From: Luteibacter jiangsuensis
GTDB taxonomy: Bacteria > Pseudomonadota > Gammaproteobacteria > Xanthomonadales > Rhodanobacteraceae
Assembly (NCBI RefSeq): GCF_030812295.1
Contig: NZ_JAUSSK010000003.1
Span: 744,001-808,000, forward strand
Reading direction: 5' to 3'
DNA: 64,000 nucleotides
The position numbers and the translations under genes were made by a program. Below the pieces are notes generated by a model. The model saw only the letters and a program-made list of their open reading frames with translations, made no database searches and was not told where the DNA came from. The stretch's first letter is position 1. The number at the start of each line of letters is the position of its first letter. Shown in pieces: positions 1-64,000 of this stretch.

Positions 1-1775
1 ATAGTGGCGTTCGCGGTGGCGGCGTCGGTCATCGGTTTCGGTGCTTCCGTGGTTTTCTTGGTGGGCTTGGCGTTCGCGGTGGCGGCCTTGGGCTGTTCCG
101 CGGGAGAGAAGGATTCTTTCGAAGCCTCGATCATCGCCTCGATCTTTTTCGGGTCGAGACGGCCAAACAGCGGCGAGAAGGCGTTGACGGTATGACCGAA
201 CAACTCGCGGCGGGCATCGGCGAAGTTCGCGATGGGTGCGCCGAGGAAGGCCTCCGCGGCCGCGACGGTGATCGGCAGGATCGGCTTGAGCAGGCCGGAC
301 AGCAGGCGGAACGCGTTGATGGCGAACGAGCAGACCTGCTGCAGTTCGTCGCGGCGCGACTCGTCGCGCGCGATGACCCAGGGGGCCTTTGCGGCGATGT
401 AGCCGTTCACGGCATCGGCCATGGCCACGAAACGGCGCGAGACCTCTGCGAATTCGTCCGCCTCGTACACGGCCTCGATGCCCTCGTACTGGGCGAGCAG
501 GTCGCGCCACAGCGCCGTGGCTTCGTCGTCGAAGCGATCGGCGAGGGCACCGGCGAAGTGGGTATGCAGGAATCCGGCCGTGCGGCTGGCGATGTTCGCC
601 CACTTGCCGACGAGGTGCGAGTTGACCCGTTCCTCGAACGATTTGAGGTCGAGGTCGACGTCCACCGGCTGCGGGCCGAGCATGGTCGCGAAGTAGTAAC
701 GCAGCGCCTCGGGGTCGAGCCCCGCGTCGAGGTAGGTGCGAGCCTGGATGAAGGTGCCGCGCGACTTGGACATCTTCGCACCGTTCACCGTCAGGTAGCC
801 GTTCACGTGCAACGCCGTGGGCGTGCGCATGCCGGCGCCGTGCAACATCGCCGGCCAGAACAGGCCGTGGAAGTTGATGATGTCCTTGCCCAGGAAGTGG
901 TGCATCTCGGCGGTGCTGTCGGGGCCGAGGAAGTCGTCGAAACGCAGCCCCATCCGTTCGCAAAGCGCCTTGAACGAGGCGAGGTAGCCTACCGGCGCAT
1001 CGAGCCAGACATAGAAGAACTTGCCCGGGGCGTCGGGAATGGGGAAACCGAAATAGGGGGCGTCGCGCGAGATGTCCCAGTCGCGCAGCCCGCCGTCGAG
1101 CCATTCGGCGAGCTTCGCCGTCACGCCACTGTTCGCCACCGGCTTGCCGCCGGTGAACTTGCCGTCGAACCAGTCACGCAGCAAGGTTTCGAACTTGCCC
1201 AGCTCGAAGAAGTAGTGCTCCGAATCGCGCAGGATCGGCGTCGCGCCGGACATCACGGAATAGGGCGCGATGAGGTCCGTGGGCGCGTAGGTGGCGCCAC
1301 AGTTCTCGCAGTTGTCACCGTACTGGTCGGGCGTGCCGCAATTGGGGCAGGTGCCCTTGATGTAGCGGTCCGGCAGGAACATGTCGCGCTCGGGATCGTA
1401 CAGCTGCTGGATATCGCGGCGGGCGATGTAGCCGCCGTCGCGCAGGCGCGTGTAGATGGCCGTCGCGAGATCCCGGTTCTCCGGCGAATGCGTGGTGTGA
1501 TACTGGTCGTAGCTGAAGTGGAAGCCGGTGAAGTCGGCCTCATGGCCGGCGCGGATGCCGGCGATGTAGTCTTCCGGGGACTTCCCCACCTTTTCCGCCG
1601 CCAGCATGATCGGCGTGCCGTGGGCGTCCTCGCCGGCGACGTACCAGACCTCGTTGCCCTGCATTCGCTGCGCGCGCGCCCAGATATCGGCCTGGATGTA
1701 GCCGAGCATGTGGCCGAGGTGGAGCGGGCCATTGGCATAGGGAAGCGCGTTGGTGACGAGGATGCGACGGGCCAT
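1..1775 (-). CDS. metG: methionyl-tRNA synthetase (3' part outside window)
   Basis: Charges tRNA-Met with methionine in the cytoplasm. About 591 residues are visible and the frame is still open at base 1, so the C-terminal end lies outside the window. The class I signature HLGH is at residues 19-22 and the KMSKS loop at about 331-335. A zinc-knuckle region with paired CxxC motifs lies near residues 145-161, as in the long bacterial form. The start MARRILVTNALPYANGPLHL is the usual MetRS N-terminus. The visible end is Ala/Thr/Lys-rich, consistent with the linker before a C-terminal tRNA-binding domain. It is divergent from dapB, with 116 bp between the starts. Confidence 0.97.
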   Translation of the reverse strand, partial: MARRILVTNALPYANGPLHLGHMLGYIQADIWARAQRMQGNEVWYVAGEDAHGTPIMLAAEKVGKSPEDYIAGIRAGHEADFTGFHFSYDQYHTTHSPENRDLATAIYTRLRDGGYIARRDIQQLYDPERDMFLPDRYIKGTCPNCGTPDQYGDNCENCGATYAPTDLIAPYSVMSGATPILRDSEHYFFELGKFETLLRDWFDGKFTGGKPVANSGVTAKLAEWLDGGLRDWDISRDAPYFGFPIPDAPGKFFYVWLDAPVGYLASFKALCERMGLRFDDFLGPDSTAEMHHFLGKDIINFHGLFWPAMLHGAGMRTPTALHVNGYLTVNGAKMSKSRGTFIQARTYLDAGLDPEALRYYFATMLGPQPVDVDLDLKSFEERVNSHLVGKWANIASRTAGFLHTHFAGALADRFDDEATALWRDLLAQYEGIEAVYEADEFAEVSRRFVAMADAVNGYIAAKAPWVIARDESRRDELQQVCSFAINAFRLLSGLLKPILPITVAAAEAFLGAPIANFADARRELFGHTVNAFSPLFGRLDPKKIEAMIEASKESFSPAEQPKAATANAKPTKKTTEAPKPMTDAATANAT

Positions 1776-1891
1776 GGGGATCGGGTCGGTTGCGGGACCG
1801 GGGATTATGGCATGCGCGCTTCCGTCCTGACCCCGCGTGTCCTGGCGGTGGCTGCTACGATTCGTCTTCCTCCCTGCCCAAGGCCGCCTGC

Positions 1892-2689
1892 ATGACCCGT
1901 CCCGTCCGTCTCGCCATCAGCGGCGCTTCCGGCCGCATGGGGCTCGCGCTGCTCGGGCTCGTGCGTGACGACGAACGGTTCGAGCTCGCCCGGGCCATCG
2001 TCTCGGCCGGCTCGCCGCGACTCGGCAAGGCCGCCCATGGCGATCTCTCCGCGTTGCGCTTCACCGACTGGACCGACGCGGCCGGTGTCGACGTCGTCGT
2101 CGACTTCAGCGGACCGGACGGCCTCGCGGCGGCGCTCGATCATTGCGAGGAAAGCGGCGCGGCGCTGGTCACCGGCACGACCGGGCTTTCCGACGCGCTG
2201 GAAGAACGCCTGACAAAGGCGGCGGAGCGCATCGCCGTCCTTCGCGCCGCCAATTTCAGCCTCGGCGTGGCCGTGCTCACGCGCCTCCTGCGTGAAGCCG
2301 CGGCGGCCTTGCCGGGGTGGGACCTCGACATCGTCGAAGCCCACCACAACCGCAAGGAAGACGCCCCGTCCGGAACCGCGCTGGCGCTCGGTCATGCGGC
2401 AGCCGCGGGTCGTGGCGCAAGCCTGGACGAACTGGCCGTCTATTCGCGCGAAGGCCGGCCGGGCGCGCGCAAGGCCGGCACGATCGGCTTCGCCGTCGTG
2501 CGTGGTGGCGACATCGTCGGTGAGCACCAGGCCTTGCTGATGGGGCAGGGTGAACGCATCGAACTTGGCCACCGCGCGACCGACCGTTCGATCTTCGCGC
2601 GCGGAGCCCTGGAGGCCGCCGCCTGGATCGCCGGCCGGGCCCCCGGCGCCTGGTCGATCGAAGACGTGATCGCCTCCAAAAGGGGTTGA
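1892..2689 (+). CDS. dapB: 4-hydroxy-tetrahydrodipicolinate reductase
   Basis: Reduces hydroxy-tetrahydrodipicolinate with NAD(P)H in the lysine/diaminopimelate pathway. The 265 residues fit the usual size (about 270). The dinucleotide-binding loop GASGRMG is near the N-terminus, the family stretch AANFSLGV is in the middle, and the substrate signature EAHHNRKEDAPSGTAL carries the catalytic His pair and Lys. The start at 1892 places MTRPVRLAISGASGRMG at the Rossmann fold; the frame is open further upstream, but those residues do not look like DapB. Confidence 0.96.
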   Translation: MTRPVRLAISGASGRMGLALLGLVRDDERFELARAIVSAGSPRLGKAAHGDLSALRFTDWTDAAGVDVVVDFSGPDGLAAALDHCEESGAALVTGTTGLSDALEERLTKAAERIAVLRAANFSLGVAVLTRLLREAAAALPGWDLDIVEAHHNRKEDAPSGTALALGHAAAAGRGASLDELAVYSREGRPGARKAGTIGFAVVRGGDIVGEHQALLMGQGERIELGHRATDRSIFARGALEAAAWIAGRAPGAWSIEDVIASKRG

Positions 2690-2714
2690 TATCTCGAAGC
2701 CGTGTTAACATCCG

Positions 2715-2865
2715 CGCCGATGTCATTGGGGAGTAGCCATCCTCGTTCCCCCTGAGGAGTTCGCGTCAACAGACTTGGCGGTCCTTGCGACCCCATGGCG
2801 CGAACGGCAGCGGCGCATGGAGAGTGCGTCGCCGGCCCGGCGAGACCTTTGGCCATCGACATGCT
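2715..2865 (+). promoter_or_regulatory. yybP-ykoY family (Mn2+) riboswitch-like leader
   Basis: The 245-base leader between dapB and the exchanger contains blocks I associate with the yybP-ykoY manganese riboswitch: GGGGAGTAGCC at 2728-2738, then GTCAACAGACTTGGCG, and a later GGCGAGACCTTTGGCC block near 2839-2854. They lie in the expected order and spacing and directly precede a cation exchanger gene. The identification is from remembered consensus, not from a covariance search. The window edges are approximate. Confidence 0.75.
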
Positions 2866-2934
2866 CACCCGGCCGGGCGAGCGGTGTCGTTGTGCCATCG
2901 GTTTTCTCGCGCTCGCCCGGCCTATAAGCGAACC

Positions 2935-3942
2935 ATGCTGCTGACGTGTTTCCTGTTCCTGGTTTCCGCCGGGGCCATCTATTTCGCCTGTGAGTACTTC
3001 GTCAACGGCGTCGAATGGTTCGGGCGCAAGCTCAACCTCGGCTCGACCACGACCGGTACCGTGCTGGCGGCTTTCGGTACCGCGTTGCCGGAAAGTGCCG
3101 TGACCTTCGTCGCCGTGATTTTCGGCAAGTCTCCGGAAGCGCGTGACATCGGTGTCGGGGCGGCGCTCGGTGGCCCCCTGGTACTGGCGACCGTTGCCTA
3201 CGCGGTGGTCGGATTCGCTTTATATGCAGGGCGTAAACGCTTGAAAAGGCCGGATACGCGGATCCGGGTGGATAACCGGCGGCTGGCGCGCGACCAGTCG
3301 TGGTTCCTGGCGATCTTCGTCGTCAAGGTAGGCCTCGGCCTGGTCGCCTTCAGCTGGAAGCCATGGCTTGGCGTGCTGTTCCTGCTTTCGTACGCATTCT
3401 ACGTGTGGCGTGAAATGCGCGACGACATCAGCGGTCCGGACGACGAGGTGCTCGAGCCGCTCACCTTCCGTCCGAACGACGCGAATCCCGGCATGAACTG
3501 GGTGATCCTGCAGACGGGGCTCGCCCTGGTGGTGATCGCCATTGCCTCGCGCACCTTCGTCTGGCAGTTGGAAGCGCTGGGCGAGTTCTTCCATCTGTCA
3601 CCGCATCTGGTCGCGCTCGTGTTGAGTCCGGTCGCCACCGAATTGCCCGAGACCGTGAATGCGCTGATCTGGGTGCGTCAGGGCAAGGAGCGGCTGGCGC
3701 TCGCGAATATCTCCGGGGCGATGATGATCCAGGCGACGATACCCAGTTCGCTCGCGCTGTTCGCCACGCCGTGGCTCTTCGACACGCCGTTGATCGTGGC
3801 GGGCGTGATCACGGCCGTGGCGGTGGTGGCCTTGTGGGCGATGTTCCGCCGGGGAGCGGTCGAGGCGCGCTGGCTGATGCCGATCGGGGGGCTTTACGGG
3901 GTGTTCGCGCTGTTCGTGGGGTGGTATTTCGGGGCGCGCTGA
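2935..3942 (+). CDS. Ca2+/cation antiporter (CaCA) family membrane protein
   Basis: Inner-membrane cation exchanger of 335 residues with about ten hydrophobic segments. The two inverted alpha-repeats of the CaCA superfamily are visible: [11 protein letters not shown] near residue 48 and [13 protein letters not shown] near residue 232, both with the conserved acidic residue after Pro. The start at 2935 opens on a membrane helix; the upstream in-frame extension runs through the riboswitch-like leader and is rejected. The leader suggests Mn2+-induced expression, hence a possible role in Mn2+ or Ca2+ efflux. The substrate is inferred from the leader, not from the protein. Confidence 0.85.
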
Positions 3943-3973
3943 GGGAGTCCGAATCGTCGACAGGCCCGGCTCT

Positions 3974-4118
3974 TGTGGGAGCCGGCTGTGCCGGCGATCT
4001 TGCTGAGTCGGGCATGTCTTCGCGAGGCCCGTCGCCGCTGAAGCGGCTCCCACAAGTGCGGCCGTTCCACCCTGCGGTATGCAGTCGAAACCTGGTGGGA
4101 GCCGACCCTGTCGGCGAT
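3974..4118. repeat. REP palindrome cluster (3 units)
   Basis: Three REP-like palindromes lie between convergent genes: 3974-3998, 4031-4055 and 4094-4118. Two sequence classes occur. One reads GCCGCTGAAGCGGCTCCCAC on one strand. The other reads GTGGGAGCCGACCCTGTCGG, and a variant of it at 3974 has GGCTGTGCC. Both share the GTGGGAGCCG head. Similar units recur at five other places in the chromosomal part of the window and none is seen inside the integrated element. Confidence 0.9.
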
Positions 4119-4127
4119 GGGGTTGCC

Positions 4128-4811
4128 TCAGTCCGGATGCGAAGCGCTACGGTCGCGGTCGGCGCCCATCTTGCGGTCGAGTTTGCCGAAGATCTTCTTG
4201 AATGCCCGCGAGAACTTGCCTCGCTTGGTCTTGCGGGTCTTTTCCTCTTCCGAGGTCAGCCACGCCACCTGGATCACCCGGCGCTCGCCCTCGTAGGGCA
4301 GGTGACCGTGGAAGGAGTTCTCGGCACGACGGAACACGGCGAATTCCCCGTACAGCGGCTTCAACTCCGGCGCGACCATGTCGTCTATATCATTGATCGA
4401 GCGAAGGAAACGCAGGCAGCCATCGCTGGTGTCCGGCCACATCGGATTGAGATAGATCAAGGCCGTGGCGATTTTCGACTTGCTGTCGGTGTGGATGGTG
4501 CCGTGGCGTCGGTTGAGCAGGCGGCAGAGGGTGACCAGGGTGGGGTAGTTCTCCAGGCCTTCGATGCCCAGGTGGCGGCCGATGGCCGCGGAGAACGCCC
4601 GCGAGGTCATCTGCTCCACCAGCTCGTTCACCGAGGGGCCGCAGTCGCTGGCGTCGTAGGGGAAGAACCCTGCGCTGCTGTACTGCGGGAAGTCGCGCTC
4701 CAGGTCGTTGCGTGCGTCGTCCGGGAGCTGTCCGTGGGCGATCATGAACGAGAACGGCTCGTGCCTGATGTCGGTGTCGGGACGTTCCAGGCGGGCGGGG
4801 TCGAGCAGCAT
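4128..4811 (-). CDS. 2-oxoglutarate/Fe(II)-dependent oxygenase (prolyl hydroxylase-like)
   Basis: Predicted non-haem iron dioxygenase of 227 residues. The iron-binding HxD is in [10 protein letters not shown] and the distal His, with the Arg that holds 2-oxoglutarate, in [19 protein letters not shown]. The spacing fits the P4H/Sm-20 fold. The C-terminal 35 residues are strongly basic. The start at 4811 is the first ATG giving a compact domain; a much longer open frame upstream is antisense to carA. The substrate is unknown. The gene converges with the exchanger across a REP cluster. Confidence 0.82.
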
Positions 4812-4907
4812 GCGGGCGAGTCTCGGGTAGGTACCTCGCGGGCATTGTATCGTGTCGGGCCGCTGTCCCTGCGATATTCGGCCACGTGCGCGTTCATCGT
4901 TTGCCGG

Positions 4908-4936
4908 TGGACAGAATGGGCTTTCACACCTATCAT
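4908..4936 (+). promoter_or_regulatory. sigma70-like promoter upstream of carA
   Basis: TGGACA at 4908-4913 and TATCAT at 4931-4936 are separated by 17 bp and lie about 90 bp before the carA start. No other good hexamer pair was noticed in this interval. No clear ARG box or pyrimidine attenuator was recognised. Confidence 0.5.
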
Positions 4937-5027
4937 TCTTACCCGCCCTACGATTCCTTATCCCCAAGGCCCACGAGCCGCTTTTTGCTGGCTTGCGGGC
5001 TTTGCTGCACCTGAAGGCGGCCATCCC

Positions 5028-6170
5028 ATGCGTACTCCTGCTCTGCTTGCTCTCGAAGACGGCAGCGTTTTTCACGGCCACGCGGTCGGTGCCCGCGGTG
5101 AGACGGTTGGCGAGGTGGTGTTCAACACCGCCATGACCGGTTATCAGGAAATCCTGACCGACCCGTCGTACTCCCGCCAGATCGTCACGCTCACCTATCC
5201 CCACATCGGCAATACCGGCACGAACGACGTCGACGTCGAGGCCGACCGCGTCCACGCGGCCGGCATGATCGTCCGCGACGTTCCGCGCCTGGCCAGCAAC
5301 TGGCGCAGCACCGAACCGCTGCCGCATTACCTTGCCCGCCACGGCGTGGTCGCCATCGCGGGTATCGACACCCGCCGGCTCACCCGCATCCTTCGCGAGA
5401 AGGGCGCGCTCAACGGCTGCATCGTGGCTGGCGAAGGCATCGACGCGGACGCCGCGGTGGCCAAGGCCAGGGCCTTCCCGGGCCTCAACGGCATGGACCT
5501 GGCCAAGGTGGTCAGCACCACCAAGACCTACCAGTGGAGCGAGGGCGTCTACGACCTCGACAAGCAAGCGTTCTACAATGCGCCGAAAAAATACCGCGTG
5601 GTGGCCTTCGACTATGGCGTGAAGCAGAACATCCTGCGCCTGCTCGCCAGCCGCGGCTGCGACATCACCGTGGTTCCCGCGCAGACACCAGCCTCGGAAG
5701 TGCTGGCGATGAACCCCGATGGCATCTTCCTCGCCAATGGCCCGGGCGACCCGGCCGCGTGTGACTACGCGATCGCCGCCACGCGCGAAATCCTCGAAAC
5801 GAAGATCCCGTTGTTCGGTATCTGCCTGGGCCACCAGATCCTGGCGCTGGCGATCGGCGCGAAGACCTTGAAGATGAAGTTCGGCCACCACGGCGCGAAC
5901 CACCCCGTGAAGGACCACGATTCGGGCCGCGTGCTGATCAGTTCGCAGAACCACGGTTTCGCGGTGGACCCGGATACCCTGCCGGCCAACGTGCGCATCA
6001 CCCATACCTCGCTGTTCGACGGCTCCCTGCAGGGCTTCGCCCTGACGGACCGCCCGGCGTTCTGCTTCCAGGGCCACCCGGAAGCCAGCCCGGGCCCGGA
6101 GGACGTCGGCTACCTGTTCGACCAGTTCATCGCCTCGATGGAGCAGGGCAAGGCGACCAAGGCGTCCTGA
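5028..6170 (+). CDS. carA: carbamoyl-phosphate synthase small (glutaminase) subunit
   Basis: Releases ammonia from glutamine and channels it to CarB for carbamoyl phosphate, feeding arginine and pyrimidine synthesis. 380 residues, normal length. The N-terminal CarA domain is followed by a class I glutamine amidotransferase domain with nucleophile Cys in GICLGHQ and the His-Glu pair in [10 protein letters not shown]. The start [17 protein letters not shown] matches the family N-terminus. carB follows after 51 bp and then greA, so the three are probably one transcript. Confidence 0.98.
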
Positions 6171-6221
6171 CGCCGTACCGCCGCCCGCTAGACCATCAGC
6201 CTTCGATTCGCGAGAGAAACC

Positions 6222-9445
<3,224 letters not shown>

Positions 9446-9449
<4 letters not shown>

Positions 9450-9928
9450 GCAGCACCCGTCCTCCCATGACCCAGAAGGGCGCCGAGCGCCTGCGCGCGG
9501 AACTGGAGTACCTGAAGGGCCCGAAGCGCCAGGAAATCATCGCGGCGGTGGCCGAGGCGCGTGCGCACGGCGATCTCAAGGAAAACGCCGAATATCACGC
9601 CGCACGCGAGATGCACGGCTTCAACGAGGGCCGTATCGGCGAACTCGAAGCCGCCTTGTCGAACTCCGAGATCATCGACACCGAGCGCCTCGGCGTCGGC
9701 AAGCGCATCGTCTTCGGTGCGATCGTCGACCTGGTCGACGTCGACACCGACACGAAGGTCACCTACCAGATCGTGGGCGACCTCGAGGCCGACATCAAGC
9801 AGAACCTCATCGCGGTGTCGTCGCCTATCGCCCGTGCCCTCATCGGCAAGAGCGAAGGCGACGAGTTCGATTTCACCGCGCCCAATGGCGTGAAGAGCTA
9901 CGAGATCATCGGCGTTCGCTACAGCTGA
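9446..9928 (+). CDS. greA: transcription elongation factor GreA
   Basis: Rescues backtracked RNA polymerase by stimulating transcript cleavage. 160 residues, the normal size. The N-terminal coiled-coil carries the signature [15 protein letters not shown], with the acidic tip residues that enter the polymerase channel. The C-terminal FKBP-like domain begins near residue 85. The start overlaps the carB stop by ATGA. It ends 4 bp from the convergent lipase gene. Confidence 0.97.
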
Positions 9929-9932
9929 CGCC

Positions 9933-10619
9933 TCAGAGCAGATCGGCCTGCTGGGTGGCGGTATACCAGAGCAGGCCGTAATGCCCGTAGGGGAACGTGT
10001 AGCTGGCCGTTTCCCCCTGGATCTGCGACGTGTGCACGCCATAGACCAGGCACACGCCGCCGTAGCAGTTGATCTCGTCGGCGTACGACTTGAACGAATA
10101 CATCTTCGCGCCGAAGCGATGCCCGGCGATGCCGTTGAGGAAGGGGCTGCCGATCGACAGGCCCCAGGCCCCGCAGGTCGTCGTGGCGACGTTGAAGGGA
10201 TACATGCCGCACGAATAGAGGCCGCGGAAGGCCCCCGCGATACCGATGAAGGTGTCGACCGAGCCCGAGGCACCGATGCGGTCGATCACGCGGGCGGCGA
10301 GGGTGGCGCCCATCGAGTGGCCGATGACGTCGATCTTGCCCGTGCAGGAGGAGGCCAGCGCATCGACGATGGCGTTCTCCACCGGCGTTTCCTCGCTGCC
10401 GTTGTGGTCGTTGCAGGCGGCGCAGAACGCGTTGCCCCAGCTGGGCGCGAGGATCTGCGATTCGGCATAGCCGCGCTGGCGGAGCAGATCGTGGGTGGCC
10501 TGGAAGTCGGATGGGCTGCCGGTGTTGCCGTGCACGAGCACGACGGAATCGACACAGGCCGCGTGGGCGGAACCGCAGACGAGCAACAACAGGGCGAACA
10601 GCGACATGGTGAAACGCAT
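9933..10619 (-). CDS. secreted alpha/beta-hydrolase, lipase class 2-like
   Basis: Predicted extracellular lipase or esterase of 228 residues. A signal peptide (MRFTMSLFALLLLVCGSAHA) ends at residue 20. The oxyanion region VVLVHGN is near residue 27 and the nucleophile elbow GHSMG near residue 100. Eight or so Cys residues suggest disulfides and periplasmic or extracellular folding. The short length fits class 2 bacterial lipases. Its stop is 4 bp from greA, so it is convergent. The substrate is not evident. Confidence 0.8.
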   Translation of the reverse strand: MRFTMSLFALLLLVCGSAHAACVDSVVLVHGNTGSPSDFQATHDLLRQRGYAESQILAPSWGNAFCAACNDHNGSEETPVENAIVDALASSCTGKIDVIGHSMGATLAARVIDRIGASGSVDTFIGIAGAFRGLYSCGMYPFNVATTTCGAWGLSIGSPFLNGIAGHRFGAKMYSFKSYADEINCYGGVCLVYGVHTSQIQGETASYTFPYGHYGLLWYTATQQADLL

Positions 10620-10649
10620 GGCTTTGCCTCCGTGGTGTGATGCGCGCGG

Positions 10650-12047
10650 TCAGACCACCCCGAGCGCGTAGTAGGCGACGATCGCCACGAAGACCGCGAG
10701 GGTCTTGATGACGGTGATCGCGAAGATGTCGCGGTACGATTGGCGATGGGTGAGGCCGGTCACGGCCAGCAAGGTGATGACGGCACCGTTGTGTGGCAAC
10801 GTGTCCATGCCCCCCGACGCCATCGCCGCGATGCGGTGGAGCACCTCCATCGGGATGCCCGCGGCGTGCGCGTTCTCGATGAAGGACTGGCTCATGGCGC
10901 CGAGCGCGATGCTGAGGCCGCCCGAGGCCGAACCGGTGATGCCGGCGAGCGCGGTGACGGAGACGGCCTCGTTGACGAGCGGGTTAGGTATCGCATGCAA
11001 GGCATCCGCGACCGTGCGGAAGCCGGGCAGCGCGGCGATCACGGCACCGAAGCCATACTCGGACGCCGTATTCATCGAAGCGAGCAGTGCACCGCCCACG
11101 GCGGCCTTGCTGCCTTCGGCGAAGCGGGTGGCGACGGGACGCCAGGCGCATGCCAGCACGCAGGCGATGCCGAGCAGCAGCGCCCCTTCGACCGCCCATA
11201 TGGCGGCCACCTTGGAAACCTCCTGCACGACCGGCGGCGCGCTGCCGACGACGGTGGGAACGAAGGACTGGGTACTGCCGTAGACGCGCGGTATCGCCAC
11301 GGTGAGCAGCTTGTTCGCCACGCCCACGACGACCAGGGGCAGGAGGGCGATCAGAGGGTGCGGCAGGCGCTCGCCGGTGAACGCGACCGGCTCGTTGGCC
11401 AGGTCATCGCCGTAGCCTTCGCCTGCGACCGCCGCGGCGCGCCGGCGGCGCTCAAGGTAGAACAGACCGGCGGCGAGGATGAAGACCGAGCCCAGCGTGC
11501 CGAGCCACGGCGCGGCCCAGGTATCGGTGCCGAAGAATGCCGTGGGGATGATGTTCTGGATTTGCGGCGTGCCCGGCAGTGAGTCCATGGTGAAGGTGAA
11601 GGCCCCCAGCGCGATCGTTCCGGGGATCAGCCGCTTCGGTATCCGTGCTTGGCGGAACAGTTCCGCGGCGAAGGGATAGACAGCGAACACGACGACGAAC
11701 AACGACACGCCGCCATAGGTGAGCAGCGCACAGACCAGCACGATCGAAAGGATGGCGCGCTTCTCGCCGAACAGGCCGATGGTGCCGGCGACGATGGAGC
11801 GTGAGAAACCCGAGAGCTCGATCAGTTTGCCGAACACCGCGCCGAGCATGAACACGGGGAAGTACAGCTTGAGGAAGCCGACCATCTTGTCCATGAACAG
11901 GCCGGTGAACATCGGCGCGACGAGGCCGGGGTCGGTCAGCACGACCGCGCCCAGCGCCGCCACCGGCGCGAACAGGATGACGCTGTAGCCGCGATAGGCG
12001 ACCAGCATCAGGAAGGCCAGCGCGGCCAGCACGATCAGCAATGCCAT
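10650..12047 (-). CDS. GntP-family permease, probable 3-hydroxybutyrate transporter
   Basis: Inner-membrane secondary transporter of 465 residues with about twelve hydrophobic segments. The stretches FTFTMDSLPGTPQIQN and MASGGMDTLPHNGAV are typical of GntP/CitMHS-like permeases. GntP members next to PHB genes often carry D-3-hydroxybutyrate. Divergent from a TonB receptor and close to a PHB depolymerase and an oligomer hydrolase, it plausibly imports the monomer. The substrate is inferred from neighbours; gluconate or citrate is the alternative. Confidence 0.8.
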   Translation of the reverse strand: MALLIVLAALAFLMLVAYRGYSVILFAPVAALGAVVLTDPGLVAPMFTGLFMDKMVGFLKLYFPVFMLGAVFGKLIELSGFSRSIVAGTIGLFGEKRAILSIVLVCALLTYGGVSLFVVVFAVYPFAAELFRQARIPKRLIPGTIALGAFTFTMDSLPGTPQIQNIIPTAFFGTDTWAAPWLGTLGSVFILAAGLFYLERRRRAAAVAGEGYGDDLANEPVAFTGERLPHPLIALLPLVVVGVANKLLTVAIPRVYGSTQSFVPTVVGSAPPVVQEVSKVAAIWAVEGALLLGIACVLACAWRPVATRFAEGSKAAVGGALLASMNTASEYGFGAVIAALPGFRTVADALHAIPNPLVNEAVSVTALAGITGSASGGLSIALGAMSQSFIENAHAAGIPMEVLHRIAAMASGGMDTLPHNGAVITLLAVTGLTHRQSYRDIFAITVIKTLAVFVAIVAYYALGVV

Positions 12048-12122
12048 CGAAACATCCGTCCCCAGGTCGGTCTATGCGTCCGTCGGACGGCGAGTATCCG
12101 CAGGCGGGGGATGGCGCGGCAC

Positions 12123-12136
12123 TGTACCAAGGTACA
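12123..12136. promoter_or_regulatory. operator-like palindrome between divergent permease and TonB receptor
   Basis: TGTACC-AA-GGTACA is an inverted repeat with 6-bp arms and a 2-bp spacer, lying between the divergent starts at 12047 and 12220. The position suits a regulator binding site controlling either gene. The cognate regulator is unknown. A 14-bp palindrome can also occur by chance. Confidence 0.4.
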
Positions 12137-12219
12137 AGTGTGGCCATCACGGCCTGTTCCTATGCTTCGTGTCATTCGGCGCCGAGGGGGCGTCGCGCAC
12201 AGGTATCCGGGGGATGTCC

Positions 12220-14511
12220 ATGAAGCACGCACCGCTGACGCTGGCGATCGGTCTGGCAATCGGTTTCGCCGCCACGCTTCCCGCCATGGCACAGGACGCC
12301 GGCCAGGCGAACGCGCCAACAACGACGGAGGCGAAGAAGAAGCAGCAGGAGGCCACGCAGCTGACCGAGGTTACCGTGAGCGCCCGGCGTCGCGAGGAAT
12401 CGCTGGAGAAAGTGCCGGTCGCCGTGAGTGCCTTCTCCGAGGAGGACATGAAGGACCTGCAGGCGACCAGCATCGATGGGCTACAAGGCGCCGTGCCGAA
12501 CATGAACATCGTGCAGGGGCGCGGTTCGTCGTCGTCGGTGAATATCTTCATCCGTGGCATCGGCCAGCCGGACGCGCTGCAGACCTTCGACCCGGGCGTG
12601 GGCATGTATGTGGACGATGTCTACTACTCCCGCATCCAGGGCGCCCTCATCAGCCTGTTCGACGTCGACCACGTGGAAGTGCTGCGTGGACCGCAGGGCA
12701 CGTTGTACGGAAAGAACTCCACCGGCGGTGCGGTCAAGGTCGTCACGAAGAATCCGGGCGCCACGCCGGAAGGGTCCGTCGAGGCCACCTTCGGTAACTA
12801 TGGCCGCCGGGAGGGCCGGTTCTACGGTTCGACGCCGCTGGGCAAGGATGGCGCCTGGTCGGCCTCGCTGGCCGGAGCGATCACGCGCAACGACGGTTAT
12901 GTCCACGACTACAGCGGCCACGACTTCAACAACGACGACACCAAGTCGATCCGGGGCAAGCTGCGTTTCCATCCTTCGGACACCTTCGACGGCGTATTGG
13001 CCCTCGACTACACGAAGATGGACACGGCGCTCACGCTTGGCCAGCCGGTGTCGCGGCTCACGCGCACCGACCTCGTCCTCGGCACGGTGACCTTGCTGCA
13101 GCCCAACCTCGACGAAAAATACAATTTCCATACGAGAACCTCGTTCCCGTCGAATGATGGCCAGGAGCTCACGCACAAGGGCGTGGCGCTGAACATGAAT
13201 TGGAAATTGTCCGACCAGTGGAACCTGAAGAGCATCACCGCCTACCGCAAGCTCGACAGCGAATCCTATATCGACATCGACGCCTCGCAGTTCGAGCTGG
13301 GCGACGTCTTCGTCGGCTTCCACCAGAAGCAGGCCAGCCAGGAACTGCAGTTGGCCTTCGATAACGGCAGTAACCTCCAATCGGTGTTCGGCGCGTATTT
13401 CCTGCGGGAGAACGTGCCGTCCACGCAGTACGCGTTCGCCGACGACCTGTTCGCCATCGCGGGCCGGACGGTGCCGTTCCTGCGCACCATCGGCGACGAC
13501 CTCACGACGAAAAGCTGGGCGGGTTTCGCTCACGTGAACTGGGAATTCGTTCCGAGCTGGACGCTTGCCGCCGGCATTCGCTACAGCAGGGAAAGCAAGG
13601 ATTACGACCGCACGACCAGCACGTTCTGGGGCGCGCCGCTGGCCGCCTTGAACGAAACCGTGCCGCTCGCGCGCAACAAGGACTGGACGGCGTGGACGCC
13701 GACGGTGAGCCTGCAAAAGCAGTTCGACCCGCAGACGATGTGGTATGTCTCCGCCAGTCGCGGCTTCAAGTCGGGTGGTTTCAACGGCCGTGCGAACTCG
13801 GCCGCCGAGGCGAAGACGGCCGAGTTCGACCCGGAATACGTCTGGACCTTCGAGACGGGCCTGAAGCTGCGCAGCGCGGATAACCGCCTGCAAGCCAACC
13901 TCGCGGCTTTCCACAGCAACTACAAGGATTTCCAGGCGCGTGTCTCCGAGATACAGAATCCCGGCTCGCTGACGCCGACCTTCGCCTTTCCGGTGATCAA
14001 TGCCGCGAAGCTGAAGATGGATGGCTTCGAGGCGGAAGGCGTCGCACTGGTGGGGGAGGGCACGCGCCTGAGCACCCAGATCGGTTACCTGAAGGCGAAG
14101 TACGACCGCTTCGACGATGCGCGACTCGATCCGTCGAACCCCCAGTACAACCCGACCATCCACGACCACGTGCCGTTCTCGCCGAAGTGGACGGCACGCG
14201 TCGCCGCCACGCAGACCTTCAATCTCGCGGGTGGCGCACTGACCGTCGGCGCCGACGCCTCCTACCGTACCGAGACGTGGCTCAGCGTGGACAACTACGC
14301 GGCGCTGAGCCAGAAGGCATACACGCTCGTCGGCGCGTTCGGCATCTTCGATTCCGGCGACGGGCACTGGCAGTTCCGCGCCGGCGTCCGCAATGCGACG
14401 AACAAGGTCTACAAGACCGATGGCCAGGAGTTCTCGAGCGTCGGTAACATCCGCACGGCGTACTACGGCATGCCGCGCAATTACTACGCGTCGGTGCGCT
14501 ACAACTTCTGA
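12220..14511 (+). CDS. TonB-dependent outer-membrane receptor
   Basis: Outer-membrane active transporter of 763 residues. The signal peptide (MKHAPLTLAIGLAIGF...AMA) is followed by a Gln/Lys-rich linker and a TonB-box-like segment TEVTVSARRREESLEKVPVA. The plug domain runs to about residue 155, including DHVEVLRGPQGTLYGKNSTG, then a beta-barrel ends in the terminal aromatic YNF. The start at 12220 has a GGGGG Shine-Dalgarno at good distance; ATG at 12214 lies on top of it. Immediately followed by PHB depolymerase, it probably takes up polymer breakdown products. The ligand is inferred. Confidence 0.92.
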   Translation: MKHAPLTLAIGLAIGFAATLPAMAQDAGQANAPTTTEAKKKQQEATQLTEVTVSARRREESLEKVPVAVSAFSEEDMKDLQATSIDGLQGAVPNMNIVQGRGSSSSVNIFIRGIGQPDALQTFDPGVGMYVDDVYYSRIQGALISLFDVDHVEVLRGPQGTLYGKNSTGGAVKVVTKNPGATPEGSVEATFGNYGRREGRFYGSTPLGKDGAWSASLAGAITRNDGYVHDYSGHDFNNDDTKSIRGKLRFHPSDTFDGVLALDYTKMDTALTLGQPVSRLTRTDLVLGTVTLLQPNLDEKYNFHTRTSFPSNDGQELTHKGVALNMNWKLSDQWNLKSITAYRKLDSESYIDIDASQFELGDVFVGFHQKQASQELQLAFDNGSNLQSVFGAYFLRENVPSTQYAFADDLFAIAGRTVPFLRTIGDDLTTKSWAGFAHVNWEFVPSWTLAAGIRYSRESKDYDRTTSTFWGAPLAALNETVPLARNKDWTAWTPTVSLQKQFDPQTMWYVSASRGFKSGGFNGRANSAAEAKTAEFDPEYVWTFETGLKLRSADNRLQANLAAFHSNYKDFQARVSEIQNPGSLTPTFAFPVINAAKLKMDGFEAEGVALVGEGTRLSTQIGYLKAKYDRFDDARLDPSNPQYNPTIHDHVPFSPKWTARVAATQTFNLAGGALTVGADASYRTETWLSVDNYAALSQKAYTLVGAFGIFDSGDGHWQFRAGVRNATNKVYKTDGQEFSSVGNIRTAYYGMPRNYYASVRYNF

Positions 14512-14524
14512 CAAGGGGAATCCC

Positions 14525-15544
14525 ATGCGCCGTCTGTTGCTTGCCTTCGCCTTGCTCGCCGGTGGCGCTTCCGCCGCCGATGCTCCCGCCGCGTTGCCTT
14601 CGCTGAAGATCGACGCGTCGCGCGTCACGGTCGCCGGCCTGTCTTCGGGCGCCTACATGGCCACCCAGGCACAGGTAGCCTATCCGGACGTATTCCATGG
14701 CGCGGCCCTGGTTGCCGGCGGTCCCTACGGTTGCGCCCGGGGAAAGCTCGACGTGGCCTTGGGTAGCTGCATGAAGGGAACGCCCGTGCCTGATGTCGCC
14801 GCACTTGCGGCACAGGCGCAGTCGCGCGCCGCCAAGGGCGAGATCGGTCCGCTGTCGAGGCTCGCCTCGGCCAAGATCTATGCCTTGCATGGCGCGCAGG
14901 ACGCGCTGGTGGCACCGGCGGTGGGACACGCCTCGGCCGGCTTCTACGATGCGTTGAAGAAGGCCGATCCGTCCCTCGCGGGCATGAGCGTCATCGACGA
15001 CGGCGACCGCGCCTTCGCCCACAACCTGCCGATCGCGGCCAAGGGCGACGACTGCGGCAAATCCGTCTCGCCCTTTCTCGGCCATTGCGGTTTCGACGCC
15101 GCCGGGGAGATCTTCGCGAAGCTTTATGGGAAGCCTTCGCGTGACGCCTCGACGGCACGCGGCGAAGTTCGCGCATTCGACCAGGATGCGTACAGGAAGG
15201 ACGGCAAGGACGCCTTCCTGGCCTCGACGGGGTACGTGTACCTGCCGCCGGATTGCCTTGCCGGGAAACCCTGCGGCGTGATGGTCGCCTTGCACGGCTG
15301 CAAGCAGAACGCGGACCTGGTCGGGAAGGCCTTCGTGGAGGACGCCGGGCTCAACCGCTGGGCGGACGTCTACGACGTGGCGGTCCTGTATCCTCAGACC
15401 CGCGCGGTGTTCGCGCCATTGAATCCGCAGGCATGCTGGGACTGGTGGGGATATTCGGGGGAGAACTACGACACACGCGCCGGCGTGCAGTTGCGCTGGC
15501 TGGTGGATGCGCTGCGTGGGTTGGGGCTTCCAGCCGTGAAATGA
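14525..15544 (+). CDS. secreted poly(3-hydroxybutyrate) depolymerase-like esterase
   Basis: Predicted exported PHB depolymerase of 339 residues. A cleavable signal peptide ends near ASA (about residue 18). The lipase-like box GLSSGAYMA near residues 38-46 holds the nucleophile Ser. The C-terminal part has GYVYLPPDCL, VALHGCKQN and NPQACWDWWGYSGENYDTRA, which are characteristic of esterase/PHB depolymerase family proteins. It starts 13 bp after the TonB receptor, so they are co-transcribed. It would release 3HB oligomers outside the cell. Confidence 0.87.
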   Translation: MRRLLLAFALLAGGASAADAPAALPSLKIDASRVTVAGLSSGAYMATQAQVAYPDVFHGAALVAGGPYGCARGKLDVALGSCMKGTPVPDVAALAAQAQSRAAKGEIGPLSRLASAKIYALHGAQDALVAPAVGHASAGFYDALKKADPSLAGMSVIDDGDRAFAHNLPIAAKGDDCGKSVSPFLGHCGFDAAGEIFAKLYGKPSRDASTARGEVRAFDQDAYRKDGKDAFLASTGYVYLPPDCLAGKPCGVMVALHGCKQNADLVGKAFVEDAGLNRWADVYDVAVLYPQTRAVFAPLNPQACWDWWGYSGENYDTRAGVQLRWLVDALRGLGLPAVK

Positions 15545-15550
15545 GGCATG

Positions 15551-15677
15551 TCGCCGCTGAAGCGGCTCCCACAGAAGATCGCCCCATCGCGGGAGTCTCT
15601 TCCGGAAGCCCCATCGCGGGGGTTCCCTCTGGAAGCCCGGCCGCTGCAGCCCCCTGTGGGAGCCGCTTCAGCGGCGA
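15551..15677. repeat. REP pair enclosing a 27-bp tandem repeat
   Basis: Two REP units of the GCCGCTGAAGCGGCTCCCAC class lie in inverted orientation at 15551-15574 and 15654-15677. Between them are two tandem copies of a 27-bp sequence at 15581-15607 and 15608-15634 (each starts GCCCCATCGCGGG and ends GGAA). This separates the PHB depolymerase from the sensor kinase and may stabilise or end the upstream transcript. Confidence 0.85.
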
Positions 15678-15695
15678 CGCTCTCGGCCCTCACCC

Positions 15696-18600
15696 ATGAG
15701 CCCCTGGATCGTCACCACCGCCGCGGCGCTCTGGTTGTGCATGCTCTTCGCCGTGGCGCTCTTCGGCGAGCGCAAGCCCGCCTTCCTCGAGCGTCGCTGG
15801 GCGATCGTCTACGCGCTCTCCCTTGCGATCCACTGCACCTCATGGACCTTTTACGGCACGGTCACCCAGGCCTCGCGTTCGGGATGGTGGCTTCCGCCGA
15901 CCTTCGTCGGCGCGATCCTGATGTACCTGTTCGCCGTGGGGGTGTTGCGGCGGCTCGTCGTCATGGCCCGCGACTACAACGCGGGATCGGTCGCCGACCT
16001 GGTTTCCGCCCGCCTGGGCAGGCATCGCGGGCTTGCGGCGCTGGTCACCGTGGTGATGCTGATCGGCATCGTTCCTTATATCGCCTTGCAACTGAAAGCT
16101 GTGGCTATGAGCTACGGCCTGCTCGCTCGTGGGCGTGATGCCGAGGCACCGGCGTGGCAGGACAGCGCCCTCTACGTCGCCCTGCTGATGGCCGCGTTCG
16201 CGGTGCTGTTCGGCACGCGCCGCGCCTCGGCCATGGCGCACAACCGTGGCCTCGTCCTCGCCATGGCATTCGAATCGCTGTTCAAGCTGGCCGCGATGCT
16301 CGCGCTGGGGACACTGCTGATCGACGCCGCGCCGGACCCGGTCGCGGTCGCGCGCGCCGCGGCCATGCCGCACGACGCCAGCGGCTTTCCCGCCTTGATC
16401 CTGCTCGGTGCGCTGGCGATGTTCACGCTTCCGCACCAGTTCCACGCGGGCATGGTGGAATGCCGCGACGTGCGCCACGTGCGTACCGCGAGATGGCTCT
16501 TTCCCGCCTACATGCTGCTGATCTCGTTGCCGATCCTGCCCCTGGCGAGGCTGGGTGACGCCACCCTCGCGCCGCTCGGCGTGCCCTCCGATCTCTATGT
16601 GCTGGCCTTGCCGCTGTCACGCCAGCAGGGCGGGTTGGCCTTGTTCGCGTTCCTTGGCGGCTTGTCCGCGGCGACCAGCATGGTCGTCGTCGCCACGCTG
16701 GCGCTCAGCCTGATGGTGGTGAACCACTTCATCGCTCCGCTGCGCGTGCTTGGCGGCTGGGGTCGCGACGAGCGTGGTGACCTGCGCGGGCAGGTCATCA
16801 CGCAGCGCCGCGTGGCCATCGTCGTGGTGATCCTTCTCGCCTGGGCGTATAGCCGCATGCTCGCGGGTAACGACGCGCTGGCGGATATCGGCGGCATCTC
16901 GTTCTCCGCACTGGCCGGTCTTGCTCCCGCCTTGTTGATCGCCGTCTACCGTCCGCGCACGGGCGCGCGCGCCGTGGGCGCCGGGCTCGTCGCCGGCACC
17001 CTGGTGTGGCTGTATGTCGTGCTGCCCGCCCTGGTGGCGCCCGGGCCGGCGTGGGTGGTGGCGGGACCGTTCGGCATCGGTTGGCTGGCGCCGGATCGCC
17101 TGCTCGGGCTCGACGACTGGAGCCGCCTCGGCCGCGCCGTGGTATTGGGGCTCGGCGCGAATATCGCCACGATCGCCCTGGTCGCGCCATCGCGCTACGG
17201 CCGCGCGGCCTTGCCTTCGGCGGAACTCGGTGGTGTCGACGTCGGTGACCTGCATGCGCTGGCCGCCCGGTTCCTCCCCGAGGAGCGCGTCCATGCCTTG
17301 TTTGCCGAGGCACCGTCGCAGGGTGCCGCGGGCGGGGCGCTCGCGGCACTCGTGGAACACGAACTGGCGGCGGTGATCGGGGCCGGCTCGGCCCGCCTGC
17401 TATTGCAGGTGGTCCATCGGCAACGGCGGGACGAACTGGACACCGTCGCCGCGATCGTCGGCGAAGCGACCCAGGACCTGCGCTTCAATCAGCGCGTACT
17501 CGAAGCCGCCCTGGAAACGATGAGCCAGGGCATTTGCGTGGTGGACGCGGACTTGCGGCTGGTGGCGTGGAACAGACCCTATGCGGAACTCTTCGGCTAC
17601 CCACCGGGCATGTTGCGCGTGGGTCGCCCGGCGACCGATCTCGTCCGCCATAACGTCGCCAGCGGGTTGATCGGTCTCGGTGACATCGACTCGCGCGTGG
17701 AGCGCCGCATCGCGCACATGCGCCGCGGTTCGCCGCACCTCGCCGAACGCCGCTTTCCCGATGGGACGGTGGTGGAAATCCGCGGCAATCCGATGCCGGG
17801 TGGAGGGTATGTCGCCACCTTCACCGACGTCACGTCGTTCCGCGAGGCCGAGGACGAACTGATCCGCGCCAACGAAACACTCGAGTTGCGGGTGACCGAA
17901 CGCACGGTCGAACTGCAGCAGGCGATGGCGGCCGCCCACCAGGCGAACGAGGCCAAGGGCCACTTCCTCACGGCGGTGAGCCACGACCTGCTGCAGCCGC
18001 TGCATGCCGCGCAACTCTTCGCCCATGCCTTGCGTTCGGGGCACGGCGACGATGAAACGGCACGGCACCTCGATGGCGCGCTGGCCGCCACGGAGAACCT
18101 GCTTGCCGGCCTGCTCGACATCGCGCGTCTCGAAGGCGGCAGGCTGGAGCCACGTGTCGCCGACGTGGCGCTCGCCGACGTCATCGGGCCACTCGCGGCG
18201 GAAAGTCGTGCGCTCGCGGTGGAGCGGGGTATCCGCTTCGATTGCGTACCGACCCGTGCGTGGGTGCGTACCGATCCGCAATTGCTGCGCAGGATCGTGC
18301 AGAACTTCCTCGCCAACGCCTTGCGCTACGCCGAAGGCGGGCGCGTGCTGCTGGGTTGCCGCCGGGCGGCTGACGGAATACGCATCGAGGTGTGGGATAC
18401 CGGGCCCGGTATCGCTCCCGGTGACCGCGAGGTGATCTTCGAGGCGTTCCGCCGGGGCGACGCGGCGGCAGGACAAGGCCTGGGTCTGGGGCTTGCCATC
18501 GCCGAACGCACGGCAACCCTGTTGGGCCACCCGCTGGCGTTGCGTTCGTGGCCGGGGCGCGGCAGCGTCTTCGCTGTCGTCGCGCCCGGCGCCCCGTACG

Positions 18601-18992
18601 GCGCGATCGAAGCACCGCCACCGCCTGCACTCGTGGCGGCGATCGCCGGCCACGCGATCGTGGTGGACAACGATCCGGCGGCGCTCGTCGCCACCGCCAC
18701 GCTCTTGCGAGGCCTTGGTTGGACGGTCGACGCGTTGCGCACCCCCGAAGGTCAGGCGACCGTGCCGGACCTGCTCGTGCTCGACTACCACCTCGACGCG
18801 GGACGCACGGGACTCGATGCCTTGCGTGTGTTGCGCGCGCGCTTCGGTGACGTGCCCACGGTATTCGTTACCGCCGACCGCGACATGGACCTGCGCGCAC
18901 GGCTCCAGGATGCGGGAGGAAGTGTGCTCTACAAGCCGCTGAAGCCACTGGCGATGCGGCAGGCTATGCAACGTCTCGTGGCGAGGGCGTAG
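15696..18992 (+). CDS. transporter-fused hybrid sensor histidine kinase (SSF-PAS-HK-REC)
   Basis: Inner-membrane sensor of 1098 residues. Residues 1-500 form about twelve membrane segments resembling a sodium:solute symporter (SSF) domain, as in CbrA-type kinases. A PAS domain follows (about 600-715, VDADLRLVAWNRPYAELFGY), then a coiled coil and the dimerisation helix with phospho-His in FLTAVSHDLLQPL (about residue 762). The ATPase domain has GQGLGLGLAIAERTA, and a C-terminal receiver has its acceptor Asp in LLVLDYHLD (about 1028). It ends 16 bp from the convergent NarL-type regulator, its probable partner. Location suggests sensing of 3-hydroxybutyrate or a related acid; the ligand is inferred. 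Confidence 0.92.
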   Translation: MSPWIVTTAAALWLCMLFAVALFGERKPAFLERRWAIVYALSLAIHCTSWTFYGTVTQASRSGWWLPPTFVGAILMYLFAVGVLRRLVVMARDYNAGSVADLVSARLGRHRGLAALVTVVMLIGIVPYIALQLKAVAMSYGLLARGRDAEAPAWQDSALYVALLMAAFAVLFGTRRASAMAHNRGLVLAMAFESLFKLAAMLALGTLLIDAAPDPVAVARAAAMPHDASGFPALILLGALAMFTLPHQFHAGMVECRDVRHVRTARWLFPAYMLLISLPILPLARLGDATLAPLGVPSDLYVLALPLSRQQGGLALFAFLGGLSAATSMVVVATLALSLMVVNHFIAPLRVLGGWGRDERGDLRGQVITQRRVAIVVVILLAWAYSRMLAGNDALADIGGISFSALAGLAPALLIAVYRPRTGARAVGAGLVAGTLVWLYVVLPALVAPGPAWVVAGPFGIGWLAPDRLLGLDDWSRLGRAVVLGLGANIATIALVAPSRYGRAALPSAELGGVDVGDLHALAARFLPEERVHALFAEAPSQGAAGGALAALVEHELAAVIGAGSARLLLQVVHRQRRDELDTVAAIVGEATQDLRFNQRVLEAALETMSQGICVVDADLRLVAWNRPYAELFGYPPGMLRVGRPATDLVRHNVASGLIGLGDIDSRVERRIAHMRRGSPHLAERRFPDGTVVEIRGNPMPGGGYVATFTDVTSFREAEDELIRANETLELRVTERTVELQQAMAAAHQANEAKGHFLTAVSHDLLQPLHAAQLFAHALRSGHGDDETARHLDGALAATENLLAGLLDIARLEGGRLEPRVADVALADVIGPLAAESRALAVERGIRFDCVPTRAWVRTDPQLLRRIVQNFLANALRYAEGGRVLLGCRRAADGIRIEVWDTGPGIAPGDREVIFEAFRRGDAAAGQGLGLGLAIAERTATLLGHPLALRSWPGRGSVFAVVAPGAPYGAIEAPPPPALVAAIAGHAIVVDNDPAALVATATLLRGLGWTVDALRTPEGQATVPDLLVLDYHLDAGRTGLDALRVLRARFGDVPTVFVTADRDMDLRARLQDAGGSVLYKPLKPLAMRQAMQRLVARA

Positions 18993-19008
18993 CCGCTTCG
19001 GCTGTCCG

Positions 19009-19662
19009 TCAGGGTTCCATCCCGCCGAGGTCCAGCGAACGCAGCAATACGCCCGCCTGCGTACGATTGCGTACCTCCAGTTTCTCGAAGATCGCCGTGA
19101 CGTGCGCTTTCACGGTGCGTTCCTGCACGCTGAGCCGGTCCGCGATCTGTTTGTTGAGCAGGCCTTCGGCGAGCATGGAAAGCACGCGGAATTGTTGTTC
19201 CGTGAGCCGTGACAGGCGGGTGGCGAGGGCGGTGTCGTGGGCATCCGCGGGGAGCGCGGCGACCGCGCGCGCCAGCTCGGCGGGCAACCAGTGGCCGTGG
19301 TCCAGCACGTTGCGCACCGCTTCGGCGATGGTTGCGGGATCGGCACTCTTGGGAATGAAACCGGCGGCGCCGTGCGCAAGGACACGGCGCACCACGGACG
19401 GCTCGTCGTGGGCCGACACCACCAGCACGGCCACGCCCGGGTATTGTCCGCGTAACGCGGCGAGGCCGGAGAGGCCTCGGCTTCCCGGCATGCGCAGGTC
19501 CAGCAGCACGAGGTCGGTGTCGGGCGCGTCGGACAACGCGGCGAGCAGACTCGCCAGGTCCGCCGCGTCGGACACGTCGGCATCGGGCACGGCCGCGGCG
19601 GCCGCTTGCCGGAGCGCGGCGCGGAAGAGGGGATGGTCGTCGGCGACGAGGATACGGTTCAT
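19009..19662 (-). CDS. NarL/LuxR-family response regulator
   Basis: Two-domain DNA-binding regulator of 217 residues. The receiver has acidic DD at 8-9, phospho-acceptor D55 in VLLDLRMPG and Lys in FIPKS. The C-terminal LuxR-type helix-turn-helix (about 150-210) reads LTEQQFRVLSMLAEGLLNKQ followed by ERTVKAHV. It lies tail-to-tail with the SSF-kinase gene and beside the oligomer hydrolase, so it probably controls this PHB/3HB locus. Confidence 0.93.
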   Translation of the reverse strand: MNRILVADDHPLFRAALRQAAAAAVPDADVSDAADLASLLAALSDAPDTDLVLLDLRMPGSRGLSGLAALRGQYPGVAVLVVSAHDEPSVVRRVLAHGAAGFIPKSADPATIAEAVRNVLDHGHWLPAELARAVAALPADAHDTALATRLSRLTEQQFRVLSMLAEGLLNKQIADRLSVQERTVKAHVTAIFEKLEVRNRTQAGVLLRSLDLGGMEP

Positions 19663-19756
19663 CGCTGTCGACGGTAGCGGTGTAACGCGGCTCCGTCGAG
19701 TGCGTGTTGCCCTTTCGTACGATGGCGGGTGGCGAGCCGCTTGCTATCGTGCGCCG

Positions 19757-21604
19757 ATGTCACGCATCTTCTCCCTGGCCGTCATCGCCGCCGCTTCGTT
19801 CGGTGCCCTCTCCTGCGCGACGGCGCCCGCCACGAGGAAAGAGGCCATGTCCACACCCGACCGCTTCGGCGAAGTACGCGTCACCACGCATCGCGACGGC
19901 GACGACCTGTTGAGCGGGGGACTCGGCTTGCGCGGCCTCGCCGGCACCCCGGCGGCATTCGCCCGGCCCGCCGCGCCGACGCCGGCGGAACTTCGCCGAC
20001 GCGCCATCCAGGGCAGTTGGAAGGGCATCGCGGATCTCGGTCCGCTCGGTGGCTTCGGTACGCTCTATGGACGGATGCCGAGCGTGCCCGGCCGCGAATT
20101 CACCGCGTTCGCGACCTTGCCGGGCGTGCGTGTTCCACATCGCGTGCTGGTCCAGGTGCCGGACGATTTCGATCGCACGAAACGTTGTCTCGTCGTCACC
20201 GCGTCGTCGGGATCGCGTGGCATCTACGGCGCCATCGCCCTGGCCGGCGGCTGGGGTCTGCCGCGAGGCTGCGCCGTGGCATACACCGACAAGGGCACGG
20301 GCGCTGGCTATTTCGACACGGCGGACGGCACCGGCGTCGCGCTGGATGGCACGCGGGCGAAGGCCGGCGAGGCGCCGCTGGAATTCGAGCCTGCGGGAAC
20401 GGCGCCGCACGCCGGCATCGCGGTGAAGCATGCGCATTCGGGCGACAATCCTGAAGCCGATTGGGGCCGCCATGTGTTGCAGGCCGCGCGGTTCGGCCTG
20501 GCCATGCTCGATCGCGCTTTTCCCGATGCGGCGCCGTTCACCGCGGGGAACACGCGCATCATCGCGACGGGCCTGTCCAACGGTGGCGGCGCGGTGTTGC
20601 GTGCGGCGGGCGACGACGAGGACGGCATGCTCGCGGCCGTCGTCGCGCTGGAGCCGAACATCCATGTGCCCGGCCATGGCCGGGCCTTCTACGACTACGC
20701 CACGGAGGCGGCGCTGCTGCTTCCGTGCGCCCTCGCCGCGCCGGCGTTCGATGGCGTGCCCTTCGCCCGGGTGGCCACGGCCGCGCCGCCAGCCTGGGCC
20801 CTGCGCTGCGCGTCATTGAAGGCCCATGGCAAGCTCACCGCGGTGACGCCGGGTGCGCAGGCGTCCGAGGCCCTGGCCATGCTGCGCGCGTCCGGATGGC
20901 AGGACGATGCGCTGGCGGTGGGTGCCTCGTCGACCTCGCTCGATCTCTGGCGCGCCGTGACCGCCGCCTACGCATCGGCATACCTCAGGCGACCGGTGGG
21001 CCGCATGCCCTGCGGTTTCTCGTACCACGCGCAGTACCCGGGCGTCGGCCTGGCGGACCCGGCCAGCGCGATCGTCCGCGCCGCGTGGTGGGCCGATGGC
21101 TCCGGCGTGCCTCCTGGCGCAGGGGTGCTGCTCGCGGGGGGCACCGACCTCTCGCTCGATCCGACCTTGCCCGGCAACCTGTGCCTGCGCGAACTGTGGA
21201 TAGGGCAGGGGGCGGACGCGCGTGGCTTGCGCCAGGGCGTCGAGGCCACCCTGGCGCGGCTTCCACGTGCGGGCCTGCCGATCCTCGTCGTCCATGGCGC
21301 GCAGGACGGCTTGATCCCGGTGGCGTTCAGTTCCGAGCCTTACGTGGCGTGGCTGCGTGCGTCGGGGCGTCTGCCGGTGTTCTGGAAGGTGCCGTATGCG
21401 CAGCATTTCGACGCCTTCCTGGCGTTCCCGGATTTCGGCGATCGTCATGTTCCATTGCTGCCGTTCGGATACGCCGCGCTGGACCGTGCCTGGGCCCACC
21501 TGGCCGAGGGCAGGCCGCTGCCCGAGGACGCGGCCGTGCGCGAGGCGCGGCCCCGCGGCCCCGGTGCGTTGACCGCGGAAAACCTGGGCTTGCCCTTGCA
21601 TTGA
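19757..21604 (+). CDS. D-(-)-3-hydroxybutyrate oligomer hydrolase-like lipoprotein
   Basis: Large alpha/beta hydrolase of 615 residues resembling the 3HB-oligomer hydrolases that split soluble PHB breakdown products. The N-terminus has a signal with lipobox ALSC at about residue 22, so lipid anchoring is likely. The nucleophile motif GLSNGGG lies near residue 273. VVHGAQDGLIPVAFSS and YAQHFDAFLAFP near the C-terminus fit the Asp and His of the triad. The start at 19757 opens directly on the signal peptide; the longer upstream frame is antisense to the response regulator. It completes the depolymerase-receptor-permease set. Confidence 0.85.
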   Translation: MSRIFSLAVIAAASFGALSCATAPATRKEAMSTPDRFGEVRVTTHRDGDDLLSGGLGLRGLAGTPAAFARPAAPTPAELRRRAIQGSWKGIADLGPLGGFGTLYGRMPSVPGREFTAFATLPGVRVPHRVLVQVPDDFDRTKRCLVVTASSGSRGIYGAIALAGGWGLPRGCAVAYTDKGTGAGYFDTADGTGVALDGTRAKAGEAPLEFEPAGTAPHAGIAVKHAHSGDNPEADWGRHVLQAARFGLAMLDRAFPDAAPFTAGNTRIIATGLSNGGGAVLRAAGDDEDGMLAAVVALEPNIHVPGHGRAFYDYATEAALLLPCALAAPAFDGVPFARVATAAPPAWALRCASLKAHGKLTAVTPGAQASEALAMLRASGWQDDALAVGASSTSLDLWRAVTAAYASAYLRRPVGRMPCGFSYHAQYPGVGLADPASAIVRAAWWADGSGVPPGAGVLLAGGTDLSLDPTLPGNLCLRELWIGQGADARGLRQGVEATLARLPRAGLPILVVHGAQDGLIPVAFSSEPYVAWLRASGRLPVFWKVPYAQHFDAFLAFPDFGDRHVPLLPFGYAALDRAWAHLAEGRPLPEDAAVREARPRGPGALTAENLGLPLH

Positions 21605-21625
21605 GGTCTTCGTCACGCCTTCTTG

Positions 21626-21654
21626 CTTGAACTCTTGGGAATCGGGCGCCATCT
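21626..21654 (+). promoter_or_regulatory. sigma32-like promoter for the cyclophilin gene
   Basis: CTTGAA at 21626-21631 is followed after 16 bp by GCCATCT at 21648-21654, resembling the heat-shock sigma factor pattern. It lies about 77 bp before the peptidyl-prolyl isomerase start; a GGCCCGG/CCGGGCC hairpin occupies the leader at 21677-21703. The fit is partial. Confidence 0.35.
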
Positions 21655-21730
21655 TCGGTAGCCTTTGCAGCCCCCTGGCCCGGCCGCGCGAAGCGACCGG
21701 GCCGACTTTCAACGAGTTACAGGAATCGCG

Positions 21731-22237
<507 letters not shown>

Positions 22238-22262
22238 GGCGGGCGAGGGTGCACCGGTGGAG

Positions 22263-22285
22263 AACGCCGCCTTCGGGCGGCGTTT
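22263..22285 (+). terminator. Rho-independent terminator after cyclophilin
   Basis: AACGCCGCC-TTCG-GGCGGCGTTTT: a nine-base stem with a UUCG-type loop and a short T run, 25 bp after the stop codon. Confidence 0.9.
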
Positions 22286-22297
22286 TCGTGTCCGGGG

Positions 22298-22440
22298 ATC
22301 ACCGCTGAAGCGGCTCCCACAGACAGCACGACTTCGTCCACGGGTGCGGCAAGTCTTGTGTGGGAGCCGCTTCAGCGGCGATTGGCGCGTTTGCGCGGCC
22401 AGACCGGCCAGGCCCGGTGGGAGCCGACCTTGTCGGCGAT
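22298..22440. repeat. REP palindrome cluster (3 units)
   Basis: Units at 22298-22323, 22356-22382 and 22417-22440. The first two are the GCTGAAGCGG class in inverted orientation. The third is the GACCTTGTCGG class. They fill the gap between the cyclophilin terminator and the aminotransferase promoter region. Confidence 0.9.
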
Positions 22441-22517
22441 CCGCGCGGCGGCGCGGCCAGACCTCCGCACCCCGTGTTAAAATGCCTGCCTTTGCCCATC
22501 CCCCCGCCGAGGAAACG

Positions 22518-23717
22518 ATGCCGCAGCTCGCCAAGCGTATGGGTCGCGCCAAGCCCAGTGCGATCATGGTCATTGCCGAAAAGGCCAAGCGCCTGAAAGC
22601 CGAGGGGCGTGACATCGTCAGCTTCTCGATCGGTGTGCCCAATTTCCTTCCCGGCGAGCACGTATACGCCGCCGCCCGCGAGGCGCTGGCGAAGGATTCG
22701 GGCCAGTACGGCAGCAATCGCGGCGCCGACGCGCTCATCGACGCCTTCCTGGCGCACATCGAAGCCCTGGGTCTCACCGGTTACACCCGCGCCAACGTGA
22801 CGACCGGCGTGGGTGCGAAGCAGGTGCTCTACAACCTCGCCGAAGCCCTGCTCGACGAAGGCGACGAGATCGCCTTCCCGGCGCCGTACTGGACCAGCTA
22901 CCTCGACATCGCCGAGATCGTCGGCGCGAAGATCAACATCCTGCCGTGCCCGCCGGAGCAGCACTACAAGCTCACGCCGGCCCAGCTCGACGCCGCGCTG
23001 GCCCGCAAGCCGCGTGTATTCCTGTTCAACAATCCGTCCAATCCCACGGGCATGGTCTATACGCGCGAAGAAATCGTCGCTCTGGCCGACGTGATCGCGA
23101 AGTACCCGGATACCTGGATCATCACCGACGACATCTACAACACGATGGTGTTCGACGGCGTCGGTTACCACAACTTCGTGCATGTGCGTCCGGAACTGAA
23201 GGACCGCGTGATCTTCGTCGACTCGCTGTCGAAGACCTACGGCATGCCTGGCTGGCGGGTAGGCTTCATCGCCGCACCCGAAGCCGTGGCGCTCGCCGTC
23301 ACGACGCTCAACTCGAATCACATCACCAGCCTGCCGGAAGTGGTCGGTGCCGCGGCCGTCGCCGCGCTTTCCGGTCCACAGGACGTGCCGGCGGCGAAGT
23401 GCGTGGAGTTCGCGGCCAAGCGCGATCGCGTGTACAACGCACTGGTTTCCATTCCTGGCGTGGTCTGTCCGCGTCCGCAGGGCGCGTTCTACGCGTTCCC
23501 GGACATCTCCGTGGCCTTTGGCAAGAAGCACAATGGCGTGGCCATCGAGTCCGACGTGGACTTCTGCGCCGTGCTGCTGGAAGCCAAGGGCGTGGCCTGC
23601 GTGCCCGGCTCCGCGTTCGGCGAGCCGCGTGCGCTGCGCATTTCCTATTCCTGTCCCGACGAGGCACTCGACAAGGGCATGGCCCGTATCGTCGAATTCT
23701 TCGCCGAACTGAACTGA
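22518..23717 (+). CDS. PLP-dependent class I/II aminotransferase (aspartate aminotransferase-like)
   Basis: Cytoplasmic aminotransferase of 399 residues. FNNPSNPTG is the fold-type I substrate-binding motif, and the PLP Lys is in [16 protein letters not shown]. The overall pattern matches the Ib aspartate/prephenate aminotransferase group. The start at 22518 has a strong GAGGAA Shine-Dalgarno; an in-frame ATG at 22482 overlaps a TTAAAAT -10-like box, so it is less likely. Malate dehydrogenase follows after 35 bp, so oxaloacetate metabolism links them. The exact substrate is not certain. Confidence 0.9.
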
Positions 23718-23752
23718 TCGTCAGTCCCACGATATCCCCGAGGAGTCGAAAG

Positions 23753-24733
23753 ATGAAAGCACCCGTTCGCGTTGCCGTCACCGGCGCAGCCGGCCAGATC
23801 GGTTATGCCCTGCTGTTCCGTATCGCCGCCGGCGACATGCTGGGTCCGGACCAGCCGGTGATCCTGCACCTGCTCGAGATCACCCCGGCCTTGCCGGCCC
23901 TGCAGGGCGTGGTGATGGAACTCAACGACTGTGCGTTCCCGACGCTGGCCGGCGTGGTCGCCACCGACGACGTGAACGTCGCCTTCAAGGATGTCGACTA
24001 TGCGCTGCTCGTCGGCGCGCGTCCGCGCGGCCCGGGCATGGAGCGCAAGGATCTGCTGGAAGCCAACGGCGCCATTTTCGGCCCGCAGGGCAAGGCCCTG
24101 AACGACCACGCCAAGCGCGACGTGCGCGTGCTGGTCGTCGGCAATCCGGCCAACACCAACGCGCTGATCGCCCAGCAGAACGCCCCGGATCTCGATCCGA
24201 AGTGCTTCACGGCCATGGTCCGCCTCGACCACAACCGTGCGCTGTCGCAGCTGGCCGAGAAGACCGGTGCGCACACGACCGACATCAAGAAGGTCACCAT
24301 CTGGGGCAACCACAGCTCCACGCAGTACCCGGACCTCCACGAGACCACCGTGAAGGGCAAGGCGGCGCTCGAACAGGTGGACCAGGCCTGGTACGCCGAT
24401 ACCTTCATCCCGACCGTGCAGCAGCGTGGCGCGGCGATCATCAAGGCTCGTGGCGCGTCGTCGGCCGCGTCGGCCGCCTCCGCGGCGATCGACCACATGC
24501 GCGACTGGACGCTCGGCACGGCCGAGGGTGACTGGGTCTCCATGGGCATCCCGTCCGACGGCTCCTACGGCATCGAGCCGGGCGTGATCTTCGGTTATCC
24601 GGTGACGGTCAAGGACGGCAAGTACGCCATCGTCCAGGGCCTTAAGATCAACGAGTTCTCGCAGGCGCGCATCGACGCGACCGACAAGGAACTGCGCGAA
24701 GAGCGCGCCGGCGTGCAGCACCTCTTCAGCTGA
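23753..24733 (+). CDS. mdh: malate dehydrogenase
   Basis: NAD-dependent malate/oxaloacetate interconversion in the TCA cycle. 326 residues, of the proteobacterial and mitochondrial-cytosolic-like type. GAAGQIG is the NAD loop; [14 protein letters not shown] carries the substrate Arg, GNPANTNA the next motif and VRLDHNRA plus [10 protein letters not shown] the catalytic Asp/His. An AGGAG Shine-Dalgarno lies 8 bp upstream. It is probably co-transcribed with the aminotransferase. Confidence 0.97.
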
Positions 24734-24736
24734 CCG

Positions 24737-24845
24737 ATGGGAGCCGACCTTGGCCATGACGGGTGGGAGTCGACTTTGTCGGCGGTCCCGCGGTAGCGGG
24801 CCAGGTTGAGGCGAGCACGCATCGCCGACAGGGTCGGCTCCCACC
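24737..24845. repeat. REP palindrome cluster (3 units, one partial)
   Basis: A partial head at 24737-24752, a unit at 24762-24786 with GACTTTGTCGG in its core and an inverted unit at 24821-24845. All are of the GACCCTGTCGG class. They follow the mdh stop codon directly. Confidence 0.85.
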
Positions 24846-24883
24846 AAAAGATCGGCTCTTGCCAAAAGGTTGGTCCCACGAAC

Positions 24884-24915
24884 AAAAAGGCCGCGCCGCG
24901 AGGCGCGGCCTTTTT
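24884..24915. terminator. bidirectional Rho-independent terminator
   Basis: AAAAA-GGCCGCGCC-GCGA-GGCGCGGCC-TTTTT: a perfect nine-base stem flanked by A and T runs, able to act in both directions. It lies between mdh/REP and the CDF transporter. Confidence 0.93.
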
Positions 24916-24976
24916 GTTTGGTGGGAAGGACTGCTACCTTCCACGTGCGTTCCGAAGGTGGCGAGGAATCCGCTCC

Positions 24977-25921
24977 ATGGCCCACAGTTCACGACTTGTC
25001 GTCTATGCCGCGCTCGCGGCCAATGTCGGCATCGCCATTGCCAAGTTCATCGCGGCGGCGGTCAGCGGCAGTTCCGCCATGCTCTCCGAAGGCGTGCATT
25101 CGCTGGTCGACAGCATCAACGAGGTCTTGTTGTTGCATGGACTGCGCCGTTCGCAGCGGCGGCCCGACCGGCAGCATCCGTTGGGGTTCGGGAGGGAGCT
25201 GTATTTCTGGAGCTTCATCGTCGCTTTGTTGGTACTGGCGCTTGGCGCGGGCTTTTCGCTGTACGAGGGCGTCAACCACATCCTTTCTCCGGACCCGCTG
25301 CGCGACCCCACGCTGAACTACGTCGTGCTCGCCGTTGGCGTGCTCTTCGAGGGCACCTCCTGGTGGCTGTCGCTCAAGAGCGTGCAGCGCAAGAAGGGCA
25401 AGCTCGGCTACTTCGAAGCGTTCCGCGGCACGAAGGACCCCACGACCTTCTCCGTGTTGTTCGAGGACAGCGCCGCGCTGGTCGGCCTCGCCATCGCGGC
25501 GGTAGGCGTGTACCTGTCGCATGCCTTGGGCGATCCGCGCATCGACGGCTGGGCCTCCATCGGCATCGCGGTGGTACTGGCCCTTGCTTCGGTGATGCTG
25601 GCGCGAGAGAGCAAGGCCCTGCTCATCGGCGAGCCTGCTCATCCGCACCTGCTCGCCGATGTCTGTGGCATCGCCGGAAAGGTGGAGGGCGTGGAAGCGG
25701 TCAACGGCGTGCTCACCGTGCAGGTGGGGCCGGACCATGTGCTGGTGGCGCTATCGGCGGCCTTCGACGACCGCCTCACCACAGTGGAAATCGAGCAATG
25801 CGTACGTACGATCGAGGCCCGTACGAAAGAGGCCAAGCTGCCGATCGTGGCGCTGTTCATCAAGCCGCAGACACCGGAAAGCTGGCGTGAGCGCTTGCGC
25901 GAACTGGACGGCGAATCCTGA
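24977..25921 (+). CDS. cation diffusion facilitator family transporter
   Basis: Inner-membrane divalent metal/H+ exporter of 314 residues. Six membrane helices are visible. Metal sites of the CDF family are HSLVDSIN in helix 2 (HxxxD) and FEDSAALVG in helix 5. A histidine-poor C-terminal cytoplasmic domain begins near residue 215. The start at 24977 follows the terminator and opens the first helix; the longer frame upstream runs through REP DNA. The metal (Zn, Fe, Mn or Co) cannot be read from sequence. Confidence 0.92.
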   Translation: MAHSSRLVVYAALAANVGIAIAKFIAAAVSGSSAMLSEGVHSLVDSINEVLLLHGLRRSQRRPDRQHPLGFGRELYFWSFIVALLVLALGAGFSLYEGVNHILSPDPLRDPTLNYVVLAVGVLFEGTSWWLSLKSVQRKKGKLGYFEAFRGTKDPTTFSVLFEDSAALVGLAIAAVGVYLSHALGDPRIDGWASIGIAVVLALASVMLARESKALLIGEPAHPHLLADVCGIAGKVEGVEAVNGVLTVQVGPDHVLVALSAAFDDRLTTVEIEQCVRTIEARTKEAKLPIVALFIKPQTPESWRERLRELDGES

Positions 25922-25963
25922 CCGGTCGCAAGGACGGGATCGGTCGCAAGGATGAGTCGACCT

Positions 25964-26046
25964 GGTGGGAGCCGACCTTGTCGGCGATCCCGCGGCAGCG
26001 GGCCAGCTTGAGGCAAGCATCCACCGCCGACAGGGTCGGCTCCCAC
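25964..26046. repeat. inverted REP pair
   Basis: Units at 25964-25988 and 26022-26046 form an inverted pair of the GACCTTGTCGG class between the convergent CDF and gnd genes. Two short direct repeats beginning CGGTCGCAAGGA precede them at about 25923 and 25941. Confidence 0.88.
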
Positions 26047-26075
26047 CTGGATCATTCACTCACACGATCACTCAC

Positions 26076-27080
26076 TCAGGAGTGTTCGCCTTCCTTCGGC
26101 GGCTTGCCGCGGCCTTCGATGTGCCCACCGAAGCCCATGCGCATCGCCGAAAGCAGGCGTTCGGCATAGGTGTGGTCCTGGCGCGAGCGGAAGCGGGCGA
26201 ACAGCGCGGAGGTGAGTACCTCGGCGGGGACAGCCTCCTCGATGGCGGCGTTGATCGTCCAGCGGCCTTCACCGGAGTCGTCGACGTAGCCGGAGTAGTT
26301 GTCCAGCTCCGGACCCTTGGCCAGGGCGCTGGCGGTGAGGTCGAGCAGCCAGGAGGACACCACGCTGCCGCGGCGCCAGACTTCGGCGATGTCGGCCATG
26401 TCGAGTTCGTAGCGCTCGCGCTCGGGCAGGTAGCCGGCGTTGCGGTTCTTCAGGATGTCGAAGCCTTCCGCGAACGACTGCATCATGCCGTACTCGATGC
26501 CGTTGTGGATCATCTTGACGAAATGCCCCGCACCCGCCGGGCCGGCATGCATGTAGCCGTTCTCGACGCGCGGGTCGCGGCCTTCGCGGCCTTCGGTACG
26601 CGGGATGTCGCCGGCGCCCGGGGCGAGGGTCTTGAAGATGGGGTCGAGGTAGTCGACGGTCTGCTTGTCGCCGCCGATCATCATGCAGTAGCCGCGTTCG
26701 AGGCCCCACACGCCGCCGGAGGTACCGACGTCGACATAATGCTGGCCCTTCGCGGCCAGGGTCTCCGCACGGCGGGCGTCGTCCTTGTAGAACGTATTGC
26801 CACCGTCGATGACGATGTCGTCCTTGCCCATCAACTCGCTGATCTTGGCGATCGTGGTCTCGGTGATCTCGCCCGCGGGCAGCATGACCCACACCACGCG
26901 GGGCGAGGGCAGCGCTTTCACAAGGGCTTCCAGTGACTCGACGGCTTCACCGCCGTCCTTCGCGAGCGCCGCGCGGGCGTCGGGATTGTTGTCGTACACC
27001 ACGGTCTGGTGACCGTCCCTCATCAGGCGGCGGGCGATATTGCCGCCCATGCGGCCCAGTCCGATCAAACCGATTTTCAT
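26076..27080 (-). CDS. gnd: 6-phosphogluconate dehydrogenase, decarboxylating (short NAD-type)
   Basis: Converts 6-phosphogluconate to ribulose 5-phosphate. The 334 residues match the short form, not the 470-residue E. coli form. The Rossmann loop GLGRMG is at the N-terminus, the catalytic Lys is in [17 protein letters not shown], and [11 protein letters not shown] binds substrate. The ATG at 27080 is the first codon that starts at the beta-strand ([13 protein letters not shown]). The gene stands alone, divergent from the M1 peptidase. Confidence 0.93.
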
Positions 27081-27390
27081 GCGTGGGGTCCTCGATGTAT
27101 GGAACGTGGGGAATATGCGGATGTCCACGCGGGATGCAAGGTATACCTAGGGATGTAAGCGGGCGGCGGCGGGGCCTGGTGTGCGTTTCCAGGCCCGCTG
27201 GCATGTTCCGCGTGGGGTCCAGCCAAGAGTGGCTCCGCCAATAGTGCGTTTTGACGCCACGTAAGTCGACCGGTTTCGCCGGATGTGGACGAGAACTGCA
27301 AGATCGATCTTCGCCGGCCTGACTTTCGGCAGGGTAGAGGCGGGCTTCGTTTGCCGGTTAGGCTCAGGGGTCGTCCCCTGGGTGTCCCCG
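27081..27390. other. 310-bp intergenic region between divergent gnd and M1 peptidase
   Basis: No gene was recognised. It must hold the promoters of both divergent genes. A small perfect hairpin CAGGGG-TCGT-CCCCTG at 27365-27380 ends 10 bp before the peptidase start codon and could affect ribosome access. No clear -35/-10 pair stands out. Confidence 0.5.
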
Positions 27391-29322
27391 ATGAAAAACG
27401 TTGCCCGCCTGTCACTCGCCGCCATCACCCTCGCGGGGGCGCTAGGCGCCACGGCCGCCACCTTCGATCCGCGCGAGACCTTCGCCCCGTTCACCTATCC
27501 GCAGCCCGTCAATGCGTACCGTTCGGGCAGCGGCCTGCCTGGTCCCCTGTTCTGGCAGAACCGCGCGGACTACGACCTCGCCGCCACCCTCGACCCGGTC
27601 AAGAACACCATGACGGGCAAGGCGATCATCCATTACACGAACAACAGCCCGGACACGCTGGACGTGCTGTGGCTGCAACTGGACGAAAACCGCTTCACGG
27701 CCGATGCCCGTGGCAATTTCACCTCGGGCAAGACGGAGAAGCGCCATACCGACGGCTATCGCATCGCCTCGGTGACGGTGGAGCAGGGTGGGCGGGAGGT
27801 TGCCGTGAACCATGTCGTCAGCGATACGCGGATGCAGGTGAGGCTGCCGGTGGCCGTGGCGGCACATGGCGGCAAGGTCTCGCTGACGATCGCATATTCC
27901 TACGACCTGCCCGGCGACTTCGGTGGCCGCACGGGCTTCGCTCCGTCGAAGAACGGCAACATCTACGAGATGGCACAGTGGTATCCACGCATGTGCGTCT
28001 ACGACGACCTGCGCGGCTGGGACACGGCGCCATACCTCAACAGCGAGTTCTATCTGGAGTATGGTGATTTCAACTACGCCATCACCGTGCCTTCGGACAT
28101 GATCGTCGCCGGATCGGGCGAGCTGGTGAACGCCGAGGACGTGCTCACCGCCGCCCAGCGCGAGCGCCTGGCCAAGGCGCGCGAAAGCGACACGACGGTG
28201 ATGATCCGGACACCCGCCGAAGTGACCGACCCTGCCAGCCGGCCGAAGAAGGGCGGCACGCTCACCTGGAAGTTCCGCATGAAGAACACCCGCGACGTGG
28301 CCTTCGGCGCGTCGACGGCCTATGTCTGGGATGCGGCGCGGATCAACCTGCCGGAAGGCAAGAAGGCGCTGGCCATGTCGGTCTACCCGGTGGAAAGCGT
28401 CGGTGACGCGAGTTGGGGGCGTTCCACCGAATACCTGAAGGCGTCCGTGGAGCATTTCTCCAGCAAGTGGTACCCGTATCCCTATCCGGTGGCGATCAAC
28501 GAAGGCGGTTCGGCGGCAAGCGGCATGGAGTACCCGGGCATCGTCTTCGACCCGATGAAGGCGCCGGCCAAGGCGCTGCACATGGTCACCGCGCACGAGA
28601 TCGGCCATACCTGGTTCCCGATGATCGTCGGCAGCGACGAGCGCCGTAACGCGTGGATGGACGAAGGGTTCAACACGTTTATCGACGTGTATGAAGCCGA
28701 CGCCTTCAACCATGGGGAATTCGCTCCCAAGCGCGACGGCGAGTACGCGCCGAAGGGCGGCAATCCCGTCGACGAGATCCTGCCCCTTCTGGCCGACGCG
28801 GATGCGCCGCCGCTGTTGATGGGCGCCGACATGGTCAAGGAGAAGTACCGCCACCCGGCGACTTACTTCAAGGCGGCGCTCGGTCTTGTCCTGTTGCGCG
28901 AGCAGATCGTCGGTCCGGAGCGCTTCGATCCGGCTTTCCGCAAGTACATCGCCACCTGGGCGTACAAGCATCCCTCGCCTTCGGATTTCTTCCGCCTGAT
29001 GGAGAGCGAGACGGGGGAGGACCTGGGCTGGTTCTGGCGCGGCTGGTTCGAAAACAACTGGCAGCTGGACATGGCCGTCACGAAGGTCGAGGGGTCGAGC
29101 GTCACCGTGGAAAACCGCGACCAGCTCGTCATGCCGGCGACGCTTCGCGTCACCTTCGACGACAAGACGACTCGCGATATCCGCGTGCCCGTGGAGACGT
29201 GGCAGCAGCACACGAGTTTCGACGTGAGCGTGCCGGGTGGGCGCAAGGTAGTGCGCGCCCAGATCGATCCGGATCACGCGATTCCCGATCGCGACCGTTC
29301 GAACGACACCTGGCCACGTTGA
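27391..29322 (+). CDS. secreted M1-family metallopeptidase
   Basis: Zinc aminopeptidase-like protein of 643 residues. The signal peptide (MKNVARLSLAAITLAGALGA) targets it to the periplasm. The zinc motif HEIGHTWFP is at about residue 404 with the third ligand Glu in NAWMDEGFNTF. The upstream GGSAASGMEYPGI stretch corresponds to the family's GAMEN exopeptidase motif in altered form, as in other large xanthomonad members. The small membrane protein follows with 11 bp spacing. Confidence 0.9.
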   Translation: MKNVARLSLAAITLAGALGATAATFDPRETFAPFTYPQPVNAYRSGSGLPGPLFWQNRADYDLAATLDPVKNTMTGKAIIHYTNNSPDTLDVLWLQLDENRFTADARGNFTSGKTEKRHTDGYRIASVTVEQGGREVAVNHVVSDTRMQVRLPVAVAAHGGKVSLTIAYSYDLPGDFGGRTGFAPSKNGNIYEMAQWYPRMCVYDDLRGWDTAPYLNSEFYLEYGDFNYAITVPSDMIVAGSGELVNAEDVLTAAQRERLAKARESDTTVMIRTPAEVTDPASRPKKGGTLTWKFRMKNTRDVAFGASTAYVWDAARINLPEGKKALAMSVYPVESVGDASWGRSTEYLKASVEHFSSKWYPYPYPVAINEGGSAASGMEYPGIVFDPMKAPAKALHMVTAHEIGHTWFPMIVGSDERRNAWMDEGFNTFIDVYEADAFNHGEFAPKRDGEYAPKGGNPVDEILPLLADADAPPLLMGADMVKEKYRHPATYFKAALGLVLLREQIVGPERFDPAFRKYIATWAYKHPSPSDFFRLMESETGEDLGWFWRGWFENNWQLDMAVTKVEGSSVTVENRDQLVMPATLRVTFDDKTTRDIRVPVETWQQHTSFDVSVPGGRKVVRAQIDPDHAIPDRDRSNDTWPR

Positions 29323-29333
29323 CGGAGGGGCCA

Positions 29334-29990
29334 GTGTCTCCACGTGTCACCGCGGTCTCCAACCTGTTCGCCATCGTGGTCGCGGCGGTGGCGTGGCCGG
29401 CGCTCGTCTTGCAGTACTGGCTGACGATGTGGTCCGGCTTCGAAGGGCTGGCGCTACTGCGCTTCTTCAGCTTCTTCACCATCCTATCCAACGTGCTGGT
29501 GGGGCTGGTGGCCGCCTCGGCGGCGATGGGGGGCAACTGGGGACCCGTGAGGTTCTGGCGCGGCCCGCGCGTTCGCGGGCTCGCGGCGGTGTCGATCACG
29601 GTCACCTGCCTGGTCTATGCGACCGTACTGCAGTCGACATGGGAGCCGCTGGGCCCGCAACTCATCGCTGACCGGGCGTTGCACTACGTGGTGCCGGCAC
29701 TGTACCTCGTATGGTGGGTCGCGTTGCTTCCACATGGCGCGCTGGCGTGGCGCGACGCCCTGCACTGGCTGTGGTTCCCACTGTTGTTCGCCTTGTGGAC
29801 CTTCGCCCGTGGCGCGATCGTGCGCGAATATCCGTATCCCTTCCTGGACGTGGAACGCCTCGGTTACGGGATGGCGCTGGCGAACGCCTTGCTGGTCGGC
29901 ATGGTATTCCTCGTTCTGGGAGCGACCTTCGTCGTACTCGACCGCGCCCTGTGCAGGAACCGTTTCAGCGGCGGTGGGCGCCAACGCTAG
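29334..29990 (+). CDS. Pr6Pr-family membrane protein
   Basis: Integral membrane protein of 218 residues with six hydrophobic segments. RFFSFFTILSNVLVG and LHYVVPALYLVWW are typical of the Pr6Pr (FAR-17a/AIG1-like) family, whose biochemical role in bacteria is unknown. GTG at 29334 is chosen because it follows GGAGGGG at the right distance. No ATG is available near the N-terminal helix. It ends in TAG, one of several true TAG stops in the host region. Confidence 0.75.
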   Translation: MSPRVTAVSNLFAIVVAAVAWPALVLQYWLTMWSGFEGLALLRFFSFFTILSNVLVGLVAASAAMGGNWGPVRFWRGPRVRGLAAVSITVTCLVYATVLQSTWEPLGPQLIADRALHYVVPALYLVWWVALLPHGALAWRDALHWLWFPLLFALWTFARGAIVREYPYPFLDVERLGYGMALANALLVGMVFLVLGATFVVLDRALCRNRFSGGGRQR

Positions 29991-30064
29991 TAACGCGGCA
30001 GGCTGACCCGGGCGATCCGTTCCCTGCACATGCCGTGCGCGTCGAGTCGGACTACAATTGGCGG

Positions 30065-31897
30065 ATGATCTTCCGCTGGTTCGAATCCCTCATCGACATC
30101 TTCCGCGAGGCGCCCGACCGCGCCCCGCCCAAGGGTGTCGTGCGCTTCTACGCCTATTACCTGCGTCAGGTGTGGAAGGTGTTCGCCGCCGCCCTGGTCG
30201 TGGGGTTGGCCGTGGCCTTGATCGAGGTGGCGCTGTTCGACTTCCTCGGCCGCGTGGTCGACATGGCGCAGAAGACGCCCGCGGCGGTGTTCTTCCAGAC
30301 GCATTGGCGCACGCTGGCCTGGATGGGGTTCGTCGTGGTGATCTTGCGGCCGTTGTCGATCGGCCTGCACGACCTCCTGGTCAACCAGACGCTCAGCCCC
30401 GGCATGACCAACATGGTCCGCTGGCAGCACCATCGCTACGTGCTCAAGCAAAGCCTGTCGTTCTTCCAGAACGATTTCGCCGGCCGTATCGCCAACCGCA
30501 TCATGCAGACGGCGCCGGCGCTACGCGAGTCCGCGGTGCAGGTGGTCGACGCCCTGTGGTACGTGAGCGTCTATGCGGGCACCTCGATCTATCTGTTCGC
30601 CAAGGCCGACGTCTGGCTGGCCCTGCCGCTGGTACTGTGGATCGTGGGATATGTCGGCATGCTGGTGTTCTTCGTGCCCAGGGTGAAGGAGCGCTCGTGG
30701 AAGGCCTCCGAGGCACGCTCCAAGCTGATGGGTCGCATCGTCGACGGCTACAGCAACGTGATGACGCTGAAGCTCTTCGCGCACACGCATCGTGAAGAAG
30801 CGTATGCGAAGGAAGCGATGCAGGAGCAGACCGACAAGGTGCGTTCCTCCAGTCGCATGATCACCTCGATGGATGTCTCCATCACCTCGCTCAATGGGTT
30901 GTTGATCGCGGGTACGAGCGTGCTGGCGCTGTGGCTCTGGTCGCGAGGTACCGTCTCCACCGGGCAGGTGGCACTCGCCGTGGGCCTGGTGATCCGCATC
31001 AACAACATGTCCGGCTGGATCATGTGGGTCGTCAACGGCATCTTCGACAACGTGGGCACGGTGCAGGATGGCATCACCACCCTGGCCCAGGAGCGCACCG
31101 TAGTGGACCGCGACGACGCGCTTCCTCTTCGCGTGACGAAGGGCGAGGTCCGTTTCGACAACATCCATTTCCACTACGGCAAGGCCGGCGGCATCATCGG
31201 TGGCCTGGACCTGATCGTCCGCCCCGGCGAGAAGATCGGCCTGGTCGGTCCCTCCGGGGCGGGCAAGTCCACCCTGGTCAACGTATTGCTGCGCCTGTAC
31301 GACCTCGAGGATGGCCACATCTTCATCGATGGCCAGGACATCGCCAGGGTCACGCAGGAGTCGCTGCGTTCCAGCATCGGCGTGGTCACGCAGGACACCT
31401 CGCTGTTGCACCGGTCGATCCGCGACAACCTGCTGTATGGACGGCCGGACGCCAGCGACGCCGAGATGGCCGAGGCGGTACGCCAGGCGCGTGCCGACGA
31501 GTTCATTCCCGGTCTCTCCGACGGCGAAGGACGCACCGGCTACGACGCCCATGCGGGCGAGCGGGGCGTCAAGTTGTCCGGCGGCCAGCGTCAGCGGATC
31601 GCGATCGCGCGGGTGTTGCTGAAGGACGCGCCGATCCTCGTGCTCGACGAAGCTACCTCGGCATTGGATTCCGAAGCCGAGGCGGCCATCCAGGAAAGCC
31701 TGGAGACCTTGATGCGAGGCAAGACGGTGATCGCCATCGCGCACCGCCTCTCGACCATCGCGAAGATGGACCGGCTGGTGGTGATGGAGCACGGCGCGAT
31801 CGTGGAGACCGGCACGCATGCGGAATTGATCGCGCGCGGCGGCTTGTATGCGCGGTTGTGGGCGCACCAGACCGGCGGTTTCGTCGGCGTCGAGTAG
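30065..31897 (+). CDS. ABC transporter, fused permease and ATPase (exporter type)
   Basis: Half-transporter of 610 residues, probably homodimeric, in the inner membrane. Six membrane helices occupy residues 35-330. The ATPase domain has Walker A GPSGAGKST (about 395), the signature KLSGGQRQR (about 504), Walker B PILVLDEATSALD and the H-loop IAHRLST. The stretch YSNVMTLKLFAHTHREE is common in lipid or multidrug exporters of the MsbA/ATM type. The substrate is unknown. It ends in TAG. Confidence 0.92.
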   Translation: MIFRWFESLIDIFREAPDRAPPKGVVRFYAYYLRQVWKVFAAALVVGLAVALIEVALFDFLGRVVDMAQKTPAAVFFQTHWRTLAWMGFVVVILRPLSIGLHDLLVNQTLSPGMTNMVRWQHHRYVLKQSLSFFQNDFAGRIANRIMQTAPALRESAVQVVDALWYVSVYAGTSIYLFAKADVWLALPLVLWIVGYVGMLVFFVPRVKERSWKASEARSKLMGRIVDGYSNVMTLKLFAHTHREEAYAKEAMQEQTDKVRSSSRMITSMDVSITSLNGLLIAGTSVLALWLWSRGTVSTGQVALAVGLVIRINNMSGWIMWVVNGIFDNVGTVQDGITTLAQERTVVDRDDALPLRVTKGEVRFDNIHFHYGKAGGIIGGLDLIVRPGEKIGLVGPSGAGKSTLVNVLLRLYDLEDGHIFIDGQDIARVTQESLRSSIGVVTQDTSLLHRSIRDNLLYGRPDASDAEMAEAVRQARADEFIPGLSDGEGRTGYDAHAGERGVKLSGGQRQRIAIARVLLKDAPILVLDEATSALDSEAEAAIQESLETLMRGKTVIAIAHRLSTIAKMDRLVVMEHGAIVETGTHAELIARGGLYARLWAHQTGGFVGVE

Positions 31898-31910
31898 GTT
31901 CCGCTGCCGC

Positions 31911-32064
31911 TATCGCCGCTGAAGCGGCTCCCACACTGCTGCCTCGTCTCCCACACTGCCTCGTCTCGTTCCCAACCGGACGCCAGGAAGGTTTCAGCCC
32001 TTCGGAAGCTTTTTGTGGGAGCCGCTTCAGCGGCGATAGCGTGGGAGCCGACCCTGTCGGCGAT
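31911..32064. repeat. REP palindrome cluster (3 units)
   Basis: Units at 31911-31935 and 32014-32038 are an inverted pair of the GCTGAAGCGG class. A third at 32041-32064 is of the GACCCTGTCGG class. They lie between the convergent ABC transporter and LysR genes. Confidence 0.9.
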
Positions 32065-32069
32065 GCTCC

Positions 32070-32948
32070 TCAGCCCCGCGATTCCTGCGCCTCGCGCTCG
32101 ATCCAGCCGATGAACGCCAGCGCCGCGGCGGACGGCGGGCGGTGCGCGGAATGCACCAGGTAGTACGCATATCGCGTCGGCAATTCCGGCCCCGGCAGAC
32201 GAACCAACCGGCCGTCGGCAAGGTGAGCGGCGGCGAGACGCGTGCGCGCAAGCACCGCGCCCAGCCCCGCCGCCGAGGCATTCAAGCCATCGGCCGAGTC
32301 GCTGATCGTATGCATCGTGCCGCCACGCGGATAGCGAACAGCGGCGGCGCGGAACCATTCGCGCCAGCCCTCGGGCGCGATATCGGTGAGAAGGGGCAGG
32401 CCGGCGACATCCTCGGCGGACTGCACCCGCGACGCCAGTTCCGGCGACGCCAGGGGCTGCAACGAGTCGTCCATGAGGAAACGCGACGTCAGGCCCGGCC
32501 ATTGGCCGAGGCCGTAGCGGAGCCCCAGATCCGGACCGCCTTCATCGAAGCGCACGAGGGAGCGATCGGTATCGATCGACAACCGCACCGTGGGATGCGC
32601 ATCGATGAACCGGCGCAGGCGGGGCGTGAGCCAGTTGGCCGCCAACGAGGGCAAGACGCTCAGGCGCAGCCCATTGTCGCGACGATGCTGGCGCAGGCTG
32701 TCGAGCACCGACTCGACCTCGGCCAGGGCCGAGCCCGCGGCGTCGGCCAGCAAACGTCCTTCAGGGGTCAAGGCCACACCACGCGCATGACGCTGGAACA
32801 GGCTCACCCCGAGCGCGGTCTCGAGCTTGCGCACGTGGTGGCTCACCGCGCTGGCGGTGAGGTGCAGTTCCTCGGCCGCATGGGCGAAATTCTGGTGCCG
32901 GGCGGCGGAGGCGAAGGCGGCAAGGGCGGGGAGCAGGGCGGAACGCAT
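32070..32948 (-). CDS. LysR-family transcriptional regulator (GcvA-like)
   Basis: DNA-binding regulator of 292 residues. The N-terminal winged helix reads NFAHAAEELHLTASAVSHHV, followed by LETALGVSLFQRHARGVALT. The rest is a periplasmic-binding-like effector domain. It is divergent from the EamA transporter gene with a 98-bp shared control region, the classic arrangement for a LysR regulator and its target. The effector is unknown. Confidence 0.92.
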   Translation of the reverse strand: MRSALLPALAAFASAARHQNFAHAAEELHLTASAVSHHVRKLETALGVSLFQRHARGVALTPEGRLLADAAGSALAEVESVLDSLRQHRRDNGLRLSVLPSLAANWLTPRLRRFIDAHPTVRLSIDTDRSLVRFDEGGPDLGLRYGLGQWPGLTSRFLMDDSLQPLASPELASRVQSAEDVAGLPLLTDIAPEGWREWFRAAAVRYPRGGTMHTISDSADGLNASAAGLGAVLARTRLAAAHLADGRLVRLPGPELPTRYAYYLVHSAHRPPSAAALAFIGWIEREAQESRG

Positions 32949-33046
32949 CGTAGGGATGAATCAAATGAGAGGCTGGCTTGCAAAGGATGCGCTTGTGCGG
33001 CCTCCGGTTCCAGCGACAATAGGGGTTAGCCACAAGCGAGGTTCGT

Positions 33047-33946
33047 ATGTCCGCCGCCGATACCCCCGTCGAATCCATCGTGTCCGCCGCCGAGAGGGAC
33101 TGGCGCACGCCGGCGGAGCTTGTCGCCCTCGGCGCCATCTGGGGTGGTTCGTTCCTCTTCATGCGAGTGGCGGCCAAGGATTTCGGGCCGTTTCCCATGG
33201 TGGCCACCCGCCTGCTGTTCGGCTCGGTGATCCTGCTGCCCTTGCTGTTGCGCGCCCGCAAGACGATCCGTCCCGCCCACCTGTGGAAGATGCTGGTACT
33301 GGGCGCGCTCAGCGCGGCCATCCCCTTCACCTTGTTCGCTTGGGGTGCGGAGCGGGCGCCGGCGGGCATCGGTGCCATCGCCAACAGCATGACGGTCCTG
33401 TTCGCGGCCCTGGTGGCCTTTATCGGTTTCGGTGAAAAGATCGGCACGCGCAAGGCTATCGCGCTCGTGGCGGGCTTCGTCGGTGTCGTCGTGCTGGCAA
33501 GCGGCCGCACCGCGGGAGAGAACGTCGCGCCCGCAGCGCTCGCCGGTGCCGCCGCGTCGTTCTGTTATGGCCTGGCGGCCAATCTCATCAAGAAGTACCT
33601 GTCGGATATCGCGCCCACCGCGGTGGCGGCAGGCTGCCTGCTGGGCGCCACCATCCTGATGGCTCCGCTGGCCCTGCTGACCTGGCCGGACGCGCCGATT
33701 CCGGCGAAGTCGTGGATGGCGGTCATCGCGCTCGGCGTGTTGTGCACCGGCCTGGCCTATGCGTTCTACTTCCGCCTCATCCAGCGTATCGGCGCCTCCC
33801 GCGCCGCGACCTCGACCTATCTCGTGCCTTTGTTCGGCGTGGGCTGGGCGTGGATGTTCCTTGGCGAGGCCCTCACGCCGACCATGGCTCTGGCGGGTGC
33901 GATCATCCTGGGCAGCGTGATCCTGAGCCAGAAACGATCGGTGTGA
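33047..33946 (+). CDS. EamA-family (DMT) transporter
   Basis: Inner-membrane exporter of 299 residues with ten hydrophobic segments in two EamA repeats. The first has AIWGGSFLFMRVAAKDFGPF and the second ends in VPLFGVGWAWMFLGEALTP. Family members export metabolites, amino acids or drugs; the substrate is not evident. It is divergent from, and probably regulated by, the adjacent LysR protein. Confidence 0.9.
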   Translation: MSAADTPVESIVSAAERDWRTPAELVALGAIWGGSFLFMRVAAKDFGPFPMVATRLLFGSVILLPLLLRARKTIRPAHLWKMLVLGALSAAIPFTLFAWGAERAPAGIGAIANSMTVLFAALVAFIGFGEKIGTRKAIALVAGFVGVVVLASGRTAGENVAPAALAGAAASFCYGLAANLIKKYLSDIAPTAVAAGCLLGATILMAPLALLTWPDAPIPAKSWMAVIALGVLCTGLAYAFYFRLIQRIGASRAATSTYLVPLFGVGWAWMFLGEALTPTMALAGAIILGSVILSQKRSV

Positions 33947-34023
33947 TCCATCGCCTGGCGAGGTCTTTCGCCAGGTCTCGCGACGTGGAATAGTCCCGGC
34001 ACCTCATCCGCCACGGACCCGAC

Positions 34024-35658
34024 ATGCCGCCTCTCCGCTACCTTCTCGCCTTCGGCGTCACGAGCTTCGCCTTCGCCCTGGCCGCGCACGCTCAGGATGC
34101 CGCGCCGACGGCCGTCGCCAGCAGTGCCGGGGCACGTCCCGATGCGCTCGCCGACTTCGACGCCTACGTGGATGCCACGCGCAAGCAGTTCGACGTGCCA
34201 GGCATCGCCGTGGCGATCGTCAAGGACGGCAAGGTGGTGCTGGAGATGGGCTCGGGCGTACGCAAGTTGGGCGAGCCGGCCAAGGTGGACGCGCACACGC
34301 AGTTCGCGATCGCGTCGAATACCAAGGCCTTCACCGCCGCCTCGCTGGCGATCCTCGCCGACGAGCACAAGCTCGACATGAATGACCGCGTGATCGATCG
34401 CCTGCCGTGGTTCCAGATGTCCGATCCGTATGTGACGCGCGAAATGCGCGTGCGCGACCTGCTCGCCCACCGCAGCGGACTCAGCCTGGGTGCCGGCGAT
34501 CTCCTGTACTGGCCCGCCACCTCGTACACCACGAAGGAGGTCGTGCAGCGCCTGCGCTACGTGCCCCTGGCCAACAGCTTCCGTGCCGGTTACGCCTACG
34601 ACAACATCCTCTTTGCCGTTGCCGGGCTGGTCATCGAGCAGGTGTCGGGCAAGCCGTGGGCCGACTTCGTGCGCGAACGCATCTTCGTGCCGTTGGGCAT
34701 GACCGAGTCGCAGTCGCACGCGCCGGACACCATCGGTCCGAACGACGACATCGCCACGGGTCATGCGAAGTTCGACTTCAAGGACCTCAAGCCGGTGGCG
34801 GCGATGTCCTGGAGCAACAACCCCACCGCGGGCGGCATCTATACCAGCGTGCACGATCTGTCCAAGTGGATGAACATGCAGCTGGCCGGTGGCAAGTACA
34901 TCGATGCCTCCGGCAAGGAGCAACATCTCTTCAGCGAGAAGCGCCAGGCAGAGATGTGGTCGTTGATCACGCCAATCGCCATCTCCGAACCCGTTGTCCC
35001 CGAACTCAAGGCGGCGAAGCCGAACTTCTACGGCTACGGCGAAGGCTGGTTTGTCTCCGATTACCGCGGACACAAGCTCGTCTGGCATACCGGCGGCTGG
35101 CCCGGCATGGTGTCGCGCCTGACCCTCGTGCCCGACCTCAAGCTGGGCATCGTCGTGCTGACCAACCAGGAAACCGGCGCCGCGTTCCAGGCGGTGACGA
35201 TGCGCGCGCTCGATGCATACATGGACGCGCCGAAGACGGACTGGATCGCGGCGTACGCGGCCGGCGTGAAGAAAATGGAAGGCAATGCCGACGACAGCAT
35301 GAAGAAGCACGAAGCGGCGCGTGCGAAGGGCTCGAAGCCCTCGTTGCCGCTGGACGGCTACACCGGCACCTACCGCGATCCATGGTATGGCGATGTCACC
35401 GTGGCGAAGCAGGGTGGCAAGCTGGTGATGACCTTCACCAAGACCGCGCAACTCACCGGCACGCTGGAGCCCTGGCAGCACGATACCTTCATCGCCCGCT
35501 GGAACGACCGCTCGCTCAACGGCGATGCCTTCGTGAACTTCGCGCTCGATCCGGACGGCAAGGTGCGCGAGGTTCGGATGGAGCCGGTGTCGCCCCTCAC
35601 CGACTTCAGCTTCGATTTCCAGGACTTGCGCCTGGCCCCGGTCGAGGCTTCGAAGTAA
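34024..35658 (+). CDS. exported serine hydrolase of the beta-lactamase/class C family with C-terminal DUF3471-like domain
   Basis: Secreted or periplasmic hydrolase of 544 residues. The signal peptide ends at AHA (about residue 22). SxxK is SNTK (about 98-101), the second motif YAYDN is near residue 192 (Y-x-N type), and a KLVWHTGGWPG segment near 360 supplies the third motif (HTG). The last 110 residues (YTGTYRDPWYG onward) resemble a lipocalin-like DUF3471 domain. Probably a peptidase or esterase rather than an antibiotic-resistance enzyme. Confidence 0.87.
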   Translation: MPPLRYLLAFGVTSFAFALAAHAQDAAPTAVASSAGARPDALADFDAYVDATRKQFDVPGIAVAIVKDGKVVLEMGSGVRKLGEPAKVDAHTQFAIASNTKAFTAASLAILADEHKLDMNDRVIDRLPWFQMSDPYVTREMRVRDLLAHRSGLSLGAGDLLYWPATSYTTKEVVQRLRYVPLANSFRAGYAYDNILFAVAGLVIEQVSGKPWADFVRERIFVPLGMTESQSHAPDTIGPNDDIATGHAKFDFKDLKPVAAMSWSNNPTAGGIYTSVHDLSKWMNMQLAGGKYIDASGKEQHLFSEKRQAEMWSLITPIAISEPVVPELKAAKPNFYGYGEGWFVSDYRGHKLVWHTGGWPGMVSRLTLVPDLKLGIVVLTNQETGAAFQAVTMRALDAYMDAPKTDWIAAYAAGVKKMEGNADDSMKKHEAARAKGSKPSLPLDGYTGTYRDPWYGDVTVAKQGGKLVMTFTKTAQLTGTLEPWQHDTFIARWNDRSLNGDAFVNFALDPDGKVREVRMEPVSPLTDFSFDFQDLRLAPVEASK

Positions 35659-35664
35659 GCGCTA

Positions 35665-38079
35665 TCAGCTTCCCGGGTCCGGATCGGTCGACGCCTTCGG
35701 CGCGCCCGATCCGGTCGGGCCGAGCAGGTCGCCCATGTTGCCACCCGAGCGGAGCACGAGGTCCTGCGGCCTCAGCAGCGGGATCTCGGCGCCGCGCAGG
35801 CGCGCGATGATGTCGAACAGGAGGTCGCTCTTCACGCCGCCGACATCGCGTGGGCTACCCACGTAGCAGACGGCGACGAAGGTCATCGCCGCGCGGTCGA
35901 TGTTGTCGAGCGTGACGGAGGCCGCAGGCGTTTCCTGCACCGACGGGTGCGCATGCATGGCTTCCAGCATGTGCTCGCGTACGTCCAACGGGTCGCTGTC
36001 GAGCGGCATGGGCAGCTTGATCAGCACGCGGCCCTGCGGGTTGGCCATCGTCATGTTGCGCACGGGCTTGGTGATGAACGACGAGTTCGGCACGATGATG
36101 GTCGAGCGGTCGGCCACCTGGATCTCGGTGGCGCGCACGTTGATGCGGCGGATATCGCCTTCCGCATCGTCCAGCACCACCCAGTCGCCGACCTTCACCG
36201 GTCGCTCCGCGAGCAGGATCAGGCCGGAGATGAAGTTCTGCACGATCGCCTGCAGGCCGAAGCCGATACCTACCGAGAGCGCGGAGGCCACCCAGGTCAC
36301 GTTCTGCACGGAGAGGCCCATCGCCAGCAGGGCGATCGCCACCACGATGACGATGCCGACATAGCCAAGGAGGGTGGTCAGCGAACTGCGCATGCCCGGG
36401 TCGAGGTTCGTCCTGGGCAGGTATTGCTCGGACATCCAGTTCTTGACCACCCGCACGGCCAGCAGGCCGAGGAAGAACAGCGCGATCGAGGTGATGATCT
36501 GGCTGGGCTTCAGTTCGACATCGTAGATCTTCAGCGACTGCAGCTTGCTTCCGAGCGTGAGGAGGTCGGTCGCGCCGGTGCCGAAACCGGACATCACGGC
36601 GGTGATGCCGAACAGGAAAAGACCCAGGCGGACCACGCCCGAAAGCAGTACGCCGGCTTGGTCGAGCAGCTTGGGATGGGTGCCGAAGATCGCCTGTGCG
36701 CGGGCGCTCATCGGCCCTTTTTCGGAAAGCAGCGTCTCGAACAGGTCGTCGACCAGGCGCATGGCGAGATACGTCGCGGCGATCACGATCGCCGTCCAGA
36801 CCACCTGGCCGGCCATGAACGAGGCGAACGAGATGAAGCCGGTCAGGAGGGCGATCCACGACGCGACAATCGCGACCCATGCCGCGGCGATAAGCACGCT
36901 GGCCCAGATGGGACGAGGTGCCGGTGGCGTGCCGTCTTCGTCGAACTCGTGCGTACGGCCCAGCCGCAACAGGGCGAGGGCGCTGAGAACGGTGAAGACG
37001 ATCGCCTGCAGGCTGCTGGTGAGCACGGTGGCGGCGAGGCTGGTGCCGATCGTGTGGTTCAGCTGCTGGAGAAAGTAGAACAGCACCACGGCCAGGGAGA
37101 TCAGCATCGGGAAACGACGCAGGTCGATCGCTGTCTGGTCGGGAATGGCCGGCAGGCGCCACGACGGCCGCTTCGCCGAGATCAACGACCTGCCGAGGCC
37201 GGCGATGAAGGCGCCGAAGAAGACGAATTGCACGATCGTGCGCGCGATCTCGTCGGTTTCCTGGCTGAAGGTGTCGTTCCAGTTCAGGCCCAGGTAAAGC
37301 AGTTGCGTGCCCAGGCCGGTGGTGAGCGTGGAGGTAAGGGCGATGCCGAGGATCAGCGCCGAGCGGCGCAGCCTCCCGGGCGGCATGCGGTTGGCGGTCA
37401 GGTGACGCACCCGGTGTTCGATGTAGAAGCGGACACCGGTCATGAGCAGCAGGCCTAGCAGCGCGCAGGTGATCAGGGCCGTGCGATTGCCGTCGTTCCA
37501 GCTGGCGGCGACATCGGTCTTCACCGTGCCGGCGAATTCGCGGAGGTTGGCCGCGTCACGGGGAAAGGCCGCCGCCGGCTCCGACCAGAACAGCCGCGAC
37601 AATGGCGAGTTCGTGCGTTGCGAGATGAGTTCCTGGAAGCGGATGCGGCGCAGGTCGGAGAGCTGGTTCGCCGTCTGCTGGGCTTCGAGCGCGATGCCAT
37701 CCGTCTGTTTGACCTGCGCATCCACCGCGTCGAACGCCTTTTGCGCGTCCTTCCGCGTGGCGGCGAGTTCCGGTGCCTCCTTGGTGCCGATGGCTGGCGG
37801 TGGTCCCAACTGGTCGAGCCGGGCCTTCGCCGACTCCCGGTTCTGCTGCAGGGAAGCGGACAGTTTTTGCGCGTCGCCCGCGATGTCCCCGGACTTGCCG
37901 CGCAGGTCGTCGATGATCGTATCGGTGATCTTGTCGTCCTTCATCGCCTTCTCGATCTGGTCGAGGCGGCCGCGCAGGTCGTCGATCTGCTGCGATGTGC
38001 TGGGGGCGTCCGCCTGCGCGAACGCGCCGCCGGAGCCGGCGAGGAGGAGGGCGATGAAGAGGATTCTCAGGATGCGCAT
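35665..38079 (-). CDS. large mechanosensitive channel protein (DUF3772 + MscS)
   Basis: Inner-membrane channel of 804 residues. A signal-like N-terminus precedes a periplasmic coiled-coil DUF3772-type region (residues 25-190). About ten membrane segments follow, then the MscS core with pore helix near SVGIGFGLQAIVQNFISGL. The beta domain is GDWVVLDDAEGDIRRINVRA. The start at 38079 (MRILRILFIALLLAG) gives the signal; 16 extra upstream residues are unlikely. It converges with the serine hydrolase. Likely protects against osmotic downshock. Confidence 0.9.
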   Translation of the reverse strand: MRILRILFIALLLAGSGGAFAQADAPSTSQQIDDLRGRLDQIEKAMKDDKITDTIIDDLRGKSGDIAGDAQKLSASLQQNRESAKARLDQLGPPPAIGTKEAPELAATRKDAQKAFDAVDAQVKQTDGIALEAQQTANQLSDLRRIRFQELISQRTNSPLSRLFWSEPAAAFPRDAANLREFAGTVKTDVAASWNDGNRTALITCALLGLLLMTGVRFYIEHRVRHLTANRMPPGRLRRSALILGIALTSTLTTGLGTQLLYLGLNWNDTFSQETDEIARTIVQFVFFGAFIAGLGRSLISAKRPSWRLPAIPDQTAIDLRRFPMLISLAVVLFYFLQQLNHTIGTSLAATVLTSSLQAIVFTVLSALALLRLGRTHEFDEDGTPPAPRPIWASVLIAAAWVAIVASWIALLTGFISFASFMAGQVVWTAIVIAATYLAMRLVDDLFETLLSEKGPMSARAQAIFGTHPKLLDQAGVLLSGVVRLGLFLFGITAVMSGFGTGATDLLTLGSKLQSLKIYDVELKPSQIITSIALFFLGLLAVRVVKNWMSEQYLPRTNLDPGMRSSLTTLLGYVGIVIVVAIALLAMGLSVQNVTWVASALSVGIGFGLQAIVQNFISGLILLAERPVKVGDWVVLDDAEGDIRRINVRATEIQVADRSTIIVPNSSFITKPVRNMTMANPQGRVLIKLPMPLDSDPLDVREHMLEAMHAHPSVQETPAASVTLDNIDRAAMTFVAVCYVGSPRDVGGVKSDLLFDIIARLRGAEIPLLRPQDLVLRSGGNMGDLLGPTGSGAPKASTDPDPGS

Positions 38080-38240
38080 GAAGGGATCATCGGAGCCGGT
38101 GTCGACCAGGTCAAATGCCCGATGCATGCGTTACCCTCGGTGAACGGCGCATGCGGCGCCCTCCATGCGGCAATGCAGCTTTGCCGCGGAAGGTGGCGCC
38201 GTTATCCTGCCGCCCCCTTTCTCCACGCCTGGAATGCCCC

Positions 38241-38990
38241 ATGCGCAAGAAGCTGGTCGCCGGTAACTGGAAGATGCATGGCTCGCGCGCCATGGCCGAC
38301 GCCCTGGTCAGGGAGATCGTCGAGAACCGGCCGGACGGCGTGGATGTCGTTGTCTTCCCGCCCGATGTTTACCTGGACGGCCTGACGCGCGGGTACGGCG
38401 ACCGCGGCCTGGGCTTCGGCGCGCAGGACCTTTCGGAGCATCATGTGCAGGGCGCCTATACCGGCGAGATCGCGGGCGGCATGTTGCACGACGTCGGTGC
38501 CCGTTGGGTCCTGGTGGGCCATTCGGAGCGGCGCCAGTACCAGCACGAAGGCGACACGCTGCTGGCCAAGAAGTTCGAGGCGGCGTGCAGGGCCGGGCTC
38601 ACGCCGATCCTTTGCGTGGGTGAAACCCGTGAGGAGCACGAGGCGGGCAGGGCCGAGGACGTGATCGGCCGCCAGCTGGCCGCGGTGCTGGAGCACAACG
38701 GCATCGGCTCGTTCCGCGAGGCCGTCGTCGCCTATGAACCGGTCTGGGCCATCGGTACGGGACTGACGGCGACCCCGGAGAAGGTGCAAAAAATTCATGC
38801 CTTCATCCGTAGCCAACTGGCAAAAAAGGATGCTAATATCTCGCTCCTGACCCGGGTGCTTTACGGCGGAAGCGTCAAGCCGGCCAATGCGGCCGAACTT
38901 TTCGCCCAACCGGACGTGGACGGGGGACTCATCGGTGGCGCCGCCCTGGTGGCTTCCGATTTCCTGGATATATGCGCCGCGGCGCGATAA
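38241..38990 (+). CDS. tpiA: triosephosphate isomerase
   Basis: Interconverts DHAP and glyceraldehyde 3-phosphate. 249 residues, standard length. Catalytic Lys is in AGNWKMHG, His in LVGHSERRQ and Glu in VAYEPVWAIGTG; the phosphate-binding loop is YGGSVKP. The ATG at 38241 opens on MRKKLVAGNWKMHG. secG follows after 25 bp. Confidence 0.98.
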   Translation: MRKKLVAGNWKMHGSRAMADALVREIVENRPDGVDVVVFPPDVYLDGLTRGYGDRGLGFGAQDLSEHHVQGAYTGEIAGGMLHDVGARWVLVGHSERRQYQHEGDTLLAKKFEAACRAGLTPILCVGETREEHEAGRAEDVIGRQLAAVLEHNGIGSFREAVVAYEPVWAIGTGLTATPEKVQKIHAFIRSQLAKKDANISLLTRVLYGGSVKPANAAELFAQPDVDGGLIGGAALVASDFLDICAAAR

Positions 38991-39015
38991 TCGCGACACG
39001 GCAAACCAAGAAGAC

Positions 39016-39471
39016 ATGTTCATTCTCTTCAGCGTTTTCTATATCCTGATCGCCGCGGCGATGATCGTGCTGATTCTCATGCAGCGCGGCGCCGGTGCGG
39101 AGGCAGGTTCCGGCTTCGGTGGCGGTGCTTCCGCCACGGTGTTCGGTGCGCGTGGCTCGTCGAGCTTCATGACCCGCGCCACGGCCGTCCTTGCAGCCCT
39201 GTTTTTCTTGCTCAGCCTCGGCATGGGCATCTACCTCGGTCGCTCGGGCAATCCCCAGCCGGCCGCGGATCTTGGCGTGATGTCCGGTGTTACCACGCCG
39301 GCCGCTCCCGCCAACAACGCTCCGGTGACCCCGGCCGCGTCGGACGTGCCCCGCGCACCCGCCGCAGCGAACGGTGACACCCCGGCCGCCACGGCGCCGG
39401 CAGCGAACAACGATGTTCCGGCCCCGAAGCAGGATGCCACCAAGGCTCCCGCCGAACCGGCCAAGAAGTAA
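39016..39471 (+). CDS. secG: protein translocase subunit SecG
   Basis: Small SecYEG translocon subunit. Two membrane helices flank the conserved cytoplasmic loop LMQRGAGAEAGSGFGGGASA. 151 residues make it longer than E. coli SecG because of an Ala/Pro/Thr-rich tail of about 70 residues. The tpiA-secG-tRNA-Leu order is common in Xanthomonadales. Confidence 0.96.
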   Translation: MFILFSVFYILIAAAMIVLILMQRGAGAEAGSGFGGGASATVFGARGSSSFMTRATAVLAALFFLLSLGMGIYLGRSGNPQPAADLGVMSGVTTPAAPANNAPVTPAASDVPRAPAAANGDTPAATAPAANNDVPAPKQDATKAPAEPAKK

Positions 39472-39504
39472 TCAGAAAGACGCGCGACACGCTGTAAAAG
39501 TTAT

Positions 39505-39589
39505 GCCCAGGTGGCGGAATTGGTAGACGCACTACCTTGAGGTGGTAGCGGCTTAGGCTGTGGGGGTTCGAGTCCCCCCTTGGGCACCA
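39505..39589 (+). tRNA. tRNA-Leu (GAG)
   Basis: Full cloverleaf of 85 bases including CCA. The acceptor GCCCAGG pairs with CTTGGGC. The anticodon stem CTACC/GGTAG encloses loop TTGAGGT with anticodon GAG at 39539-39541. A long variable arm is present and the T arm is GGGGG-TTCGAGT-CCCCC. The 3' end is the integration site of the downstream element. Confidence 0.98.
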
Positions 39590-39590
39590 A
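39574..39590 (+). other. attL core (tRNA-Leu 3' end)
   Basis: CCCCCCTTGGGCACCAA, the last bases of tRNA-Leu plus one. The same sequence missing a single G recurs at the far end of the element. Confidence 0.75.
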
Positions 39591-39634
39591 ACGTGAGTTT
39601 CGGGTCGTACCATCCCGACTCAACAGGTATAGAG

Positions 39635-39659
39635 AACCCGCCCCAGTGGCGGGTTTTTT
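39635..39659 (+). terminator. Rho-independent terminator after tRNA-Leu
   Basis: CCCGCC-CCAGT-GGCGGG followed by six T. A near-identical terminator (CCCGCC-ATCT-GGCGGG) lies just beyond attR at 60032-60056; one of them was presumably the original tRNA terminator. Confidence 0.92.
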
Positions 39660-39713
39660 ATTGGTTGGCTGTCCCAGAGTGTCGCTAGCGGTCCCAGCAC
39701 ATCCCCTATTGCG

Positions 39714-39776
39714 TGTGAGTAACTTTGTGAGTAGAGTTGGCCCGTACTCACACAGATGACGCCCGGTTACTCACAT
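39714..39776. repeat. integrase arm-type repeat cluster, left end
   Basis: TGTGAGTAACTTTGTGAGTA at 39714-39733 holds two direct copies of TGTGAGTA. Inverted copies follow as TACTCACAC (39745-39753) and GTTACTCACAT (39766-39776), the last overlapping the integrase start codon. The same motif occurs inside the right end at 59905-59926. Layout suits integrase arm sites and possibly integrase autoregulation. Confidence 0.7.
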
Positions 39777-41001
39777 GCTTACCGACGCGAAGCTACGTGC
39801 GCTGAAACCAAAGGACAAGCTGTATCGGGTCACTGATGCGGCGGGCCTAGTGGTTGAGGTACCTGTAAGCGGTGGGCTCCGCTGGCGCTTCCGATATCGC
39901 TTTAACGGTATCCCGAAGATGCTGAGCCTGGGGACTTATCCGAGTATTTCTCTGGCCCAGGCCCGGGCACGCCGGGATGCGGCTCGTGCGCAGGTAGCAA
40001 ATGGCATCGATCCAAGCGCTAGCCGTCAGGAGGCGAAGCGGGAACGAGCGTTGGCTCTTGCTCCGGTCCATACTTTCAGGTCGGTAGCCGAGCTTTGGAT
40101 GGTCCGACAGGACGTGGCGGAGGCGACGGCGAGCAAGTCACGCTGGATATTCAACACGTTCCTTTATCCAGACCTTGGCGACCGGCCGATAAAGGAAATC
40201 ACCGGCCGTGACCTGCTGGAAACTCTGCGCAAGGTCGAAGGGAAAGACATGCTTGAGACGGCGAAGCGCGCCAAGATCAAGGCAGGGCAGGTCTTCCGTT
40301 TTGCGATCATCGAAGGCTTCGCGGACGTCGATCCCACTACGAGCCTCAGGGGTGCTCTGAAAGCACCTAAGGTGAAGCATCATGCTGCCATCGTGGACCC
40401 ACACAAGGTCGGCGAGCTATTGCGCGCTATTGATGGCTTCTCGGGTCAATACGTGACCCTCTGTGCCCTCCGATTCGCCCCACTGGTCTTCGTGCGCCCA
40501 GGGGAGCTTCGGCAGGCCGAATGGTCCGAGTTCGATCTCGACGCAGCGGTTTGGCGGATTCCGGGGGGCCGCATGAAGATGAAGGCCGCCCACATCGTGC
40601 CGCTGTCGAAACAGGCTGTTGCGATCCTGCGCGAACTCCAAGGCTTCACCGGTCACGGGCGCTTCGTGTTCCCGAGTATCCGCTCGGCCTCTCGGCCCAT
40701 GAGCGAGAACACCATCAACGCAGCGTTACGCCGCCTTGGGTACACGGGCGACGAAATGACGGGTCATGGGTTCCGCAGCTTGGCCGCTACACGTCTGAAC
40801 GAAATGGGTTGGAATGCTGACGCCATCGAGCGTCAGTTGGCCCACGCCGAATCGAACAAGGTCCGTGACGCTTACACCCACGCTGCTCAGTACCTCAAGG
40901 AGCGCACGCGGATGATGCAGGCGTGGGCGGACTACCTCGACGCCCTAAAGGCGGGTGGCAAGGTCGTTGCATTCAAGTCGCAGGCGGGGTCTGCGGCGTA
41001 A
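39775..41001 (+). CDS. int: tyrosine integrase, P4/DUF4102 type
   Basis: Site-specific recombinase of 408 residues that integrates and excises the element. The N-terminal DUF4102 arm-binding domain (LTDAKLRALKPKDKLYRVTD) is followed by a SAM-like core domain and a catalytic domain. Catalytic residues visible are the Arg in FVRPGELRQAEW, the HGFRSLAATRL box and the nucleophile Tyr in VRDAYTHAAQY. It lies 185 bp after the tRNA, pointing into the element, as is usual for tRNA-targeting integrases. Confidence 0.96.
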   Translation: MLTDAKLRALKPKDKLYRVTDAAGLVVEVPVSGGLRWRFRYRFNGIPKMLSLGTYPSISLAQARARRDAARAQVANGIDPSASRQEAKRERALALAPVHTFRSVAELWMVRQDVAEATASKSRWIFNTFLYPDLGDRPIKEITGRDLLETLRKVEGKDMLETAKRAKIKAGQVFRFAIIEGFADVDPTTSLRGALKAPKVKHHAAIVDPHKVGELLRAIDGFSGQYVTLCALRFAPLVFVRPGELRQAEWSEFDLDAAVWRIPGGRMKMKAAHIVPLSKQAVAILRELQGFTGHGRFVFPSIRSASRPMSENTINAALRRLGYTGDEMTGHGFRSLAATRLNEMGWNADAIERQLAHAESNKVRDAYTHAAQYLKERTRMMQAWADYLDALKAGGKVVAFKSQAGSAA

Positions 41002-41091
41002 GAATTCTGACGCGAAAGTCAGAAGCGGCGGGACAGGGTATTGCAGTACCCCGCCCGCCTAACCACCACCACGACACATGGAGTCGCGATC

Positions 41092-41304
41092 ATGGCTAAC
41101 AACATTGTAGCTGCACGCTTGTCCTCACCAGCGTCCCGTTTGGGGGCCCCTTCGGTCCCGCCCATCGTTTTCGCGGAAACGGCTCAGGAGCAGGAACTAC
41201 TGGACCTGTTCCGTCATCTGTCGCCCCGGAACAAGGTGGCAATTCTCGCAGCCGTGCGGACCCTCGCCGACATGTCCGCCCTCGCCACCAGTGCAAAGAA
41301 CTGA
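41092..41304 (+). CDS. hypothetical small element protein
   Basis: 70-residue protein starting MANNIVAARLSSPASRL, with an Ala/Leu-rich helical C-terminus (LLDLFRHLSPRNKVAILAAV). Start chosen for the TGGAG Shine-Dalgarno 9 bp upstream; the longer frame adds low-complexity Thr residues. The next gene begins 10 bp after its stop, so they form an operon. Function unknown; a small helical regulator is possible. Confidence 0.6.
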   Translation: MANNIVAARLSSPASRLGAPSVPPIVFAETAQEQELLDLFRHLSPRNKVAILAAVRTLADMSALATSAKN

Positions 41305-41314
41305 GGACACGGCC

Positions 41315-41674
41315 ATGGGTAACGAACTGCATGCTAGCCGCGCGTTCAATGGCAATCTCGCGGATTTTCTGGATAGCCAGCCCTCAATAAAGCGTCTTCG
41401 CGTTCTCGATGACGCCATGGTCGGTACCATCGCTGCTGGAGACATCATTACCGTCGATATGGGTAACCGCGAGGTCGATAGCGGTCATTGCTATCTCATC
41501 CTTTCGGAGGGAACCGTGCGGGTACGTCGCCTTGCAGTTAGCGACGGGGTGCTAAGCGTTAATGCCGATAGCACGGACAAGACTCTTTACCCTGACATGA
41601 CCATCGCGGGGGATTCCCCTGACTTCGCCGTACTGGGTCGAGTGACCGAGCGGCAGAGTGATAAAGGACTTTAA
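41315..41674 (+). CDS. S24/LexA-like domain protein lacking HTH and catalytic dyad
   Basis: 119 residues. The C-terminal 75 residues follow the S24 peptidase (CI/LexA C-domain) pattern: DDAMVGTIAAGDIITVDMG, then HCYLILSEGTVRVRRLAV and LGRV at the end. In active members the first box has Ser (GDSM) and the later box Lys (VKRL). Here these are Ala (DDAM) and Arg (VRRL), so autocleavage is not expected. No helix-turn-helix is present. It may dimerise with or antagonise a repressor. Start at 41315 has GAGGACACGG upstream. Confidence 0.62.
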   Translation: MGNELHASRAFNGNLADFLDSQPSIKRLRVLDDAMVGTIAAGDIITVDMGNREVDSGHCYLILSEGTVRVRRLAVSDGVLSVNADSTDKTLYPDMTIAGDSPDFAVLGRVTERQSDKGL

Positions 41675-41696
41675 TCCTCGCAGATATCGCCACAGA

Positions 41697-41723
41697 GCCC
41701 GCCCTAACCGGCGGGCTTTTTTT
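41697..41723 (+). terminator. Rho-independent terminator
   Basis: GCCCGCC-CTAACC-GGCGGGC followed by seven T, 23 bp after the S24-like gene. Confidence 0.95.
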
Positions 41724-41804
41724 GTTGCATAGATGATTCGGTTGCCGCAGTCGTCTCGTAGGCGTACGGTGTGAGTAGTCCGCCTAAACGGTTGGGACTC
41801 ACCC

Positions 41805-43649
41805 ATGCCCCGCAAGAGCGCCCCTGGCAGGGCCAAAGCCACCGTTAGGGCGGCTGAATACGTGCGGATGTCTACGGACCAGCAACAGTATTCGACCCAG
41901 AACCAGTCTGCCGCTATTGCGGCCTATGCCGCTGCTCACGCTATGACTATCGTCAAGAGCTACCGTGACGAGGGTCGAAGCGGCGTGCGGATAAAGGGGC
42001 GACGCGCCCTTCAAGATCTACTCGCGGACATTCGCAGCGGCGAGAAGGACTACGACGTCGTTCTCGTGTACGACGTTAGCCGATGGGGCCGGTTTCAGAA
42101 TCCAGATGAGGCGGCGTACCACGAGTTCGTGTGCAACCTAGGCGGCGTAAGCGTCGTCTACGTGGCGGAGTCGTTCTCCAACGACGGAACGCCATTTTCA
42201 GCTGTACTGAAGGGCCTGAAACGGGTAATGGCTGGCGAATATAGCCGTGAGCTTTCGGCAAAAGTCTATGCTGGACAGTGCAGGCTTATCGGCATGGGAT
42301 ATCGGCAAGGCGGCTCAGCTGGTTATGGCTTAAGACGCATGCGACTGGATGCTTTAGGACGACCTCGGGGCATCTTGGAGCATGGACAGAGAAAGGCAGT
42401 AATCACCGACAGAGTGATCCTCGTGCCTGGTCCCATGGATGAGGTTCGGATAGTGCGCAGGATATTCCGGGAGTTCGCCGCTGGGATGGGCGCAGCTGCG
42501 ATCGCACGCGGACTAAATGCAGAAGCGATCAGTTTCCTTGACGGTAAAAGTTGGAATAACCATCGCATCCGGGCGCTACTGAAGAACGCGAAATATGTTG
42601 GAGACAATGTGTTTGGACGTACCCACGGGAGCTTTCAACTGCCTCGGGTTAATGTGCCCGAGGATGCTTGGGTTATGCGGAAGTCCTCCTTTAAACCCCT
42701 CGTGTCGCGTCAATTGTTCCTCAAGGCCAGAGAGCGCTTTGAGCAGATGGCTAAGAAGAGTGACGAAGACGTGTTGTCTCCCCTTAGAGAAATCCTTGCG
42801 AGGGAAGGGCAGATCAATAGCCGGCTGATCCGGGAAGACCGGCAGGCGGTGTCCGTGCCAACGCTCGTGCGCCGTTTCGGCGGTCTCAGGCACGTATATC
42901 GACTCATCGGGTTTACGCCCAAAAAGAATCTCGCCTATGCGGACGCCCGGGCCCATTTTCTTGGGGTGCGGGAGAGCACAATGGCCGACGTTAAGGCCAT
43001 GTTTGAGCAAGTGGGGTTGCCCGTGACTCGCCAGGGTTGGCGGCTTCAGATCGAGCACGCGTGGTCACTGTCCGTTGCGGTTGTAAGGACATCGCTTTAT
43101 CACGAGACCGAACGCTGGTACGTCAGACAGGTTCCCGACGATGCGGACATTGTGATATTTGTGCGCCTATCGGCCGACGGTTCCACCATCAGAGACTACG
43201 TATTTTGGCCCGCTGCGATCTACGGGTTCATCCCGGAGAATGTTTCTGGACGAACCTATCCGGCCGTAGCGGCATATACGTCGGGTTCGCTTCTCTCGCT
43301 AGCTCGCTGCCTGGGACGAGGGTCGGTCGACGCACCGCCTCTCGATCACGCAACCGATATTCATGGGCTGGCGCAGAGGTGCAGAAAGCGCGGCCAGTCG
43401 ATTTCAGAAGCACTGATCATCGTCGAAGGTTTTCTGGAACTCGCGAAAGAGGGGGCGAACTTCGGTGCGCTGGAGAATGCTCCGGAAGGCGACGGGGAAA
43501 CGATCCTTCGATACGTATTGCTATCCCGGCAAGGCAGCGTCCAACTAGAAAATGCCGCCCTGGTTTGTTGGCTGGCGAGGCATCACCAAGCGGCATTGAC
43601 CGTACTCCAATGGGCCTCGGATGACCTCCTGACGGGAATGGGGGGATGA
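41805..43649 (+). CDS. large serine recombinase with C-terminal accessory domain (copy 1)
   Basis: 614 residues. The N-terminal resolvase domain has the catalytic Ser (S23) in AEYVRMSTDQQQ, Arg in YRDEGRSGVRIKGR, and VVLVYDVSRWGRFQN. A recombinase domain follows (GSAGYGLRRMRLDALGR, NHRIRALLKNAKYVGDNVFG). A C-terminal extension of roughly 250 residues includes GETILRYVLLSR and ALVCWLARHHQAALTVLQ. The same tail exists as a separate reading frame behind the second recombinase (47364-47762), showing it is a module. It could promote rearrangement inside the element or of a separate target. Confidence 0.93.
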   Translation: MPRKSAPGRAKATVRAAEYVRMSTDQQQYSTQNQSAAIAAYAAAHAMTIVKSYRDEGRSGVRIKGRRALQDLLADIRSGEKDYDVVLVYDVSRWGRFQNPDEAAYHEFVCNLGGVSVVYVAESFSNDGTPFSAVLKGLKRVMAGEYSRELSAKVYAGQCRLIGMGYRQGGSAGYGLRRMRLDALGRPRGILEHGQRKAVITDRVILVPGPMDEVRIVRRIFREFAAGMGAAAIARGLNAEAISFLDGKSWNNHRIRALLKNAKYVGDNVFGRTHGSFQLPRVNVPEDAWVMRKSSFKPLVSRQLFLKARERFEQMAKKSDEDVLSPLREILAREGQINSRLIREDRQAVSVPTLVRRFGGLRHVYRLIGFTPKKNLAYADARAHFLGVRESTMADVKAMFEQVGLPVTRQGWRLQIEHAWSLSVAVVRTSLYHETERWYVRQVPDDADIVIFVRLSADGSTIRDYVFWPAAIYGFIPENVSGRTYPAVAAYTSGSLLSLARCLGRGSVDAPPLDHATDIHGLAQRCRKRGQSISEALIIVEGFLELAKEGANFGALENAPEGDGETILRYVLLSRQGSVQLENAALVCWLARHHQAALTVLQWASDDLLTGMGG

Positions 43650-43762
43650 CACGGCCCGTATGGTCTGTCCCGTTGCAATTCGCACAGCTTGGGCGCATAT
43701 TGTGTCCGTCGCCGCAAATTCGGTGACCGGGCGTAGGAACCCGTAAATTACGAGGCGCAACG

Positions 43763-43782
43763 GCGCCTATGGCGCTTTTTTT
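43763..43782 (+). terminator. Rho-independent terminator after recombinase copy 1
   Basis: GCGCC-TAT-GGCGC followed directly by seven T. An alternative overlapping stem AGGCGC-AACG-GCGCCT begins at 43753. Confidence 0.85.
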
Positions 43783-43812
43783 GTGTCTGTTGCGACACGC
43801 CTGCTTTCTGGT

Positions 43813-43880
43813 GGGCGTGCAGGGCAGCCTTCGGGCTGGTCGGTTACCTCGTATTCCGGCATTCCTACCCCTGCACGTCC
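43813..43880 (+). ncRNA. candidate structured RNA / leader
   Basis: An outer stem pairs GGGCGTGCAGGG (43813-43824) with CCCTGCACGTCC (43869-43880), with one G-U pair. Inside it a hairpin CAGCC-TTCG-GGCTG sits at 43825-43838. The structure lies between a terminator and the gene at 43926, in 276 bp otherwise without a gene. It could be a leader, a small RNA or a recombination site. No family recognised. Confidence 0.4.
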
Positions 43881-43925
43881 GCCACCTTACGTGTCGGTCA
43901 TTCCTCTTCAGCATCGAGGTGTGCC

Positions 43926-44228
43926 ATGGGTAACGAAAGTGCAGTCGCCAAAGTCTCCGAACTGTTCTCATTCAACGGCAAATACTCCATCCCCGATGAA
44001 AACAGGCCACATCAGCTGCTCAACGACGCCTCCAATTTCCTGTCGAGCGCGATCGAGATCTTCCTCGGTGAGATAGAGGGTATCGACTGCTTGTCACGAA
44101 GCGCCGGAGACCTCGGCCGAGGTCAGCGTCTCTGGGGGGCGTACCACCTATTCCAGATGGCTCAGGGGACGGTGGATGCCGCCAATTCGCGCCTCGGCCG
44201 CACTCGGGGCGGGGAGGGGCAGTCATGA
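43926..44228 (+). CDS. hypothetical element protein
   Basis: 100 residues starting MGNESAVAKVSELFSFNGKY, mostly helical, no membrane segment and no known domain recognised. The first residues MGNE resemble the start of the S24-like protein at 41315. Its stop overlaps the next start as ATGA, a typical phage/element coupling. Length and coupling make it likely real. Confidence 0.65.
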   Translation: MGNESAVAKVSELFSFNGKYSIPDENRPHQLLNDASNFLSSAIEIFLGEIEGIDCLSRSAGDLGRGQRLWGAYHLFQMAQGTVDAANSRLGRTRGGEGQS

Positions 44229-44350
44229 GCGCCCAAGTTCTGACCCTCCCTGTCGGCGGGCAGCGACACAAGGCCCCATCCGTCACGGCCTGCACGGTTC
44301 TCCGGTTCCCCACGAATGACCGGACAAGGCCGATCAGCGACGAAATGTAG
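44225..44350 (+). CDS. small hypothetical protein ending at TAG; possible readthrough
   Basis: 41 residues from MSAQVLTLPVGG to RPISDEM, coupled to the previous gene by ATGA. It stops at TAG (44348-44350). The same frame continues past the TAG with protein-like sequence (DLYAFRADILSILRDAFPQY, FDTMYGTE) until it runs into the hairpin and the next gene. Given the TAG-interrupted genes in this element, readthrough is possible, but the extension overlaps a solid downstream gene, so the real 3' limit is uncertain. Confidence 0.4.
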   Translation: MSAQVLTLPVGGQRHKAPSVTACTVLRFPTNDRTRPISDEM

Positions 44351-44538
44351 GCCGTGTGGGAGACGCGTTGCCCGCCTGGCCGTGACCTCTATGCCTTCCG
44401 TGCTGACATCCTTTCAATCCTTCGGGACGCATTCCCGCAATACGGAGCCACCTTCGACACTATGTATGGCACAGAGGCAGCAGCCGGAGGACGGCCCTGC
44501 TCTGAGCTAGGCTTTGAATTAAATCAATCAATCAAACA

Positions 44539-44558
44539 GGGGGAGGTTCGCCTCTCCC
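44539..44558 (+). promoter_or_regulatory. UUCG-capped hairpin before the gene at 44578
   Basis: GGGGGAGG-TTCG-CCTCTCCC, eight pairs including one G-U, with a very stable tetraloop and no T run. It sits 19 bp before the start codon of the next gene and follows an AT-rich CAATCAATCAAAC. It could insulate or slow translation of the downstream gene. Confidence 0.5.
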
Positions 44559-44577
44559 GCCATGAGCAGGCGGAGTC

Positions 44578-45168
44578 ATGGAACAGGAAAAGCACGACGA
44601 CATTAGTGCCACGTTGCAGCGAATGGCCGAAGAGTTTTCGGCCAAGGTCTCGCGATATTCGGAGGTGTCTGGGCTTTCGAACCTCCAGGCTCGGAAGGTT
44701 CTGCTTGCGATCAGTGGTTTGCGTTCGACTCGGGAAAAGATTCGGAACTTGCGAGGCAGGGCCGATCTTCCCGTCAGTTCAGACACCGAATCGCTGTTTG
44801 AGAGCCTATCTATCGGACAAGCATTCCTTGCTGGCGGTGAGCGGGAGGTAGACGTTGCCATTGAGCGAGCCGAGCAGGATGACTTCCTTGCCGCCTTCGT
44901 AGCTACCGTCCATGTGGTGAGCGACATCGCCATAGCTCTGGACTTCCTCGCGAGCGAGGAGCGGCAATCCAAAGCGTCGCGGGCTGCTGTTGCGCGGCAC
45001 CTCGTAGATAACAAGCGCAAGGAAGACGCCTTTGAGCTGTTCCTATCGCGAGAGTGGAAGTTCAAGGCCGATGCAGCCAGGGCCATCGAGCGGGTGTTCC
45101 ACGTCACGTACAAGACCGCTGAGCGCTGGATTAGCGAATGGACCCGTCCAATCCCCCCGTCTACGTAG
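44578..45168 (+). CDS. hypothetical helical protein (element)
   Basis: 196 residues, almost entirely alpha-helical by composition. The C-terminal region DAARAIERVFHVTYKTAERW looks like a helix-turn-helix, so DNA binding is possible. The N-terminus is charged (MEQEKHDDISATLQRMAEEF). GGCGGAG lies 5 bp upstream. It ends in a true TAG, followed by unrelated sequence, which matters if the element also uses TAG as a sense codon. Confidence 0.65.
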   Translation: MEQEKHDDISATLQRMAEEFSAKVSRYSEVSGLSNLQARKVLLAISGLRSTREKIRNLRGRADLPVSSDTESLFESLSIGQAFLAGGEREVDVAIERAEQDDFLAAFVATVHVVSDIAIALDFLASEERQSKASRAAVARHLVDNKRKEDAFELFLSREWKFKADAARAIERVFHVTYKTAERWISEWTRPIPPST

Positions 45169-45249
45169 CAGAGAGGGGATTCTCCTGCGCTCAGTTGGGC
45201 TTCTGCTCGGCAAACATGGGCGAAATAAACCCCTGTCGGATATAGGTTA

Positions 45250-45275
45250 GGCATCACCCAACACAAGGTGATGCC
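45250..45275 (+). promoter_or_regulatory. perfect 9-bp inverted repeat abutting the alpA-like start codon
   Basis: GGCATCACC-CAACACAA-GGTGATGCC ends exactly where the ATG at 45276 begins. Its right arm covers the place of the Shine-Dalgarno. As DNA it could be an operator bound by the AlpA-like protein; as RNA it would sequester the start. A TATAGG -10-like box lies just upstream at 45241. Confidence 0.65.
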
Positions 45276-45482
45276 ATGCAGTCCCCTGATGCAATCCGCT
45301 TCTCCCGACTCCCCGAGGTCTGCCATCAGACAGGGTTGAGTCGAACCCACATTTACCGCCTTGAGTCCAAGGGTCGGTTTCCCCGTCGAATCCGCTTAAC
45401 GGAAGCCACTACCGCCTGGGTCGAATCTGAGATCCAGCAGTGGTGTGCGGAGCGCATCGCCGCGTCACGAGGTGATGCATGA
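45276..45482 (+). CDS. AlpA-family HTH regulator/excisionase
   Basis: 68 residues with the AlpA-type winged helix: RLPEVCHQTGLSRTHIYRLE followed by GRFPRRIRLTEATTAWVESE. Such proteins act as excisionase-like regulators of integrase genes in P4-like satellites. Start immediately follows a perfect inverted repeat, suggesting self-control. Its stop overlaps the next start (ATGA). Confidence 0.88.
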   Translation: MQSPDAIRFSRLPEVCHQTGLSRTHIYRLESKGRFPRRIRLTEATTAWVESEIQQWCAERIAASRGDA

Positions 45483-45871
45483 ATGGGGCGGTACGTTGTC
45501 CCCGTTTCGACTCGTGCAGCGCTCCCATCTGCCCACTCGACCCAAAATGGCCCACCGCCCAGCACATCCAGGGCGAACGTGTCTGTGGGCTTCTGACCGA
45601 AGTGGTGAAGGTTGGCGGCCAGCAACGTGTGGGGAGCGTCCTGTTCGCCGATCAGTTCGCCACGCTCGTTCGCGAGTGGCCGAAGGTGGAGGCACGATGG
45701 GCAGACATCCGGGCTCGCCTCCGGGCATCGGCCAAGACGGGCTCACGTATTGACCGCGCAATAGCCAATTTCCGTACCCCATCATCGGGAACGCAGGCCA
45801 TACCCCTACCTACCCCCTTCGTCCCCCCTGAATCCTCGATGGTTGGGGCCTTTTCAGGGGGTGCCGAGTGA
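45479..45871 (+). CDS. hypothetical element protein
   Basis: 130 residues. The N-terminus has spaced cysteines (CPRFDSCSAPICPLD), a possible metal-binding knuckle, then a helical middle and a Pro-rich end. Coupled on both sides by overlapping start/stop (ATGA in, GTGA out), so it is translated with the AlpA-like and winged-helix genes. Function unknown. Confidence 0.68.
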   Translation: MNGAVRCPRFDSCSAPICPLDPKWPTAQHIQGERVCGLLTEVVKVGGQQRVGSVLFADQFATLVREWPKVEARWADIRARLRASAKTGSRIDRAIANFRTPSSGTQAIPLPTPFVPPESSMVGAFSGGAE

Positions 45872-46362
45872 CGACAAAAAAGCGTTGGAAAGAAAAGGGG
45901 CGCCGAGATTCCGGGCCTTTTGTCCGAATCCCTCATGAGCTTCAAGACTCTGAGAATTGGAAGGCTTGCGGCGGGTCCGCTCTTAAGCTGCTGTGTGCCC
46001 TGGCCCGTCAATACAACGGCAAGAACAACGGCGATCTGGGAGCGTCAATACGTGTACTAGGCCCCCGTGGCTGGCGCTCATCCGACACGCTGGATAGATC
46101 CCTAAAAGAATTGCTGCATTTTGGGTTCATCTCGCTGACGCGCCAAGGCGGTCGCAACTCGCCCAGCCTCTACGCAATCACATGGCGGCCCATCGACGAG
46201 TGTGGCGGGAAGCTTGATTGCCCAGCTACCAACATTGCGTCGAATGATTGGAAGGAGCCGCGAGGGCCGTTCAAGCGCCTTTCAAAAATCGCATCGTCAA
46301 GTTCGGAATCCGGAGCAACTAGATACGGAATCCGGAGCAGTGCTGTTTCTAGGGCTGCATGA
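45868..46362 (+). CDS. winged-helix protein, possible replication initiator
   Basis: 164 residues starting with GTG overlapping the previous stop (GTGA). GPFVRIPHELQDSENWKACG followed by ALKLLCALARQYNGKNNGDL resembles the winged-helix domain of replication or regulatory proteins in small elements. Two iteron-like repeats lie inside its 3' end and two just beyond. A role in replication is inferred from this arrangement only. Confidence 0.65.
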   Translation: MTTKKRWKEKGRRDSGPFVRIPHELQDSENWKACGGSALKLLCALARQYNGKNNGDLGASIRVLGPRGWRSSDTLDRSLKELLHFGFISLTRQGGRNSPSLYAITWRPIDECGGKLDCPATNIASNDWKEPRGPFKRLSKIASSSSESGATRYGIRSSAVSRAA

Positions 46363-46423
46363 TTGCTCCGGAATCCGGAGTTGTCAGCGCACTTTTCGGT
46401 AATTCCTTGCTCCGGATTCCGAA
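46302..46423. repeat. four iteron-like repeats
   Basis: Units: TTCGGAATCCGGAGCAA (46302-46318), ACGGAATCCGGAGCAG (46325-46340), inverted TTGCTCCGGAATCCGGAG (46363-46380) and inverted TTGCTCCGGATTCCGAA (46407-46423). Units 1 and 4 are exact inverted copies over 17 bp. They span the end of the winged-helix gene and the following promoter, as expected for a replication origin or for operators of a self-regulated promoter. Confidence 0.85.
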
Positions 46424-46435
46424 CACCTTTATAGA
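46407..46435 (+). promoter_or_regulatory. promoter overlapping iteron 4
   Basis: TTGCTC at 46407-46412, 17-bp spacer and TATAGA at 46430-46435, 23 bp before the next start codon. The -35 lies inside the fourth repeat, so a repeat-binding protein would block it. Confidence 0.5.
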
Positions 46436-46458
46436 TATATACCAAGGGGTCTCTGTTT

Positions 46459-46740
46459 ATGACCGTCCACTATCTCCCCGGATACGTCCAAACGACCTCC
46501 GGTGGCGCGTCGAAGTTGTTCGCGTCGAAAGAGGACACGCCCGGATCCGATATAACGGGCCGTAACGCTCTAAGTAACGCCCTAGCCGTTACTCAACGGT
46601 CTCCGGGCTGGAACAACCGCAGACCCGATGTCCAGCGAGTCCAGATCGGTGCTTGCACGCTGTTGGCGGTGCCGTACCGCCGTTGGGCTTGGCGACGCTA
46701 CGAGCTTCGCGTCGCCGAACAGCGACGCCGGGAAGCCTGA
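46459..46740 (+). CDS. hypothetical element protein
   Basis: 93 residues, starting MTVHYLPGYVQTTSGGASKL and ending in a basic helix rich in Arg. AAGGGG lies 9 bp upstream. The next gene's ATG follows its stop codon directly. No domain recognised; the basic C-terminus might bind nucleic acid. Confidence 0.55.
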   Translation: MTVHYLPGYVQTTSGGASKLFASKEDTPGSDITGRNALSNALAVTQRSPGWNNRRPDVQRVQIGACTLLAVPYRRWAWRRYELRVAEQRRREA

Positions 46741-47358
46741 ATGACTATCGGCAGGCGGGCCGATACGGACGAGGAAACAATCGAGCGAGCCGCGCGACTT
46801 CTCGCAGGGGCGCTTGGTTACGGGAGTCCGTGGTTTGCAACGACCATTGACTCCCCTTATGTGCCGGGGACTGACAATGATCCCAAGAACCATGCACTGA
46901 CGGTGTGCAGTCCCGGGCTGGTGACGGAGCAGGCTGCATGGAGCGTTGATGGCTCTCGGCACGTGAGGCGACAGCGGGCATGGCGTCAGTCGGCCTACCG
47001 AGTAGCCACACCGGTCTGTAAGCCAAGGCATAGCGTCCTTGCAGCGTTGTCTCTGGCAAAGCTGGACGGTCCCCTTGAATCAGTCCTTTTTCTCTACGTA
47101 ACCGGTGACGTTGGGCGGTTCTGGCCGGACGTGGAGCGGTTCGGGCTGGCATGCGTTAGTGGTGCGTTTGCGTCGGAAGCGCTTAACGACGCCATGGAAC
47201 GAATCATGTTCCGGAGAGCGTCCATTTCTCAGGATGCGAGGGCGAAGACGCTGGGAATTCGTGCGAGTGGCTATCGTGCTGCTACACGTGCCGCCGAGGT
47301 CCGTCTGCGCTCCTGGCTGCTCATGGCATCTAGACGCCTCTTGGTGGCCCTCGGCTAA
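46741..47358 (+). CDS. hypothetical element protein
   Basis: 205 residues, beginning immediately after the previous stop. The N-terminus is helical (TDEETIERAARLLAGALGYG); the C-terminus has a possible helix-turn-helix (ISQDARAKTLGIRASGYRAA) suited to DNA binding. Function unknown. It converges with the recombinase-associated gene at 47364, with only 5 bp between stops. Confidence 0.62.
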   Translation: MTIGRRADTDEETIERAARLLAGALGYGSPWFATTIDSPYVPGTDNDPKNHALTVCSPGLVTEQAAWSVDGSRHVRRQRAWRQSAYRVATPVCKPRHSVLAALSLAKLDGPLESVLFLYVTGDVGRFWPDVERFGLACVSGAFASEALNDAMERIMFRRASISQDARAKTLGIRASGYRAATRAAEVRLRSWLLMASRRLLVALG

Positions 47359-47363
47359 GGAGC

Positions 47364-47762
47364 CTAATCACGCTGTGGCCCGCTACGATCGTTAGCTAGA
47401 GGACGCAATTCGACCTCTAGCATTCCTTGTAGTGTCCTCAGGTGTCCTGGCTCGTGGCGTGCAAGCCAGTTCACAAGTTCTGCTTGTCTCAGCAGCCTAG
47501 CGATGCTTCCCCTAAGAATGACAAATTCCAGAATGTGAACCCCTTCGTCCGTCCCGCTGCGGGCTGCCCTAGCGGAATGAACGAGCGCATTCGCGGCCAG
47601 CCCGTGTCGCGCAAGCAAGGCCGCGAATGAAGTGTCGGTTTTGAGATATTCAAGGGCCGCCCCCGCACTGACGATGCAGGCCTCGCACATCGTGACAAAG
47701 TTCGAAAGAGCTATCTGCTCATTACGAAGCCGTGCCGCAGTAGCTAGCTCGGTCAACCACAC
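47364..47762 (-). CDS. split-off C-terminal domain of serine recombinase copy 2
   Basis: 132 residues starting at GTG and overlapping the end of the second recombinase by 10 bp in a different frame. VHILEFVILRGS and ELVNWLARHEPGHLRTLQ match the tail of recombinase copy 1 (ETILRYVLLSR, ALVCWLARHHQAALTVLQ) by eye. In copy 1 this module is fused. Here a frame difference separates it: either a frameshift in the element, a programmed shift or a natural two-gene arrangement. Confidence 0.7.
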   Translation of the reverse strand: MWLTELATAARLRNEQIALSNFVTMCEACIVSAGAALEYLKTDTSFAALLARHGLAANALVHSARAARSGTDEGVHILEFVILRGSIARLLRQAELVNWLARHEPGHLRTLQGMLEVELRPLANDRSGPQRD

Positions 47763-49297
47763 GCCACTGCACTCATGGCAGACACGATTGCGAGATCGCG
47801 GAGTACATGTAGGGACGTAAAGGTGTGCGCCTCAAGGAGAGGCCCGTTCTCGTTCCGGAGGCTTATCCGCCCAGGGCCGCACGCGATGCGAGGGAGTACC
47901 ACGTAATCAATGGGCACTGCGCCGTCCGGGGTCATCCTGGCGAAGACCACGATATCAGTGTTCATGGGCGTGCGGCGAGATACCCACCGGGGACGGCCTT
48001 TGTACTGAGATGCCTGAAGAATGACTGCGCTTATCGTCCATGCGTCATCAACATGTATTACCCAACCGTCTCTGCGGGTTCGTGAACCTGACTCATCGAT
48101 GATCTCAGTGATAAAAGTCGTCAGGCTTTCTCTCCACCCCTTAAGGCGCAGCCTAGGTACGACGAAATCCAGGTTTCTTTGGGCTTTGTAGCCCACTATC
48201 TCGTAAAGCTCTCGCATGCTCCCAAAGCGGTTCCTGTACTGCGAATACACCACGCCCGGTTCATCGCGAATTTGCTTGATGCTGAGAAAGCCATCCCTCG
48301 CCAAAATCCGCCGTGCGGTCTCCAGCATCTCGCTCGTAGTGGGTTCCTCCCGCTGGCGTGCTAGACGCTCTGCTGCTTTATAGAACAGGCCTGGGGGAAC
48401 GATTCCCTCAAAGGCTGAATCTTTTCGGGCCCATGCCGATGGAGGGTTGTAAACGGTTCGTTGCTTGAGCTTCTTGCTACAGCGGGAGAAAACGTTGTTG
48501 CCAATGTATTTTTCGTTTACGAGTATGCGCCTGATGGCACCATAGACCCAGCGACGACCGAGAAGATTAGGAATTTCATCGGCATTTAGCCGAATCGCTA
48601 TCTGACGTAGAGATCTTCCGCCGACGTACTCACGAAATATCCGCCTGACGACAGCCACTTCGTTTGCTGGGCCCGGTACGAGGATAATTCTATCGGTGTA
48701 GATGCTTTTCCGCTGACCGAACTGGAGTATGCCCTTTCGGGCTCCCTCCGCATCAATCAGCATCCGCCTCATTCCATAACCCGAGTAACCTCCTTGCCGG
48801 AACCCTAGGCATGTCCCCCTGTATTGTCCCGCATACACTTTTTCAGACAGTTCGCGACTGAATTCGGCGGCCATGGTGCGTTTCAGGCCCTTGAGGATCA
48901 TCGCCAGCGGCGAACCGTCATTGTCGAATAGCTCGGCGACGTAGCAGACCTTTATTCCAGCCTGCGTACACAGGAATTCGTAGTAGGCGGCTTCGTCCGA
49001 ATTCTGGAATCGGCCCCAGCTACTGACGTCGTACACAAGGACTACCTTGAACTCTGCATAGCCTGACTGCACGTCTGTAATTAGCCGTTGCAGGGCATCC
49101 CTCCCGCCAATATCCAGGCCGCTTCGTCCCTGATCGAAGTAGCTTCGGACGACACGCATGCCGTGTTCTTGCGCATAGGCTGCTATGGCGATGGATTGAT
49201 TGACCGGGGAGCATATCTGGAGATCCGTGGACATGCGGATATACTCCGCCGCTGGGACGGGCAATCGACCCCTGCCTGTAGGGTCCGGGGCGCTCAT
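47753..49297 (-). CDS. large serine recombinase (copy 2)
   Basis: 514 residues, paralogous to copy 1 and in opposite orientation. The catalytic Ser is again S23 (AEYIRMSTDLQ), with YFDQGRSGLDIGGRDAL and VVLVYDVSSWGRFQN. The recombinase domain has YSGYGMRRMLIDAEGA and AIRRILVNEKYIGNNVF. Copies 1 and 2 bracket about 4 kb of small element genes. The two diverge enough not to be a recent duplication. Confidence 0.92.
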   Translation of the reverse strand: MSAPDPTGRGRLPVPAAEYIRMSTDLQICSPVNQSIAIAAYAQEHGMRVVRSYFDQGRSGLDIGGRDALQRLITDVQSGYAEFKVVLVYDVSSWGRFQNSDEAAYYEFLCTQAGIKVCYVAELFDNDGSPLAMILKGLKRTMAAEFSRELSEKVYAGQYRGTCLGFRQGGYSGYGMRRMLIDAEGARKGILQFGQRKSIYTDRIILVPGPANEVAVVRRIFREYVGGRSLRQIAIRLNADEIPNLLGRRWVYGAIRRILVNEKYIGNNVFSRCSKKLKQRTVYNPPSAWARKDSAFEGIVPPGLFYKAAERLARQREEPTTSEMLETARRILARDGFLSIKQIRDEPGVVYSQYRNRFGSMRELYEIVGYKAQRNLDFVVPRLRLKGWRESLTTFITEIIDESGSRTRRDGWVIHVDDAWTISAVILQASQYKGRPRWVSRRTPMNTDIVVFARMTPDGAVPIDYVVLPRIACGPGRISLRNENGPLLEAHTFTSLHVLRDLAIVSAMSAVACG

Positions 49298-49362
49298 GGA
49301 TGAGGCCGAAGATTAGATATCTTGGACGCTACGCCGAGCGGCGTCACTTAGCAACGCTCTAG

Positions 49363-49391
49363 GATTCGGGGAGTGGGTAACTCCCCGAATC
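49363..49391. repeat. 11-bp perfect inverted repeat
   Basis: GATTCGGGGAG-TGGGTAA-CTCCCCGAATC between the divergent recombinase copy 2 start and the lectin stop. No T run on either strand, so it may be a recombinase or regulator site or a 3' RNA hairpin of the lectin gene rather than a classic terminator. Confidence 0.6.
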
Positions 49392-49398
49392 ACCAGCT

Positions 49399-49950
49399 TT
49401 AGACCCCGATCATCTTCCAACGCGTGGACTGGTCATTCGTCGCCCCACATCCATTTGCTTCAAATGGGCGATAGAACGTCGCATCTGCCTTCAGGCACCA
49501 ATGGGTTGCCACGCTGACGATGTGGCGGGCAAGAAGGGGGATAGGGAACGTATTCGTCCCGACGGTGAGGCTTTGGGTGGGCGCCTCAATCGTAAATTGC
49601 TGAAGTGGGTCATTGACATTGCACACGTGCTGGCGAAGCCCGATGGCTCCTGTCGTCGGGTCTACGTTCTCTGCAGCAGCACACATCCCCGAGCCCACGT
49701 TAACGATCCTAGCCATGGAAGCACCCGAACTAAATGCGTACACCTGAAAGGCCCACGACTGATTGGACGTGCCCGTGCACGGATACAGCTGAATAATCGC
49801 TCCGTCGGCGGTAGAGAAGTCCACGACGTCCCAGCACTGGTTTGTGAGGTTCGACACGATTGCGGACGAAGGCGCTGCCTGGGCATTTGCGTGGGGCGTC
49901 ATCACTAGCCCGGCGAAAGCCAAGAAAAGGCCGAGGATACTGTTCTTCAT
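49399..49950 (-). CDS. secreted ricin-B-like lectin domain protein
   Basis: 183 residues. A signal peptide (MKNSILGLFLAFAGLVMTPH...NAQ) is followed by a single beta-trefoil-like domain: NQCWDVVDFSTADGAIIQLY and SNQSWAFQV show the Q-x-W pattern of ricin-type lectins. Several Cys may form disulfides. Probably binds carbohydrate outside the cell; a cargo gene unrelated to mobility. The upstream region carries TGTAGG-TTTCCG-CCTACA at about 50015. Confidence 0.75.
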   Translation of the reverse strand: MKNSILGLFLAFAGLVMTPHANAQAAPSSAIVSNLTNQCWDVVDFSTADGAIIQLYPCTGTSNQSWAFQVYAFSSGASMARIVNVGSGMCAAAENVDPTTGAIGLRQHVCNVNDPLQQFTIEAPTQSLTVGTNTFPIPLLARHIVSVATHWCLKADATFYRPFEANGCGATNDQSTRWKMIGV

Positions 49951-50069
49951 ATATCTTCCCTTTGGAGCCGCGATATGGCGGCGACGTATCCTCCATAATG
50001 CAAGGGGTGCTGTCTGTAGGTTTCCGCCTACAATCGTAAGCGCCGACCTACGTCAGTACTATAAGCACG

Positions 50070-50306
50070 TCACGGCAGGTCGGCTTGGTGGTCTTCGTCC
50101 ACCCAATAAATCGGTTTGTGAGCGGACCATTCGATCTCGCGGGCTAGGGAGTCGTCCATGGGATTGCCCTTGAGGATGGCCTCGACCATGCGCTCTGAGG
50201 TTCCTAGGATGTCAGCCTGCTCACGTAAGCTGCTCACGCCGTCCGCCTCCAATTCGCGCAAAACCGTGGCGAGGTTGGCCCGCCTGATCTCGGAGATACT
50301 GGTCAT
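50070..50306 (-). CDS. small Cro/CI-like HTH regulator
   Basis: 78 residues from MTSISEIRRANLATVL. A helix-turn-helix reads SLREQADILGTSERMVEAIL, followed by MDDSLAREIEWSAHKPIYWV, a pattern seen in phage-type regulators. An alternative ATG at 50342 would overlap the upstream gene by 26 bp. It forms a leftward pair with the gene at 50317 and lies beside the virion operon, so it may control lysogeny-like silencing. Confidence 0.72.
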   Translation of the reverse strand: MTSISEIRRANLATVLRELEADGVSSLREQADILGTSERMVEAILKGNPMDDSLAREIEWSAHKPIYWVDEDHQADLP

Positions 50307-50316
50307 GACTGAAGGA

Positions 50317-50598
50317 TCACAAAGGATCAAAGCCGATGGCATCGAGAGCGTGGGCTAAGGCGAGCATTGCCTCGCCATAGTTCTGCCGTGGGGCGGAGCC
50401 GGGCGGGCCGAGCCTGTCCAGCACTCTAGCGCCAGCCAAGACGATATCTTCCAGGCCCGCCGCGTCAGCCTTGGCGATAACTAGCTGTGCACGAAACCTC
50501 GCTTCGTCGAAGTCACGGGCAAGGGCCGCATCGTTCATGGCTGCCGAGTCACGCACGATCGCGGCGATAGTAAGGATGCTCTCGGTAGCAGGTTTCAT
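50317..50598 (-). CDS. hypothetical regulator-associated protein
   Basis: 93 residues, helical, starting MKPATESILTIAAIVRDSAA. Located directly upstream of the Cro/CI-like gene on the same transcript. No motif was recognised. An operator-like palindrome lies 21 bp upstream of its start, overlapping its likely promoter. Confidence 0.6.
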   Translation of the reverse strand: MKPATESILTIAAIVRDSAAMNDAALARDFDEARFRAQLVIAKADAAGLEDIVLAGARVLDRLGPPGSAPRQNYGEAMLALAHALDAIGFDPL

Positions 50599-50618
50599 CG
50601 GCTGAGTGTAGCCAGGAC

Positions 50619-50638
50619 GATAAACCAGCGAGTTTATC
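50619..50638. promoter_or_regulatory. operator-like inverted repeat between regulator pair and virion operon
   Basis: GATAAAC-CAGCGA-GTTTATC: perfect 7-bp arms with a 6-bp spacer, centred between the leftward regulators and the rightward virion genes. Typical size and position for a CI/Cro operator. Confidence 0.6.
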
Positions 50639-50718
50639 TTTCATGGGACGGAAATACATCCCGAGGACGACTATATACGCAGGGACCCTTGCCGCCTCAA
50701 GGCCCTACCTCGCCCGAC

Positions 50719-50749
50719 GCCGTGCCGGGTAATGCACGGCTCTTCTTTT
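50719..50749 (+). terminator. terminator-like hairpin ahead of the virion operon
   Basis: GCCGTGC-CGGGTAAT-GCACGGC followed by TCTTCTTTT. It lies between a TATATA box at 50672 and the first virion gene at 50792, so it would terminate transcripts entering the operon unless antiterminated. It could also mark the end of a deleted upstream gene. Confidence 0.7.
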
Positions 50750-50791
50750 GCCAGTGGGCGGAACTGGTCTAACTATCATCGAGGCAAAATC

Positions 50792-51772
50792 ATGGGCGGC
50801 GGAAGCTCTCAACCAAAAAACACGACGACCACGACGAAGACCGAACTCCCGCCGTGGCTGGCGAATGCGTATCAGGGCTTCTTCAATTAGACGAATGCCG
50901 TCAATGACAAGCCCTACCAGTCCTATCAGGGCCCCCTGAACGCTAATCCGACCATCGATCAAACCTACGCGCTGGAATTGGCCCGTTCTGGTGCGCAAGG
51001 CAATCCATAGCAGACGGCCGCGCTCAATCAGCTTCTCGGCGGAAGCCAGAACGTGCAGGCGCAAGCCAGCCCCTATGCTGGTCCGAACCAGTATCTCGAT
51101 CAGGTTATCGGTAATTCCAACCGGGACATCACTGATGCCTATCAGCGAGGTGCTGGCGTTGGGTTACCCACGCAGTTCGCCTAGGGTGGAGCCTTTGGTG
51201 GCTCGGCGATGTAGCAGGCGCAGGACTCAAGCAAATACCAGCTTGCACAGACTCTCGCCGACAACACAAGCAGCCTTCGATATCAGGACTACAACGCCCA
51301 AGCTGATCGCTGGCAGCAGGGGTTCCAAAACCAGCTAGCCGCATCTCAGAACAACTCGCAGAACATCCTGGGCGCATCTTCGGGCCTTAATGGTGCGGGT
51401 GCGCTATAGGCGCAGTTCAACGGCCAATACGGCCAGCTTGCGCAGATCCAGCAGGACAAGGCTCAGGGCGACATCGACCAGGCTTACAACGACTGGTACC
51501 AGCAGAAGTTCGGCTACGACCAGCAGCGGCTTGCGAACTACGGCAACGCGCTCAACTCCGTTGCGGGCCAGTTCCAGGGATCGGCTACGTCCGGGCTTAA
51601 CCCGGCATATAAGCCTCGCACTGTCGGCGGTGCGGTTGCTGCCGGTGCGGGTGGTGCTGCGACTGGTGGAGCGATTGGTGCCGCCATTGCGGGTGGCTCG
51701 GCGGGTTCCGTCGCCCCAGGTTGGGGCACTGCCATCGGTGCCGCCGCTGGCCTCGCGTCCTACTACCTCTAA
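50792..51772 (+). CDS. phage virion/ejection-like protein with five in-frame TAG codons
   Basis: Open frame of 326 codons if TAG is read as sense, ending at TAA. TAGs lie at codons 33, 73, 131, 141 and 206 (50888, 51008, 51182, 51212, 51407). Glutamine fits each: the contexts NP-x-QTAAL, TQFA-x-GGAFGGSAM-x-QAQD and GAGAL-x-AQFNGQ lie in very Gln-rich sequence. The start has GAGG 9 bp upstream. The C-terminus is a Gly/Ala-rich membrane-like zipper common in DNA-ejection proteins of short-tailed phages. No frame change is needed. Amber recoding or nonsense decay are the two readings. Confidence 0.75.
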
Positions 51773-51781
51773 GGGGGCCAT

Positions 51782-52075
51782 ATGGAATACCTGATTGTGC
51801 TTACCCCCGAGAGCGTTGCCGCAAGGGCTCACGTGATGCCGGGCGGAATGCCGTACTGGCTTCCGAGTGACGACGCCGAGACCAGGATCATTTGCCCAAC
51901 CCTACGGTGCACGTGGATAGACGGCTCTCTTCCGAGCTTCCTGCGGGTCGAAATGCTTCCGGACCACAACGGCATCCGGAACATTGTGTGGTTGCCGACA
52001 AATGAGGTCGTCACCATCTTTGAGCCAAACCATAATCCAAGCGTGGCCGTTAACGCGCCCACACTCGTGCACTAA
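51782..52075 (+). CDS. hypothetical protein of the virion operon
   Basis: 97 residues, starting 9 bp after the previous stop with AAGGGGG as Shine-Dalgarno. MEYLIVLTPESVAARAHVMP is followed by a beta-rich middle and FEPNHNPSVAVN at the end. It ends in TAA and has no internal TAG. Position between the ejection-like genes suggests a small virion or assembly factor. Confidence 0.7.
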   Translation: MEYLIVLTPESVAARAHVMPGGMPYWLPSDDAETRIICPTLRCTWIDGSLPSFLRVEMLPDHNGIRNIVWLPTNEVVTIFEPNHNPSVAVNAPTLVH

Positions 52076-52087
52076 GGCGGACAACAC

Positions 52088-53506
52088 ATGGCAATTCTCG
52101 ATGGGCTTCTCGGGCCCACCCCAGGCATCACGGACGACGAACGTCGCTAGCTTGCTAATAGCGGACTGCTTAATGCTGGTCTGTCTATCCTGGCTGCTAA
52201 CAGTCAACCGGGCGTGACACCAATTTAGGCGATCTCCGGTGGTCTGCTGGGTGGCATCAACTCCGCTCAACAGGGAGCGCGGCAGCTTCAGGACGACAAG
52301 TCTCAACAGCAGCGGATGCAGTTTCAGCAAACGCAAATGGCAGATCAGCAGGAACAAATGCAGCGTCGTCGGGCAATTCAGGATTTGGCTCTGAAACACG
52401 TCACGCCGGGCCCTGACGGAAAGCCGGTTTTCGACCAGCAGGGATATGTTGCGGAACTGGCGAGCATGGACCCACAGGCCGCGATGGAATTGCACCAGAA
52501 CGAACTGCGCAACAAGCTAACGGAACTCCAGACCCAGAAAACGCAAGATGAATTGAACACGAGGGACATCACGCAGGGCTCCAACGTTCTCCATCAGACG
52601 CGGCCTAGTGCTGACGCACCGTGGGTGACTGAAAGCACGGCTCCGCGCTGGCAACGGCCGTCTGGCGGAGGTGGTGAGCAAACGGCCATTGAGCGGAATG
52701 CGGGCTTCCTGATGAAGCAGGGTTATTCCCGTGAGCAGGCGCTCCAAGCTCTCGGCCTGCCTCTCCCTGGAGGTACGACAGACGCACAGGGCTATGCTCC
52801 CGGCACTCCCAACGGCGAGGACTTCCTCAAGACGCTTCCGGCTGACCGTCAGGGCGTTGTCCGTGCAGTGGTGGAAGGCCGCTACCCCGTTCCCACGGGT
52901 AAAGCTGCGACCTCGCCGTGGTGGCAATCTGTCGTACAGGATGCGCAACAGGTCGACCCGACGTTTGAGGCGGGCAGTTATCAGGCACGCGCAGCGGCAC
53001 GTAAGGATTTCACGTCAGGGGCTACCGCGAAGAACATCACGGCACTCAACACGGTAGCCCACCATCTCGACCAACTGCTTGAGCAGGGAAAGCAACTCAA
53101 CAATGGTCGTTTCCCGCTCTGGAACAGCATTGCGAACTCGGCAGGCACGCATGTGGGCAAGGATGCAGTGAACAATTACAACCTCAATGCGGACGCTGTT
53201 GCCGACGAACTGGCGAAGGTCTTCGCGGGTAGTAGTGGGGCACTGGCCGACCGCGAACAGATCCGCTCCCGCCTCGATGCCAGCCTGTCACCGACACAGC
53301 AGGAGGGTTTTGGACGCACAGCGGCCAGCTTGATCGAGGGCCGCCTCGCGGGTCTTCAGGCACAGCTTGACCAGGGTTTGGGGTACGGGTCCAAGAACAT
53401 TCAACTCGTAAGCCCTGATGCCAACGCGTTGTTCACCAAGTTCAAGGGCGGAGAGAAACCCAAAGCTGCGGCGAACGGTGGCTGGTCTGCACGGAGGGTC
53501 GACTGA
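52088..53506 (+). CDS. phage DNA-ejection-like protein with two in-frame TAG codons
   Basis: 472 codons if TAG is sense, close to the size I recall for P22 gp20 (471). TAGs are at codons 21 (52148) and 47 (52226), in contexts DDERR-x-LANSGLLN and GVTPI-x-AISGGLLGG, where Gln fits. The true N-terminus (MAILDGLLGPTPGITDDERR) lies before the first TAG, with AAGGCGG 9 bp upstream. A Gln-rich coiled-coil follows (residues 60-100). The stop overlaps the next start as TGATG. A start after both TAGs would lose the conserved-looking N-terminus. Confidence 0.76.
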
Positions 53507-55737
53507 TGCCTGTTTTTCACGTTACCGGCCCGGACGGACACACGTACGAAATCAACGCCCCGGAAGGCGCTACCGAACAGGACGCTATCCAGTACGCCCA
53601 GGCGAACCTCGCTCAGCCAAGCGGGGGTGCTCCCGCGCCCACCCAACCGCAGCCTTCTGCCGCTCAGCCGGAACAATCCTTCATGGATAAGTTGGGCGAT
53701 CAGCTGACGTACCAGTACGACCAGTTGAACCAATTCGGTAACAACCTCGTTGATCCGATCGCACACCACTTCGCGAGTATCCCGGTTGGCCTCGCCCAGC
53801 TTGGCATGCATGGCGCAAAGGCCGTCGGTGACGTCATAGCCCCCGCAGACAACACGCTCTCCGGCCTGATTACCGGAAAGCAGGATGGGAACTGGATCGA
53901 CCGACAAACCGCCGCCTACGACAAGTGGGTGCAGGACCGCGAGAACGCCTACCAGTAGTCGGTGCCGGACAATTACGCGAGCTATGCGGGCGCCACGATT
54001 GGCGAAGTGCTCCCATGGGCAACCGGGCTCGGTGAGGCTAGGGCGCTTGGGCTACTCCCTACCGCCACCAAATTGGGCGGTAAGCTAGGCCTACTTGGTG
54101 CTGAAGGCGCCGTCATGGGCGCGACCCAGCCCGTTACGAACGGCGGGCAGAATTACGCCATTGATAAGGCGATTCAGGTAGGTGCGGGTGCAGCTACGGG
54201 GCCGGTACTTTATGGCCTTGGCGCGGCAAGCAAGGGTATAGGCAACGCTGCCCAACACATCACTAATCCGCAGGCCATCGCCGACGCGAACATTGCCCGC
54301 CTGTATGGGGCCGATGATGCGACGGTGCAGCGATTGGCTAATGCCCCGGCGTTCGTCCCCGGGGAGGTTCCTTCGGCTGCCCAGGTGTTGCAGACGCCAG
54401 AGGCGGTGCAGGCCGAACGGATGCTCCGGAATAACCCTGCATCGGCACCGGCTTTCGTCGCGCAGGACAATTCCAACAACGCAGCGCGCATGGGGCTGTT
54501 GCAGCAGATCGCGGGTACGGACGACGACCTGGCGGCAGCGGTGCAGGCACGCCGTGACGCCACGTCCCCACACTTCAAGGACTATCTGTCGCCCAGCAAC
54601 CCGCAGCAGCGTTACAAGACGGCAGTGGGGCTGTTGGGAGACGTGAAAGGGCAGGTATTCCGACCCGACTACGAGGCCCTTCAGCAAGCGAAGTCCATCG
54701 CCTCCAAGGTCGCTCGTGGGACGCTGGACGAGGGGCAGGGTGCCGACCTTCTGAACCAGATCACGGTGAAGACCAAGAAGGCGCAGAAGGTGCTCGACCA
54801 GGCCATCACCGCCATCAATCAGAATATGGTGGACCCCAGCCGGATCGCTAGCCAGCTTGCGGAGCTTACGAAGTCCGGCAATCCCACCGTGGCAGGGGCG
54901 GCCCGCCAGCACCTCGACCTGATCGCCCGAAACGCCGACGAAACCGGAATGGTCCCTGCTCGGGCCCTTGACGATATGCGGCAGAACATAGGGAATATGC
55001 TGTCCGCAAACGCCACTAACGGCGTTGTCGGCTCTCAAGAGGCTGCCCTGTATGGACCGGTCACCGCCAAAATTGTCTCTACTCTCGACCGAGCGATACC
55101 GGGCTATCGTAATAACCTGGCGACGTACGCCAAGCTTTCGCAGCCCATCAACGACATGCAGGCCATCCGAGGGCTACTTGACCCTAACGCTCCGGGTAGC
55201 CTTAACACTGCTGGCGATCCACAGCTTGCAGTCGCTCGTGTAAAGCAGGCCCTACGGTCGGACGACAAGGCCAACTACGGCCTGAGTGACCAGGCACGGG
55301 CTCAGTTGGAGAGCGTACGGGACAGCCTCCAGCGTCGCGGGATCTCCGATCAGAAGATCGCAGCGGCGGGTCCGGGGACGGCAGCTGACCTTCAAGCCCA
55401 AGGGCTGCTCTCAGGGGCCATTTTCGGCAAGAACCTGGGGAACCACGGCGGGTGGCTGGGCCGATCCATCGGTAGCGGCATTGGGGGCCTCCTGGGCTCC
55501 GGCCTGGGCGGCATCGAGGGTGGTCTCCTGGGCTCCAGTCTCGGCCTGGGCGTTAGCGACGCTATCGGAGCAGCCAATTCACGCGTAGCGGCTCGTACAG
55601 GGCAGACGGCGGCAGACGCGGGAGCTACGGCAGAGGCCATCAGGCGTTGGATTGGGAAGCAGCCCAAGGCCCAGCGGCAAGGACTGCTTGACCATTACCT
55701 TTACGGCCTTCCCGCAGCCACAGCCAACGAGCCCTGA
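53506..55737 (+). CDS. large phage DNA-ejection-like protein with one in-frame TAG codon
   Basis: 743 codons if TAG is sense. The single TAG is codon 151 (53956-53958) in ENAYQ-x-SVPDNYASY. The N-terminal 35 residues (VTGPDGHTYEINAPEGATEQ) form a short domain I have seen at the start of phage internal virion proteins. Residues 155-250 contain hydrophobic Gly/Ala helices, a long helical middle follows, and the C-terminus has a glycine-zipper stretch (IGGLLGSGLGGIEGG). Translation is coupled to the previous gene. Ends in TGA. Confidence 0.76.
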
Positions 55738-55787
55738 TCGGGTAAAGGGGTCTGGTACTATTTCACTGGGACGGGAGTTGGCTCTAA

Positions 55788-56984
55788 GTGGAACGTAACT
55801 CTATCAATCCGGCGGTACTTGTCTGGGCGCGGGAATCCGCAGGTCTGGACTTGGCTGAAGCTGCTCGAAAGATCGGGCTGTCCGCGAGCCGTAACCTAAG
55901 CCCTGCTGAGAAACTTGCTCAAATCGAGCAAGGTGCGCGAGCCGTCACCGCCTCGCTACTAGAATGCATGAGCAAGGCGTACCACCGCCCACTCATTGCA
56001 TTTTACGCGGCTACGCCGCCCCCAACAGGAGAGCGCGGGGCGGATTTTCGGACCCTGCCTCCTGACCGACGACGTGAAGATGCGCCAACAATTGACGCGC
56101 TCATCCGCGATATTAAGGCACGTCAAGCCCTTGTCCGAGAGTTAGTTGAAGACGATGAAGGGGTCGAGCCGATCCGCTTCGTCAATTCTCTAACAATGGA
56201 TACGCCCATCAACATAGCTGCGCAGGCCATAGCTGGAGCACTAGGGTTCACTAGCCGAGAGTTCAGGCGTGGACCGGTCGAGGCTGGGTTCGCGTACTTA
56301 AGGGAGTTGGTAGAGCGCACCGGCGTATTCGTGCTGCTAATGGGAAATTTAGGTTCCAGTCACACCAACATTAGCGCGGAGGTCTTCCGAGGCTTTGCTG
56401 TCGCAGATCGGTTTGCTCCGTTCGTGGTTATAAATGACCAAGATGCCAAGGTTTCTTGGTCATTTACGCTTCTGCATGAGTTGGTACATATATGGCTCGG
56501 CGAGTCAGGAATCAGCGGCGGTTCCGCGGACAGTCGAATTGAGCGGTACTGTAACGACGTAGCGAGTGCACTCCTCTTGGATCAGGCGGAGCTTGAGCGT
56601 TTTGTCTGGACTGGCGACGACCAAGCGCTAGAAGCCATAAATCAGATTGCGCACGAGGCAAGGGTCAGCCGAAGTCTTGTTGCCTACCGTCTGTTTCGCT
56701 CGCACGTTGTAACGGAGATAGTTTGGCGCACGCTCACTGACCGTTTTAGGCAGGAATGGCTGGCAGAGCGCGAGCGCCTGAAAGCGATTGAGAGATCAGC
56801 AAGAAAAGAAAAGCCTGGGGGCCCTAGTTATTACGTCGTGAAGCGCCACAAGCTAGGTGATGCGCTGGTCGACCTTGTTCGACGTTCCGTGACTGAAGGT
56901 AACCTGACACCTTCGAGGGCAGGACAAGTCTTGGGTGTTAGCGCAATGAATGTCCAGCCGCTTATCAGCGGCAAAGCGGCATAG
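55788..56984 (+). CDS. XRE-like HTH plus ImmA/IrrE metallopeptidase (antitoxin-like)
   Basis: 398 residues starting at GTG. The N-terminus is an XRE-like helix-turn-helix (VLWARESAGLDLAEAARKIG). The middle is a zinc peptidase of the ImmA/IrrE family with HExxH in TLLHELVHIWLG (about 230). The C-terminus has a second regulatory helix region. Stop is TAG; the DUF4411 gene begins 8 bp later. This pairing is a known toxin-antitoxin-like arrangement in mobile islands. Codon use is more AT-rich than the virion genes. Confidence 0.88.
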   Translation: MERNSINPAVLVWARESAGLDLAEAARKIGLSASRNLSPAEKLAQIEQGARAVTASLLECMSKAYHRPLIAFYAATPPPTGERGADFRTLPPDRRREDAPTIDALIRDIKARQALVRELVEDDEGVEPIRFVNSLTMDTPINIAAQAIAGALGFTSREFRRGPVEAGFAYLRELVERTGVFVLLMGNLGSSHTNISAEVFRGFAVADRFAPFVVINDQDAKVSWSFTLLHELVHIWLGESGISGGSADSRIERYCNDVASALLLDQAELERFVWTGDDQALEAINQIAHEARVSRSLVAYRLFRSHVVTEIVWRTLTDRFRQEWLAERERLKAIERSARKEKPGGPSYYVVKRHKLGDALVDLVRRSVTEGNLTPSRAGQVLGVSAMNVQPLISGKAA

Positions 56985-56992
56985 GGATTGTG

Positions 56993-57499
56993 ATGCTTTA
57001 TCTACTTGACGCGAATGTCCTCATAACGGCGAACAATCAGTACTACGCTCTCGATGCGGTCCCTGAGTTCTGGGACTGGATGCTCCATGTCGCGGGAGCG
57101 GGGCACGTGAAGATGCCTCGGGAGACGTTGGCAGAGTTGAAGGGAGGCAATGCCCAAAAGGATGCTCTCCACGCCTGGGCGGCTAGGCAAGACGTCAGGG
57201 ACGCTTTAGCCCTACGAGAGGACGTAGATGCTGATTTGGTGAGGAAGGTGATTGCTGAGGGATACGCCCCAGATCTACGCGATGACGAGTACGATCTTCT
57301 CGGGCAAGATCCCTTTCTGATCGCCCACGCACTTCGCGCTCCCCAGGACCGTGTCGTAGTCAGCATGGAGGTATCAAAGCCGTCACTCGCTCGGGCTAGG
57401 CGGAAGGTGCCCGATGTGTGTAAAACCTTGAACCTCAGGTGCCGTGACACTTTCCAGTTCCTTCGCGAGATGGGCTTTCGGACCAACTGGAAGACGTAG
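56993..57499 (+). CDS. DUF4411/PIN-like toxin
   Basis: 168 residues. The N-terminus MLYLLDANVLITANNQYY has the first acidic residue of the PIN fold; further acidic residues occur in RETLAELKGG and DDEYDLLGQDPFLIAHAL. DUF4411 proteins are PIN-like RNases found next to XRE-ImmA genes. ATG at 56993 is preferred over the overlapping GTG at 56990. It ends in a true TAG. Likely the toxin of the pair. Confidence 0.85.
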   Translation: MLYLLDANVLITANNQYYALDAVPEFWDWMLHVAGAGHVKMPRETLAELKGGNAQKDALHAWAARQDVRDALALREDVDADLVRKVIAEGYAPDLRDDEYDLLGQDPFLIAHALRAPQDRVVVSMEVSKPSLARARRKVPDVCKTLNLRCRDTFQFLREMGFRTNWKT

Positions 57500-57572
57500 T
57501 GCCGGTCGTTGTCGTGATTCGTTTTCCGACGCTATAAAAGAGACGGAAGGTGGGTTTTCTGACACGTAAAAG

Positions 57573-57875
57573 TCAGTCAGTCGATTTCTTCCGTGGTTTG
57601 TATGGTCGCAGCCGTGTCGGTGAAAGATTGCGATAGGGTGCCAGCGGGGAGGCGGCAGCAGCCAGAGGAATGGCCGGTTGGTCCCAGGGCAGCGACTTGG
57701 CGATGGCATCGTAAAGGGCTACCCGCTCGTACAACTTCTTCCCCATGAAGCGCCTGGCCGACAGGCCATAGTCGCTTTCCCTGGCTTTGAACTGGCTCAC
57801 CGATACCCCGCAGTAGTGCGCGGCCTCGTCGACGGTGAACCAGTCCTTGCCCGCGATGTTGAATTCGTTGGGCAT
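57573..57875 (-). CDS. HTH domain protein, excisionase-like
   Basis: 100 residues. DWFTVDEAAHYCGVSVSQFK is a MerR/excisionase-like winged helix; the C-terminus is basic (RLRPYKPRKKSTD). GGGAGG lies 5 bp upstream of the ATG. It may act with the integrase at the right end or regulate the neighbouring toxin pair. It converges with the DUF4411 gene. Confidence 0.75.
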   Translation of the reverse strand: MPNEFNIAGKDWFTVDEAAHYCGVSVSQFKARESDYGLSARRFMGKKLYERVALYDAIAKSLPWDQPAIPLAAAASPLAPYRNLSPTRLRPYKPRKKSTD

Positions 57876-57974
57876 GGGCCCTCCCGTTGGTTGGCATGCT
57901 GGTGGTTCGATGGTATCTAAGGGCAGCCAATACCAATGCAGCCATCCGGTTCAATGCCAAGGATGCCGTTCCGC

Positions 57975-58526
57975 ATGAAACCCTGTCTCTCCCTCGCGAC
58001 AATGTCTCTCGTTGCGTGCCTGGGTTTTTCGTCACTCGCCTTGGCTGATGTTTCCGAGTTCAAGTACCTGAGAGACGCCATCGCCACGAACCCGATCCTG
58101 ACGACGTTCCAAAAGGTCGCGAAGTATGCATATCCGCCGGAATGGGATCAGATAATTTCTCGCTTTGCACCCGTGGACGGCTCATGCAGCGCGGAGACTT
58201 CCGCCAAGCTTGCGGCCATGAACAAGAGTGACGCCCGGCGCTTCGTGGACGAGCATTCCGTCCTGGGGCATTTCGTGGTTCGTGGCAGCGCTGATCCATC
58301 GGTAGGCAAGCCGGTCGGCGTCGTACTGTTCTTCCCCATGGACTTTTCGAAGACCATTAAGGAGGGGGAGACTCTGAACCTTACGAGCCTTGCCAAGACG
58401 CCGATCACCGTGCGAATCGTAAACGGGGAGGTATTTGTCGGTGGCTATAAGGTTGACTGGGAGAACTCCGTAAATACTGACGAGGGTGCAATTATCGCCA
58501 TCGATGGGTGCGAGGCGCTGAATTGA
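57975..58526 (+). CDS. exported hypothetical protein
   Basis: 183 residues from the ATG giving the best signal peptide (MKPCLSLATMSLVACLGF...ALA). The mature part starts DVSEFKYLRDAIATNP. Two Cys in the mature part may form a disulfide. No domain recognised. The frame is open 13 codons further upstream. Cargo gene of the element. Confidence 0.6.
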   Translation: MKPCLSLATMSLVACLGFSSLALADVSEFKYLRDAIATNPILTTFQKVAKYAYPPEWDQIISRFAPVDGSCSAETSAKLAAMNKSDARRFVDEHSVLGHFVVRGSADPSVGKPVGVVLFFPMDFSKTIKEGETLNLTSLAKTPITVRIVNGEVFVGGYKVDWENSVNTDEGAIIAIDGCEALN

Positions 58527-58666
58527 TCTTGCGGCTAGGACCGCCTACAGAGGGGTGTCTATCGGAGGACATGCCCGGCACCTATAGGGTGGTAGCACCC
58601 CAGGAAGCTATGCCCCGTAGTGACCCCCTTCCAGGCGGCTTCAGCGCATTTCTAAAGTAGAGGCTG

Positions 58667-58885
58667 TTAGACCGGCTGAGCGACGAAGTTGGGATTCTTC
58701 TGAAAGCTGCCGGCAATAATTTCGCCTGCGACATCGACCTTCCAGGCACCCACGATCGCGTGCGGTGGCACGGTATCCGAGGGGCCGAAGTTTCCAGAAA
58801 TCACGTAGACCCAGCCACCCGGGTTTTGTCTGGCCTCTTCGCGCATGGCATCGCTAATCTGTGTCGCGGGATCGAATTCCGTCAT
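58667..58885 (-). CDS. small conserved-looking hypothetical protein
   Basis: 72 residues: MTEFDPATQISDAMREEARQ, then NPGGWVYVISGNFGP, VPPHAIVGAWKVDVAGEI and a closing NPNF. The regular alternation and G-W-V-Y/A-W-K-V-D pattern look like a compact conserved beta domain seen in several bacteria, but no function is known to me. A palindrome ATTGAT-TTAT-ATCAAT precedes it. Confidence 0.62.
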   Translation of the reverse strand: MTEFDPATQISDAMREEARQNPGGWVYVISGNFGPSDTVPPHAIVGAWKVDVAGEIIAGSFQKNPNFVAQPV

Positions 58886-59122
58886 TCGAGCTTCCTTGAG
58901 GGCGATTGATTTATATCAATGAATCAAACGACCGCCGTGTGCTCTCCGGTCGCATGCTGGAGTGACCCGAAATCGCCCTCTAGGGGGTACTCCATCGAGG
59001 ATGCGGCGATGACCCGGTAGGGTGGTAGCGGGTAGGGCGGTAGGTACGATGGAGGGGTACTCCAGAGGCAGGAGCCTAGATCACTAAAGTAGTGATGAAT
59101 AGCAACGGAACGACATGGCCTC
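58886..59122. other. non-coding 237 bp with GGTAGG repeats
   Basis: No gene seen. Contains a G-rich tandem (GGTAGGGTGGTAGC then GGGTAGGGCGGTAGG near 59019-59049), two GGGGTACTCCA copies, and a CTCCATCG/CGATGGAG inverted pair. A related sequence lies at 58578-58660, also downstream of a leftward gene. Confidence 0.5.
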
Positions 59123-59398
59123 TCACTTGATACGTGTTGCCTCAACGGTCTCGTTGTCATCCGTGTTGATTAGCTTGTCATCACACACCACGATTTCTGT
59201 CATTGGCAGCCAAAGCGAGCTGTCGATGCGGTCGAGCGACGACACTTCCCATATTGTTCCGTCGTTGAGGACGATGATTCCTCCATCGTCGGTCACAGAC
59301 CGAACCCAGTAGCCACTTTCGCACGCGAGAGCTTCAACTGACGTTGCGCCAAGGGTGATGATGACGATTATTCGCCAGTACTTATCGAGTGACAGCAT
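59123..59398 (-). CDS. small membrane-anchored or exported hypothetical protein
   Basis: 91 residues with a hydrophobic N-terminal segment (YWRIIVIITLGATSVEALA) acting as signal or anchor. The mature part has two Cys and a beta pattern (GGIIVLNDGTIWEVSSLDRI). Its start overlaps the lipoprotein stop by 17 bp, so the two are co-translated. Confidence 0.6.
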   Translation of the reverse strand: MLSLDKYWRIIVIITLGATSVEALACESGYWVRSVTDDGGIIVLNDGTIWEVSSLDRIDSSLWLPMTEIVVCDDKLINTDDNETVEATRIK

Positions 59399-59843
59399 AT
59401 GCCTTCATCCGGTACTTGTTGCGGATGCTCGACTGGATAAAGGCCACGTCGAACGCCTGGACGCCCTCTGGCTGGCCCTTGAAGCAGCGGACCATGAGCT
59501 TGCTGTTGGGCTTTACCATCGGGAACACGCCGCCCGTAGAGACAGCCGTGTTATCCCCGTAGGCGGCCGTGTTGACCGTGACCGCCCCCGTGGTCGAGGA
59601 CTCCGCCCCATTGAGGATGGCGAAGTGGTCGCAGCCCAGGGCCTCCGACTTGTCTGCCGCCCGTAGAATTGCGAAGTCCGAAGCCTGCTCGGGCGTCGTG
59701 TAGGCATTGGCCGCGAAGTTGACCATGAACGTGTCTGGCGACAGTTGGGTCTCGCTGAACCCCCCGGACCAGCCCTTGGTTTGGTATCCCGTTGCACAGC
59801 CTGCCAGGCCCACGGCCAGCACGGCGAGAATTGCCTTCCTCAT
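59382..59843 (-). CDS. lipoprotein of the CC0125/CC1285-like type
   Basis: 153 residues from the ATG at 59843, chosen because GAGGGGG precedes it by 6 bp. The lipobox LAGC is at residue 16. The mature part GYQTKGWSGGFSETQLSPDT and FAILRAADKSEALGCDHFAI is the pattern of a widespread small proteobacterial lipoprotein family of unknown role. Cargo near the right end of the element. Confidence 0.78.
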   Translation of the reverse strand: MRKAILAVLAVGLAGCATGYQTKGWSGGFSETQLSPDTFMVNFAANAYTTPEQASDFAILRAADKSEALGCDHFAILNGAESSTTGAVTVNTAAYGDNTAVSTGGVFPMVKPNSKLMVRCFKGQPEGVQAFDVAFIQSSIRNKYRMKAYAVTR

Positions 59844-59904
59844 GCCCATCCCCCTCAGTGGCTCACCCCGGGGCATATTTTAGGCTCATTTAGGCTAATC
59901 AGTT

Positions 59905-59926
59905 CGTGAGTAACTATGTGAGTAAC
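59905..59926. repeat. integrase arm-type repeats, right end
   Basis: CGTGAGTAACTATGTGAGTA and two further bases, nearly identical to the left-end repeat at 39714. It lies about 50 bp inside attR. Confidence 0.7.
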
Positions 59927-59973
59927 TGCTGTATATGCGACTCAGATACATTGCAAAAACTTCGGTTGTGGTG

Positions 59974-59989
59974 CCCCCCTTGGCACCAA
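59974..59989 (+). other. attR core, imperfect copy of tRNA-Leu 3' end
   Basis: CCCCCCTTGGCACCAA matches the tRNA-Leu end except for one missing G. It sits at the change from element to chromosome, next to arm-type repeats and a terminator like the one behind the tRNA. Confidence 0.72.
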
Positions 59990-60031
59990 CAACGGTTTCA
60001 GCGGAGGCACTCCGTATCGAAACCACAGAGA

Positions 60032-60056
60032 AACCCGCCATCTGGCGGGTTTTTTT
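60032..60056 (+). terminator. Rho-independent terminator beyond attR
   Basis: ACCCGCC-ATCT-GGCGGGT plus six further T. The stem is the same as in the tRNA-Leu terminator at 39635. The 178 bases from here to 60234 show no gene. Confidence 0.93.
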
Positions 60057-60234
60057 GTGCCCGTAGAATGCCGGCCGATCTCACGGCGTCCCAGTGACCG
60101 ACGCGAATGCGCCACCTTTGGCACATGGCGAACGGGACACTCCGTGACAGCTTCACATTGCCTCTCGCGGCTGGTTGCGACGCCGGTTCCCGTACGGCGA
60201 GGCGGAACGCGTCCTTTTCGACATGGAGACAGGT

Positions 60235-60870
60235 ATGTTTGGCCAGCGATTTCTTGTGATCTATTCAGGCGTCCTCACTGCGGTTTTTGCGGTGTCGATG
60301 CTGACGGGTTTTACGAAAACCCCTGCTACGTCGTTCGATGAGCTCAATGTGCAGCGAATTAACGTGCGAGAGGCTGACGGCACGCTTCGGATGATTATCA
60401 CTAACGGCGCGAGAATGCCTGGGGTGATCGTCAAGGGCAAAGAACAGCCGAAGGTGGATCGACCACAGGCCGGAATGATCTTTTACAACGATGAAGGCTC
60501 GGAGAACGGCGGTCTGATTTTTGGCGGAAAGCGGCTCGCCAACGGAGACGTCGTGGATGCTGGAGGAAGCCTGTCGTTCGATCGCTATAACGCGAATGAA
60601 GTCGTGAAGCTCATAGGTGTCAACGAGAAGACCGATAGCTTCGCGGGTCTGGCCATCTCGGACAGCGAGGAAGGCGGTCCGAACCATCGACGTGTATGGG
60701 TGGGACGGTCCGATGACGGGTCGGCGTCGCTATCCCTGATGGATGCCACGGGGCATGAACGCATTCAATTGTCCGTGCCTGCCACCGGCACGCCCCGGAT
60801 CGCGTTTCTCGACGAGCATGGCAAGGTCGTAAAAACCTTGAGCGGCGGTGGCGATTCCGGCCAACGATAA
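60235..60870 (+). CDS. membrane-anchored hypothetical protein
   Basis: 211 residues. An N-terminal hydrophobic anchor (FLVIYSGVLTAVFAVSMLTG) precedes a periplasmic domain of beta-repeats, each built as a short strand pair: ADGTLRMIITNGARMPGVIV, AGMIFYNDEGSENGGLIFGG and SASLSLMDATGHERIQLSVP. The ATG at 60235 is chosen for GGAGACAGG upstream. It is a single transcription unit with its own terminator. Function unknown. Confidence 0.72.
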   Translation: MFGQRFLVIYSGVLTAVFAVSMLTGFTKTPATSFDELNVQRINVREADGTLRMIITNGARMPGVIVKGKEQPKVDRPQAGMIFYNDEGSENGGLIFGGKRLANGDVVDAGGSLSFDRYNANEVVKLIGVNEKTDSFAGLAISDSEEGGPNHRRVWVGRSDDGSASLSLMDATGHERIQLSVPATGTPRIAFLDEHGKVVKTLSGGGDSGQR

Positions 60871-60889
60871 CCAAAAGGGGCACAAAAGA

Positions 60890-60911
60890 CCCCGCTGATG
60901 CGGGGTTTTTT
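60890..60911 (+). terminator. Rho-independent terminator
   Basis: CCCCGC-TGAT-GCGGGG followed by six T, 19 bp after the stop of the gene at 60235. Confidence 0.95.
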
Positions 60912-60970
60912 GTTTCAGCATGATTCCCGTATCGAACTTCGCTCCGAAACATTGACGCGGCCGTGGAGTT

Positions 60971-61912
60971 TCATCGGATGGCTACCGGGTTGATGTTGAC
61001 CTGGGTGGAACCGACGTAGAGCGGCTGGCCGAGCACGAACAGGAATTCCCAAGCCTTGTCGCGAACCAGTGCGCGGCTGTCGATCAGTTCCAGGTTGTAG
61101 ATGCCGCGCTTGGCGAGCATGTACTGGTTGACCGGGAACTCGTCTTTGCCATGTGGGTTCGGATAGACCTCGGAGGCCCACGTGTCACCGCCGAAGGCGA
61201 CGATGCCCTGGTCGGCCAGCCATTTCGCCGCTTCCATGCCGATGCCGGGTTCAACTTCCAGGAACTGCTGGTTGTCCTTGCCGATCAGTTCCAGCCAGCC
61301 CGTGTTGAACAGCACCACGTCCGCCTTGCGCAGGGTGATGCCCTGCGTCTTCAGCACGGACTGGATGTCTGCCACGCTGAACTCGGTGCCGCCCGGCACA
61401 ATGGTCTTGCCGTAGTACGCGGTCATGTCCAGCACAACGCCACGGGTCACTATCGGCGGAACCTTTTCCACGCCGAGCTTGGTGACACCATCGATGGTCA
61501 CGAAATCGGCGGCGCGGTTGCCGTTGTAGTAAACGTTGTCGATGCCGATGTGGCCGATGCCGTTGAGCTGGGTGCCGACTCCGGTCCATGCGTTCACCAG
61601 TTCATCGTTGAAAGTGAACTTATTGGGACCGAGCGATTTGCCGGCCTGCTGGCCGACCTGCACGTTGTACAGACGGAAGCTGCGGTGGCGGAAGGCCGGA
61701 AGGTTCTTGTCCACCGGCACGGCCAGCGGGTAAGTCTTTCCCGTCTTGACCAGACCGACCGCCTGCCTGACCACTTCCGGGGTCAACAAGTTTGCGGCGC
61801 CGATCTCGTCGTTAGGACCGTAGGATGAGGGATGGCAGTCGGCCGCAGGCGCAACCTGCATGGCCAGCGGCAATACGGCGGCCAGCGCGAGCTTTGTAAG
61901 GGTCTTCATCAT
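60971..61912 (-). CDS. exported cyclase-family hydrolase (kynurenine formamidase/isatin hydrolase-like)
   Basis: 313 residues. A signal peptide (MMKTLTKLALAAVLPLAMQV) is followed by DCHPSSYGPNDEIGAANLLT. VGTQLNGIGHIG corresponds to the metal-binding GTHxDxxxH motif in the diverged form seen in isatin hydrolase-like enzymes. FNTGWLEL and GGDTWASEV are further family blocks. The start overlaps the Old Yellow Enzyme stop as ATGA, so the two are translationally coupled. The substrate is unknown. Confidence 0.8.
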   Translation of the reverse strand: MMKTLTKLALAAVLPLAMQVAPAADCHPSSYGPNDEIGAANLLTPEVVRQAVGLVKTGKTYPLAVPVDKNLPAFRHRSFRLYNVQVGQQAGKSLGPNKFTFNDELVNAWTGVGTQLNGIGHIGIDNVYYNGNRAADFVTIDGVTKLGVEKVPPIVTRGVVLDMTAYYGKTIVPGGTEFSVADIQSVLKTQGITLRKADVVLFNTGWLELIGKDNQQFLEVEPGIGMEAAKWLADQGIVAFGGDTWASEVYPNPHGKDEFPVNQYMLAKRGIYNLELIDSRALVRDKAWEFLFVLGQPLYVGSTQVNINPVAIR

Positions 61913-63042
61913 GCTTCCAGGTTTTCGGCGGACTGCGCCAGCGTGGGGTAGTCGGTCAGGCCGCGCTCGTCGCCGCCGAATAGGGTGTCGCGGTCGTGCG
62001 GGTTGAGCGATGCGCCCGTACGCAAGCGCTCCGGCAGGTCGGGATTGGCGACGAACGGACGGCCGAAACCGATCAGGTCTGCCCAACCTTCACGCAATGC
62101 CGCGCGAGCGCGTTCGGCGTTGTAGTGGCCGGCGTAGATCATTGCGCCGGGGAATACTTCCCGGAGTCGCTGCTTGAACCCGACCGGCATATCCGGTGCA
62201 TCGTCCCAATCGGCCTCGGCGATGTGGATGTAGCCCACGCCGATTTCGCCGAGCAGCTTCGCCGCTGCGATGTAGGTGGTCTCGGGATCGTCATCGAAGC
62301 AGCCGTTGAGCGTGGTCAGCGGGGCCAGGCGGATGCCGACGCGGCCCTTGTCGCCCGTGCCTTCGGCCAGGGCCTGCGCCACCTCGCCGAGAAAGCGCAG
62401 GCGGTTCTCCAGTGAACCGCCGTACTCATCGCTGCGTCCGTTGGCGCCGGAGTCGATGAACTGGTTGATCAGGTAGCCGTTGGCGGCATGCAGTTCCACG
62501 CCGTCGAAGCCGGCTGCCATCGCATTGCGCGCGGCCTGACGGAACTCGTCGATGATGGTGTGGATTTCCTCCAACTTGAGCGCACGCGGCTTGGACGCTT
62601 GCACGAAACCCGGCTTGCCATCGCCCTCGGCGATGAACACGTTGACGCCCTCTGCCTGCAGGGCTGTGGAAGACACCGGGGCCTGCCCGTCGAGCAGGCT
62701 GATGTGGCTCAAGCGACCGACGTGCCAGAGCTGCGCAAAGATGCGTCCGCCCGCGGCATGTATTGCCTTGGTGACTTTGCGCCAGCCGGCGACCTGCGTC
62801 GGGGTATGGATGCCTGGCGTCCACGCATAGCCTTTGCCGAGCGGGGAGATCCAGGTGCCTTCGCTGATGATCAGTCCGGCACCGGCACGCTGCGCGTAGT
62901 ACTCGGCCATCAGATCGTTCGGCACATCGCCGGGTTGGCTGGCGCGCGAACGCGTCATCGGCGGCATCACGATGCGATTGGGCAGTTCGAGGCTACCCAG
63001 GGAATAAGGTTGGAACAGGGGGTCTTGGGTATCAGGCATCAT
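61909..63042 (-). CDS. Old Yellow Enzyme-family alkene reductase
   Basis: FMN-dependent ene-reductase of 377 residues. The N-terminal LFQPYSLGSLELPNRIVMPP is typical of NemA-like enzymes. Substrate-binding HxxN and catalytic Tyr are in VELHAANGYLINQF. ENRLRFLGEV and FGRPFVANPDL (phosphate end of the barrel) complete the fold. Start at 63042 has GGAG 4 bp upstream. Middle gene of a leftward cluster with a cyclase and an aldo/keto reductase. Confidence 0.93.
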   Translation of the reverse strand: MMPDTQDPLFQPYSLGSLELPNRIVMPPMTRSRASQPGDVPNDLMAEYYAQRAGAGLIISEGTWISPLGKGYAWTPGIHTPTQVAGWRKVTKAIHAAGGRIFAQLWHVGRLSHISLLDGQAPVSSTALQAEGVNVFIAEGDGKPGFVQASKPRALKLEEIHTIIDEFRQAARNAMAAGFDGVELHAANGYLINQFIDSGANGRSDEYGGSLENRLRFLGEVAQALAEGTGDKGRVGIRLAPLTTLNGCFDDDPETTYIAAAKLLGEIGVGYIHIAEADWDDAPDMPVGFKQRLREVFPGAMIYAGHYNAERARAALREGWADLIGFGRPFVANPDLPERLRTGASLNPHDRDTLFGGDERGLTDYPTLAQSAENLEA

Positions 63043-63180
63043 GGGGCTCCGCGATAGGCGCAATCGCGCCGATCGGTAGGGTCTGGAAATGCGGTGACAG
63101 GTATCCGGCGATCTCACGGAAAGTCTCGCCGAACGGGCGTCGGTCGCGGCGGAACCGCAGGCTGAAGAAGGTCTCCTTCC
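63032..63180 (-). pseudogene. remnant of a regulator C-terminus (possibly LysR)
   Basis: The gap between the reductase genes is open for 48 codons on the minus strand, ending in TGA inside the next gene: FSLRFRRDRRPFGETFREIA then GYLSPHFQTLP. This resembles the end of a LysR-type regulator. No start codon or DNA-binding part exists, as the aldo/keto reductase lies directly before it. Recognition is weak. Confidence 0.35.
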
Positions 63181-63984
63181 TCAGTCCCAGACGGGAGCCA
63201 GGCCTTCGGGACTGACTTCGCGCCCGTTGCGTTCCAGCAGTGCGATCCTGGTCATGTCGTCGGCGTCCAGGCGCAGGTCTCGGGCCAGCAGGTTGCTGGC
63301 GAGGTTCTCGCGCCGGGTCGAGGACGGAATCACGGCATAGCCCAGTTGCAGCGCCCAGGCCAGCGCCACCTGCGCCACCGTGGCCTGATGCTTGTCGGCG
63401 ATCTGCGCCAACACCGGGTCCTTGAGTATCTTGCCGTAGGCCAGGGTCATGTAGGACGTGACGGTGATGCGCTGTTCCTTCAGGAACGCAGTCAGCGTGT
63501 GGCTCTGCAAGTAAGGGCTGAGTTCGATCTGGTTGGTGGCGATCTCGTCTTTGCCAACCGCGGCGATGGCCTGCCTGGTCAACTCGATATTGAAGTTGGA
63601 GATACCTATCTGGCGGGTAAGGCCCAGCGCCTTGGCCTCGGCCAGCGCAGTCATGTATTCGACCAGTTCGACGCCATTGCCCGGTGCCGGCCAGTGGATC
63701 AGGGTCAGGTCCACGTAGTCGGTACGCAGCTTCGTCAGGCTCTCGCGCAAGCTGGGAACCAACGTGTTCCTGGCGTAGTTGTCAGTCCAGATCTTGGTCG
63801 TGACGAACAGCTCGGCACGCTCGACGCCGCTTTCGGCGATGGCCTGGCCGACGTCGGCCTCATTGCCGTAAATCTGCGCGGTATCGACCGCGCGGTAACC
63901 CAGTTCCAGTGCGCTGCGCACCGAATCGATGACGGTCTGGCCGGTCAAACGGAAGGTGCCGACGCCGAAGGAAGGAACGCTCAT
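63181..63984 (-). CDS. aldo/keto reductase (2,5-diketo-gluconate reductase-like)
   Basis: NADPH-dependent carbonyl reductase of 267 residues, probably cytoplasmic. The catalytic tetrad is visible: Asp and Tyr in [11 protein letters not shown], Lys in VTTKIW and His in LTLIHWP. The cofactor loop is [12 protein letters not shown]. This short form resembles DkgB. The ATG at 63984 has AGGAG 7 bp upstream. First gene of the leftward cluster in this window. Confidence 0.93.
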
Positions 63985-64000
63985 GATCAACTCCTGGAAC

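Follow-up and report, generated by a model that had tools for sequence, protein, structure and literature searches.

Gram-negative PICIs are recognised by an integrase, a master regulator and a replication module in a conserved order, are typically 12-15 kb, and are induced and packaged by a helper phage; as far as the available text of the source goes, they carry no phage structural or lytic genes and their att sites are never occupied by prophages (PMC6092414). An example is EcCIMP1, a PICI of E. coli MP1 whose helper, Kapi1, is a relative of P22 and has been demonstrated to mobilise it (PMC11773190). P4-like satellites combine an integrase and AlpA with a core that has little phage homology, and their components include psu, delta, sid, epsilon and alpha (PMC8628076). 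Recoding has been described in phages. In code-15 phages, e.g. crAss-like phages, TAG is read as glutamine and used late in infection (PMC9523058, PMC11210395), and 375 of the 715 phages predicted to use code 15 have a CUA suppressor tRNA (PMC11210395). Theta ribozymes lie near phage suppressor tRNAs, and a structured RNA has been proposed to contribute when recoded phages switch their code (PMC10879173). Our literature searches found no described precedent for a satellite written in the code of its helper.

The locus considered here lies in a stretch of 64,000 nt from Luteibacter jiangsuensis (GCF_030812295.1, contig NZ_JAUSSK010000003.1, positions 744,001-808,000, forward strand), referred to as the window. 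The original prediction placed in it a phage virion operon of four packed genes, within an integrated element, in which eight in-frame TAG codons mean glutamine. The carrier element is 20.4 kb long (39574-59989) and lies at a tRNA-Leu gene (Table 1). Its integrated state is borne out by the att pair and the integrase, but its phage character is not, as it is satellite-like and no capsid, portal or terminase genes were found in it. The C4 antisense RNA, which we take to be tied to P4 immunity, would be a further likeness to P4-like satellites.

Table 1. Features of the element and of the amber operon in the window
Feature	Position	Strand	Basis or remark
tRNA-Leu(gag), integration target	39505-39589	+	ARAGORN
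attL core	39574-39590	+	att comparison
Tyrosine integrase (Arm-DNA-bind_3, Phage_integrase)	39775-41001	+	Pfam
S24 (CI-like C-terminal) protein	41291-41674	+	37-45% identical to repressor ends in four phage contigs
Large serine recombinase	41805-43649	+	Pfam
isrK	43708-43782	+	Rfam gathering score
C4 antisense RNA	43804-43889	+	Rfam gathering score
AlpA regulator	45276-45479	+	Pfam Phage_AlpA, E 1.6e-18
DnaD-like helicase loader (weak)	45868-46362	+	PHROG 186, E 2e-4
Conserved element protein	46741 to about 47358	+	No relative found in IMG/VR
Second large serine recombinase	47753-49297	-	Pfam
Conserved leader	50645-50741	+	Precedes operon
g1, DNA-ejection protein	50792-51772	+	PHROG 4287, E 7.5e-12; TAG codons 33, 73, 131, 141, 206 (50888, 51008, 51182, 51212, 51407)
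g2, small protein without TAG	51782-52075	+	Relatives in G105 and G122 only
g3, ejection-operon protein without family	52088-53506	+	TAG codons 21, 47 (52148, 52226)
g4, ejection-operon protein without family	53506-55737	+	TAG codon 151 (53956)
Cargo pair, HTH-M78 (ImmA/IrrE-like) and DUF4411	55788-57499	+	PADLOC RmrA, E 1.3e-12
Second small HTH / excisionase-like protein	57573-57875	-	PHROG 66, E 0.005; 44-46% identical to phage contigs V233, V239
Two conserved genes, lipoprotein-like by eye	59123-59876	-	Longer one 83% identical to a V238 gene
attR (tRNA 3' end minus one G)	59974-59989	+	att comparison

Several features are shared with the described satellites. As in Gram-negative PICIs, the integrase, AlpA and a DnaD-like gene stand in the same order in relatives, with a weak replication match and no primase found in the element; the att sites used are at tRNA-Leu genes. 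It differs from these PICIs in carrying an ejection operon and in its length, which is outside their range (PMC6092414). EcCIMP1 also has AlpA near the integrase and, at its other end and on the opposite strand, a second AlpA-like or excisionase gene, and most of its carriers lack a helper-like prophage (2 of 21 have one); it differs in belonging to E. coli, in that the available text on it does not mention recoding, and in its demonstrated mobilisation by a helper, whereas for the window element a helper is predicted (PMC11773190). The integrase, AlpA and a core with little phage homology are likenesses to P4-like satellites, although no Pfam families for psu, delta, sid, epsilon or alpha appeared among the element proteins scanned (PMC8628076). 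With the code-15 phages the element shares TAG at glutamine columns, but those are phages, whereas it is a probable satellite in which neither a CUA tRNA of its own nor complete virion or packaging genes were found, and its related phages are temperate podoviruses (PMC9523058, PMC11210395).

The predicted layout of the operon is confirmed by its coordinates, gaps and stops. The genes are spaced by 9 bp, 12 bp and then a TGATG overlap of g3 and g4, they terminate in TAA, TAA, TGA and TGA, and their eight internal stops are all TAG, with no TAA or TGA. The ejection role of g1 comes from a single PHROG label. None of g1-g4 matched Pfam above the cut-off, no confident family was found for g3 or g4 in PHROG or Pfam searches, and g1 and g4 had no tblastn match in GenBank phage records (INPHARED). 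AlphaFold gave a poor model of g1 (pLDDT 35.6) and a pLDDT of 60.8 for g4. The g4 model matched nothing in the PDB at E <= 0.001 (Foldseek) and had 15 matches at E <= 0.001 in BFVD, mostly uncharacterised phage proteins, one with a lytic-transglycosylase-type domain; an 'Injection protein' matched more weakly (E 0.011). Since these matches have low TM-scores, the fold gives no claim of function.

The reading of TAG as glutamine in this DNA-ejection operon is supported by the homologues. Aligned residues are glutamine with a mean share of 0.481 (48%) at 62 satellite TAG sites in operon-gene copies, 0.590 at 711 CAA/CAG sites and 0.049 (5%) at 6468 other sites. The comparison is limited to sites with at least three aligned sense residues, which removed e.g. 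1 of 11 satellite g3 sites, and its 'phage' class for g4 also includes the broken copy G000b and G158. The satellite TAG columns are thus mostly glutamine in relatives, and slightly poorer in it than the CAA/CAG columns (p 0.023). Internal stops in g1 are TAG only, without TAA or TGA, in all ten family genomes with g1, and the eight satellite copies hold 39 TAGs (5, 3, 9, 4, 4, 6, 4 and 4). Between the window g1 and its nearest copy, in G107, dN is 0.055 and dS 1.02 (dN/dS 0.054), and values of 0.13-0.24 for nine other g1 pairs, 0.12 for g3 and 0.13-0.17 for g4 are likewise low, these being rough figures with TAG codons skipped and a dS near or above 1 close to saturation. This strong purifying selection contradicts relaxed selection (dN/dS near 1), which had been named as evidence against the original prediction. 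Single-step mutation would itself make TAG of 64-68% of the new stops arising in g1, g3 and g4, and eight out of eight by itself reaches only about p 0.03-0.045; it is the homologues, added to this count, that make the sequence case against chance decisive. Among glutamine-type codons (CAA, CAG, TAG), TAG makes up 8 of 155 in the operon and 0 of 129 in 18 other element genes, AlpA and two small frames being outside this count (Fisher p 0.009). In ten pooled phage and prophage contigs it makes up 238 of 3102 late and 27 of 583 early codons (p 0.0085), a comparison that is indicative only as some early frames were taken from the wrong strand.

Temperate podoviruses carry the homologous, TAG-rich operon. 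Their contigs reach about 40 kb, and two of these phages reside as prophages in Luteibacter and in a Dyella-type genus. Phage V239 encodes terminase, portal, scaffold, capsid, tail fibre, DnaB and integrase. Eight of ten IMG/VR records with g1 have a CUA tRNA (seven by ARAGORN, V237 by sequence pattern), mostly with Gln-type acceptor ends; of the remaining two, one is a 9.3-kb fragment, which has TAG, and one is V240, the only one of these records without TAG in g1. The sequence pattern covers only Gln-type ends, recovers all six Gln-type ARAGORN tRNAs in the phage contigs and misses that of V238, and the suppressor of G118 was missed by both Rfam and ARAGORN; one tRNA table reaches down only to 64.6 bits. 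The 46 tRNAs found in the window's host genome include no CUA tRNA, and the Gln-type pattern was found neither there nor in the other satellite host genomes. The suppressor sought under the original prediction is therefore absent from searches of the window genome and element and present in the related phages. One objection raised with that prediction, namely CAG at the TAG positions of related strains with a suppressor in none of these, holds in part: relatives often have CAG at TAG sites and satellite hosts lack a detected Gln-type suppressor, but the phages encode one. With none found in the element or its host genome, the code would need to be supplied in trans.

The leader consists of a GGGACGGAAA block, a TATA-like stretch, a variable hairpin and the core CCCGNCGCCGTGCCGGGNNANGCACGG (50713-50739), in which two overlapping stems are possible, with stem pairs invariant in all eight sequences. 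A search of 233 family genomes recovered the core in exactly eight of them, each time 33-57 bp upstream of g1, and its exact pattern was found in none of the IMG/VR contigs. Leader and suppressor tRNA never co-occur in the contigs examined. Compared with the theta ribozymes (PMC10879173), the leader differs in having no Rfam family match. Only tRNAs reached the gathering score when eight suppressor neighbourhoods were scanned with Rfam. By eye the leader had suggested a twister- or HDV-like RNA, a reading that was rejected as Rfam gave no match up to E 5.

The ten family genomes with g1 are the eight leader-bearing ones and G118 and G086, which hold V-type prophages with a suppressor tRNA and without the leader. 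These two are also the only ones of the 233 with a V-type capsid gene; none of the eight carriers has one, so no co-residence of satellite and helper was seen in the 233 genomes. Relatives of the element are collinear (20.0 kb in G122, 18.0 kb in G105), and four more of the 23 genus genomes have integrase matches of 82-84% identity.

Together, we consider it likely that the amber operon serves a phage satellite as its late module, written in the code of the satellite's helper and translatable only once the helper supplies the tRNA. This reading is based, at the level of sequence, on the glutamine columns, the purifying selection, the leader, and the lack of a detected capsid, portal or terminase gene or CUA tRNA. 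We infer that the operon depends on a helper, and its genes are probably silent until a related phage arrives. When a V-type phage infects a carrier, its suppressor tRNA would read UAG as glutamine, and the ejection proteins would then be made late and in helper-infected cells only, where they may be built into virions that carry the satellite or take the place of their helper counterparts. In effect, the late genes of the satellite would be locked by the genetic code of the helper. We lean slightly towards a wider reading, in which a Luteibacter/Dyella-type satellite family has virion genes in the helper's code, with the suppressor tRNA as induction signal and a leader so far seen only in satellites.

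Recoded phages leave the purpose of stop-codon reassignment in question, and a satellite using the borrowed code but lacking the tRNA would be a clean test, as one helper tRNA gene should switch on the whole late operon independently of transcription. If true, the satellite would be sensing its helper post-transcriptionally. Standard-code gene callers break such genes, and therefore similar elements would look like remnants; judged by the leader core, such an element is present in 8 of the 233 family genomes.

A sub-version of this explanation, compatible with the satellite reading and given a little under an even chance, is that the satellite works and needs the helper tRNA, with the TAGs inherited from recoded-phage genes by neutral drift and the lock unselected. 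In the g1 tree, satellite copies fall in three places among phage g1, which suggests that genes move between satellites and phages (the g4 tree, with long branches and weak support, was left out of the argument). TAG sites also turn over fast, with none in G122 g4 and none shared between g1 of the window and of G107. Such drift is harder to reconcile with the at least three TAGs kept in each of the eight satellite g1 copies while the 18 other counted element genes have none.

It is unlikely that the operon is an unexpressed, decaying remnant of a recoded prophage, in which the TAGs once meant glutamine. The absence of a detected suppressor tRNA or V-type capsid gene in the host fits this, and some satellite copies do seem to be decaying: g3 and most or all of g4 are missing from four of eight (G107, G108, G088 and G050), and in G105 g3 is split. 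A second, clearly broken copy lies at G000:C3:616007. Also weighing against the satellite reading, G158 has relatives of g3 and g4 that are 38-46% identical, without TAG, leader or g1. However, a remnant would not be expected to combine a dN/dS of 0.054 with the absence of shared TAG sites. The carriers, from three genera, also have integrase, AlpA and its neighbours, leader and g1 in common, with tRNA-Leu beside seven of eight (none was found in the G107 stretch). A comparison with nine phage contigs at 1e-5 gave no match for the integrase or the genes at 44.5-47.3 kb, so simple deletion from those phages does not account for the element.

Random nonsense decay of CAG to TAG by C-to-T change, without recoding, is very improbable, since the counter-reading draws on CAG as the main glutamine codon and on the mutational excess of TAG but fails against TAG-only stops, glutamine columns, purifying selection and phage suppressor tRNAs. 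Downstream of the operon, the cargo HTH-M78 and DUF4411 genes both end in TAG and are 96% identical to those in G107.

The four genes (g1 to g4) and eight in-frame TAGs of the original prediction were confirmed as described. The window's copy of this operon is not inside a V-type phage (the type of the IMG/VR contigs, V-numbers), but in a putative phage satellite with seven further carriers. The element ends at the 3' end of tRNA-Leu (39574) and at a repeat at 59974 that is one base shorter, and the ends of the elements in Luteibacter sp. UNC138MFCol5.1 (G122, 20.0 kb) and G105 (18.0 kb) show the same one-base difference. The integrase, AlpA and the genes at 45.4-47.3 kb are collinear in G107, G108, G105 and G122, and partly so in G087, G088 and G050. 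The C4 RNA also occurs in G087 and G088, and was not found in the scanned stretches of G122 (one of two pieces), G105, G107, G108 and G050.

Features of the element and of related loci (window positions unless a genome or locus is named)
Feature	Position	Location and remarks
Integrase		Element; 82-84% identical in 4 other of 23 genus genomes, next best 64%
AlpA		Element
S24-type protein		Element
Two serine recombinases		Element
isrK and C4 RNAs		Element
DnaD-like gene		Element; weak match
Genes ending in TAG	44578-45168, 47364-47762, 55788-56984, 56990-57499	Element
Ricin-B-lectin-like protein	49399-49950	Element; cargo (Pfam)
Amber operon	50792-55737	Element
M78-HTH/DUF4411 cargo pair	55416-57520	Element; 96% protein and 92% DNA identity to G107
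Two small genes	59123-59876	Element; lipoprotein-like by eye
Second, broken copy	G000:C3:615844-616827 (L066, L067, L095)	Same genome, beside tRNA-Leu(taa)
CUA tRNA of V238	L090 1498-1591	94 nt, long variable arm (Ser/Leu type)
CUA tRNAs with very short D arm	G118:C2:239816-239886, G086:C5:412270-412340, G049:C1:1065400-1065470
g3/g4 relatives	G158:C25:47786-49600 (L049, L130)	No TAG; near tRNA-Leu(caa)
V240	L112, L113	g4 76% identical to window's
Small frame	L128:11557-11817	G108 satellite; one TAG
V233 frame	V233 15524-15835	Shortly upstream of terminase gene

The integrase and the 44.5-47.3 kb genes had no match at 1e-5 in nine phage contigs; common to element and phage contigs are the S24 part, an HTH gene at 57573 and the gene at 59382 (last in V238). 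By comparison, the 40.0-kb V239 encodes terminase large subunit, portal, scaffold, major head protein, other structural proteins and tail fibre, as well as DnaB helicase, a DnaD-like loader and an integrase, and its g1-g3-g4 operon has head genes on one side and the gene for the tail fibre on the other. V237 has a gene for a CI-type repressor. The cargo pair is far closer to G107 than the other shared DNA (~70-80% identical), which suggests recent exchange of the cargo. The two small genes near the right end, conserved in G107 and G108 with one common to V238, are possible superinfection-exclusion genes.

We consider it probable that the element is a satellite with its ejection operon in its helper's code, translated on helper infection. 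A precedent for a satellite with DNA-transfer-like genes and a P22-related helper is EcCIMP1, which also carries two AlpA-like genes (PMC11773190). No report of satellites with recoded genes was found among the titles and abstracts listed by full-text searches of open-access literature, subscription papers and most preprints lying outside that search.

A conserved block precedes g1 in all eight satellite copies. It opens with a GGGACNGAAA-type sequence, continues with a TATA-like stretch and a hairpin of variable sequence, and includes a 27-nt core, CCCGNCGCCGTGCCGGGNNANGCACGG, which lies 33-57 bp upstream of g1. A search tolerating two mismatches placed the core in exactly 8 of 233 family genomes, every time without mismatch (reversed control pattern, one genome). 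It had no exact-pattern match in IMG/VR, the leader was not found in the phage contigs or the V-type prophages G118 and G086, and it matched no Rfam family. As the core stems are invariant, an RNA structure and a DNA-binding dyad would look alike here. Judged from sequence, the leader appears to mark the operon as an independently regulated unit. This argues against the element being a decaying remnant of a recoded prophage whose operon is no longer expressed, as a passive remnant would not need a conserved leader. Such a remnant is unlikely, although the copies without g3 and g4 count towards it: G107 and G108 retain only g1 and the end of g4, and G088 and G050 have g1 without g3/g4. In G105, g3 is split; g1 and the leader are the constant part. 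Confidence in a satellite is lowered slightly by these four copies, by one of the eight in whose examined stretch tRNA-Leu was not seen, and by one of three prophage tRNAs (G086) whose minimum-free-energy fold is not a cloverleaf, despite a sequence close to that of G049, which folds as one, as does G118.

Homologues bear out the reading of TAG as Gln. With g1, g3 and g4 aligned and TAG masked, the other rows carried Gln at a mean share of 0.481 over the 62 TAG sites of satellites and of 0.558 over the 73 TAG sites of the other class (phage copies plus the broken copy), against 0.049 and 0.044 at remaining sites. The CAA/CAG level was 0.590 and 0.614, and the satellite TAG columns are a little under it (p 0.023). 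g1 is present in 10 of 233 family genomes, with TAG the only internal stop in each, and in ten viral loci, nine of which have 2-4 TAGs within its aligned, otherwise open part; the exception is L075 (V240). Selection on g1, g3 and g4 is strong. Relaxed selection was not seen between the window and its nearest copy, G107 (g1 90.8% identical residues, dN 0.055, dS 1.02); dN/dS was 0.13-0.24 in the remaining nine g1 pairs among five copies, 0.12 for g3 (one pair) and 0.13-0.17 for g4 (three pairs). The copies of the window and G107 share no g1 TAG site, the window's five facing E, Q, Q, Q, Q and G107's three facing A, N, Q. TAGs have thus been gained and lost in a protein that has otherwise hardly changed, which excludes plain decay, the counter-reading raised in the original prediction.

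In the host, TAG is an ordinary stop, ending 5 of 21 long non-overlapping frames (window 1-39400), and it also terminates four genes of the element. The proposed whole-genome search (G000, 4.32 Mb in 7 contigs, the window being C3:744001-808000) gave 46 tRNAs with the Rfam tRNA model; ARAGORN read the anticodon of every one, and none is CUA. Among ten phage records with g1, ARAGORN found a CUA tRNA in seven; an eighth, in V237, was missed by ARAGORN and Rfam and found by sequence pattern. Over 23,794 compared bases, V237 does not differ from the prophage that Luteibacter sp. Sphag1AF (G118) carries. No CUA tRNA was found in a 9.3-kb fragment or in V240, whose late genes have 0 TAG in 279 Gln-type codons. 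Six of the seven tRNAs found by ARAGORN have U1, G2-C71, G3-C70 and G73, and their positions 1 and 72 form a U-C mismatch; ends of this type are determinants of glutaminyl-tRNA synthetase. The V238 tRNA is unlike these six, and its TAG columns nevertheless favour Gln (36%); either another amino acid has been used lately or charging is unusual.

The Gln-type pattern matched in 6 of 233 family genomes, amid V-type phage genes in G118, G086 and G049, and with predicted folds that are not cloverleaf in G103, G111 and G163. There was no match in any of the eight carriers. In a check of the method, the pattern detected each of the six Gln-type tRNAs of the phages but not the one of V238, so its absence means only that no Gln-type suppressor was seen. 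No contig examined combines the leader with the suppressor pattern. The three short-D-arm tRNAs were unreported by ARAGORN, that of G118 being missed by Rfam too, and suppressor counts in recoded phages may be underestimates.

The sequences show the code, the selection, the anatomy and the places where the tRNA does and does not turn up; from this we infer helper use, timing and particle content. Without a suppressor, translation of the ejection operon would halt at g1 codon 33; V-type phage infection would deliver the suppressor tRNA, UAG would be read as Gln and the ejection proteins would be incorporated into particles. TAG is absent from the interior of the non-operon genes (integrase, AlpA, S24, cargo), so that the host could make them at any time, and readthrough of the four TAG-terminated genes would be expected during helper infection. 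We lean slightly towards a genetic-code lock, with the helper's suppressor tRNA as induction signal for the satellite family.

Late-gene recoding is reportedly the subject of work by Borges et al. in 2022. In conserved phage genes TAG was more frequent in late (238/3102 Gln-type codons) than early ones (27/583; p 0.0085), a comparison that is indicative only, some early frames having been picked on the wrong strand. Not every member of the wider group is recoded, as TAG is lacking in the phage relative V240 and in the g3/g4 relatives of G158. V240 appears to be a natural standard-code sister among the phage relatives; G158, where neither g1 nor leader was found, is possibly an unrecoded cousin element.

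Satellite copies fall in three places in the g1 tree (G088 and G050 not included): window and G107 beside phage V237; G122, G105 and G108 together; and Dyella marensis G087 beside prophage G086. Gene exchange with recoded phages is the simplest reading. What remains in the broken copy is an integrase start fragment (26 residues), the final 28 residues of g3, at 96% identity, and an N-terminal part of g4 with three TAGs. The small frame of the G108 satellite is 58% identical to the V233 frame.
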